A DNA stretch of 34,035 nt from a virus. The notes under the pieces were generated by a model, which ran no database searches, had not been told where the DNA came from, and saw nothing but the letters and a program-made list of their open reading frames with translations. Positions 1-34,035 of this stretch are shown here, piece after piece; within the stretch, counting starts at the first letter, position 1, and each line of letters begins with the position of its first letter. Location: IMG/VR virus record IMGVR_UViG_3300041956_000242, positions 1 through 34,035 of that record; one strand, written 5' to 3'. The translations under genes and the position numbers were made by a program.

Positions 1-20
1 TCGCGCCAGAGGTCAGACAT
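1..20 (-). CDS. Start of a truncated leftward gene
   Basis: An ATG at the complement of 18-20 opens a frame reading MSDLWR that leaves the window after six codons. It would be the next gene after the MazG-like gene, whose stop lies 13 bases upstream. No convincing Shine-Dalgarno sequence precedes it, and too little is visible to name a product. Confidence 0.3.
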
Positions 21-33
21 CGTGCGGTGGTTC

Positions 34-369
34 TTAATCACTCAGACCACCTGCCGGATGCTCCTTCCAGTCACGTGCCTTCACTCGCTCCCAGGTCTCA
101 TCGACGGAAGTCTCGAGGTCGATGCCCACCGAGTTGCAGTAGGACACAAGGAAGATGACGAGATCCCCGACACAATCCATGGCTGCGTCCCGCCACTTGT
201 TGTCGAAGCCACCAGCGTACTCCCTGATGCCCTGCTCAGCCTTGAGATGACAGTGGGCCAGCTCGCCGACCTCCTCCGCGAGGCCTAGCAGTGGTTGGTG
301 TGGTTGCTGGTCGGGGAAGTTATGATCCAGCCACCCCAGGTGCTGCGATTGCAGGGCACCTAGTCTCAT
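34..369 (-). CDS. MazG-like nucleotide pyrophosphohydrolase
   Basis: This 111-aa protein resembles the all-alpha NTP pyrophosphohydrolases (MazG/dUTPase-like), which hydrolyse (d)NTPs to monophosphate and pyrophosphate with Mg2+. The visible signature is EEVGE at residues 32-36, followed by acidic residues D61, D65 and D69 in DAAMDCVGDL. This matches the family's metal-binding EExxE plus downstream acidic helix. The length fits a single MazG-like unit. The start ATG overlaps the stop of the DUF6378-like gene in an ATGA, so the two are probably translationally coupled. In phages such enzymes are thought to adjust nucleotide pools or alarmone levels; the substrate here cannot be told from sequence. 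The family call is fairly secure, the exact activity is inferred. Confidence 0.8.
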   Translation of the reverse strand: MRLGALQSQHLGWLDHNFPDQQPHQPLLGLAEEVGELAHCHLKAEQGIREYAGGFDNKWRDAAMDCVGDLVIFLVSYCNSVGIDLETSVDETWERVKARDWKEHPAGGLSD

Positions 370-773
370 TTCTTGTCCTCCTCGAGGGCTTGTCGGATGT
401 CCTCCAGCTTGATCCTGTTGAGCACGGCCAAGTAGCCGATGCTGTCGATGTTGTTGTCCTCCTCAGGGTGGCCGCCGGTGATCAGTTCGCGCGCCATCTT
501 GTGCCACACCATCATGTAGCAGACCTGGGTGAAGGTCAGTGGTGTCCCTGAGATGATCGACCAGCCCGCTCGCACGAGCGTGAAGGTATTGTGCGGGTGG
601 CCGTGCTCCTCTTCTTTTGAACCGTGCACCATCTTCAGTGCCTTGACTACCCACAGGTTGTCGAACTCGTCCTGGTCCTTGACGTTCAGGTCCATCGCAT
701 TCTCCTCGACCTGAGCATCGAGCGGTGGTGCAGGCGGTGGGCCTTTCTTCTTGGTCGGGCGCTTGCTAGGCAT
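366..773 (-). CDS. DUF6378-like phage protein
   Basis: This 135-aa protein has a Lys/Pro-rich N-terminus (KRPTKKKGPPPAPP) and a C-terminal domain of the DUF6378 type. The telling pattern is HGHPHNTF, then a conserved helix with MMVWHKMAREL, then HPEEDNNIDSIGYLAVL. In this family the HGD/HGHP and DNW/DNxxD segments are conserved and the gene usually sits with phage nucleotide-metabolism genes. The function is not established. I chose the ATG at 773 because GGGAGG lies just upstream; an in-frame ATG at 803 overlaps the probable -10 element and lacks a ribosome site. It is followed by, and overlaps, the MazG-like gene by 4 nt. Confidence 0.7.
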   Translation of the reverse strand: MPSKRPTKKKGPPPAPPLDAQVEENAMDLNVKDQDEFDNLWVVKALKMVHGSKEEEHGHPHNTFTLVRAGWSIISGTPLTFTQVCYMMVWHKMARELITGGHPEEDNNIDSIGYLAVLNRIKLEDIRQALEEDKK

Positions 774-801
774 CGGCCTCCCTTGTCGGTGTGTCTTATC
801 C

Positions 802-810
802 ATTATATCA
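802..810 (-). promoter_or_regulatory. Extended -10 promoter for the DUF6378/MazG pair
   Basis: The minus strand reads TGATATAAT, a consensus -10 (TATAAT) with the TGn extension. No good -35 is seen 17 bp upstream. It lies in the last codons of the helicase gene and 30 bases ahead of the preferred start at 773, so it could give the two distal genes their own transcript. Confidence 0.5.
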
Positions 811-2232
811 TATCCCGAACAGGAATGTTTTCGGGCTGCGCATCAGCTCGGCGTGCATGTCCCCTTTAGCCTGCAGCGTGTTCAGGACCGATCGATCCAG
901 GGTTCCGCGGGCCACAATATGCCTGTATCGTGTGGCTTTAGTTTGCTTAGGGCCCCGTACTCTTCGAGTTGCCTGCCAGTAATCCTTCCAACCGTCGGGT
1001 AGAGAGTAAAAGACAACCTCATGAGCGGTGGCAAGGTCGATAGCTTCGCTGCCAGTCGCCACTTGAAACAGTAGCGCCTGTACTGACCCGCCCAACAGAT
1101 CTGCTCGTGCTCGAGCGCGATCAGCACGGCTCGTCTCACCTGTGATGGTATGATGAGGAATCTTAACCCGTTCGAGCCGCCGCCTGGCCCCTTCCACCTC
1201 TGCAAGGAAGCGTGCATACAGGATGAAAGGTTCTCCGACTTCCTGGTACTCTCGGCAAACACTCTCCAGGACCTGAAGCTTCGCGTCATGGATCTGCGTA
1301 CCATCTGTGGTGAACCCGCCAGTGATCTGCAACAGGCGGATTCTACGCGCACCAATGTTGGCTGCCTGTAGAAGTTGGCCTCCAATATCGGCCACCATTT
1401 CCTCAGCCATGTCCTCATAAATCCTCCTCGCCTCGCGGGGTAGAGATACTGGCAGGTTCTGCCACAGCTGTGGTGGGGCGTCGGGGAATGCCTTCGCCTC
1501 CGAGATAGCAAAGGAGTGGGCGCGGACCTTGCGCTTCAGCTCCCGGAGATTGCGGTACCCGATGATGGTATAGCGTCGGTTGCCCTCCCCGTAGATACAG
1601 TACCTGTCCTCGAACGTGCTCTTGGCTGTGCCGAACACCGTGTCATCCATCACCCTGAACTGGGCGAACAGATCCTGCCATCCCTTCGGGTTCGGGGTGC
1701 CGGTGGCTTCAACGACGAACGGCTGACCGTCCGAGCGCGACTGTCTCATGCGCCGCACCGATCTCCAGGCTGCCTGACTTGTCACGCCACCCGCTCTCTT
1801 GACCTTGTGCGACTCGTCGAGGACTACAATGTCGGGCCCCCACTGCTCTATGGCCCCAATCACCGGGTATTCCCATTTCCGGGAATTTCTGGCTCTAGAG
1901 CGGAATTTGTCGTAGTTTACGGCAAAAATTTTTACCAGAGGCCCTGAGTTGCCAATCTTGACAACATTAGGATCCCCGATGACTTTGTAGTGAAGCCGGA
2001 AGGGGAAGTGCGTTTCAGCCTCATCTGCCCACACGCTCAACCCGTCTATTGTGGTGAGCACGAGGACCCGACGACACTTCCCCCTCAGGGCCTGTATGGC
2101 GATAGCGTCCAGTATCGCCTTAGTCTTACCCGTCCTCGGGTCCATCAACAGCGCAAAGTTCCCATGTTTGACGACCTCGAGGGTTGCCTTGCGCTGGTGA
2201 CGGAACGGGGTAGTGCGGAAACGGTACTTCAC
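808..2232 (-). CDS. SNF2-family DEAD-like helicase/ATPase
   Basis: This 474-aa superfamily 2 ATPase has the helicase motifs in order: Q-like PFRHQ (residues 9-13), Walker A MDPRTGKT (30-37), motif II DESH (139-142), motif III-like ATGTP (176-180), and C-terminal motifs V/VI around TGSEAIDLATA and QATRRVRGPKQT. DESH and the overall spacing are typical of small phage SNF2/SSL2-like helicases acting in replication, recombination or transcription restart. The GTG start overlaps the upstream gene's stop (GTGA). An open frame extends further upstream, but that part reads as low-complexity Arg-rich shadow of the upstream gene. Motif VI is altered from the usual QxxGRxxR to QATRRVR; ATPase function still seems likely. 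Confidence 0.88.
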   Translation of the reverse strand: MKYRFRTTPFRHQRKATLEVVKHGNFALLMDPRTGKTKAILDAIAIQALRGKCRRVLVLTTIDGLSVWADEAETHFPFRLHYKVIGDPNVVKIGNSGPLVKIFAVNYDKFRSRARNSRKWEYPVIGAIEQWGPDIVVLDESHKVKRAGGVTSQAAWRSVRRMRQSRSDGQPFVVEATGTPNPKGWQDLFAQFRVMDDTVFGTAKSTFEDRYCIYGEGNRRYTIIGYRNLRELKRKVRAHSFAISEAKAFPDAPPQLWQNLPVSLPREARRIYEDMAEEMVADIGGQLLQAANIGARRIRLLQITGGFTTDGTQIHDAKLQVLESVCREYQEVGEPFILYARFLAEVEGARRRLERVKIPHHTITGETSRADRARARADLLGGSVQALLFQVATGSEAIDLATAHEVVFYSLPDGWKDYWQATRRVRGPKQTKATRYRHIVARGTLDRSVLNTLQAKGDMHAELMRSPKTFLFGI

Positions 2233-3107
2233 GCCAGGTCGAGCCAGTCCTGTGGTTTGAGCCCGACGCCGTACACAGAGTCCCGCTTGGGCACGTAGTA
2301 GCCCTCCGCTTTGTACTGCGCCACCGGGTAGTACGCGGAGCCTTCCGATTCGGACGCGTAGCACCCGATGGCGTTTCCGCCGATACCTGCCCCGCACTCA
2401 CCGTAATCGGGCACCTGCCAGGGCATCTTGTTCCGGTACAGCTCGAAGGCCAGCAGCACGTCTGCCTCTTCGATCGCTTGGAGCTGATCGGGGAGCAGCC
2501 CTGAGAGCTGGCCGATCATACGCCGTGCACCACCATTCCAGGCGTTCTCGAACTCCGAGGCATTCTCACATTGGCCCCAGGGCGGCCCTGATAGGCCCAT
2601 CTCCTCGGTCATACGGACGGCTTCGTCGTACCCGGTACCCTGACCCTCCACGTATCCTGAGGGTACCCTGCAATCACACCACGCCTCCACGATCCCGAAG
2701 TGGGCGTATAGCTGCTGGATCACGTCGGGCGTATACCAGTCTCGGTAGCCGTGATCGGCCGTGACGACTGGCACCATCCATGATGGAGCAGTGAGACAGT
2801 CGAGGGGTGATTGGGCGAGGAAGATGCGTGCCTGAGCCTCGTGCAGATAGTGGAACTCGTTGCCGTTTGAAGGAGGCTCAGGCGGCTTAGGGTTTGGTGC
2901 GTAGCCGGCGTCGTGGTCTGCCTTGAGTATGGACAGAGTGCGTTGGAGCTTGTCGTAGGCCTTCCACTCGTCCAACGGCTTCGCAGAGATGGTCGAGATG
3001 TCTGGCCACTTACCGTCCTTCTTCTTCAACAGGGTGCCGGCGGGATCGAGGTCGCGCCACCGATTAATGGCGGCTACGATTCCGTCTTGGCTTCCGATTT
3101 GAGACAC
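2229..3107 (-). CDS. Unrecognised 292-aa protein, C-terminal part possibly TIM-barrel-like
   Basis: I do not recognise this protein with confidence. The first ~85 residues are charged and Pro-rich with a KPPEPPSNG linker. From about residue 105 a well-conserved-looking globular domain follows, with TADHGYRDWYTP, EAWCDCRVPSGY, GLSGPPWGQCE, AFELYRNKMPW and GGNAIGCYASES. Hydrophobic strands ending in acidic or aromatic residues, ending in a GxYxxS-like stretch, recall glycosidase-type TIM barrels (GH25 or DUF1906-like); this is a guess. Several Cys residues could bind metal. A GTG start at 3107 has a GGAG/AGG ribosome site. It overlaps the upstream gene by 44 nt and the downstream helicase by 4 nt, so it belongs to the replication operon. 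Confidence 0.6.
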   Translation of the reverse strand: MSQIGSQDGIVAAINRWRDLDPAGTLLKKKDGKWPDISTISAKPLDEWKAYDKLQRTLSILKADHDAGYAPNPKPPEPPSNGNEFHYLHEAQARIFLAQSPLDCLTAPSWMVPVVTADHGYRDWYTPDVIQQLYAHFGIVEAWCDCRVPSGYVEGQGTGYDEAVRMTEEMGLSGPPWGQCENASEFENAWNGGARRMIGQLSGLLPDQLQAIEEADVLLAFELYRNKMPWQVPDYGECGAGIGGNAIGCYASESEGSAYYPVAQYKAEGYYVPKRDSVYGVGLKPQDWLDLA

Positions 3108-3819
3108 GACCTGCTCCGTTTCGTAGATGTTTGATCTCCCACGGCTGATTACTGCGGCGGAAGATGGGGTCCCGATTGGTGCAGTTGCACATCGGACAAC
3201 GGAGCACGTAGACCCTGCGCTCCTTCCAGATATACTTCTGCTTTTCGGCGGACCACACCTTCTTGATGGTATAGAAGGTAGCGTCGTCGGGGTCTCGGAC
3301 GTAGCGCCTCGGCTTCATGCACCGAGGACACCAGTACCAACGAGGCGGCAATTTTCCCCTTAGGCTTGGCGGTATATCGTACCCGCGCGTACGGCTCACG
3401 ACCGTGGCGTTAGGGACTTTTCGCGCAACCTGCTGTTGGACCAGAATAGCCCCACCCAACGAAGCGCACAACTGTTCTCCTCTCTTTCGCTTGCCGTCGA
3501 CCGTACGTACCCACATCACCTTCCACGGGTAGCGGTTAACGATCTGCACCCACACCAGTGGACTGCGTAGTGCTTGTTCAAGGCCGACAGGCAGTCTACC
3601 GTTCGAACTCACGGCTTCACCTGTCCTCATATGGTAGCGCTGTACGGCCCGCTCCGCTGGCCTATGCTCTAGGTACTCAGAACGGAGCTTGCCCTCGGCG
3701 GTGTACATCTCTCCCAGAGTTCGGGGGAGGGGTACGCTGTCACGGATCTTCTGTATCTCGAGCAGCTTACTCGGGATCGTCGAACGCTTCGGCAAATCCT
3801 TGGATCTCCTCAGTTTCAC
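3064..3819 (-). CDS. Basic zinc-ribbon protein
   Basis: This protein of up to 251 aa is strongly basic. Two knuckles, CPRCMKPRRY and CPMCNC, are separated by about 38 residues that include a WKERR segment; together they form a likely four-Cys zinc ribbon at roughly residues 165-215. The C-terminus is Arg/Lys-rich (RKPRRNRSRH), as expected for nucleic-acid binding. The N-terminal start is uncertain. The GTG at 3819 lies inside the upstream 70-aa gene and has no clear ribosome site; a TTG a few codons downstream is preceded by GAGGAG and may be the true start. DNA or RNA binding is inferred from charge and the zinc knuckles only. Confidence 0.7.
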   Translation of the reverse strand: MKLRRSKDLPKRSTIPSKLLEIQKIRDSVPLPRTLGEMYTAEGKLRSEYLEHRPAERAVQRYHMRTGEAVSSNGRLPVGLEQALRSPLVWVQIVNRYPWKVMWVRTVDGKRKRGEQLCASLGGAILVQQQVARKVPNATVVSRTRGYDIPPSLRGKLPPRWYWCPRCMKPRRYVRDPDDATFYTIKKVWSAEKQKYIWKERRVYVLRCPMCNCTNRDPIFRRSNQPWEIKHLRNGAGRVSNRKPRRNRSRH

Positions 3820-3979
3820 GTTGGAGCTTGAGAATGAGCGTGTCGAGTCGCTCCGCCCAGTTCTCCTGAACGACCTCCGGCCAATGCCGGCTAACCGAAT
3901 CCATCAAGCCAACATGCACCATCAGCTCTGCCATCGTAATGACCAGAGCGCGGTACCTCGTGATCTCTATATCTTCCAC
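3767..3979 (-). CDS. Small helical protein, first gene of the leftward replication operon
   Basis: A 70-aa protein predicted to be almost all helix, with an amphipathic second half (ENWAERLDTLILKLQRETEE) and an acidic end (FAEAFDDPE). I do not recognise a family. The GTG start at 3979 lies about 50 nt downstream of the predicted leftward transcription start, and a GA-rich stretch (GAGAGGGGG) lies upstream. As the first gene behind the divergent promoter it is in the position where phages often keep a small regulator, but no HTH pattern is visible. Confidence 0.55.
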   Translation of the reverse strand: MEDIEITRYRALVITMAELMVHVGLMDSVSRHWPEVVQENWAERLDTLILKLQRETEEIQGFAEAFDDPE

Positions 3980-4034
3980 TCATGCTGCACCCCCTCTCTG
4001 CCGGTCGGCGCTGGTTGTGTCGCATCGACCCCAT

Positions 4035-4063
4035 ATCTTAACATATCCGCGTCTCAAAGTCAA
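4035..4063 (-). promoter_or_regulatory. Leftward sigma70-like promoter
   Basis: On the minus strand a TTGACT -35 (4058-4063) and a TAAGAT -10 (4035-4040) are separated by 17 bp. It faces away from the stronger rightward promoter and should drive the leftward operon starting at 3979. The 9-bp repeat arm at 4040-4048 abuts its -10. Confidence 0.65.
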
Positions 4064-4097
4064 ACTGACCATCCTATCCCAACGCGGTGGATATGTT
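4040..4097. repeat. Inverted repeat spanning the divergent promoters (operator candidate)
   Basis: AACATATCC at 4040-4048 and its exact reverse complement GGATATGTT at 4089-4097 are 40 bp apart. One arm touches the leftward -10, the other enters the rightward -35 (4096-4101). Related bases (CCGCGT and ACGCGG) also face each other inside the arms. A dimeric repressor or activator bound here could control both operons together. Confidence 0.5.
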
Positions 4098-4124
4098 GAC
4101 AGCCTTGCCGTGGTATTGTATAAT
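4096..4124 (+). promoter_or_regulatory. Rightward consensus sigma70 promoter
   Basis: TTGACA (4096-4101) and TATAAT (4119-4124) are both exact consensus with a 17-bp spacer, predicting transcription start near 4131 and a ~30-nt leader to the TTG start at 4161. It should be the strongest host-type promoter in the window and serve early expression of the primase/helicase. Confidence 0.88.
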
Positions 4125-4160
4125 ATCCCTAACGGCGAAAATCCCTGGAAGGAGGTCATT

Positions 4161-6140
4161 TTGGCAGGGATTTTGGACTTTCTCACCCTTGTGTGGGGTG
4201 ATCGGTTAGGTTGGGTGGACTTACCCTCGAAGGTACGAGGGCACTGGATCCCCTGGACGGCGTCGTGGCCCGAGGACAAACCCTCGATCAGGCGCCGGGT
4301 AGAGGATCTGATGGACGAAGAGGATCTGTACTTCTCGGTGGCACAGTTTAGCGAGGAGGGCCGCAACATCGACGCCACCATGTCCTCGCACTGGCTGTGG
4401 GCGGATCTTGATCGCGTCGGGCCCGACGACTGTGCCGTACTCGGGCTCACCCCCACAGTCTGCTGGGAATCGTCTCCCTGGCGGTTCCAGGCTTTGTGGA
4501 AACTGAACGCGAAGCTGAAGCCCGAGCCCCTGGCAAGGCTCAACAAAGCCCTCACCTACGCTATCGGCGCTGATCGCGGCGGTTGGGACCTTACGCAGGT
4601 CTTGCGTCCCGTTGGAACGCACAACTGGAAACACCCCGGCGCTCCTGAAGTACTGTTGGTCTACGACGATGGGCCTGAGTACGACTGGCGTGAGTTGAAG
4701 GACCAGCTGAAAGTCACGAAGCCGGGTAGTGCGCAGGCACAAGAACGGTTCCGCATCGACAAGCGGGACAAAATACCAGCTCGCGCACGGGCGCTGCTGA
4801 ATACGCCTAGGGACCGGGTAGTTGACGGTGAGAGGAGCAACACGCTCTGGCGGCTGAACTGCTCGCTGGCTGAAGCTGGCTTCGAGGAGGATCAGATCTT
4901 CGACCTCGTAGAGAGCTGTGCCTGGAATAAGTGGCCGAGGCACCCTCATCTCCTGAAGAAGGATATCGCGAGGGCTGTAGCGAAGGTGCTGGAGGATCGG
5001 GAGAAGATCGCGTCGAACGGCGGCAAGCACAAGGACGAAGCAGCCACGACGATCCTCGATGAGCGTGGCGTAGTGAAGATCGAGGACCTCGAGGGCATCG
5101 AAGAGGAGGAAGAGAAAGAACTCGAACTGCCGTTCACAAAGTACTCGCGGTTTATGTCGCAGAACCTCGAGGCCCCACGCTGGCTGGTCGACAACCTGTG
5201 GATGGCACACTCACACGGTATCATCGGCGGTGAGGCAAAGAGCAGCAAGTCGCTCATAGCAATGGCGATGGGGCTAGCAGTGGCGTCGGGGCGACCGTTC
5301 ATGGGGCTCGAGGAGTTCCAAGTCAACTCACCCGGCCCAGTCCTCATGATCCAGGAAGAGAATAGTCCGTGGGACGTGCAGGACAAGTTGATGAAGCTAG
5401 CGACACTCAGTGGACTGATGAAAGCTGGCCACTTCCCGCACGACTTTCCTCTCATGCTGCTCAACAACTACGGCTTCGACTTGTCCGACGATGAGCACCG
5501 GGGAGCGATTGAGGACCGAATCAGAGACGAGGGCGCTGTCCTGCTGATACTCGACCCGCTGTACCTCATGCTCGGTCCCACAGACGCCAATCACGCTGGC
5601 AATGTGGTGCCATTTCAGAAGTGGTTGCTGCAAGTCCGACATACCTACAACTGCGCCATCATGCTCGTCCACCACTTCGGGAAGCCGAGAATGGAGAATC
5701 AAGGTGTGAGGGCAGGGCACCGGCTATTAGGCTCGGGCACCTGGTACAACTGGGTGGAGTCGGCTCTGTACTGTCAGGCGATGGCTGGTAAGGGTTGGCA
5801 TGATGACGTCCATCACGGCCGGCCCGTCAACCGGCGGATCGGCATCGAGCGTGAGTGGCGTTCGGCCCCACCACAGGATGCGATTGACCTCCGCATGTAT
5901 ATGAGCAAGCCCGGCGCCTCGAGGATGATCGTGGAACATGATGCCCTCAACCGCAACACCACGGTGCAGGAGTTGGCTGAGATTGTGTCGGAAAGACCCG
6001 GCATTCTCATCACTGACCTTGCTCGTGCCATGTCTTCCGATGTGAGAACAGCACGGAAGTACGTTGTCGGCTCGGGCAAGTTCCGATTGGAGGAGCTGAA
6101 GCGCGGTCGTGGCATCTCGTACAAGGTGTTCCCGCTATGA
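4161..6140 (+). CDS. Primase-helicase: AEP-like domain fused to RepA-type ATPase
   Basis: A 659-aa replication protein. The N-terminal part (about residues 60-200) looks like the RepB/archaeo-eukaryotic primase fold: WADLD near residue 78 would give the catalytic acidic pair, and the SSPWRFQALWKL segment matches the conserved strand of these primases. The C-terminal part is a RecA/RepA-like hexameric helicase ATPase with Walker A GGEAKSSKS (about 356-363), Walker B LLILDPLY (about 460-468) and a sensor strand AIMLVHHFGKP (about 500). An acidic linker (IEEEEEKELEL) joins them. The start is a TTG with AAGGAGG five bases upstream; the frame stays open further left but only TTG 4161 has a ribosome site and follows the promoter. 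It should prime and unwind phage DNA. Confidence 0.85.
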   Translation: MAGILDFLTLVWGDRLGWVDLPSKVRGHWIPWTASWPEDKPSIRRRVEDLMDEEDLYFSVAQFSEEGRNIDATMSSHWLWADLDRVGPDDCAVLGLTPTVCWESSPWRFQALWKLNAKLKPEPLARLNKALTYAIGADRGGWDLTQVLRPVGTHNWKHPGAPEVLLVYDDGPEYDWRELKDQLKVTKPGSAQAQERFRIDKRDKIPARARALLNTPRDRVVDGERSNTLWRLNCSLAEAGFEEDQIFDLVESCAWNKWPRHPHLLKKDIARAVAKVLEDREKIASNGGKHKDEAATTILDERGVVKIEDLEGIEEEEEKELELPFTKYSRFMSQNLEAPRWLVDNLWMAHSHGIIGGEAKSSKSLIAMAMGLAVASGRPFMGLEEFQVNSPGPVLMIQEENSPWDVQDKLMKLATLSGLMKAGHFPHDFPLMLLNNYGFDLSDDEHRGAIEDRIRDEGAVLLILDPLYLMLGPTDANHAGNVVPFQKWLLQVRHTYNCAIMLVHHFGKPRMENQGVRAGHRLLGSGTWYNWVESALYCQAMAGKGWHDDVHHGRPVNRRIGIEREWRSAPPQDAIDLRMYMSKPGASRMIVEHDALNRNTTVQELAEIVSERPGILITDLARAMSSDVRTARKYVVGSGKFRLEELKRGRGISYKVFPL

Positions 6141-6514
6141 AGGAGGTACCGTACAACCAGCTCCTGAAGCGCGAGGGGCAGCGTTATGCCCTCAAAGACG
6201 AGGCCTTCTACAAGCTGCTCGATGAACTACGCCTACAGGCAGGCGGGCAGTGGAAGGATATTGCCCGTGAGGCGCGCATCTCCACCCGACATTTCCGAAG
6301 AGTCCGCGGTGAGCAGTACCCCACAGTCTCAATCCACGTCATGGATAAGATCCTGTCACGGATGGGTTTTCCACACCGCGTACAGGAGTTACGGTGGTAT
6401 ACTCCAAATGAATTGGTCGAGATGGGCGTTTGGAAACCCCACAACATCTCCGGTCTGCAAGAGACTAATAGACGTCGGAAAGCTGCAAAAGAACGCCGAC
6501 GCAAAGCCGCGTAG
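6137..6514 (+). CDS. Small HTH DNA-binding protein
   Basis: A 125-aa basic protein starting in an ATGA overlap with the primase-helicase stop. Residues 38-75 read as a helix-turn-helix of the XRE/Cro type: WKDIAREARISTRHFRRVRG, then a PTVSIHVMDKILSRMG helix, the usual order of recognition helix and following scaffold helix. The C-terminus is very basic (RRRKAAKERRRKAA). It is co-transcribed with the replication protein and precedes an AT-rich palindrome near 6618, so it may be an autoregulator or the control protein of the divergent promoters. The family is inferred from pattern only. Confidence 0.65.
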   Translation: MKEVPYNQLLKREGQRYALKDEAFYKLLDELRLQAGGQWKDIAREARISTRHFRRVRGEQYPTVSIHVMDKILSRMGFPHRVQELRWYTPNELVEMGVWKPHNISGLQETNRRRKAAKERRRKAA

Positions 6515-6602
6515 CAAATGCCTCCTTTTGCATTTAAGACGATCTACCCTTCGACACCAGCTAGTCCATCCATTGCACAATTTATTCCCCACCTGCTTTT
6601 TA

Positions 6603-6634
6603 TACCATATAATACCCAAAGGGTATATATGGTA
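6603..6634. promoter_or_regulatory. AT-rich near-perfect palindrome overlapping a TATAAT box
   Basis: TACCATATAATACCC (6603-6617), AAA, then GGGTATATATGGTA (6621-6634): the arms match except for one extra base. TATAAT lies at 6608-6613 inside the left arm, and no good -35 is present. This is how an operator over a weak, regulator-dependent promoter looks. The next gene starts at 6668. A weak shorter repeat (AAATGC / GCATTT, 6516-6535) precedes it. Confidence 0.5.
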
Positions 6635-6667
6635 AATAGCAAGGTGTAACGACGAGGAACGGAGGGC

Positions 6668-6949
6668 ATGTCATCCATCCGGCAGAGGCAAAGGGAAACA
6701 CTCCACCGACAACGCATCCACCCAGATTGGTGTACGGAATGCGCCAACACGGACCCCACCCGACTGAAGACCAAACTCCTGATCGAGAAACTCCGAAACG
6801 GCGGCCTGACACCAGATGAAAGGCAGTTGCTGAAACTGCTAGTGGATCAGGCACGCCGAAAGCAAAAGCAGATGGATGAGCGCGTTCTGCGCGGTCTCGC
6901 AGCCCAACGCGAGCGCGAAGACCGTGCCAGCCGTCTGACCGGCTACTAA
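6668..6949 (+). CDS. Small charged helical protein
   Basis: A 93-aa protein with good ribosome site GGAGGG close to the ATG. It starts with a basic segment containing HPDWCTECAN, a single CxxC that is half of a zinc site, followed by two helices rich in Lys, Arg and Leu (LIEKLRNGGLTPDERQLLKLL) and a Gln/Arg-rich end. I recognise no family. It is the first gene behind the palindrome at 6603-6634, so it probably responds to whatever binds there. Confidence 0.6.
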   Translation: MSSIRQRQRETLHRQRIHPDWCTECANTDPTRLKTKLLIEKLRNGGLTPDERQLLKLLVDQARRKQKQMDERVLRGLAAQREREDRASRLTGY

Positions 6950-6965
6950 ACGAAAGGACTGTGGT

Positions 6966-7262
6966 ATGGAACTGCAGCAACGCCTGACTCGTGACCTCGA
7001 GATGTTTGAAGCGCTAGCCGACAATGCTGCCGAACACGACAACTGGGGCGCCCACCACGACTGGTTGGTGGTGGCCAACTACATCAGGACTGTGCTTGCC
7101 GACGAGGGCGAGTACGTCGTCGCTGCCCTCTCGCTCTCTTCGCACGCCTCAGGTCGTCCAGCCAGCCTTTCTCGAGTGCTGCCACCCGACGGATCGCAGC
7201 TGGCACTGACCATTGCTGATCCTGCCATCGCACAACTCGAAGACTGTGACGAAGGATCTTGA
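6966..7262 (+). CDS. Small acidic protein, convergently overlapping
   Basis: A 98-aa protein with a helical, acidic first half (LTRDLEMFEALADNAAEHDNW) and a less structured second half. AAAGGA precedes the ATG. The last 179 nt overlap the leftward gene 7084-7476 on the opposite strand, which is unusual; the first 40 residues are outside the overlap and look like the best-supported part. No family recognised. Confidence 0.55.
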   Translation: MELQQRLTRDLEMFEALADNAAEHDNWGAHHDWLVVANYIRTVLADEGEYVVAALSLSSHASGRPASLSRVLPPDGSQLALTIADPAIAQLEDCDEGS

Positions 7263-7476
7263 GCCACGCGTTGCGGGTGATGTAGAAGGATACATAATGC
7301 CTGTTCCCATAATACCCGCCGCCGTAGAAGGTAATCGCTACATATCCTCTGTGGTAGTCGACCCTGACCTTCTCGACCTTGTCGTTCTGGCAGGTGAAAC
7401 TGTAGGCACGACCGTGTTTGGTCATGTACCTTGACAGCGGGTTCCCGTCGTCTTCAGGCGTCTCTGGGCGCGTCAC
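7084..7476 (-). CDS. Beta-rich basic protein, convergently overlapping
   Basis: A 130-aa protein whose N-terminal two thirds look like a compact beta/alpha domain (KVRVDYHRGYVAITFYGGGYY, then HYVSFYITRNAWLKIL) with one Cys, and a C-terminus of Arg-rich tail (RAKRARGQRRRTRP). The start GTG at 7476 overlaps the stop of the preceding membrane peptide in a GTGA; an alternative TTG at 7512 would add 12 residues inside that peptide. Its end overlaps the convergent rightward gene by 179 nt. No family recognised; the basic tail suggests nucleic-acid contact. Confidence 0.6.
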   Translation of the reverse strand: MTRPETPEDDGNPLSRYMTKHGRAYSFTCQNDKVEKVRVDYHRGYVAITFYGGGYYGNRHYVSFYITRNAWLKILRHSLRVVRWQDQQWSVPAAIRRVAALEKGWLDDLRRAKRARGQRRRTRPRRQAQS

Positions 7477-7556
7477 GAGAGGTACCATATCAACACGCCG
7501 ATACCGCCCCAAAAGCCGATACAGAGTGCGGCGACCAGCAGGTAGATGACGGCCAT
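7473..7556 (-). CDS. 27-aa membrane peptide
   Basis: The ATG at 7556 opens a 27-codon frame, MAVIYLLVAALCIGFWGGIG followed by VLIWYLS, which is one hydrophobic helix with a GxxGG-like kink. It begins 19 nt after the stop of the 59-aa gene and ends in a GTGA shared with the next gene's GTG. There is no clear ribosome site, so it would depend on coupling to the upstream gene. The overlap architecture and a clean transmembrane helix support it. A role such as membrane modulation or superinfection exclusion is possible but not shown. Confidence 0.45.
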   Translation of the reverse strand: MAVIYLLVAALCIGFWGGIGVLIWYLS

Positions 7557-7575
7557 GAGGGCGATGCCGTTACGC

Positions 7576-7755
7576 CTAGGAGTCGTCCGACCAGGTCCGG
7601 AGGTGGCTGGCGGAGTGCTCGATGGAGATTTGTCCGGTGAGTTTCCGTCGGACGACGTGGTATAAGACCCTCTCCCACTGCTTGAGCTGCTCATACCTTG
7701 CGCCGTCGGGGATTCTGACCGTGAACCGGAGGACGAACTCTGCCTTGCGCGCCAT
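7576..7755 (-). CDS. 59-aa small protein
   Basis: Starts at ATG 7755 with AAAGGAGA nine bases upstream. The sequence has a beta-hairpin start (FVLRFTVRIPDG) and an amphipathic helix (YEQLKQWERVLYHVVRRKL). It follows the rho-independent terminator at 7783-7822, so it may rely on readthrough or on an unseen promoter. No family recognised. Confidence 0.6.
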   Translation of the reverse strand: MARKAEFVLRFTVRIPDGARYEQLKQWERVLYHVVRRKLTGQISIEHSASHLRTWSDDS

Positions 7756-7782
7756 CTCATGGTTCTCCTTTGAGAGTGGGCC

Positions 7783-7822
7783 AAAAAGAAGGGGCAGGCC
7801 CCACCGCAGAAGGGCCCGCCCC
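7783..7822 (-). terminator. Rho-independent terminator of the 182-aa gene
   Basis: On the minus strand GGGGCGGGCCC (7822-7812) pairs with GGGGCCTGCCCC (7802-7791) across a 9-nt loop, followed by TTCTTTTT (7790-7783). This is a textbook intrinsic terminator, placed 38 nt after the stop of gene 7860-8408. A smaller hairpin (GTCCC/GGGAC) sits directly after the stop. Confidence 0.85.
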
Positions 7823-7859
7823 GCACTCCCGCATTGCGGAAGTGGTCCCCGCCGAGGGA

Positions 7860-8408
7860 CTACTCGTCGTCCTCGTCCTCGAAGTCTTCCTCGTCTTCTT
7901 CGACGACCTTCTTGGACTTCTTGGTGCCTGCCTTGGACGAAGCCTTCTTCTTCTTGTTCTTGCCGACGCGCTCCTTCAGCTCGTCGAGCCGCTGGGCGCG
8001 CGACTCCGCCAGTCCCTTCTTCGCGGCGGCGATGGACTTGAAGCCCATCTCCGACACCGCGTCCTCGACGGAGTCCCACTCGTAGCGGTTGTTCTCGTTC
8101 TTCTCGACCTTGTGCTGACGGAGCATGACGCGCAGCTCCCGGCCCGACGTGCCCAGAGCTTCGGCGAGCTCTGCGGACCCGATCATGCCGTCGTCACGCT
8201 TCTTCGGCTTGCGCGAGGACTTCTTCTTCGCCTTGGGAGTGTCCTCCTCGTCTTCGTCCTCGTCTTCTGCTTCGTCCTCGTCCTCGTCCTCGTCGGCCTC
8301 ATCGACCGGCTCGTCCTCGAGATCCTCGAGGTCTTCGAGCTCCTCGAGTTCGTCCTCTACGACCTCAGCCTTCTTCGAGGTCTTCGCCTTGCTTCTTGCA
8401 CGGGCCAC
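7860..8408 (-). CDS. Mini-HTH paralogue 1 with long acidic and basic arms
   Basis: A 182-aa protein with a compact domain (about residues 75-130: SAELAEALGTSGRELRVMLR, then NRYEWDSVEDAV) between low-complexity arms. Residues 15-57 are nearly pure Asp/Glu, then a Lys-rich stretch, and the C-terminus has KKKKASSKAG and another Glu/Asp run. The domain matches the small proteins at 11216, 13592 and 14141: LAxxL, then LRxxLR, then a W-containing strand. This is a helix-turn-helix with a wing, probably DNA binding. GTG at 8408 has AAGGAGG four bases upstream. It has its own promoter (8472-8500) and terminator (7783-7822). The acid arms recall histone-like or DNA-mimic tails; function unknown. Confidence 0.8.
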   Translation of the reverse strand: MARARSKAKTSKKAEVVEDELEELEDLEDLEDEPVDEADEDEDEDEAEDEDEDEEDTPKAKKKSSRKPKKRDDGMIGSAELAEALGTSGRELRVMLRQHKVEKNENNRYEWDSVEDAVSEMGFKSIAAAKKGLAESRAQRLDELKERVGKNKKKKASSKAGTKKSKKVVEEDEEDFEDEDDE

Positions 8409-8471
8409 CTGGCCTCCTTATCCGCGCACTTGGGATGGTTGGCTATGAGCGTGCGCTAGACTCATATGACT

Positions 8472-8500
8472 ATCATATCAACCCAGGGTCGCCGTGTCAA
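8472..8500 (-). promoter_or_regulatory. Leftward sigma70-like promoter of the 182-aa gene
   Basis: On the minus strand TTGACA (8495-8500) and TATGAT (8472-8477) are 17 bp apart; the five bases before the -10 are gTTGA, the same as at 13817-13845. Transcription should start near 8465, giving a ~57-nt leader to the GTG at 8408. Confidence 0.85.
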
Positions 8501-8508
8501 CTGCCCCG

Positions 8509-8802
8509 TCAGTCGTCGGGATGGTCGTTCTGGCAAATGATTCGGACGACCATGTCCTGGGCGAGAACTGCGCCGAACTCCGACATCCGTGCGAGCTGTT
8601 GGGCGTTGAGGCCTTTTCTCATCTCCACAACTGCGGAATTCTCTGTGGGGTAATGAACCGTGTACTCGATCCGCTCATCGTGGAGGGCGAAGGTGACTTC
8701 TGCGAGTGAGAAAAGGCCCACCTCCACTGGCTTGTCGAACTCACCAAGCTTGACCTTCTCAGGCTTCTTGGGTTTTACCTGCTTCGGCTTGCTCTGAGCC
8801 AC
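8509..8802 (-). CDS. 97-aa protein of unknown function
   Basis: GTG at 8802 has AAGGAGG eight bases upstream. The N-terminus is Lys/Pro-rich (KPKQVKPKKPEKVKLG), followed by a beta-rich segment (EVTFALHDERIEYTVHY) and a helix with LNAQQLARMSEFGAVLAQDM. Near the end ICQNDH contains single Cys and His. It is upstream of the promoter at 8472-8500, so it belongs to a separate leftward transcript. No family recognised. Confidence 0.65.
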   Translation of the reverse strand: MAQSKPKQVKPKKPEKVKLGEFDKPVEVGLFSLAEVTFALHDERIEYTVHYPTENSAVVEMRKGLNAQQLARMSEFGAVLAQDMVVRIICQNDHPDD

Positions 8803-8928
8803 AGTATGCCCTCCTTGTTCGAAGCGGTTACGGAGAGGGCCCTCCGGCGCGCTGGGCGAATCCGCTGCCTTCGGGCTCCCATGCTGCTGGGCGATGCGTC
8901 TGCGTACCGTATCACCCGAAACTCGGGG

Positions 8929-9282
8929 CTATTCACCACCGTTCCGGGCGAACTCAGCCGACTCTTGAGAGATCTCGAGCGGCTTCATGGTCGGCCACTC
9001 GTCAGCTGTGGTAGGCGCGCGATCCGGCTCGCGGTGTGAGATCCACGCGAGGTACGCTGCCTCCAAGGCATGCGAGCGTAGGATGTCGACCTGCAGTCCC
9101 ACCCTGACACAGTCGGACTGTATCGTGCGCCACTCCTCGAACAGTTCGTAGAGCTGACCATCGAGGTACTTGATCTTGTCAGCCAGTGCCGACATGCGAA
9201 GCACTGTTGCATCTGTGGGAGTGGTAATCATCGGCTTGACCTCCTCGACGACAACCATCTCCTGCTGCTTTTTCTTCCTCAC
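8929..9282 (-). CDS. 117-aa helical protein
   Basis: Starts at a GTG (9282) behind an AAGGGAGAGG tract. After a basic start (RKKKQQE) comes a predicted two-helix stretch around SALADKIKYLDGQLYELFEE and a second helix with DILRSHALEAAYLAWISHR. It looks like a small coiled-coil protein. It follows the gene 9295-9534 by 12 nt. No family recognised. The 126 nt between it and the next gene (8802-8929) hold nothing I can name. Confidence 0.6.
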   Translation of the reverse strand: MRKKKQQEMVVVEEVKPMITTPTDATVLRMSALADKIKYLDGQLYELFEEWRTIQSDCVRVGLQVDILRSHALEAAYLAWISHREPDRAPTTADEWPTMKPLEISQESAEFARNGGE

Positions 9283-9294
9283 ACCCTCTCCCTT

Positions 9295-9534
9295 CTATTG
9301 GCTTTTTCGCCACATCTCCTCGATGAGGGCCCAGACGCGATCTTCCTCGAAGTTTGCCCCGGCGGTGATTGCAGCCCAGCGTACTGCGTCGAGGATCTGC
9401 ACTGGGCTCTTGCCCTCCATAGAGATGTGCTCCTGATACCGTCCATACCTGACGGTGATCGTGCGGTCTGCGTTCTGGGTCAGCGTTAGGGATGCGATGG
9501 TGCCCTCATCTCGTCGGCGATGTTCTGCTGCCAC
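9295..9534 (-). CDS. Small protein with ambiguous start
   Basis: The C-terminal 65 residues look like a real domain: a beta hairpin (LTLTQNADRTITVRYGRYQE) and a helix pair (VQILDAVRWAAITAG, then RVWALIEEMWRKSQ). No ordinary start lies just before the hairpin. The GTG at 9534 is chosen, but its GAGGAG is too close. An ATG at 9420 has GGAG nine bases upstream but would cut off the hairpin. An ATC start coupled to the stop of the upstream gene is also possible. It overlaps that gene by about 49 nt. No family recognised. Confidence 0.45.
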   Translation of the reverse strand: MAAEHRRRDEGTIASLTLTQNADRTITVRYGRYQEHISMEGKSPVQILDAVRWAAITAGANFEEDRVWALIEEMWRKSQ

Positions 9535-9836
9535 TCCTCGAGGAAACCGTCGAGGTGCTTCGCGTAGCCAATAGCGCCGGCCACGTAGAAGCACAAGGCG
9601 AAGGTTCGCTCGGCGTCGTCCTCCTGCACCCACGGATTGTGAACCTCACAGTCTGGGTCGGTGCAATCAGTCCGCTGCGCATGCTTAAGGAGCTTTCTCA
9701 TGCGGTGTAGCTTCTCGAGGTACTGCGCCTCAAGCTTCTCTGCCTCAGCGCGGTGCTCGTCACAGAGCACGTCGGTCGAGGACCCGTCATGGTACACGGG
9801 CTTGCTGCACTTGCGGCATGGGTCGATCACTGCCAT
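9486..9836 (-). CDS. Zinc-binding small protein
   Basis: A 116-aa protein starting at ATG 9836 with AGGAGGTG upstream (the stop of the preceding gene lies in it). The N-terminus reads DPCRKCSKPVYHDG then VLCDEH, a CxxC plus CxxxH pattern typical of a treble-clef or DksA-like knuckle; a later CTDPDCEVH could bind a second metal. A long charged helix lies between. It is co-transcribed with the 56-aa zinc-finger gene that precedes it. Function unknown. Confidence 0.7.
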   Translation of the reverse strand: MAVIDPCRKCSKPVYHDGSSTDVLCDEHRAEAEKLEAQYLEKLHRMRKLLKHAQRTDCTDPDCEVHNPWVQEDDAERTFALCFYVAGAIGYAKHLDGFLEEWQQNIADEMRAPSHP

Positions 9837-9840
9837 TCTA

Positions 9841-10011
9841 TCACCTCCTCTTCTTGCAGTCTCCACACACGACCATGAGGCGTCCTGTGCGTGGGTTGGT
9901 GATGCTCTGAGTCGTCAACGGGGAAGGGCACTTGCATCGGGTACAGCGCGTTTCGCGGAGCAGTTTTGCCGCAATCGCTCTCCCCGATTGTCTTCCATGT
10001 TGACGTTTCAT
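9841..10011 (-). CDS. 56-aa zinc-finger protein, probably leaderless
   Basis: A short frame missed by a 60-codon cutoff. It begins MKRQHGRQSGRAIAAKLL and contains CTRCKC (about residues 23-28) and VVCGDCKKRR at the end, so two CxxC pairs about 25 residues apart, a typical zinc ribbon. The ATG at 10011 lies five bases after a TATAAT box, which puts it at or next to the expected transcription start, so it should be translated from a leaderless message. It ends 4 nt before the next gene, and its last codons hold that gene's ribosome site. Basic; likely nucleic-acid binding. Confidence 0.75.
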   Translation of the reverse strand: MKRQHGRQSGRAIAAKLLRETRCTRCKCPSPLTTQSITNPRTGRLMVVCGDCKKRR

Positions 10012-10016
10012 ACCAC

Positions 10017-10045
10017 ATTATACATGATCCCGCAACCCGGGTCAA
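10017..10045 (-). promoter_or_regulatory. Leftward sigma70-like promoter with start codon at +1
   Basis: Minus strand TTGACC (10040-10045), 17 bp, TATAAT (10017-10022). Only five bases separate the -10 from the ATG at 10011, which implies a leaderless transcript. A copy of the TCTAACAG repeat (10058-10081) sits just upstream. Confidence 0.85.
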
Positions 10046-10057
10046 ACCTACTCGGCA

Positions 10058-10081
10058 GACCATCTAACAGTCTCTGTGGCC
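10058..10081. repeat. Distant copy of the TCTAACAGAC repeat
   Basis: TCTAACAGTC at 10063-10072, flanked by GACC on the left and GGCC on the right, matches the three copies near 13.5-13.9 kb in core, length and GC-rich ends. It lies directly behind the stop of the leftward gene 10081-10353 and 13 bp upstream of the -35 at 10040-10045. Confidence 0.55.
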
Positions 10082-10353
10082 TAAAGGTGAATGAGCTCGT
10101 GGATACCCCACGCAGCCAGAGGCAGCCCGATGAGGAACATGAAGAGGAGGAATGCCTCGATCCAGAAGCGCCAGAAGTTGGTCTTTTGCCGTCGCTCCTC
10201 GAACCTGCGCCGTTGCTCCTCGTGCTCAGCCCTAATGAGGTCGGGACGGGGTGCGTACTCCGCCTGGTCGAACGGCTTGAACGCAGGCTCCGCGCCGACT
10301 CGGGGACAGAACTCACACCCCCGGTCCCAACATACGGCACATTGTGGGCTCAT
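10081..10353 (-). CDS. Small membrane protein with N-terminal CxxC motifs
   Basis: A 90-aa protein. The N-terminus has CAVCWDRGCEFCPR, two close CxxC pairs that could bind zinc or iron or form disulfides. An acidic/basic helical stretch (AEHEEQRRRFEERRQK) follows, and residues about 62-82 form one transmembrane helix (FWIEAFLLFMFLIGLPLAAW). The ATG at 10353 overlaps the upstream stop (ATGA) and follows an AGGGGG tract. The N-terminal domain is predicted cytoplasmic. Function unknown. Confidence 0.65.
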   Translation of the reverse strand: MSPQCAVCWDRGCEFCPRVGAEPAFKPFDQAEYAPRPDLIRAEHEEQRRRFEERRQKTNFWRFWIEAFLLFMFLIGLPLAAWGIHELIHL

Positions 10354-10517
10354 GACTCGCCCCCTACCCCGAACCTTCTCACGTAGATGCCGGCCGTCGT
10401 CTTCTCGCCGCACTTGTAGCACACTTCCTCGTCGGCGCCGATGACTTGTACGGGCTGACGGTCGGGCTCTTCCTCACGCCAGCACTTCTCACAGATGGGC
10501 ACAGTTTTCCAGCTCAT
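10350..10517 (-). CDS. 55-aa zinc-ribbon protein
   Basis: Contains CEKCWREEEP near residue 10 and CYKCGEKT about 22 residues later, a clear two-knuckle zinc ribbon. The ATG at 10517 overlaps the preceding stop (ATGA) and has AAGGA six bases upstream; it ends in another ATGA with the next gene. Probably a structural zinc module with protein- or nucleic-acid-binding role. Confidence 0.7.
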   Translation of the reverse strand: MSWKTVPICEKCWREEEPDRQPVQVIGADEEVCYKCGEKTTAGIYVRRFGVGGES

Positions 10518-10735
10518 GCTGTGTCCTTCGCCCACTCCCAGATGGTCTGCGGGTTGATGCAGGCCGGACTGGTGTGATACCTGTGGGGGTCTTCGCCTTC
10601 GTACACGAGGCCGTAGCCGTATTCACCGTTGAACTGGTTCTCGTACCGCACGATCTTGATGACCAGCGGGTCGCCTGGGTATCGTCCCTCGTGGGCGATG
10701 ATCTCGTCGGCGATCTCCTTGCTAACCGTCGCCAC
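10514..10735 (-). CDS. 73-aa protein of unknown function
   Basis: GTG at 10735 with GGAGGA eight bases upstream, inside the last codons of the preceding gene. The sequence starts with a helix (VSKEIADEIIAHEG) followed by a strand-rich segment (LVIKIVRYENQFNGEYGYGL) and HRYHTSPACINP. It looks like a small alpha/beta protein. No family recognised. Confidence 0.65.
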   Translation of the reverse strand: MATVSKEIADEIIAHEGRYPGDPLVIKIVRYENQFNGEYGYGLVYEGEDPHRYHTSPACINPQTIWEWAKDTA

Positions 10736-10970
10736 GGGGATCGTCCTCCGTGATCGTGACTTCCTCGCAGTTGTAGGCGAGATGAATCCAGATCCAGACG
10801 TTCTCACCGTCGAGGTTCTGTCCGTAGATCTCGACGGACGTGCGGTCGCCATTCCAGACGATCTTGTTGGCGACGATGTCCTTGTACCGCTCCTTGTAGA
10901 TCACGGGGCGGAATCCGAGGTGCTCGTGCAGGGCGTCGAGCGCCTTCTCCTCACGGGACGGGTCAGGCAT
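10722..10970 (-). CDS. 82-aa protein of unknown function
   Basis: ATG at 10970 behind AGGAGG. A helical start (SREEKALDALHEHLGF) precedes strands (VEIYGQNLDGENVWIWIHLA) and an acidic end. The plan (helix, strands, acid tail) resembles the next gene 10514-10735 in layout, but I cannot align them with confidence. It overlaps its upstream neighbour by 8 nt and its downstream one by 14 nt. Confidence 0.65.
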   Translation of the reverse strand: MPDPSREEKALDALHEHLGFRPVIYKERYKDIVANKIVWNGDRTSVEIYGQNLDGENVWIWIHLAYNCEEVTITEDDPRGDG

Positions 10971-11154
10971 TTTCTCCTCCTACGATCCAGTAGATGTTGC
11001 CGTCGGGCTCGATGTGTCCGACAGCCGGCCCATCAACGCTCTCCCCGGAAAACAACAGGGAGCCGTCGAAGTCGTGCGTGGTCTCGAGATTATCTAACCG
11101 TGAGGTCAGGTCCTCGATGGTCTTCTCTTGCGCGGGTGTGTTGGTGTAGACCAT
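10963..11154 (-). CDS. 63-aa coiled-coil/beta protein
   Basis: ATG at 11154 with a strong GAGGAGGTG six bases upstream. A short coiled coil (EKTIEDLTSRLDNLE) is followed by a beta-rich end (GHIEPDGNIYWIVGG). First gene of the run that continues to 10081; no promoter is clear upstream, so it may depend on readthrough of the hairpin at 11186-11209. Confidence 0.6.
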   Translation of the reverse strand: MVYTNTPAQEKTIEDLTSRLDNLETTHDFDGSLLFSGESVDGPAVGHIEPDGNIYWIVGGENA

Positions 11155-11185
11155 GTGTTCACCTCCTCTCGATGTACTAAGGGAA

Positions 11186-11209
11186 GGGCACCGGGATTAA
11201 CCGATGCCC
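11186..11209 (-). terminator. Hairpin terminator behind mini-HTH paralogue 2
   Basis: On the minus strand GGGCATCGG and CCGGTGCCC form a 9-bp stem (one G-U) around a 6-nt loop, followed by TTCCCTT. It lies a few bases after the stop at 11216. The short pyrimidine tail fits a weak intrinsic terminator. Confidence 0.7.
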
Positions 11210-11215
11210 TCGACC

Positions 11216-11449
11216 TTAGGACTCGTCGGAGTCCTCGTCCTCGCTCGGCGTGAAGCGCTCGCGCACAGCCTGAGCCTGCTTCTCGGTCAGCGCCCACGAG
11301 GTATTCTTCTCGTCGGTCTTGCGCGGGAACTCCGTGCGGAGAAACGCGCGGATGCGCTTCCCGGAAACGCCCAGCTCGGTCGCCAGGTCCTCCGGCTTGA
11401 TCACCGGCTTCGCCTCGGCGGCCTTCTCCTGAGTCTTGTTCTCGGCCAT
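11216..11449 (-). CDS. Mini-HTH paralogue 2
   Basis: A 77-aa protein: Lys/Glu/Ala-rich N-terminus, then the shared domain (about residues 18-66) with PEDLATELGVSGKRIRAFLR, KNTSWALTEKQA and AVRERF, then an acidic tail (SEDEDSDES). Compared with paralogues at 13592 and 14141 it keeps RAFLR and KNTSW exactly. The domain looks like a winged helix-turn-helix. ATG 11449 has AAAGGAGGTG six bases upstream. It has its own promoter (11555-11563), a structured leader (hairpin 11487-11519) and a terminator (11186-11209), so it is a stand-alone unit. Likely DNA binding; role unknown. Confidence 0.8.
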   Translation of the reverse strand: MAENKTQEKAAEAKPVIKPEDLATELGVSGKRIRAFLRTEFPRKTDEKNTSWALTEKQAQAVRERFTPSEDEDSDES

Positions 11450-11486
11450 ATGTGTCACCTCCTTTCCTCTCCCATACACCCCACAA

Positions 11487-11519
11487 GGGCGCCCCGACCT
11501 CTCCCTATGCGAGGCGCCC
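11487..11519 (-). promoter_or_regulatory. Leader hairpin ahead of mini-HTH paralogue 2
   Basis: GGGCGCC (11487-11493) and GGCGCCC (11513-11519) are exact inverted repeats, 19 nt apart, in the ~100-nt leader between the promoter near 11558 and the ATG at 11449. It could act as an attenuator, an operator or a leader stabiliser; the downstream ribosome site is outside the stem. Confidence 0.45.
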
Positions 11520-11554
11520 ATGTGAGGTGTGCGGAAGTGTGATTCATCTTACGT

Positions 11555-11563
11555 AGTATATCA
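11555..11563 (-). promoter_or_regulatory. Extended -10 promoter of mini-HTH paralogue 2
   Basis: Minus strand TGATATACT: TATACT with the TGn extension; the same -10 hexamer and preceding TGA occur at the paralogue 3 promoter (13817-13845). The -35 is weak. Confidence 0.6.
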
Positions 11564-11618
11564 CATCGGGCAGCTGTGTGCACCGTGGCGGAAAATGTTT
11601 TCTCCGCAAGCACTTCGG

Positions 11619-11810
11619 TTACATCCTCCCCCAGTTCTTGAGGGCCTTAGCACTCTCAAGGATATAGGGAATGTAGTTGGGTAGGACGTCGGCGATGATC
11701 TTACGGAGCTCATCGTCGGTCAGGTCCTCGAAGTCGTCGACGCCGCCTTCGGCTATGAAGATGTCGAAGGCGGCACCGTCGAACCATGTGGGTGTCGGCT
11801 CAGGTGTCAT
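11619..11810 (-). CDS. 63-aa acidic helical protein
   Basis: ATG 11810 lies 11 nt inside the end of the upstream gene. The protein has an acidic helix (VDDFEDLTDDELRKIIADVL) and a short basic end (ALKNWGRM). Translation probably depends on coupling, as the ribosome site is weak. No family recognised. Confidence 0.6.
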   Translation of the reverse strand: MTPEPTPTWFDGAAFDIFIAEGGVDDFEDLTDDELRKIIADVLPNYIPYILESAKALKNWGRM

Positions 11811-12273
11811 AGCCGATGGAAATGGTGCGGATGTGGTCGATGGGCACACGGACAGTCGTGGCCTCGTTTTGATCGCCATGGAACTCCTCGATGGTGAGGA
11901 ACTCCCAGCGGGAGAAGTGTGAGGTGTAGTCCTCCGGCTCGGTCTCGTAGTCGAGCTCGATGGTGTCACACATTACGGCATCGGAGTAGTCCTTGTCATC
12001 GGATCCCATGTGATAGCCGGAGTACGTGCCCATAGCACTGGGAGCACCGTGCATGACGGTGATTCGCCAGTCCCAATCGGATGTGTGCTCGAGTTCTCCC
12101 TGGTCGAGCACGAATTGGTAGAGCTTGATCAGCGCGTGGATACGGAACACGCGAGATTGGTGAGACAGACTGTCAGACAGGAAAAATGTCCCACAGACCA
12201 TCTCAGAGAGTTCACCAGACAGCTGTGGTGAGACCCTCTCGAGGTCGAGTTGGTGGTACGGGACGTGAGGCAT
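11800..12273 (-). CDS. 157-aa protein of unknown function
   Basis: Starts at an ATG sharing one base with the upstream stop (TGATG), with AAGGGG upstream. The sequence looks globular, alternating helices and strands: ALIKLYQFVLDQGELEH, then WDWRITVMHG, an acidic loop (MGSDDKDYSDAVMCDTIELD), and FSRWEFLTIEEFHGD followed by RVPIDHIRTISIGYD. The last segment looks like the edge of a beta sheet. No family recognised. Confidence 0.65.
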   Translation of the reverse strand: MPHVPYHQLDLERVSPQLSGELSEMVCGTFFLSDSLSHQSRVFRIHALIKLYQFVLDQGELEHTSDWDWRITVMHGAPSAMGTYSGYHMGSDDKDYSDAVMCDTIELDYETEPEDYTSHFSRWEFLTIEEFHGDQNEATTVRVPIDHIRTISIGYDT

Positions 12274-12485
12274 CAAAGCCCCTTTCTCGCAGCCCACAGC
12301 ACAGCATCTGTGGTGGACATGCGGTTGGTGATGAGGGTGCGTGTGGCCTTCTCGAGGTGTTCGGAGCAGAGAAGGGCACCGCCCTTGGTGTCTGACCAGA
12401 GGACTGCGCCCGCGGAACCTTCACGGGCACAGTCGTCATAGCCACCGAGACGACGCCATTGGCATCGCTTGGATCCTTTCTTCAT
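12273..12485 (-). CDS. 70-aa Cys/His-containing basic protein
   Basis: A small basic protein with CQWRRLGGYDDC and later LLCSEHLEKA, giving three Cys and one His in a C-x10-C...C-x2-H layout that could bind one zinc. ATG 12485 overlaps the stop of the His-repeat gene (ATGA). A GGTGAAG tract is upstream. Function unknown. Confidence 0.65.
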   Translation of the reverse strand: MKKGSKRCQWRRLGGYDDCAREGSAGAVLWSDTKGGALLCSEHLEKATRTLITNRMSTTDAVLWAARKGL

Positions 12486-12634
12486 GGCTTCACCTTCACG
12501 GCGACAGGCTGCCCGGTATGGGCATGCGGCATGTAGGTGTAGCCTGGGCGCAGCTTCGGCACTCTAACAGCTACCGGCTGCCCGGTGTGAGCATGAGGCA
12601 CGTAATGGACCTCATACTCGACAGGCTTGGGCAT
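12482..12634 (-). CDS. 50-aa protein with two copies of a His-containing repeat
   Basis: A short frame below the usual cutoff. It contains YVPHAHTGQPVAVRV and again YMPHAHTGQPVAVKV, 23 residues apart, so nearly the whole protein is a duplication. The two copies differ at many third codon positions, so the duplication is not recent and selection appears to keep PHAHTGQPVAV. The start shares one base with the upstream stop (TAATG) and the end overlaps the next start (ATGA), which fits a real gene in this tightly packed operon. The HxH pair could bind metal; function unknown. Confidence 0.75.
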   Translation of the reverse strand: MPKPVEYEVHYVPHAHTGQPVAVRVPKLRPGYTYMPHAHTGQPVAVKVKP

Positions 12635-12837
12635 TACAGTCCTACCCCAGCGTTCTGGACGTAGGCGTCGCGAGCCCTCTGGAGTTTCTCGAGGGTCTCG
12701 ACGTAGGAGGCGTAGGTGTGAGGATCCTTCATCGGGAGGTTGGGGAATTTCTCCGCAGCCTCGTCGATTTCCTTGATCCTTGCCTCGACGAGCATCTCCA
12801 GGTTGAGAGCCTGAAGCATCGTCAGTTCCACGTTCAT
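12634..12837 (-). CDS. 67-aa coiled-coil protein, first gene of the leftward cluster
   Basis: ATG 12837 with AGGGCGGA just upstream. The sequence (LNLEMLVEARIKEIDEAAEK, then YASYVETLEKLQRARDAY) is two amphipathic helices, so a helical hairpin. It is the first gene behind the extended -10 promoter at 12867-12875. No family recognised. Confidence 0.65.
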   Translation of the reverse strand: MNVELTMLQALNLEMLVEARIKEIDEAAEKFPNLPMKDPHTYASYVETLEKLQRARDAYVQNAGVGL

Positions 12838-12866
12838 AGTTCCGCCCTTTCGTTGTTCATGCCTAC

Positions 12867-12875
12867 ATTGTATCA
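12867..12875 (-). promoter_or_regulatory. Extended -10 promoter for the leftward small-gene cluster
   Basis: Minus strand TGATACAAT (TACAAT plus TGn). The -35 is poor. Predicted start near 12860, about 23 nt before the ATG at 12837 with its ribosome site. Confidence 0.5.
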
Positions 12876-12987
12876 TCCAGGGAGTCGGCTCGTGCCATAT
12901 GACTGACCAGTGGAGAATAAATATTCCGATGCCACTAGTCGTTGGCCTACCCATATGCCACAAGTCGATGGCGCCTCCACGAGCATT

Positions 12988-12993
12988 TACAAT
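12988..12993 (+). promoter_or_regulatory. -10 box with the small-terminase ATG at +1
   Basis: TACAAT at 12988-12993 is followed by six bases and then the ATG at 13000, the spacing expected for a leaderless message. The -35 region (TCGATG) matches only partly. No ribosome site is visible for any candidate start. Confidence 0.5.
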
Positions 12994-12999
12994 AGAACC

Positions 13000-13482
13000 A
13001 TGGCTGGTTCGGCCAAAAACCTCCAGAATCAGAGTAATTCCGAGCGCTCACCTACACAACTGGCGGCTATCCGGCTCTATTCTGCCGGAAACCCGAGAAA
13101 AACCGTGGCAAAAGCTCTGGCACCGTACCTATATCCCGAAATCTGGGCTGAGGACGAGCCACTAGCAAGGCGCATGGCCTACAAGCGCGTCAGAGCCTGG
13201 GAGGAGACAGCCTGGTTCCGTGATGCCGTCTACGAGTCCACCATAGCCCGGGTAGATGCACAAGTACCACAGATCCTCAATGGTATGGCCAGGCGCGCCC
13301 GCAGGCGAGTGGATGCGGCCAGGCTAATGCTGGAGGTCACTGGGCGCCACAATCCTCGCGGGCAAGAGGTTCAGCCAGCTGTGGTACAGATCCAGTTCGG
13401 CGGCAACATGCCACGGCCACAGAACAGGCCTGAGATAGAGGATGGCAGTGTGGTGGACGCCGAAGTGGTGGAAGAGGACTAG
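13000..13482 (+). CDS. Terminase small subunit (phBC6A51-like)
   Basis: A 160-aa protein that binds phage DNA at the packaging start. The N-terminal half has homeodomain-like helices (SPTQLAAIRLYSAGNPRKTV, then LARRMAYKRVRAWEE) and the C-terminal half the helical pair typical of the phBC6A51-type small terminases (YESTIARVDAQVPQILNGMA and VDAARLMLEVTGRHNPRG). A frame continues upstream to a GTG at 12910 and ATG at 12955, but neither has a ribosome site and ATG 13000 is right after a -10 box. Its stop codon overlaps the first CTATATGGCC repeat. Unusually, 1.1 kb of leftward cassettes separates it from the large subunit. Confidence 0.75.
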   Translation: MAGSAKNLQNQSNSERSPTQLAAIRLYSAGNPRKTVAKALAPYLYPEIWAEDEPLARRMAYKRVRAWEETAWFRDAVYESTIARVDAQVPQILNGMARRARRRVDAARLMLEVTGRHNPRGQEVQPAVVQIQFGGNMPRPQNRPEIEDGSVVDAEVVEED

Positions 13483-13543
13483 CTATATGGCCGGGGGCCA
13501 TCTAACAGACTCAGGGGCCTTGGCGAAGCACAGCTATATGGCC
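13481..13543. repeat. Repeat cluster 1: two CTATATGGCC copies and one TCTAACAGAC copy
   Basis: AGCTATATGGCC occurs at 13481-13492 and 13532-13543. Between them is TCTAACAGAC (13501-13510) within GGCC ... GGGGCC ends (13498-13521). The first copy overlaps the stop of the small terminase gene. The cluster lies downstream of mini-HTH paralogue 3 on the minus strand. Confidence 0.75.
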
Positions 13544-13557
13544 GCGCCGGGGAGGGG

Positions 13558-13585
13558 GAGAGAGGCGGGTTTCCCCGCCCCTCTC
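13558..13585 (-). terminator. GC-rich hairpin terminator behind mini-HTH paralogue 3
   Basis: On the minus strand GAGAGGGGCGGG pairs with CCCGCCTCTCTC around GAAA. It lies a few bases after the stop at 13592. No T tract follows, so termination may need factors; G+C-rich hosts often use such hairpins. Confidence 0.6.
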
Positions 13586-13591
13586 AAGGCA

Positions 13592-13780
13592 CTAGGCCGT
13601 CTCGCTCTTGGCGAAGTGCTCACGAGCCGCGGTCACGGCGTCCGGACCGATCGACCAAGAGGTATTCTTGGCATCGGCGGGGCGCGTGAAGTTGGCCCGC
13701 AGGAAAGCGCGCAGGCGCTTGGGATCGACCTGGAGCTCTGCGGCGAGCTCCTTGGGCGTGGTCATTTTCACGTCGGCCAT
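13592..13780 (-). CDS. Mini-HTH paralogue 3
   Basis: A 62-aa protein that is almost only the shared domain: TPKELAAELQVDPKRLRAFL, then KNTSWSIGPDAVTAAREHFA. It is close to paralogue 4 (same length, most residues identical) and more distant from paralogues 1 and 2. The likely fold is a winged helix-turn-helix. ATG 13780 has AAGGAGGTG five bases upstream; an in-frame upstream ATG at 13810 has none. It lies between terS and terL on the opposite strand with its own promoter (13817-13845) and hairpin (13558-13585), so it is an independent cassette. DNA binding is inferred; target and role unknown. Confidence 0.82.
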   Translation of the reverse strand: MADVKMTTPKELAAELQVDPKRLRAFLRANFTRPADAKNTSWSIGPDAVTAAREHFAKSETA

Positions 13781-13816
13781 TTCCTCACCTCCTTCCTTTT
13801 CAACGTTCATACCTGT

Positions 13817-13845
13817 AGTATATCAACCACGGCACCACATGTCAA
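13817..13845 (-). promoter_or_regulatory. Leftward sigma70-like promoter of mini-HTH paralogue 3
   Basis: Minus strand TTGACA (13840-13845), 17 bp ending in gTTGA, TATACT (13817-13822). Nearly the same arrangement as the promoter at 8472-8500. Start predicted near 13810, about 30 nt before the ATG. Confidence 0.85.
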
Positions 13846-13869
13846 CCACGTGGCAGCCTTTTTCTCCCC

Positions 13870-13969
13870 AGCTATATGGCCGGCACCAAACCCCCCCAAG
13901 CCATCTAACGGACTGGTGGGCCGCGCCGCAGGCCTTCTAACAGACCGCAGGGCCGTTGGCTATATGGCC
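13870..13969. repeat. Repeat cluster 2: two CTATATGGCC and two TCTAACAGAC copies
   Basis: Order along the plus strand: CTATATGGCC (13872-13881), TCTAACGGAC (13904-13913), TCTAACAGAC (13936-13945), CTATATGGCC (13960-13969). Each TCTAAC core is in a 24-bp unit with GGCC-type ends, so it can form a short hairpin. The cluster fills the gap between the 24-aa membrane peptide and the promoter of paralogue 3. Confidence 0.75.
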
Positions 13970-13981
13970 CGGCCGCGCTAC

Positions 13982-14000
13982 CCCGGGCTAGTGCCCGAGG
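13982..14000 (-). terminator. Short hairpin at the end of the 24-aa peptide gene
   Basis: CCCGGGC (13982-13988) and GCCCGAGG (13993-14000) pair across CTAGT-like loop bases including the stop codon. Without a T tract it is a weak terminator candidate. Confidence 0.4.
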
Positions 14001-14062
14001 TAGTACGCGCCGTAGCTGATCGCGAGCCAGATTGCAGCCCACAGGAGGATCGCTCCGAGCAT
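13988..14062 (-). CDS. 24-aa membrane peptide
   Basis: ATG 14062 has AAAGGAG four bases upstream and opens a 24-codon frame, MLGAILLWAAIWLAISYGAY then YLGH. It is a single hydrophobic helix with polar end. The strong ribosome site makes a real gene likely despite the size. It lies between the terminator of mini-HTH paralogue 4 and the repeat cluster. It resembles in kind, not clearly in sequence, the 27-aa peptide at 7473. Role unknown; small phage membrane peptides often act on the host envelope. Confidence 0.6.
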   Translation of the reverse strand: MLGAILLWAAIWLAISYGAYYLGH

Positions 14063-14099
14063 CCTGCTCCTTTCCGCGTTCGTTCGTTCGATTGTAGGG

Positions 14100-14131
14100 G
14101 AACGCGAGGGGGACGAATCCCCCCCGCGTTC
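14100..14131 (-). terminator. 14-bp hairpin with UUCG loop behind mini-HTH paralogue 4
   Basis: On the minus strand GAACGCGGGGGGGA pairs with TCCCCCTCGCGTTC around TTCG, the very stable UUCG tetraloop. All 14 positions pair if one G-U is allowed on the minus-strand RNA; on the plus strand that position is an A-C mismatch, so the structure is built for leftward transcripts. It starts 10 nt after the stop at 14141. Confidence 0.75.
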
Positions 14132-14140
14132 GGCGCGAAC

Positions 14141-14329
14141 CTACTTCGTCTCGGACTTCGCGAAGTGTTCGCGAGCGGCGGCCTGTGCTTCCGGGCCGAT
14201 GCTCCACGAAGTGTTCTTCGCGTCGTTCGAGCGCGTGAAGTTCGCGCGAAGGAACGCCCGCAAACGCTTCGGGTCGATCTGCAAAGCGTTCGCCAGCTCC
14301 TTCGGCGTGACGTTCTTCGTTTCGCTCAT
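14141..14329 (-). CDS. Mini-HTH paralogue 4
   Basis: A 62-aa protein very close to paralogue 3: TPKELANALQIDPKRLRAFL, then KNTSWSIGPEAQAAAREHFA. The nucleotide sequence differs far more than the protein, with codons rich in TTCG/CGAA words, so it was probably acquired separately or has evolved under another base bias. No ribosome site precedes the ATG at 14329; instead a -10-like TACCAT lies six bases upstream, so a leaderless transcript is likely. It ends in the strong UUCG hairpin. Winged helix-turn-helix fold and DNA binding are inferred. Confidence 0.8.
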   Translation of the reverse strand: MSETKNVTPKELANALQIDPKRLRAFLRANFTRSNDAKNTSWSIGPEAQAAAREHFAKSETK

Positions 14330-14335
14330 ATACGT

Positions 14336-14363
14336 ATGGTAGCAAACGAACGAACGATCGCAA
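14336..14363 (-). promoter_or_regulatory. Promoter candidate for mini-HTH paralogue 4
   Basis: Minus strand TTGCGA (14358-14363), 16 bp, TACCAT (14336-14341); both boxes match consensus at four of six bases. The ATG follows six bases after the -10. Weaker than the other promoters, but the only candidate for this gene. Confidence 0.4.
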
Positions 14364-14512
14364 TAGTCCGTTCGGCCTATCTTCGTTGGTCATACGTACC
14401 ACAAACGTACGTTCGATTCGTTCGTTCATCATCACCACGATCGTACGCTGCAATCGTTGACGAACGCAATCGTTCGAACGTTCGATCGTTGCACCGTACA
14501 ACGAACCACCCC

Positions 14513-14553
14513 CCCCTAGGGGACGCGATGGGGGAATTGGATTTCGGATCCAA
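14513..14553. other. Palindromes upstream of the large terminase operon
   Basis: CCCCTAGGGG (14513-14522), preceded by a run of Cs, and TTGGAT - TTCGG - ATCCAA (14537-14553) lie in the gene-free stretch before 14619. Such GC-rich palindromes next to terminase genes can be cos/pac elements or terminators; nothing else here decides it. Confidence 0.3.
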
Positions 14554-14618
14554 AACCGCCTCGGACCTGGACACTATAGCTCTATTTTAGAGTCCACCCT
14601 ATTCCGGAAAGGAGTACG

Positions 14619-14804
14619 ATGGCAGTAACGAAGATCTCCACGTTCTTGTACCTCGGGCTTGCAGGCGACACCAAGCCCACCGGAATCATCCCTGCGGGGG
14701 CCAAGTACGTCCAGACCGACACCAACGGTATCGCAATCGCCGACGGCAAGGGGAACTGGATCAGCCTCCCAGCCGCCACAGCCGTCTCCATCGAGGCCGG
14801 CTAG
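14619..14804 (+). CDS. Small structural-type protein before the large terminase
   Basis: A 61-aa protein with AAGGAG four bases before its ATG. The segment KPTGIIPAGAKYVQTDTNG followed by DGKGNWISLP is the beta-strand pattern seen in many phage head-fibre and tail-fibre attachment modules (xTDTxGxxxxDGxxW). It could be a minor virion protein. It ends 20 nt before the large terminase start. The exact role cannot be told. Confidence 0.65.
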   Translation: MAVTKISTFLYLGLAGDTKPTGIIPAGAKYVQTDTNGIAIADGKGNWISLPAATAVSIEAG

Positions 14805-14824
14805 CCCAAACCACTTCCACTGAG

Positions 14825-16309
14825 ATGGCCGGTTCCGTCCTCACCCTCGACATTCCGTACGCCCCGCTCCCGAAGCAGCGAGAGGCGCACGGCCTGACCG
14901 CGAAGTACCGCGGCTTCTGTGGTGGGTGGGGCAACGGCAAGACCAGCTGGGGCTGCGTTGAGACCTTCACGACCCTCATGGAGTACCCGGGCACCAACTG
15001 CATCATCGCCCGTAAGACCCGCCCGGAGCTCAAAGCCACCACCTGGGAGATGTTTCTCCACGGTGACCCGGGCCAGCCCACAGGTTGGCAAGGCGTCCCT
15101 CGCCAGCTGATCCGCTCCCTGAACAAGGCCGACCTCTACATGGAGCTGCAGACCCCCGACCCCCAGCTCACCAGTAAGATCTGGGGGCTCCCGCTGGACG
15201 ACCCGAGCAAGCTGGAGAACTATAACCTCGGCTTCTTCTGGATCGACCAGGCCGAGGAGGTGGAGGAAGACATCTTCCTTAAGTTCCACGGACGTCTGCG
15301 CCAGCTCCACGCTCCACGCGAGGGGATCCTCACGTTCAACCCGAACGGACATAACTACCTGTGGAGGAGATTCATCGACCCGGACCGTGACCCGGCCTTC
15401 CGCAAGAACTATAAGTGCGTCGAGGCCACCACGTTCGACAACCCGAACCTGCCGGAGGACTACTTCGACCAGTTCGCAGGACTCCCGGAGGCATGGCTCC
15501 AACGCTTCGTACACGGCTCCCACGAGGTGTTCACCGGGCAGATCTTCACCGACTGGGACCCCGAGATCCATGTCGTACAACCGTTCCATATCCCCAAGGA
15601 GTGGCCACGGTACGCTTGCATCGACCCTGGGATCCGCCACGAAGGCGCTGTTACTTGGTGCGCCCGCGACCCGGACCGCAACGTCTATTACTACCGCGAG
15701 TGTCTACGCTCAGGCCAGCCCGTTGAGTGGTGGGCCCAGTACATCCACGAAGCCGAAGCCGCACCCGACTGGGGGGGCCCCAACGAGCACGTCTCGTTCT
15801 ACCTGATTGGGCCGGAAGCGCAGCAACGGTCCCAGACTGACGGCAAAAGCGTCATGCAGCTCTACTGGGAGCACGGCGTGTACCCCGAGCTGGCCGATAA
15901 AGATCCAAGCGCACGGATCTCCAAGATCACTGAGTACCTGCGCCCCGCAGCAAACCATCTCAACCCGTTCACCGGCACCTCCCCGGCCCCTCGGCTGTAT
16001 GTCTTCGCCGACTGTGAGAAGCTGCTGACGTACATACCGCAGTACCGTTGGCGCCCACAGCGCGTTAACTACACCGAGGAGGACTCCCCGGAAAAACCCC
16101 GCAAGAAGGACGACCACAACATCGACAACCTGGGCCACATCCTGCTCTACATCGACCCCCTCCCAGCCCCCGAGGGCGACGCACCGCGCTTGAGCCCTGA
16201 GCAGCGCCTGCTGTCAGACCTGATGGACGAGTGCTGGACGGAGGCCGAACTCGTGAGCAGAGGAGGAGGACACGACATTCTTCCCACCTACACCCATCTT
16301 CCGAAATGA
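14825..16309 (+). CDS. Terminase large subunit
   Basis: A 494-aa packaging motor ATPase and nuclease. Walker A GGWGNGKT lies at residues 33-40, Walker B plus catalytic Glu in FFWIDQAEE at about 137-145. The RNase H-like nuclease has its first Asp in YACIDPGI (about 266) and later acidic residues in DDHNIDNLGH (about 429-438). This order and length are typical of TerL. It cuts concatemeric DNA and pumps it into the prohead through the portal. ATG 14825 has no strong ribosome site. The last codon overlaps the endolysin start (ATGA), so termination and lysin translation are coupled. Confidence 0.92.
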   Translation: MAGSVLTLDIPYAPLPKQREAHGLTAKYRGFCGGWGNGKTSWGCVETFTTLMEYPGTNCIIARKTRPELKATTWEMFLHGDPGQPTGWQGVPRQLIRSLNKADLYMELQTPDPQLTSKIWGLPLDDPSKLENYNLGFFWIDQAEEVEEDIFLKFHGRLRQLHAPREGILTFNPNGHNYLWRRFIDPDRDPAFRKNYKCVEATTFDNPNLPEDYFDQFAGLPEAWLQRFVHGSHEVFTGQIFTDWDPEIHVVQPFHIPKEWPRYACIDPGIRHEGAVTWCARDPDRNVYYYRECLRSGQPVEWWAQYIHEAEAAPDWGGPNEHVSFYLIGPEAQQRSQTDGKSVMQLYWEHGVYPELADKDPSARISKITEYLRPAANHLNPFTGTSPAPRLYVFADCEKLLTYIPQYRWRPQRVNYTEEDSPEKPRKKDDHNIDNLGHILLYIDPLPAPEGDAPRLSPEQRLLSDLMDECWTEAELVSRGGGHDILPTYTHLPK

Positions 16310-17232
16310 CTCAGTGGTATCAAGAAGGCTATCCTGGCGGGCCTATGGTCCCCGTCAAAGGGTTCCCACGCCCGCTGTACCCGCCAGACGCGCCGGACCG
16401 CGCACCGTCCCAGGATGGCCCAGACGTCGTCGCCTATAAGCGGACTGTCTCGCGTGCTGGGAGGTGGCCGTGGGATACGTTCGACGACACCTTCTCCAAC
16501 TCTTTCGCCCATGGCAAGCCGGGAGGCAACGTTGGCGACTCGGGCATTGCCGGTGTCCAGCGACAGCAGCACATTGAGGACACTGGATGGATCGGCGAAG
16601 CGACGTTCAACACTCTCCGAAGCATCAAGATCCCTGTGGGCCTGCCCCACGCCGGTGAGTATGCTATGGACGCCACCGCCCAGAACCTCATCAACCAGGC
16701 CTGGGGCCTGTTTAAGGGAAGCGAGCCAAGTCCTGCTCCGTCAGGCACAGTCCGCCAGGCGGCGCTCCAGAGAGCTATTACACAGCTCGGCACTACTGAG
16801 AGCCCGCCGAACTCCAACCACAATAAGTACGGAGAGTGGTACGGGGTTGACTACCAGCCGTGGTGTGCCATGTTCGTGACCTGGTGCTTCGAGCTTGCCT
16901 CGGCAGACATGGGCACCGACTCTCCCAGTTTCGTCAGGGGGTCCCGCTATTCGTACTGTCCATATGTGGTCAGTGATGCGCGAGCTGGCCGGTACGGCCT
17001 ACGCACCACCGATGACCCCATCCCCGGCGACGTTGTGGTCTATGATTGGTCTTACGATACCGTCTACGACCACATTGGAATCTTCGAGAAGTGGGTCGGC
17101 AACGGAGTGTTTCACGCCATCGAGGGCAATACCTCCTACTCTTCCAACAGTAACGGAGGTGAAGTAATGAGGCGTGAGCGCAGCAAGTCAGGTCAGGGTA
17201 CATGCTTCGTCCGTGTGGCGGAGCCGTCTTAG
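16306..17232 (+). CDS. Endolysin: peptidoglycan-binding segment plus CHAP domain
   Basis: A 308-aa lysin. Residues about 77-106 (GDSGIAGVQRQQHIEDTGWI then GEATFNTL) match a PG_binding_1-type repeat with the tGxiGxxT signature. The C-terminal half is a CHAP amidase/endopeptidase: catalytic Cys in QPWCAMFVTWCF (near 187), His in VYDHIGIFE (near 255) and the following EGNTS (near 273). It has no signal peptide or membrane helix, so it needs a holin. The ATG at 16306 overlaps the large terminase stop. Its place between terminase and portal, not in a separate lysis cassette, is unusual. The domain calls are strong; the bond cut is unknown. Confidence 0.88.
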   Translation: MTQWYQEGYPGGPMVPVKGFPRPLYPPDAPDRAPSQDGPDVVAYKRTVSRAGRWPWDTFDDTFSNSFAHGKPGGNVGDSGIAGVQRQQHIEDTGWIGEATFNTLRSIKIPVGLPHAGEYAMDATAQNLINQAWGLFKGSEPSPAPSGTVRQAALQRAITQLGTTESPPNSNHNKYGEWYGVDYQPWCAMFVTWCFELASADMGTDSPSFVRGSRYSYCPYVVSDARAGRYGLRTTDDPIPGDVVVYDWSYDTVYDHIGIFEKWVGNGVFHAIEGNTSYSSNSNGGEVMRRERSKSGQGTCFVRVAEPS

Positions 17233-17245
17233 CAAGGAGGCCAGT

Positions 17246-17527
17246 ATGTCGTGGGAAATCGTATCCCGTGAGCTCGACACCGCGGAGTTTCTGCGGGAGG
17301 AGAACGGTCCCCTCTCGTCGCCGCGGGTGGAAGAGCTGGACGAGCAGCAGGCAGCGCAGGTCAGGGCTGCTCACAAGGTGATGAAGCTCCTCGTCAAGTC
17401 GGGCGCCGTCGGCGAGGGGAAGATTCGTATCTCAGCAAGTGGACACGCTCACCATGACCCCGTGAAGATGCCCACCGATCCCGCGTCCTCGACCTTCATC
17501 GGCATCTCAATCGGGAGGATCCCCTGA
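17246..17527 (+). CDS. 93-aa protein downstream of the endolysin
   Basis: ATG 17246 with AAGGAGG six bases upstream. Begins with WEIVSRELDTAEFLREENG, then an acidic helix (VEELDEQQAAQVRAAHKVMK) and a beta-rich end with HAHHDP. No family recognised. It shares one base with the next start (TGATG). Confidence 0.65.
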   Translation: MSWEIVSRELDTAEFLREENGPLSSPRVEELDEQQAAQVRAAHKVMKLLVKSGAVGEGKIRISASGHAHHDPVKMPTDPASSTFIGISIGRIP

Positions 17528-17886
17528 TGCACAAAATCGCCTTGATGGACCCGATACTGGGCCCGCCAAACTGTCTAACCTGTGGGCGGGGTAATACTCC
17601 AGATGACCCTGACACTCTCGACGACTTCTGGGTGATGGATCTCGAGAGAGACGTCAACTGGGGTGACCCCGCCTACATCTGCAAGTACTGTTGTGGCAAG
17701 ATCGCTGAGGCCTGTGGGCATGTTCCACTCTCGGCATACGAGGAGCAGGAGGCGATGGTTCGCCAGCACCTTGAGACGATCCATCAAGTCGAAGCTGAGC
17801 GAGACTCACTGAGACGCCGGTTCCGCGTTGCGCAGACCGGCACGAAGGCCATCAAGTCCGCCAGAAAGCAGAGTGCACGCTCGTGA
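17527..17886 (+). CDS. Zinc-ribbon protein with coiled-coil end
   Basis: A 119-aa protein. CLTCGRG near residue 16 and CKYCCGKIAEACG near residue 52 give a four-Cys zinc site. The rest is an acid-basic helix (EEQEAMVRQHLETIHQVEAE) and a Lys/Arg-rich tail. In the lysis/head operon; function unknown. A GTGA overlap joins it to the membrane gene. Confidence 0.7.
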   Translation: MHKIALMDPILGPPNCLTCGRGNTPDDPDTLDDFWVMDLERDVNWGDPAYICKYCCGKIAEACGHVPLSAYEEQEAMVRQHLETIHQVEAERDSLRRRFRVAQTGTKAIKSARKQSARS

Positions 17887-18224
17887 CTGTAACGGCCTTG
17901 GGCATTCTCGGTTTCATGGTGATCGTACTCATCGGTGCACTCGTTGCGGTCACTGTAACCTTCTCTCGATCGCTTCGAAGTGTAGCTGATCACGCCGATC
18001 GAGTGCACGACAGGTCGGTCAATCAGCTCTCCTCAGTACTTGATCGCCTCATGGCGAAGAACTTCGAGGACTTCAAGGTCTACGACACTGCCTCTACGGT
18101 ACACGGCTCTGTGGAGTATCCGGAAGAGAGCGACAGACCGTGGAATGTGCCTGGTGTGTTCGTTCCGCGGCGTGGTGTCATGGGCGGAGCTGTCGAGGTT
18201 GGTCAGGAGGAGGGTGAGGAATGA
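17883..18224 (+). CDS. Single-pass membrane protein next to the endolysin
   Basis: A 113-aa protein with one N-terminal transmembrane helix (LGILGFMVIVLIGALVAVTV, about residues 6-25) followed by a charged coil (RSVADHADRVHDRSVNQLSS) and a Pro/Val-rich end. A single helix and soluble tail would fit a class III holin or a lysis accessory protein, and it is in the same operon as the endolysin; that is inference from position. No second helix is present. The stop overlaps the portal ATG. Confidence 0.6.
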   Translation: MTVTALGILGFMVIVLIGALVAVTVTFSRSLRSVADHADRVHDRSVNQLSSVLDRLMAKNFEDFKVYDTASTVHGSVEYPEESDRPWNVPGVFVPRRGVMGGAVEVGQEEGEE

Positions 18225-20638
18225 GAATTGGTGAGTGCCGTAACGACACGGATCTCATCGCCGCTCTCAACGAGGCGGTTGAGCGGCGGCTGAATCTTCG
18301 CAGGCCGTGGGACACACAGTGGTGGAACAATATCGCCCTCGTGGCGGGTGACCACTACACTCGGTGGGATCCCACCAGAGGCGATTTCATCACGCCTGAG
18401 AAGCCCGAGCACAAGGTCCAGCTGGTGCTGAATCATGCGCTGACGGTCGCACGGACGGAGCTGGCGAAGCTTAACAAGGCCAAGCCAATCATGGACGTGG
18501 TCGCTAACTCGGAGGATACGGATGATATCGCGGCTGCAAAAGTGGGCGCGCAAATTCTGGAGGGGTTTGAGTGGAAGTTCCGACTCCGGCGGAAAAGGAA
18601 GCAAGCGTACTGGTGGATGATCGTCACGGGCCTCGGTGCCCAGTTCGTAGGCTTCGATCCCGCCAACGCCATGTCCGGCAGTTACCAGTACTACGTGGAC
18701 CCGGCGACGAACGAGCCGACTTGGTCTCCTGAGCGCATCAAGGAGCTCAAGGAGATGATTAAGGATGGGGAGCTGGAACAGGACGATGTGGTGCAGGAGG
18801 AGCCACTGGGTGAGATTGAATACAAGACTTATTCACCGTTCCAGCTCCTCCCCGATGAGAACTGTGATGAGTGGGCTGACCTCAAGGAGCTCATCACCAT
18901 CGACGTGGTGGACGTAGACGTGGCGAAGGCTAACTGGGGCGCCAAGGCGAAGGACATTACCCCCGAGGAGGGCCTCTCCACCTCGACGGTCAACTCCACA
19001 GTCATGTTCCGCGCGGGCCTGACTGGCGCCCTCACCTCGCCTCCGCAGGTCGAGAACGCCGTCGCTATCTACACCTGGTGGCTGCTGCCGGGCGTCTACA
19101 ACGGGCGCTATCTGGAGCAGGGCAAGATGATCCGGTGGTGTAACAAGAACATTAAGCTGGAGGAAAGCAAGACCTTCCCCTTCATCGACTGTCGGATCCC
19201 GTTTGCCTTCTTCGAACACATTCCCAACGCCACGGCGATCTGGCCCGAGTCCATCATGACTCACATTCGCCACGTCAACCTCGAGATGGATAAGACTATC
19301 TCGCAGCTCATCGAGAACAAGGACTACATGGCGAACCCGATGTGGCGCGTCGCTCTCCAGCACGATCTGCCGAAGGATATCGTCTCGATCCCCGGTGGCA
19401 TCATTAAGTACCGTTACGTCCCTAACGTGCCTCCCCCGGAACCGATTCCAGGGGTGCCGATGCCCAGCCAGGTCGAGCAGTTGCTGGACGGGCTGCGCAC
19501 GCAGATCCTTGACATATCGGGCCAGGGCGAGGTGAGCCGCGGCACTCAGCTTCCTAGTGGCGTGCGATCTGGAGTGCAGGTAGCATATCTCCAGGAGGAG
19601 GATGAGACGCGGCTCGGCCCGACCGCTGAGAACATCGAGGACGGCATTTCAGTCATGGGCTCCCTGACCTTGAGCCGAGTCTCACAGTTCTACCACACCA
19701 AGAGAATTGTGAGGCTCTACAAGCGGTCCGGGGAGTTTGATGTCCTGATGTTCAAAGGGGCTGACGTCAAAGGCAACACCGATGTGGTGGTACTCCCCGG
19801 ATCGGCTCTCCCGAAGTCCAAGACAGCGCGCCAGCAGTTCGAGCTGGAGTTGGTGCAGCTGGGCGTCGAGCGTAACCCGAAGCGGATTCGGGACGTCCTG
19901 GAGCTTGGCACAGGGGAGCCGGATGAGATTGACCGCGCAGCAGCGCAGGCCGATCGCGAGAATCAGGCGATGGTGCAGGGCGTCACTGTGGGCAGCTCGT
20001 CTCCGTACTACGCGCTGGACGAAGGGGAGGCGCCTGATGGTGGGGCGATGATGCCTCAGCAGGTCTCACCTGTGGGCACGGGTGCGCCAGGTGACCCGGC
20101 GATGCTCGACCCGCAGATCAGCACCATGCAGCAGATGGACGGTGGGGCCGGCAGCACTCGAACGTTCTTCGAGGGTGGGGCCGAGGCGCCGACGGGCGAT
20201 TCGGGCATGGGCGGCTTGACGGACCAGGGCAACGTGTTCCCGGAGGAGATGGACACCGACGAGATCATGCACCATGCCGAGCCCTACGCTAAGGGGGACA
20301 AGGCGCCAAGCGAACGGCGGAAGAGAGGGCCGCAAGCAATCCCTGTCTTTAAGTGGCACAACCACACTGTGCACCTGGAGCGCCACTACGGCTTCATGAC
20401 GGATGAGATGTTTGAGAAAATCGCCGAGCACCACCCTGAAATCGTCCGGCTTTTCAACGAACATACGGCTATGCACGAGCAAGTGCTGGAGCAGAAACGC
20501 CAACAGCAGCTGCAGCAGCTGATGGCAGCGAAGGGCGCGCCAGGACAGACTGGCGAAGGTGCTGTTTCGCCACAGCCTCAAGGCTCACCAGACGCCGCTC
20601 TTCAAGGCTCCCAGGCCATGAACGGGGGAGGACAGTAG
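18221..20638 (+). CDS. Portal protein
   Basis: An 805-aa protein; its length, position after terminase and before scaffold/capsid, and sequence fit a podovirus-type portal. Seen: a charged N-terminus with WDTQWWNNIALVAGDHYTRW and a tryptophan-rich wing, a long stretch (LNHALTVARTELAKLNKAKP) typical of the clip/wing, PFIDCRIPFAFFEHIPNAT, and HIRHVNLEMDKTISQLIENK with the helical tunnel pattern. The C-terminal ~200 residues are Gly/Glu-rich and end in Gln-rich coiled coil (EQVLEQKRQQQLQQLMAAKG). It forms the 12-mer DNA channel at one vertex. The ATG overlaps the previous stop (ATGA). Confidence 0.82.
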   Translation: MRIGECRNDTDLIAALNEAVERRLNLRRPWDTQWWNNIALVAGDHYTRWDPTRGDFITPEKPEHKVQLVLNHALTVARTELAKLNKAKPIMDVVANSEDTDDIAAAKVGAQILEGFEWKFRLRRKRKQAYWWMIVTGLGAQFVGFDPANAMSGSYQYYVDPATNEPTWSPERIKELKEMIKDGELEQDDVVQEEPLGEIEYKTYSPFQLLPDENCDEWADLKELITIDVVDVDVAKANWGAKAKDITPEEGLSTSTVNSTVMFRAGLTGALTSPPQVENAVAIYTWWLLPGVYNGRYLEQGKMIRWCNKNIKLEESKTFPFIDCRIPFAFFEHIPNATAIWPESIMTHIRHVNLEMDKTISQLIENKDYMANPMWRVALQHDLPKDIVSIPGGIIKYRYVPNVPPPEPIPGVPMPSQVEQLLDGLRTQILDISGQGEVSRGTQLPSGVRSGVQVAYLQEEDETRLGPTAENIEDGISVMGSLTLSRVSQFYHTKRIVRLYKRSGEFDVLMFKGADVKGNTDVVVLPGSALPKSKTARQQFELELVQLGVERNPKRIRDVLELGTGEPDEIDRAAAQADRENQAMVQGVTVGSSSPYYALDEGEAPDGGAMMPQQVSPVGTGAPGDPAMLDPQISTMQQMDGGAGSTRTFFEGGAEAPTGDSGMGGLTDQGNVFPEEMDTDEIMHHAEPYAKGDKAPSERRKRGPQAIPVFKWHNHTVHLERHYGFMTDEMFEKIAEHHPEIVRLFNEHTAMHEQVLEQKRQQQLQQLMAAKGAPGQTGEGAVSPQPQGSPDAALQGSQAMNGGGQ

Positions 20639-20800
20639 ATGCCCTACGCGAATGTGCCAAAAGCCCTGTGGCCCAAGATGGAGCGATGCGTGGAGCGAGT
20701 CAAGAAGGAGGGCAAAGGCAAGAATGCTTATGCCATCTGTTACTCGTCCATCGTAGGCGGCGGGGTACACGAAGCAGCATCCAAGAGAAAGAAGGGATAG
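20639..20800 (+). CDS. 53-aa basic Cys-containing protein
   Basis: A short frame directly after the portal stop. It reads YANVPKALWPKMERCVERVK and later NAYAICYSSIVGGG, ending in KRKKG. The pattern WxKMxRCVxxV...AYAICxSS recurs in small phage proteins encoded near the portal, so this is likely a real conserved gene, but its role is unknown. The two Cys may bind metal or each other. Continues into the 170-aa gene, 1 nt away. Confidence 0.7.
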   Translation: MPYANVPKALWPKMERCVERVKKEGKGKNAYAICYSSIVGGGVHEAASKRKKG

Positions 20801-20801
20801 C

Positions 20802-21314
20802 ATGGCGATGCCAAGCACCCATGCGGCCCTCGACGAGTACGCAGCTGACCACAACTACACGTGGTCGGGTGACGGCCTCACAGTCGCTCAGAAGCAGAGC
20901 GAACTCCAAGAGGCAGGACTGTTCGACGAGTCCGATGCGGCCGACGAACAGCCTGTGGGGGATGACCCGTATGCTGAGGGTGAGCCCCAGCCGATGCCCG
21001 CAGAACGAACCCTCGAGACGGAGCTCGACAAGGGTCTCAGTGAGATCCTCACCTATGGTGAAGAGGGCTCCCTCATCAAGCAGATCCCTCAGCCTGAAGA
21101 GGACGAGACTGAGGAGGACAACCCGGTGATCGAGAAGGACACCGAGTCTGGCCTCGTTCAGCTCACTCGCCCCGAGGCCGAGGGCACACCCCCGGAGCCC
21201 GACACGTCGGACCTGGGGGAGTACGTCACGTCCATCCATCCGATCAAGGCGAGGGCCCAGAGCGCTGAGGCCCACGCGAAGCTCGAAGCACTGGAGGAGG
21301 TCAACAGTGGCTAG
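20802..21314 (+). CDS. Acidic protein between portal and scaffold
   Basis: A 170-aa very acidic protein (EPEEDETEEDNP etc.) with AGAAGG upstream of its ATG. The N-terminus (STHAALDEYAADHNYTWSG then GLTVAQKQSELQEAG) is a small helical module; the rest is largely disordered with Pro and Glu. A role in capsid assembly is possible from position. It overlaps the next gene by 8 nt. Confidence 0.6.
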   Translation: MAMPSTHAALDEYAADHNYTWSGDGLTVAQKQSELQEAGLFDESDAADEQPVGDDPYAEGEPQPMPAERTLETELDKGLSEILTYGEEGSLIKQIPQPEEDETEEDNPVIEKDTESGLVQLTRPEAEGTPPEPDTSDLGEYVTSIHPIKARAQSAEAHAKLEALEEVNSG

Positions 21315-21900
21315 CGACGCAGAGCAGGCTGTGGCGGACGCTGAGGCCGCAGTCGAAGCCGGCGATCCCGACGCCGACGACAAGCTGGCGGCCGCAGAGG
21401 CGGCTGTCGATGCGGAAGAGCAGAACGGCGACAAGCCGCTGCGGGAGATCATCGGGCCCACACCGTGGCCTGGCTCCGAGCCCGGCGGTGAGCAGGTCGA
21501 GTACCAGGACGAGGAGGTGCCCACGACTGGGGAGCTCGGCAACCCGAAGTCGGTGCACCGCTGGACCGAGCGCGAGGAAGAGATCTTCAACCCCGAGCTC
21601 GAGACGCCCAAGGCTGACGAAAAGCTCCCGCTGATCCTCGTCGGCACGTGGGTGACCCTCGCAAGCAACGACAACTTCCCCGAGGAAGTCTGGGGACACG
21701 AGGCGCAGGTGATCGACGCGCCGATGAAGAACTCCGACGGCGACGAGGCCGTTCCGCGTGCTCATCAGTACCAGGATGAGGACACGGTGTTCACCGTACG
21801 GACGCGCGACGAGTACTCGGCAACGCTCGCTGCCAAGCGGGAGGACTTCGCCGACATCTCGCTGAAGGGCGGACGCGTCGGCCTGGGGCACTCGGGCTAA
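21307..21900 (+). CDS. Acidic protein with beta-rich C-terminal domain
   Basis: A 197-aa protein, GTG start with AGGAGGT. The first ~45 residues are an Ala/Glu/Asp repeat-like helix (SDAEQAVADAEAAVEAGDPD). From about residue 100 a beta-rich domain follows (LPLILVGTWVTLASNDNFPE, GHEAQVIDAP, TVFTVRTRDEYSATL), which looks like an SH3-type fold. Unknown; position between portal and scaffold suggests a minor head protein. Confidence 0.6.
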   Translation: MASDAEQAVADAEAAVEAGDPDADDKLAAAEAAVDAEEQNGDKPLREIIGPTPWPGSEPGGEQVEYQDEEVPTTGELGNPKSVHRWTEREEEIFNPELETPKADEKLPLILVGTWVTLASNDNFPEEVWGHEAQVIDAPMKNSDGDEAVPRAHQYQDEDTVFTVRTRDEYSATLAAKREDFADISLKGGRVGLGHSG

Positions 21901-21959
21901 CGTGTTCGTAGCAAGCTCCCAACCGCTGTCGAGAGCGTAAAGCGAAGGAGATAGAGGAC

Positions 21960-22814
21960 ATGCTACACAGGTTCATCGACTTGGAAGCCACCACAGATGG
22001 GGCTTCTGCGCTGGGTACCGGGGAGACAGACGGCACCACCAGTGGCCAGTCCGCGGGGACGTTAAACTCCGATACGGGCACTGATGGCTCGCCGCCAGAC
22101 ACGATCCCGTACTCCCGGTTCAAGGAGGTAAACGACGCCTACGTCGAACTCAAGGGGTTCAAGGATCTCTCCGACGAAGGCTACGACGCTGACTCCTTGC
22201 GTCAACTTGCAGAGTTCGAGTCTGGCTTTAGGGCCGACCCCGTCTCAACCTGGATGGCCATCGCAACTCAGATCGACGACTTGCCGGAAGAAGTAAAGTC
22301 CATCGCTCAGCAGCACCTGAGTGGAGGGACGGCACCGGCGACGCCGACCGATCAGACGCCGCGTGGCGGAGGCCAGGAGGACGAGGAGATCCCTGCGTGG
22401 GCCAAACCGCTGACTGAAGGCTTCAATCAGCTCTCGGCCGCTGAGCGTGCTCGGCAGGAACGGGAGGTTTCCGACGCCAACAATCAGCTGCTCGATGGCA
22501 TCATTCAGGCCTGGAAGAAGAAGGACGAGGCCGATGAGATCCCATCCCTCGACGACCGCAACATGCTCACCTTCATCGTGGCGCACTCTCGGGGTGCTCG
22601 GGACGTGAACGAGATCCTCGACAACGCCCGTGGTGAGTGGCTGGGGCTCAGGGAAGGGATGCTGAACTCTGCGATCAAGCCGGGTGCCCTATCGGGAGCG
22701 CCTCGATCGGTACCCAGCGGAGGAGCTCCGGTGAACACGGCTGGAGAACCGAAAACGCTAGCCGAAGCCTCGATCAGGGCTAAGGCTCGCCTGGAACAGA
22801 TGGGGAGCGAATAG
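21960..22814 (+). CDS. Scaffolding protein
   Basis: A 284-aa protein, ATG with AAGGAGAT upstream. Gly/Thr/Asp-rich disordered start, then the scaffold-type PYSRFKEVNDAYVELKGF segment, a helical middle with SDEGYDADSLRQLAEFESGF, acidic low complexity, and a basic C-terminal end (SIRAKARLEQMGSE) that in such proteins binds the capsid protein. It directs prohead assembly and leaves before packaging. The place just upstream of decoration and capsid genes supports this. It shares one base with the next start (TAGTG). Confidence 0.75.
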   Translation: MLHRFIDLEATTDGASALGTGETDGTTSGQSAGTLNSDTGTDGSPPDTIPYSRFKEVNDAYVELKGFKDLSDEGYDADSLRQLAEFESGFRADPVSTWMAIATQIDDLPEEVKSIAQQHLSGGTAPATPTDQTPRGGGQEDEEIPAWAKPLTEGFNQLSAAERARQEREVSDANNQLLDGIIQAWKKKDEADEIPSLDDRNMLTFIVAHSRGARDVNEILDNARGEWLGLREGMLNSAIKPGALSGAPRSVPSGGAPVNTAGEPKTLAEASIRAKARLEQMGSE

Positions 22815-23134
22815 TGGCTCATACCTACGCACTTCGGAGCTACCGAGATGTGTGGGGGACCCGCAACGTTCGTATCCAGCGGATCACGCTGGTGGACAAC
22901 TACGTGACGGGTGGGTGGCCCCTCAGCGCCCAGGACATGGGCTTCGGTAGGACCTCACGCATCGAAGCGCTCATTCCACTGAACCAGCTCGCAGGTGCGG
23001 TGCTGTCGTGGGATGCAGCGAACCAGAAGTTGATGGCACGTGACTGGGCGGGAGCGGAGATCGCTTCGGCGTTCGCCGGCCTGGCTGGTGGCACCATCGA
23101 CTGCCTGGTCATCGGCACTGGACAACAGGGATAG
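22814..23134 (+). CDS. Head decoration-like protein
   Basis: A 106-aa beta-rich protein with a GTG start. GGWPLSAQDMGFGRTSRIEA, a mid segment (GAVLSWDAANQKLMARDW) and the end GTIDCLVIGTGQQG recall the small structural proteins that many phages encode between scaffold and capsid. A decoration or head-fibre role is inferred from position and the beta pattern. Confidence 0.5.
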   Translation: MAHTYALRSYRDVWGTRNVRIQRITLVDNYVTGGWPLSAQDMGFGRTSRIEALIPLNQLAGAVLSWDAANQKLMARDWAGAEIASAFAGLAGGTIDCLVIGTGQQG

Positions 23135-23143
23135 GGAGGCGAC

Positions 23144-24433
23144 GTGGCACAGAACACGGCAAACGCCGACGCCGTCCTTCAGAACGACTATCTGCCTGTG
23201 GTACGGGAGATGGTCAACCAGAAGGCCATCCTCCTGTTCGGCTACTCCCCTGCGGAGTTGTCGGCGGGGATGGGAACGGCGAACGCAGTGAAGGGCGAGA
23301 CGCTGGACTACAACGGTATCTCTCGCGATGCCGACAAGGTCCAGTTCGCTGGGCGGAAGTGGATCTTCACCGCCCACACCAAACGGAACGAGTCAGGCAC
23401 CATGGCCGCCGAGGATGGGGCTCTGCCCCCGCCCGGTCGTCAGACGTGGGAGGACTTCGAGGACCGCCTCCGGTACGCCTACAAGCAGATCGAGCTCACG
23501 GGCGTGTCGATGGAGGTCACCGAAAGGGCAGTCAACTCCTACGTCCGCCTGCTCGAGGCAGAGACCGAAGGCGCCATCAACGACCTTCGGTGGGACCTCA
23601 ACCGCCAGGCGTACGGCAACCAGACCGGCACCCTGGCGAACATCTCCGCGGATGGCTCGAACAGCGTCACCGTGGACTCAGTGCAGTACCTGCGGGTAGG
23701 GATGCCGATCGACTTCGTCAACAAGTCGACCAACGCCATCCTCGCCTCCCGCAACATCACGGCGATCAACTCGACCACCAAGGTCGTGACCTACGATGGT
23801 GCCGACATCACCGCCACCGCTGGCACTCACGTGCTCGCGCTGTCGGGGAACTGGAAGCTCGAGATGAACGGCCTCCAGAACATCATCGACTCCGTCACGT
23901 ACCCAGTGCTGCACTCGACCGACGGCTCCGTCGCCGGCAACGAGTACTGGAACGGGAAGGTCTACGACGGTGGCGGGACCACGTTCGACGAGGATCAGGG
24001 ACAGCAGGTCCTCGACGACATTGGGTCAGAGGGCTGGGAGTCCGAGCTCATCATCACGACCCGTGGGATCCGCCGGCGGTACGTCAACACGCTCAAGGCC
24101 CAGAAGCGGTTCAACGACGCCGAGTCTGGGATGCTCCACGGTGGGTTCAAGTTCATCGACTTCAACGGAGTGCCGTTCCTCACGGACGATCAGTGCCCGA
24201 AGGGCTTCATGTTCTTCCTCCGGCCTGAGGACTTCCTGTGGGTGTGGCTGGGCGGGAACGACTTCCGCTGGCTGCAGCGCGACGGCAAGATCCTCCGCAA
24301 GGTCGAGTACCCCGTGGACAAGGACAACTGGCGTGCGACTACGTACCGGTACAATGACCTGGGCAACTTCCGCCGGAAGACCCAGGGCATGATCAAGAAC
24401 CTCGCGGACGACGCTGCGAAGGTCGGTTCCTAA
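23144..24433 (+). CDS. Major capsid protein, HK97 fold
   Basis: A 429-aa protein, GTG start. The N-arm (NDYLPVVREMVNQKAILLFG) and the central part (FEDRLRYAYKQIELTGVSME, then LEAETEGAINDLRWDLNRQA) fit the spine helix and P-domain of HK97-like capsid proteins. Residues about 160-240 form a beta-rich insert (NSVTVDSVQYLRVGMPIDFV, then VTYDGADITATAGTHVLALS), an insertion domain. The C-part has LIITTRGIRRRYVNTLKAQK, GVPFLTDDQC and WLGGNDFRWLQRDG. It lies after the scaffold and is followed by a hairpin terminator, so it can be made in excess. Confidence 0.88.
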   Translation: MAQNTANADAVLQNDYLPVVREMVNQKAILLFGYSPAELSAGMGTANAVKGETLDYNGISRDADKVQFAGRKWIFTAHTKRNESGTMAAEDGALPPPGRQTWEDFEDRLRYAYKQIELTGVSMEVTERAVNSYVRLLEAETEGAINDLRWDLNRQAYGNQTGTLANISADGSNSVTVDSVQYLRVGMPIDFVNKSTNAILASRNITAINSTTKVVTYDGADITATAGTHVLALSGNWKLEMNGLQNIIDSVTYPVLHSTDGSVAGNEYWNGKVYDGGGTTFDEDQGQQVLDDIGSEGWESELIITTRGIRRRYVNTLKAQKRFNDAESGMLHGGFKFIDFNGVPFLTDDQCPKGFMFFLRPEDFLWVWLGGNDFRWLQRDGKILRKVEYPVDKDNWRATTYRYNDLGNFRRKTQGMIKNLADDAAKVGS

Positions 24434-24440
24434 CCCCCCT

Positions 24441-24482
24441 GGAGCCGATACCTGGGCGGGGGGGCCATGCCTCTCCGGCTCC
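24441..24482 (+). terminator. GC-rich hairpin behind the capsid gene
   Basis: GGAGCCG (24441-24447) and CGGCTCC (24476-24482) are exact inverted repeats around a G-rich loop with GGGCGGGGGGGCC. No T tract. It could partly end transcripts and lower expression of the distal genes. Confidence 0.5.
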
Positions 24483-24504
24483 CCTGCCCACCCCCGGAGG
24501 ACAC

Positions 24505-24966
24505 ATGCAGAAGATCGGAAGAATGAAGTACGTCTTCGAGGCCGGCCAGATGCAGGTGGTCGAGGACGACGTGCTCAACATAGTGCGGCGAGTCTCCGAG
24601 CTCTCCCCAAGACTTACCGTTTACTGGAACGAGCACATTGAGCAGTTCACCATCACCGAGACCTCGTTAGATGGTGCAGAGGAAAGGCTGGTGATGAACG
24701 TCGCCCAGCTCGATGAGCGCGTCCTCGACCGCCTACAGGTGGCCGATCAGTGGCGCGGCAATGACGTCCCCTCTCACGTGCTGCCTGAGAGCGAGGACTT
24801 TCTTTCCATCTTCGAGGCAGCTGAGAAGAAGGTCGACGAGGAGAAAGACGAGCGGATCCGTGACCGGGTGGGTGAGGTGATCGAACCACTCGCCTCCTAC
24901 ATGGATCTGGATGGACGCGGCACTAAGGCCAGCATCCTACTTCCTAGGGGCGTGGATGACCGCTAG
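24505..24966 (+). CDS. 153-aa protein after the capsid gene
   Basis: ATG with GGAGG four bases upstream. It has a beta/alpha start (MKYVFEAGQMQVVEDDVLNI), a middle with FTITETSLDGAEERLVMNVA, and an acidic end helix (AAEKKVDEEKDERIRDRVGE). No family recognised; a connector or head-completion role is possible from its place. Confidence 0.6.
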   Translation: MQKIGRMKYVFEAGQMQVVEDDVLNIVRRVSELSPRLTVYWNEHIEQFTITETSLDGAEERLVMNVAQLDERVLDRLQVADQWRGNDVPSHVLPESEDFLSIFEAAEKKVDEEKDERIRDRVGEVIEPLASYMDLDGRGTKASILLPRGVDDR

Positions 24967-27622
24967 TACCACAACTAGAGGACCTGACGGCCCGCCTGGA
25001 CCTCCTGGACCCGAAGGCCCACAGGGTCAGCCTGGTGTAACTGGGCCTCAAGGCCCCGCTGGCCCCAAGGGTGACCAGGGGATTCAGGGTGCTCCCGGTA
25101 ACACTGGCGCTCAAGGCCCAAAGGGCGACAAGGGAGATACCGGTAACACTGGCCCGCAGGGTAACACTGGTGCACAGGGGCCTATCGGTAACACTGGCCT
25201 CACTGGGGCAGACGGGCCTCAGGGTCCGCAGGGCGTAGCTGGTACGCCAGGTGAGAAGTGGTTCACTGGCTCGGGCGCTCCCTCAGGCGCTACAGGCATC
25301 GTCGGTGACTGGTACGTAGACTCAGTCAACGGCAACTACTACGAGAAGACAGCAACGTCGACCTGGACGCTGCGCGGCTCGCTTGCTGGCCCACAAGGCC
25401 CGCAGGGGATACAGGGACCCCAGGGGCCCTCTGGCTCAGGCACGGGAGACATGGTCTCAACAGTCTTCGATGCCAAGGGCGATATCCTCGCGGCGACCGC
25501 CGACAACACCTACACCCGGCTCGGGGTCGGTACCAACGGCCAGTTCTTGAAAGCCAACTCGGCTCAGACTACAGGTCTGCAGTGGGCGGGCATCACTGAG
25601 GCGGATGTCGCTAACCTTCTAACAGATCTTGCGGCCCTGATAGCGAAGTCTATCGTCACCGCTAAGGGCGACATTATCGGCGCCACCGCTGCGGGCACAC
25701 CGGTCCGTAAGGGCGTCGGTTCGGACGGTCAGTACCTTAAGGCTGCCTCAGGTCAGGCGGATGGCCTTGCGTGGTCAGCCATCGCTGAGTCTGAGGTGAC
25801 GGGCCTCGTCGCTGACCTAGCTGCTAAGGTCGCTCTCGCCACACTCACCACCAAGGGCGATATGTACGCAGCGACTGGGGCTGGTGCTGTCACTCGTGAG
25901 GCTGTGGGGGCAGACAATACTGTCCACGTTGCTGATTCCGCGCAGGCGACTGGTCACAAGTGGGCCAAGGTCGGCGACGCAATGGTGCTGGCCGGATCGA
26001 ATTTGGCGAAGCTGTCGGGCGTCACGGGCACTCCTGATGGCACCAAGTTCCTGCGCGATGACGGTACGTGGTCAGCAGCCCCAGGCAGCTTGCCCGTCAC
26101 CATCTACGACGCCAAAGGCGACCTCATTGTCGGCACAGCCCCTGATGTAGCAGCTCGACTCGGCGTGGGGGCCAACAACACGCTGCTCGTAGCTGACTCG
26201 GCACAGACACCTGGCATGAAGTGGGCGCAGGTCGGCGATGCGATGATCCTGACCGGGAGCAACCTCGCCAAGCTCGCAGCTGTGACAGGCACCCCGAATG
26301 GTCTGAAGTTCCTGCGGGACGATGGCTCATGGCAGACTCCGGTGGATACAGACACGCTGCCGGTGACGATCCTCGATGCCAAAGGAGACCTGATCGTCGC
26401 CACTGGCGCGGATGCGGCAGCTCGCCTACCAGCAGGGGCGGATAACACCATCCTCCAGTATGACGCTACACAGGCTACTGGAATGCGGGCGACACAGATC
26501 TGGGATGACCTCGTCTGGCCGTCCTCGAACCTCTACAAGCTTGCTAAGGTCACAGGCACCCCGACTGGGGCCAAATTCCTCAGGGACGATGGCTCGTGGC
26601 AAACGCCTGCTGGCGGAGGGCAGTCTGCTGACGTACAGACCTTTACGGCTAACGGCACTTGGAACAAACCGGCTGGGGCGAAGGCAGTTCTCATTATCGT
26701 CATCGGCGGTGGCGGTGGCGGTGGCGGCGGATTCGGTTCTGCACTCGGCAACCTCGCTCGCGGCGGCGGGGGCGGTGGAGCAGGGGGAGTTCTAGTCACC
26801 AGGCTAGACGCCGCTGCACTGACTCGCTCGTCTGAACCTGTGGTAGTAGGTGCTGCTGCGGCTGGTGGTTCAGGCGGGTCACCGGGTACGGCTGGGGCGA
26901 GCGGAAACTACTCTGAGTTCGGCGATGGCACAACTGTCCGCTTCCGTGCCTTTGGCGGTGGCAACAGTGACGCTGCTCGGTCAGGCGGCTCAGGTGCCTG
27001 CGGTGGTGGGGCTGGTGGCAGCATCTTCGGTGCTGGCGGGGCGTCTGGTGCAAACGTTGGTGGTAACGCTGCCGGTTCCGTCTCAGGTCTTGCAGGTCTG
27101 CCAGGTCGCGGCGGCACGACTGGCAGCCAGGCCGGAACAGCAGGTCAGGGGTCGATGGGCGGAGGCGGAGGCGGAGCGGGAACAGGCCTCGGCGGTTCTG
27201 CTGAAACGGCCGGGGGCGGTGGTGGCGGAGGTGGCGACGCGAACCCCGGCGGCGCTGGCGGTAACTCAGTCTACGGGCCCGCTGGTGGGGGCGGAGGCGG
27301 ATCCCGTCCCTCCGGCAACACGGGTACAGCTGGCGGGGCTGGCGGGGCTGCTGCAGCGCGGTGGGACAGCACGGGCGACGGTCCTGCTGGCGGTACAGGC
27401 AACACGTCGCCCGGTGGTGCTGGTGGTGCGGGCGTCACACGAGGCGGCATGGGCTCAGGTGGAGGCGGGGGCGGGGCAAGCGGTGCTTCAGGCGGCGCCG
27501 GCGGTGCGGGCGGCGATGGCGGCATACCCGGGGGTGGAGGGGGAGGTGGCGGGGGTGGGGTCACGGGAGGCGCTGGCGGAGCGGGAGCACGTGGTCAAGT
27601 CGTGGTTATCACCTACTTCTAG
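24956..27622 (+). CDS. Collagen-like tail fibre with glycine-rich tip
   Basis: An 888-aa fibre protein. Residues about 8-90 are collagen-like Gly-X-Y repeats (GPPGPPGPEGPQGQPG). Then come five modules with an AKGD/TKGD core, e.g. FDAKGDILAATADNTYTRLG and LDAKGDLIVATGADAAARLP, each followed by a sequence ending SAQ(T/A)xG. Linkers read GTPxGxKFLRDDGxWxxP. The C-terminal ~320 residues are Gly-rich (GGGGGGGGGFGS etc.), which in phage adhesins forms a polyglycine-II sandwich. It probably forms a trimer and binds the host. ATG 24956 overlaps the end of the previous gene by 11 nt. The high GGN content gives long shadow frames on both strands. Confidence 0.85.
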   Translation: MTASTTTRGPDGPPGPPGPEGPQGQPGVTGPQGPAGPKGDQGIQGAPGNTGAQGPKGDKGDTGNTGPQGNTGAQGPIGNTGLTGADGPQGPQGVAGTPGEKWFTGSGAPSGATGIVGDWYVDSVNGNYYEKTATSTWTLRGSLAGPQGPQGIQGPQGPSGSGTGDMVSTVFDAKGDILAATADNTYTRLGVGTNGQFLKANSAQTTGLQWAGITEADVANLLTDLAALIAKSIVTAKGDIIGATAAGTPVRKGVGSDGQYLKAASGQADGLAWSAIAESEVTGLVADLAAKVALATLTTKGDMYAATGAGAVTREAVGADNTVHVADSAQATGHKWAKVGDAMVLAGSNLAKLSGVTGTPDGTKFLRDDGTWSAAPGSLPVTIYDAKGDLIVGTAPDVAARLGVGANNTLLVADSAQTPGMKWAQVGDAMILTGSNLAKLAAVTGTPNGLKFLRDDGSWQTPVDTDTLPVTILDAKGDLIVATGADAAARLPAGADNTILQYDATQATGMRATQIWDDLVWPSSNLYKLAKVTGTPTGAKFLRDDGSWQTPAGGGQSADVQTFTANGTWNKPAGAKAVLIIVIGGGGGGGGGFGSALGNLARGGGGGGAGGVLVTRLDAAALTRSSEPVVVGAAAAGGSGGSPGTAGASGNYSEFGDGTTVRFRAFGGGNSDAARSGGSGACGGGAGGSIFGAGGASGANVGGNAAGSVSGLAGLPGRGGTTGSQAGTAGQGSMGGGGGGAGTGLGGSAETAGGGGGGGGDANPGGAGGNSVYGPAGGGGGGSRPSGNTGTAGGAGGAAAARWDSTGDGPAGGTGNTSPGGAGGAGVTRGGMGSGGGGGGASGASGGAGGAGGDGGIPGGGGGGGGGGVTGGAGGAGARGQVVVITYF

Positions 27623-27631
27623 GATGGGCGG

Positions 27632-28597
27632 ATGATTACAGCCTTCATCGGGGAACCATTCGAGGCCACAGTACAGGGCTTCGCCACTGGACTCACAGGC
27701 ATCGTCGGTGTCAGGATCCTGGACAATCAGGGTCAGACGACTGTGGGGCGCAGCGCTTCGGGGATCATCGAGTACCCTGCCGGGTCGGGCTTTTACCAGG
27801 CGACGATCACCGCGCCCACTCGCAGTGGTCAGTATTCAGTCTTCTGGGATGATGGCACAACGGGCCCGAACCACATCGCCAGTGAGGATCTGTACGTCTA
27901 CGAGAAGGGTGCTGTCGCAGCGCCGACCCCACCACAGCCTGTGCCGGGCATGGTGCTGTCCGACTTCGTGGACGAACTCAAGTTCCGTGGCTTCGACGGC
28001 TTCGACACTGACGACCTCGTCCGCTACGTCAACTTCGGCTACCGCACTGTGGCGAGGCTCACCAAGTGGACCTGGGAGGAAGCGACGTTCCAGATGTCCC
28101 TCGACCCGGGTGAGTATCGCTGGTCGTTGGCTGGAGATCTCCCCACGCTGAAGTCTGTGAAGGCCGTGAACCAGGTGACGTCCGGGTATGAGCGCCGACT
28201 GTCCGCCATCACGGGCGACAACTACTACGGGAACTGGTCGGCTTACGACCTGACGTCTTCACAGCAACGTGGAGAGCCTGATTCGTATTATCTCGACAGT
28301 GCATACCTGTATATTCTGCCTCCCCCGCAGGCACTGAGAGACTTCGCGATCACAGGTGAGCAGATACTCTCCGAGCTGGTGCTGGTCACGAACGAGCACC
28401 TCATCACCCCGGCAGAGTACGATGAGGCTGTACTGTTGGCCGCAGAGGAGCACTGTCACGTCCGCGCCCGTCAGCCTAGCTTCGCCGATGTGAACCGCAA
28501 GAAGCTCAAGGAGTTCTTCGAGGACGCGATGGTGGACGAGAACACGCGCATGTTGGATGCCCCGTCTAGGGTTATTCCCGGGAGAACTACTCTGTGA
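27632..28597 (+). CDS. Head-tail adaptor with N-terminal Ig-like domain
   Basis: A 321-aa protein. Residues 1-95 are a beta-sandwich-like segment (AFIGEPFEATVQGFATGLTG, then SGFYQATITAPTRSGQYSVF), then a Pro-rich hinge, and from about 110 an all-helical adaptor domain of the SU10/P22 gp4 type: FDTDDLVRYVNFGYRTVARL, GEYRWSLAGDLPTLKSVKAV, EPDSYYLDSAYLYILPPP, and a helical end. The adaptor links portal and nozzle. The extra N-terminal domain is not usual in this family and may display on the outside. The stop overlaps the next start (GTGA). Confidence 0.72.
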   Translation: MITAFIGEPFEATVQGFATGLTGIVGVRILDNQGQTTVGRSASGIIEYPAGSGFYQATITAPTRSGQYSVFWDDGTTGPNHIASEDLYVYEKGAVAAPTPPQPVPGMVLSDFVDELKFRGFDGFDTDDLVRYVNFGYRTVARLTKWTWEEATFQMSLDPGEYRWSLAGDLPTLKSVKAVNQVTSGYERRLSAITGDNYYGNWSAYDLTSSQQRGEPDSYYLDSAYLYILPPPQALRDFAITGEQILSELVLVTNEHLITPAEYDEAVLLAAEEHCHVRARQPSFADVNRKKLKEFFEDAMVDENTRMLDAPSRVIPGRTTL

Positions 28598-28800
28598 AGA
28601 TCATCGGCCGCCGCGAAGTTCCTGTGAAGCGGGCTCAGGTGCAGGAGTGGCTGGCGGACGTACAGGGGAGGGACCCCAAGCAGGTGATCGAGGCGAGGCT
28701 ACAGGAGCTCGGCCTCGAAGACACGGCTGTGGATATGGGCGATCCACACGGGGTCCTTCCTCTGTCCGAGATAATCGCACTGGAGTTTGGCCTTGAGTAG
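28594..28800 (+). CDS. 68-aa small protein between adaptor and nozzle
   Basis: GTG start overlapping the adaptor stop. It is a small helical protein (AQVQEWLADVQGRDPKQVIE, then LPLSEIIALEFGLE). The end overlaps the start region of the nozzle gene. No family recognised; it may be a coupled assembly factor. Confidence 0.6.
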   Translation: MKIIGRREVPVKRAQVQEWLADVQGRDPKQVIEARLQELGLEDTAVDMGDPHGVLPLSEIIALEFGLE

Positions 28801-30316
28801 CGGAGCTGCATCAGCAACCGGCCAGGCAGTTGTCGAACAGCTGCTGAGCATCGGTGGCGGAGTGAATCTCTCTGCCGCAATCAACCAGCTCAAGGAGGAC
28901 GAATGCCTCGGGCTGGCAAACATTGTCCTCGACGAGCAGGGTGGCGGTGCGAAGCGCAGGGGCCTGACCAACGTCTACGACTTCGGGTTCGAGGTCATCT
29001 CCATCTACGTCTTCTATCGCGGCACAGGGCCCAACCCACAGATCATCGCTGAGACGGCTGACGGAAAGTGTCAGTTCTCAGCTGACGCAGGCGTGACATG
29101 GACTACAATGGTCACCGGCCTGAACGTCTCCCGTCCGCTGGCGTTTGAGACCTTCAACGACAAGCTCTACATGGTCAACGGGGCTGACGGCTACATGGTG
29201 TGGGACGGTGCGGCGATGACCATGATTGCCGACGCACCCAACGGCAAGTTCCTCAGGGTGTGGAAGGACACCATGTGGGTCTCAGGTACTGACGACGACC
29301 GCATCTGGGCCTCCGACCCAGGTAATGCCGACGTCTACACTGTGGGTAACTGGGTGGACCTAGGCAAGGGAGACGGAGATTCAATGACAGGGCTGGCGAC
29401 GGATGGCAACGTGCTCATCTGCCCCAAGCACCGTCGTGGGTTCCTCATCTTCGACCCGACCACCTTTGCCAACCGCATCTTCGACCCAGACAAAGGGGCT
29501 GAGTCACACTTCTCGTTCATCCACTACGGCGAGAACTTGTACTACTTGTCCCGTGACGGGATCTGCATCTTCCTCGGCGACTCGCCGTCCACGATCATCA
29601 GCCAGAACATCGACCCGATCTTCCAGGCTGACGTGCTCAACTTCGAGCTGAGCTATCTCACGTGGGCGTACTCGTATAACAACCGCATCGGATGGACTGT
29701 CCCCGAGTTCGGGACAGGTACGACCAGCTTGCAGATCGAACTGCTGCCTCGCTCTCAGAAGCGCCCTTACACGTTCCACCGCATGCCGGTGAGGTGCTTC
29801 ACCACACTGCGGCAAGGGACGACGGAGCGGCTGCTCGGGGGTAAGGCAGCAGGGCGTAACGTGGTGGACGTCTTCAAGGGCGGGGATGACGACGGAGTCC
29901 CGTTCGTCGGAGTGATCGAGACCAAATGGTTCGACCTGGACAATGCGTTCCTCTTCAAGTACCTCCGACGCATGATCCTCAACGGCCGCGGGCTGTTCTA
30001 CGTCGGCGTGCTGCGTAACTACGAGGTTGCTATCAGGAAGACCATCGCTATCGACCTCGTAGGTAGTGCTGCCGTCTGGGACGGTGTGGGCGACGTCTGG
30101 GGTGATGAGACCTGGGGCCCGCACGTTGCGTTGGAGACCATCCCACTGCATCCCGACGTCTACGGGCGTTCGTTCAAGTTCCGCTTCTCCGACTCTCAGA
30201 CGCTGGAGGGGCTGCAGGCGATGGACGTTGGTGACGTTGACTACCAGCTCGTTAAAGGTAGCTGGGCCCTGTACGGTGGGGTAGTCCAAGGAATCATGAT
30301 GGGGAGTGACCTATGA
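28793..30316 (+). CDS. Tail nozzle, beta-propeller-like
   Basis: A 507-aa protein resembling the podovirus nozzle proteins (P22 gp10-type / stabilisation protein). Repeated strands with blade-like pattern are visible: LAFETFNDKLYMVNGADGYM, GKFLRVWKDTMWVSGTDDDR, GLATDGNVLICPKHRRGFLI, and FSFIHYGENLYYLSRDGICI. The end folds back (GVGDVWGDETWGPH, VDYQLVKGSWALYGG). TTG at 28793 has GGAG seven bases upstream; a TTG at 28787 is the alternative. The nozzle plugs the tail and opens at infection. The stop overlaps the next ATG. Confidence 0.78.
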   Translation: MSSGAASATGQAVVEQLLSIGGGVNLSAAINQLKEDECLGLANIVLDEQGGGAKRRGLTNVYDFGFEVISIYVFYRGTGPNPQIIAETADGKCQFSADAGVTWTTMVTGLNVSRPLAFETFNDKLYMVNGADGYMVWDGAAMTMIADAPNGKFLRVWKDTMWVSGTDDDRIWASDPGNADVYTVGNWVDLGKGDGDSMTGLATDGNVLICPKHRRGFLIFDPTTFANRIFDPDKGAESHFSFIHYGENLYYLSRDGICIFLGDSPSTIISQNIDPIFQADVLNFELSYLTWAYSYNNRIGWTVPEFGTGTTSLQIELLPRSQKRPYTFHRMPVRCFTTLRQGTTERLLGGKAAGRNVVDVFKGGDDDGVPFVGVIETKWFDLDNAFLFKYLRRMILNGRGLFYVGVLRNYEVAIRKTIAIDLVGSAAVWDGVGDVWGDETWGPHVALETIPLHPDVYGRSFKFRFSDSQTLEGLQAMDVGDVDYQLVKGSWALYGGVVQGIMMGSDL

Positions 30317-31065
30317 CCCTCGTTAAACTGCCTTACCGCAGTCAGCTCCAGGCAGGACAGCCCGAGGATATCGGCATGGTGCTCGCTGACATGGACGCTA
30401 TCCTGGCTGTGGTGAACGGCGACCTCCGCAACGACAACTTCTCCTCTTCAGCTGGCTTGGACATTGGCAAGCTGGGCGTGACTGGTGTGCGGGATGGCAC
30501 GAAGTACCTGCGAGACGACGCTACATGGCAACCCCTAGTACCAGGCGACTTCCTGATGATCGCCGACTCAAATCTAGCTGCAGCGGCTGCCTCGATCAAC
30601 TTCGCCTCAATCCCACAGACATTCCGCACCCTTCAGCTAGTCTGTCAGTTCAGGACTGCACAGGCAGCGGTCAACGATGGTGTGTGGTTCCGCTTCAATG
30701 GCGACTCGGGGTCCAACTACGACAGCTACAACTTTAGAGGTGTAGGCACAACTCCCACCAACACCGGTGTCGAAGATATTGCCACAAACTACGCTAAGAT
30801 GAGCCTCGTTGCTGCAGGTAATACTGCGCCCGCCAACGTCTTCGGCATCGTAGTGCTCACCATTCCCTTCTACGCCAACACTACAGGTAACAAGATCGTT
30901 GAGGGCGTCTGCGCCGTCAAGTGGGGCACGGCTACAGGCAACCTGCAGATCTCTCATTTCCAGGGCAACTGGCGAAGCAACGCAGCCATCAACCAAATCA
31001 CCTTCACCGCTGCTGGTGGCGCGAACTTCTCCATCGGGACGAGGGTTACACTCTACGGCTGCTGA
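30313..31065 (+). CDS. Tail fibre-like protein A
   Basis: A 250-aa protein. N-terminus MTLVKLPYRSQLQAG and PEDIGMVLADMDAI, then RNDNFSSSAGLDIGKL and the linker GTKYLRDDATWQ. The C-terminal ~165 residues (from FASIPQTFRTLQLVCQFRT, with GSNYDSYNFRG) form a beta-rich domain. The whole chain aligns with the next gene, and the linker matches those in the collagen-like fibre. It is likely one of several adhesins or fibre attachments. ATG overlaps the nozzle stop; the end shares one base with the next start. Confidence 0.7.
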   Translation: MTLVKLPYRSQLQAGQPEDIGMVLADMDAILAVVNGDLRNDNFSSSAGLDIGKLGVTGVRDGTKYLRDDATWQPLVPGDFLMIADSNLAAAAASINFASIPQTFRTLQLVCQFRTAQAAVNDGVWFRFNGDSGSNYDSYNFRGVGTTPTNTGVEDIATNYAKMSLVAAGNTAPANVFGIVVLTIPFYANTTGNKIVEGVCAVKWGTATGNLQISHFQGNWRSNAAINQITFTAAGGANFSIGTRVTLYGC

Positions 31066-31823
31066 TGACTCTCGTTACTCTCCCATACCGTGACTCTCTG
31101 TCTCAGGGTAAGCCCGAGACTATCGGAGAAGTGCTGGCCGACTTCGATGCCATCGCAACTGTGGTGAACGGACAGCTGACCAACAACAACGTCAGCCCCA
31201 ACGCAGCCCTACAGCTGAACAAGCTGGCCATCACCGGCACTCCCGACAAGAGTAGATACCTGCGGGACGATGCAAGCTGGCAGATTCCTGCTGCGGGGCA
31301 TCTGCGTACCATTGAGGACAAAACGCTTACCATCGACGAGCAGTTCAACTTCTCTGCAATCCCTCAAACCTTCAAGCACCTTATGATCTTCGCCTACTTC
31401 CGCAGCACCCGAGCTGGCACAGATCAGTCGGACATGATGATCCGCTTCAACGACGACGACGGCGCCAACAACTACGACTCCTACCACTGGTCGGCTGACA
31501 GTCCTGGCACCCCGACTAGGAACGGTGATGAGAACATCGCCAAGGACCGCATCTACATGCCGAACATTCTGGGTGGTGCTACATCGCCGGCTGGGATCTT
31601 TAACACCTTCACACTGTGGATCCCGAACTACGCCGGCATCGTTGCCAACAAAGCGATGGTGCTTACGGCTGTGACCAAGCGTAATCCCACCACTCAGCAG
31701 TTCATCAACAGCTATGGCGGCGGCTGGTGGCGGTCCTCGGTAGCGATCACCAAGATCTCTTTCCTGGTGCAGAACGGCACGACGGCTGCTGGCTCAAGGG
31801 CACAACTACTGGGGATGCTGTAG
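31065..31823 (+). CDS. Tail fibre-like protein B, tandem paralogue of A
   Basis: A 252-aa paralogue of the previous gene. Same order: MTLVTLPYRDSLSQG, PETIGEVLADFDAI, NNNVSPNAALQLNKLAITG, SRYLRDDASWQIP, FSAIPQTFKHLMIFAYF, NNYDSYHWSADSPG. The N-terminal third is more alike than the C-terminal domain, which has several substitutions and loop changes, as expected for receptor-binding parts. Duplication gives the phage two versions of one adhesin. It starts in TGATG with the stop of A and shares its stop base with the next GTG. Confidence 0.72.
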   Translation: MTLVTLPYRDSLSQGKPETIGEVLADFDAIATVVNGQLTNNNVSPNAALQLNKLAITGTPDKSRYLRDDASWQIPAAGHLRTIEDKTLTIDEQFNFSAIPQTFKHLMIFAYFRSTRAGTDQSDMMIRFNDDDGANNYDSYHWSADSPGTPTRNGDENIAKDRIYMPNILGGATSPAGIFNTFTLWIPNYAGIVANKAMVLTAVTKRNPTTQQFINSYGGGWWRSSVAITKISFLVQNGTTAAGSRAQLLGML

Positions 31824-32134
31824 TGGCTGAATATGCCTTCCCCCGCTCGCCTCGTCGTGGTGATCCCGGTGCGCCGATGGTCGTGCAGAAGAATCTGGAG
31901 GACTTCGTCAGGGCTGTGGTGCCGAACCATCAGTACTACCCGCCAATGGTCCCGAGGTCGAATGATCCGTTCGCTCACCTCGTGGTGGACAAGAACATGG
32001 TCGCGGCAGTGGAGCTGGTCCTGCCTGCTGGCCACGATCCCTTCTTCTTTCCCTATGTTATCCGCCGCAACGACGTGGCGAATGGAGCCCTGATCCTGCA
32101 AAAGAACCTCGAGCACCTGGTGTCTAAGGTCTGA
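31823..32134 (+). CDS. 103-aa virion-type protein with internal repeats
   Basis: Nearly three copies of a ~34-residue unit: MVVQKNLEDFVRAVVPNHQY ending RSNDP, then LVVDKNMVAAVELVLPAGHD ending RRND, then a last half LILQKNLEHLVSKV. The conserved (Q/D)KN(L/M) and Arg-Asn-Asp ends suggest a repeated beta-alpha structure. The GTG start shares a base with the upstream stop (TAGTG). Part of the tail operon; function unknown. Confidence 0.65.
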   Translation: MAEYAFPRSPRRGDPGAPMVVQKNLEDFVRAVVPNHQYYPPMVPRSNDPFAHLVVDKNMVAAVELVLPAGHDPFFFPYVIRRNDVANGALILQKNLEHLVSKV

Positions 32135-32144
32135 AGGGAGTGAT

Positions 32145-33182
32145 ATGCCAGTCTATCTAGATAGCCTCCTCCCGGGCGATAACGTCTACGACTCAGCGCA
32201 GAAGCGCCTGAATCAGGAGGACGAATATGCCCTGGGTGTGGGCACTGGGGCGTTCGGTGCTGGTGCCGGCGAAGCACCGATTGACACCACCGCTCCTGTG
32301 GCCGTAGCTGCAGGTGGCGGAGGCGGTCAGGGAGCTGAGCGAGGGCAGGGTAACGCTTGGGGCGTCGGCAGGGGGACCATGCCCCTCGGTGCTGGCGTCT
32401 CGCGCTGGGCAACGTGGGCACCCGCCACGCCCGCACAATCTGTGGCAGACGCGGTGAAGGCCAGGATGGCTGGCAAGGGCTTGGCGAAGGACCCCCAGCT
32501 TCCCGCTGCACCAGGCGGGTCGTACACCGACTCACAGTACCAGGCCGAGAACGCCTCCCTCGAGCAGCAGGTCAATGCGGCCTACGCCGACATCCTGCAG
32601 CAGACTGGCTTTGACGTGAAGGGCGTTCACACACCAGGCACCGTCGAGATGCAGGCGGCGCGGAAGGAGCGTGACTATCTCACCTCGATGGTCAACGCAG
32701 CCAACGACGTGACCTCGCAGATGCAACAGGCGGGCACGATCTTCTCCGGCTATCACGCTGGGCAGCGTGCGAAGGCAGAACAGCCGTACATCACAGGACT
32801 AGGCGACCTCAACGTAGACACTCCAAACACTCTGGCGCATCTGACAGAGCAAGCGGGTGACCTGATGAGGCAGTTCGTCGCCCAGCGCAACGCCCTACTG
32901 GCTGCAGCTGCCTGGAGACAGGAGCAACGCCTGCTCGCTGAGAGGGCTGCGGCTGCTGGTCAGCCGGCACCTCCGCCGACTGAGCCTCCGCCGACAGGTG
33001 AGGTCGGACCGATGATCTCTGGCGGCACGGGCACAGTCAACCCGCCCGACTCGGTGTACCATGAGAACCCGGGTGACAACACCGACGTGTGGGCATGGCT
33101 GGCGGCACAGAACGCAAAGAAGAAGAAGACCGTCAACCCCTACGGCTACGTCCCGATGAGTCCGGGCTACGCCGGTCTGTGA
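32145..33182 (+). CDS. Ala/Gly-rich probable internal or tail protein
   Basis: A 345-aa protein, ATG with GGGAG five bases upstream. The N-terminal ~110 residues are Gly/Ala-rich and low complexity; from about 125 there is an Ala/Gln coiled coil (YQAENASLEQQVNAAYADIL, then ARKERDYLTSMVNAANDVTS, QRNALLAAAAWRQEQRLLAE). The C-terminus has a proline stretch (GQPAPPPTEPPPTGE) and NPYGYVPMSPGYAGL. Podoviruses keep ejection proteins behind the nozzle/fibre genes, so this may be one; unproven. Confidence 0.6.
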   Translation: MPVYLDSLLPGDNVYDSAQKRLNQEDEYALGVGTGAFGAGAGEAPIDTTAPVAVAAGGGGGQGAERGQGNAWGVGRGTMPLGAGVSRWATWAPATPAQSVADAVKARMAGKGLAKDPQLPAAPGGSYTDSQYQAENASLEQQVNAAYADILQQTGFDVKGVHTPGTVEMQAARKERDYLTSMVNAANDVTSQMQQAGTIFSGYHAGQRAKAEQPYITGLGDLNVDTPNTLAHLTEQAGDLMRQFVAQRNALLAAAAWRQEQRLLAERAAAAGQPAPPPTEPPPTGEVGPMISGGTGTVNPPDSVYHENPGDNTDVWAWLAAQNAKKKKTVNPYGYVPMSPGYAGL

Positions 33183-33188
33183 GGCTAA

Positions 33189-34035
33189 ATGGCTAACTCA
33201 ACCCCAGCCAACGCAAGCGCCCCCGCAAAGGGCGGGAGCGATGCCCCGAGCGTATCGGATCTAGCGACTCAGGCCCATAACGAGGTCACGCAACAGATCT
33301 CGAGGGAGACCTCGGGGTATGAGTCAGATATCGCTGGGGCTCAGGGAGGCATGGAGCGTGGGCTGGCCGGCATCGGGAAGATGTTCGGCGACCTCATGCC
33401 GTATGCCCAGAATGCGGCCAAGTTCGTCGGCGACTACTACGATGCCTCGATTGCTCGCGAGAACAACATCTATGAGCAGGCACAGGGTCGGCTGTCGATG
33501 ATCCGTGCGCAGCGTGCGGCTGAGGCCCAGCAATTCGCTCAGCAGACCGGGGGGCCAGTAAACGTCGAGGCCTTCCTCGCACCGCTCAACACCTCGATGG
33601 TCGAGCTGCCCAACGCCATGCAGAATACGCTCTTCCACAGTAACATGCTCGCGCAAGGAGGAGTGCAGGAGGCTGAGGCGTGGGCGGGTCGCGTGTTCCC
33701 GATGATCCGCGTCGAGCAGGAGCAGCAGCTGAGGGCTGAGTTCCAGGCTCGGATCGACGCAGCACAGAAGGAAATCGACCGTATCAAGGCAGAGGCTTCT
33801 ACGAGGGAACAGACTCGCCTCGAGGAGCTGCAGCAACAGGAGAGGGAGTACAAGCTGGAGCAGGCACGACTTGCGCTGGACCGCCTCAAGGCTGACCGCG
33901 ACTGGCGCAGCACACAGCAGCAGCTGGCCAATCAGCGGAGGCAGCTGGCGGATGACAGGGCTGGCATTCTCGGCTACTACGAGGGCCGTTACCGAGGCAA
34001 GGACGGCAAGATTCACACCTGGCGTAAGCCGACCT
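33189..34035 (+). CDS. Coiled-coil protein, cut by the window end
   Basis: An open frame from ATG 33189 to the last base, 282 codons with no stop. Low-complexity start (STPANASAPAKGG), then helices: LATQAHNEVTQQISRETSGY, MFGDLMPYAQNAAKFVGDYY, and a long coiled coil (EQEQQLRAEFQARIDAAQKE, then REYKLEQARLALDRLKADRD). It ends in a Tyr/Gly segment GILGYYEGRYRG. Probably another internal or ejection protein; the missing C-terminus could carry a catalytic domain. Confidence 0.7.
   Translation, partial: MANSTPANASAPAKGGSDAPSVSDLATQAHNEVTQQISRETSGYESDIAGAQGGMERGLAGIGKMFGDLMPYAQNAAKFVGDYYDASIARENNIYEQAQGRLSMIRAQRAAEAQQFAQQTGGPVNVEAFLAPLNTSMVELPNAMQNTLFHSNMLAQGGVQEAEAWAGRVFPMIRVEQEQQLRAEFQARIDAAQKEIDRIKAEASTREQTRLEELQQQEREYKLEQARLALDRLKADRDWRSTQQQLANQRRQLADDRAGILGYYEGRYRGKDGKIHTWRKPT

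Follow-up and report, generated by a model that had tools for sequence, protein, structure and literature searches.

MerR-like winged helix-turn-helix (wHTH) domains consist of a helix-turn-helix followed by a wing and a further helix. RacA and pSK1 Par serve to anchor chromosomes or to partition plasmids, and the Lsr2-like proteins of actinobacteriophages coat DNA broadly. A terminase small subunit (TerS) is expected from a gene upstream of that of the large subunit (TerL), co-oriented with it and encoding an oligomerisation domain. BldC of Streptomyces is a protein of 68 aa (PMC5859096) that forms head-to-tail assemblies on direct repeats and shields short tracts separated by one helical turn (PMC5859096; RdfS paper, PMC11963761). 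Known excisionases also form head-to-tail filaments on DNA and regulate promoters as well (PMC11963761). In the Arthrobacter podovirus Jasmine, an Lsr2-like gene points leftward and occurs twice only through its place in the terminal repeat (PMC5513430).

The window, the whole 34,035-nucleotide stretch of viral DNA analysed here (IMG/VR record IMGVR_UViG_3300041956_000242), carries four genes, P1 to P4, all found on the minus strand where the earlier note had placed them (Table 1). That note knew of no described system with this layout; not every part of the arrangement is new, since single-domain wHTH proteins on direct repeats are known (BldC, Xis, RdfS) and podovirus Jasmine has a leftward Lsr2-like gene at a comparable place. 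P2, P3 and P4, the mini proteins, are like BldC in being lone small MerR-like wHTH domains devoid of dimerisation or effector domains; each is a stand-alone wHTH of about 70 aa with no coiled coil, which P1 is not. The AT-rich direct repeats, spaced by one helical turn, that relatives of the window have at likely target promoters would be a further likeness. In contrast to BldC, the mini genes are phage-borne and multi-copy, the wing region (K-N-T-S-W) differs, sequence similarity is non-significant (the family profile found no BldC chain at E values up to 10), the window is free of the 11-bp repeats, and DNA binding by the mini proteins is predicted. Excisionases such as Pukovnik Xis and RdfS (PMC11963761) are likewise small wHTH proteins, whereas no integrase or recombinase was found in 11 contigs of the phages described here, which carry their mini genes in several copies and between terminase genes. 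The DNA-binding domains of RacA and pSK1 Par are the best or near-best structural matches of P1 and P4, but these proteins have partner or coiled-coil parts, none of which was seen in the window proteins. Jasmine, whose major capsid protein is among the most similar ones in cultured phages, resembles the window in having a leftward DNA-binding gene adjoining a rightward late operon; its protein, however, is unrelated (Lsr2-type C-terminus), and neither the mini nor the P1 family was found in the cultured phages Jasmine, DS1 and Shocker.

Kinship, predicted fold and distribution of the four genes

P3 and P4 are 79% identical, P2 and P4 are 46% identical across 54 aa, and by sequence the three are clear paralogs. 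A recent duplication of a whole P3/P4 cassette was rejected, as identity is only about 70% in the coding DNA and the flanks cannot be aligned. In a tree of mini proteins the copies left of TerS grouped in part, the columns being too few to order the duplications. For P1 no BLASTP alignment with P2 was obtained. When the 746 ORFs of the window were searched with a P2-P4 profile, P1 ranked top of the remaining ORFs (E 0.0035), and the P1-family profile weakly recovered mini proteins from other phages (18-27 bits). Comparison of the mini and P1 family profiles gave an E value of 7.7e-5, yet a probability of only 62%. These profile matches, and the landing of the P1 and P4 models on one common fold, indicate that P1 is probably a distant paralog. 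The earlier description of four paralogous mini-HTH proteins thus holds for P2 to P4 and is only probable for P1, which shares the predicted fold and a weak sequence similarity. The description of P1 itself, as a long copy with acidic and basic arms, agrees with what was found: besides the core it has a long helix and stretches rich in Lys, and both its N-terminal arm and its C-terminal tail are acidic.

AF2 models were made for P1 and P4, and P2 and P3 were judged by their close alignment with P4. The P4 model (mean pLDDT 76) has helices at residues 9-16 and 20-30, a strand and a helix at 46-61; the core of the P1 model has pLDDT above 90. As modelled, both have at fold level the architecture of the MerR-like wHTH superfamily. 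Foldseek matched P1 best to RacA (probability 1.00) and P4 to pSK1 Par (0.93), RacA (0.90), BldC (0.77) and Xis (0.77), with E values of 0.05 or worse, none reaching 0.001. No Pfam or PHROG family was found above threshold for these proteins, MerR and HTH_17 remaining below curated cut-offs; Pfam MerR_1 touched 14 of 25 family members, all below threshold (best E 1.6e-4). Hence the predicted folds of the two modelled copies do not differ, as the paralogy proposal required, and the Lsr2-like fold raised with it was not borne out: Pfam gave no match to it and the predicted folds resemble the MerR-like wHTH.

Relatives were gathered from IMG/VR by alignment-based scans and belong to a group of bacterial viruses that are uncultured. 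At least 19 distinct contigs hold two or more mini copies, and a mini gene lies reversed between TerS and TerL in all 17 TerS-bearing contigs where it could be placed. One P1-type gene is present per related contig covering the region, and contig L102 shows the same four-gene layout as the window. Neither tblastn against 50,697 cultured phage genomes nor degenerate-pattern scans of GTDB genomes revealed a relative, both being searches that reach close relatives only. The idea of an expanded family of small, predicted DNA-binding proteins in separate units is therefore supported, with multiple copies per phage genome and conservation across many related phages.

Table 1. Features of the locus (feature, position in the window, strand, description)
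P1	7860..8408	-	182 aa; wHTH core at about residues 75-147
P1 promoter candidate	8472..8500	-	TTGACA-17-TATGAT, TG before -10
P1 hairpin	7791..7822	-	directly 3' of P1; terminator-like, T tail
P2	11216..11449	-	77 aa mini wHTH, acidic C-terminal tail; left of TerS
P2 promoter candidate	11555..11582	-	weak -35, TGTGATATACT extended -10
P2 hairpin	11185..11210	-	directly 3' of P2; no T tail
TerS (putative small terminase)	12910..13482	+	assigned by position and conservation
GGCCATATAGC (four exact copies) and GTCYGTTAGAWGGC (three)	13482..13969	-	around P3
P3	13592..13780	-	62 aa mini wHTH; TerS-TerL interval, antisense to both
P3 promoter candidate	13817..13845	-	TTGACA-17-TATACT, TG before -10
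P3 hairpin	13558..13585	-	directly 3' of P3
P4	14141..14329	-	62 aa mini wHTH; TerS-TerL interval
P4 promoter candidate	14336..14363	-	TTGCGA-16-TACCAT, TG before -10
P4 hairpin	14100..14131	-	directly 3' of P4; 14-bp arms, 4-nt loop
AACGATYG repeats (three)	14451..14490	-	16 bp apart; upstream of P4
G-run	14509..14516	-	place equivalent to the GGCAGGGGG element of relatives
TerL (large terminase)	14825..16309	+	

Promoter candidates and hairpins

A promoter candidate was found before each of the four genes, with scores of 13, 11, 13 and 10 for P1 to P4; among 751 control genes 5% reached 10 and none reached 13. That of P2 is the weaker in its -35 box, and the candidate of P4 adjoins the ATG so closely that the message would be leaderless. 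Across relatives, promoter scores exceeded those of controls both for mini genes (p 4e-11) and for P1-type genes (p 1.5e-11), the latter having a strong candidate in nearly all relatives. A hairpin lies directly 3' of all four genes, with a T tail in P1 only, and the hairpins 3' of mini genes have a median MFE of -27.8 kcal/mol versus -10.5 kcal/mol for control genes (p 4e-22). Rfam gave no match in 7000-15500 at E values up to 0.1, so the hairpins are not explained by a known structured RNA. The promoter candidate and the hairpin that the earlier note had assigned to each gene were thus recovered. Its placing of each gene in its own leftward unit fits this in general, but the gene next to the left of P2 starts about 50 bp past the hairpin, so P2 may head an operon and not be strictly single.

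Repeats and possible roles of the gene set

The arrangement conserved in relatives indicates that the gene set probably performs a common job, such as gene control or DNA shaping. The best reading, to which we give about an even chance, is a set of proteins that bind DNA cooperatively and regulate their own or each other's genes where the early and late operons meet. The four genes would encode small MerR-like wHTH DNA binders of the BldC/Xis/RacA type, three as bare domains and P1 with charged disordered arms added, each gene having its own host-type promoter and a hairpin to close the unit. The mini proteins would bind helically phased direct repeats cooperatively, head to tail, both at the promoters of their own genes and at those of the other copies. 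Such binding would set their own level and also tune the junction of the leftward early genes with the late operon, which runs rightward and holds TerL and virion genes. P1, with a candidate promoter among the strongest, may be a more general DNA-coating partner.

Phased repeats were found in relatives, where they adjoin the mini promoters just upstream. In a relaxed search, TGTAA repeats exactly 11 bp apart were present at 18 of 33 mini promoters, with at most one case at any spacing within 6-10 or 12-21 bp and four at 22 bp. Of the TGTWW pairs in 36 upstream regions, 14 were spaced by 11 bp and no other spacing had more than two (0.29 in shuffles), and only 22 such 11-bp pairs occur across about 670 kb; these counts concern a motif spotted by inspecting the same sequences, in related and so non-independent phages whose AT-rich promoters favour it. 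The -35 boxes of repeat-bearing promoters tend to be weak, a trend that is no more than suggestive (p 0.035) and might point to activation. None of the window's own four promoter candidates has the 11-bp repeats; there the AACGATYG repeats, spaced by 16 bp and confined to the region before P4, serve as candidate operators.

The strength of the P1 promoter candidate in nearly all relatives, the long helix and disordered acidic and Lys-rich arms of P1, and its best fold match to RacA, an architectural protein, would also suit a nucleoid-associated or silencing set that coats phage or host DNA broadly, with P1 as the main coat protein. Jasmine, with its similar capsid protein and its Lsr2-like gene leftward in the terminal repeat, points the same way. 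We nevertheless consider such a set unlikely, as the Lsr2 fold was not found and spacing-specific repeats at the mini genes' own promoters favour sequence-guided binding by the mini proteins.

Several elements near TerL may bear on packaging. A conserved GGCAGGGGG element and 16-bp-spaced repeats adjoin the TerL-side copy in relatives, and the G-run at the equivalent place in the window is a candidate packaging or genome-end signal; the conserved element had no match in cultured phages and so is not tied to a known cohesive end. Exact GGCCATATAGC and GTCYGTTAGAWGGC copies were found nowhere else in the window than around P3. With the conserved TerS-TerL position of mini genes, the weak fold matches of P4 to terminase DNA-binding domains (7lw0, 7lwr, lambda gpNu1) and the weak matches of a few members to TerS PHROGs, these elements would agree with mini proteins acting as packaging accessories, which bind repeats beside a packaging or genome-end site and help terminase choose or hold DNA. 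This role is doubtful. The 11-bp phased repeats lie just upstream of mini promoters, as regulation predicts, P1 and P2 are outside the terminase interval, a separate promoter per copy would be unneeded, and of 15 genomes only about 6 show the 16-bp periodicity clearly. That every genome has a general 16-bp array was not confirmed, the lag-16 signal (combined z 3.3) being strong in some genomes only; L100, from outside the discovery set, gave z 4.9. The mini genes were also rejected as the terminase small subunit itself, being antisense single domains with their own promoter candidates beside a separate putative TerS, which had no family match.

Single-gene units with host-type promoter candidates and hairpins, opposed to the surrounding genes, would also be expected of moron-like host-takeover or anti-defence genes, each expressed independently after entry; this is improbable, as their place and copy number are deeply conserved over divergent phages, whereas moron-like genes usually turn over, and the repeats at their own promoters point to regulation. 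Excisionases or lysogeny regulators, suggested by the fold match to mycobacteriophage Pukovnik Xis and weak matches of some members to excisionase PHROGs, are very improbable, given that tyrosine integrase (PF00589) and serine recombinase (PF00239) were absent in 11 contigs with positive controls, and that no lysogeny gene is among the genes examined (PolA, exonuclease, Sak4, helicase, thymidylate synthase).

If the regulatory set that we prefer is real, the terminase locus of lytic phages, usually thought reserved for packaging genes, also houses a small family of filament-type wHTH proteins, each transcribed independently. The mini set would offer a phage counterpart of BldC-type regulation, and the 11-bp phased repeats a defined candidate operator for a family missing from public family libraries and from cultured phages. 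A further proposal, which we make tentatively and rate as unlikely, is an undescribed phage control or packaging module, in which filaments of duplicated single-domain wHTH proteins on phased TerS-TerL repeats, with an armed nucleoid-like paralog, couple late transcription to packaging. As a separate observation, the copies P3 and P4, and those of the G014 pair, look concerted, which would bear on why phages retain near-duplicate regulators.

The four leftward genes and their predicted fold

The four minus-strand ORFs claimed in the earlier note (P1 to P4) are all present as described in the 34,035-base IMG/VR virus record (see table). Their kinship as four paralogs stood for P2, P3 and P4, with identities of 79% between P3 and P4 and 46% between P2 and P4, whereas P1 is linked weakly to the mini proteins (P2-P4 and their relatives in other contigs), with an HMM E of 0.0035 in a search within the window and a profile-profile E of 7.7e-5 (probability 62%) between the families. 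The P1-family profile also cross-detects mini proteins from other phages.

Features of the window and their positions
Feature	Position	Strand	Remarks
Helicase	808-2397
RepB-type primase fused to AAA helicase domain	3939-6140
Possible HTH protein	6137-6514	+	125 aa
P1	7860-8408	-	182 aa
P2	11216-11449	-	77 aa
Putative TerS (small terminase)	12910-13482		basis: position and conservation
Four exact GGCCATATAGC and three GTCYGTTAGAWGGC copies	13482-13969	-	flank P3
P3	13592-13780	-	62 aa
Tiny ORF MLGAILLWAAIWLAISYGAYYLGH	13988-14061	-	between P4 and P3
P4	14141-14329	-	62 aa
P4 promoter candidate	14336-14363	-	-10 TACCAT
G-run	14509-14516	-
TerL (large terminase)	14825-16309

AlphaFold2, given 25 and 14 family sequences for P4 and P1, respectively, modelled P4 as a four-helix wHTH (mean pLDDT 76) and P1 as a confident core (residues 75-147, pLDDT above 90) with disordered arms. 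RacA was the first Foldseek match against the PDB for both proteins, followed for P4 by pSK1 Par, BldC and Pukovnik Xis, with phage TerS and gpNu1 domains lower. E-values were no better than 0.05, a weakness to be expected at about 60 residues, but the matches point the same way, as do Pfam MerR_1 and HTH_17 matches below threshold in family members. With these matches, an Lsr2-like domain, as once suggested, was not borne out at the level of the fold.

Genome setting and conservation of the arrangement

P3 and P4 sit between TerS and TerL, antisense to both, and P1 and P2 lie to the left of TerS among leftward genes. No family match was obtained for the putative TerS gene. MazG, a portal, a major head protein and tail genes are also encoded in the window. 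The host is likely actinobacterial, because similar major head proteins (about 25-31% identity) occur in cultured phages of Arthrobacter, Microbacterium and Cellulosimicrobium. DNA polymerase A, an exonuclease, Sak4 and thymidylate synthase are encoded by relatives; a search of 11 contigs, with positive controls, detected neither an integrase nor a resolvase. The tiny ORF, possibly a membrane peptide, has a ribosome-binding site and its sequence is not conserved in relatives. The possible HTH gene immediately following the primase-helicase is conserved in several of them.

Alignment-based IMG/VR scans showed that the mini and P1 families co-occur in the same phages, each with one P1-type gene (a relative of P1) and usually two mini genes when whole records were searched. 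The search for multiple copies per phage genome proposed earlier returned at least 19 distinct contigs with two or more mini copies, a count that takes in three contigs of low GC (~40%) from a more distant group. TerS could be placed in 17 contigs, and every one of them has one or more mini genes in reverse orientation between TerS and TerL. The complete gene order of the window (mini, mini, TerS, acidic-tailed mini, P1-type) recurs in one related contig, L102. The mini family predates the window's clade, since its pair of genes is also present in the low-GC phages (L013, L119 and L120), of which L119 and L120 additionally encode a related primase-helicase (34% identity).

Candidate promoters, hairpins and operator-like repeats

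The promoter candidate in front of each unit and the hairpin behind it, both described from the window, were supported in related contigs, where 33 mini and 15 P1-type genes were compared with 751 other ORFs with a ribosome-binding site. Median hairpin energy in the 50 nt behind the gene was -27.8 kcal/mol for mini genes (p 4e-22) and -20.2 for P1-type genes (p 2e-7), against -10.5 for controls, and promoter scores were likewise higher (p 4e-11 and 1.5e-11, respectively); as the controls were drawn up mechanically, with operon-internal genes and unlikely ORFs among them, these values show that the genes stand out, not that every promoter is functional. Both mini genes of a pair in the low-GC group have a promoter; the second is also followed by a hairpin, the first by no strong one. 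The P4 message appears leaderless: it lacks a ribosome-binding site, and 6 nt separate the ATG from the end of the -10 candidate.

Upstream of the relatives' mini genes, 14 TGTWW pairs are spaced 11 bp start to start, while no other spacing between 5 and 30 has more than two (shuffles average 0.29), and such pairs total only 22 in ~670 kb of sequence; the motif was spotted by eye in the same sequences, from phages related to one another. With one mismatch allowed, the pair is found in 18 of 33 mini upstream regions, with at most one pair at spacings of 6-10 and 12-21 bp and four at the 22-bp multiple. The repeats tend to have opposite orientations at TerL-side and TerS-side copies. They are absent from the window's own promoters; three AACGATYG repeats, 16 bp apart, lie upstream of P4, as do all four copies of this motif in the window.

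The most likely reading, with about an even chance of being correct, is that the proteins bind DNA cooperatively and regulate their own genes at the early/late junction; it is proposed mainly because of the 11-bp repeats and their parallel with BldC, RdfS and Xis. BldC binds head to tail on AT-rich direct repeats, with protected tracts one helical turn apart (PMC5859096), a spacing resembled by the relatives' direct repeats; RdfS and Xis are comparable to BldC (PMC11963761). Each part by itself belongs to a known kind. Their combination, in which several paralogs are transcribed independently, two of them lie inside the terminase locus and the whole is conserved among the phages of a group, was not found described in the literature searched, which omits most subscription journals.

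Possible packaging and nucleoid roles

The set of mini genes may have a packaging role, as the terminase interval contains the conserved GGCAGGGGG element together with the 16-bp and GGCCATATAGC repeats. In most relatives, the stretch that separates the rightward genes from the TerL-side mini gene carries CCTTCTCGCTTCGCTC, TTCCTCC and GGCAGGGGG in that order, a candidate genome-end or packaging signal of which the G-run alone is kept in the window. Repeats similar to those around P3 occur in relatives; GGCCATATAGC and GTCYGTTAGAWGGC are near reverse complements, and their copies could pair into hairpins. A nucleoid role may also be considered, given the charged arms of P1 and a leftward Lsr2-like gene of Arthrobacter phage Jasmine (373-927, minus strand), whose place within the terminal repeat is comparable to that of the mini genes.
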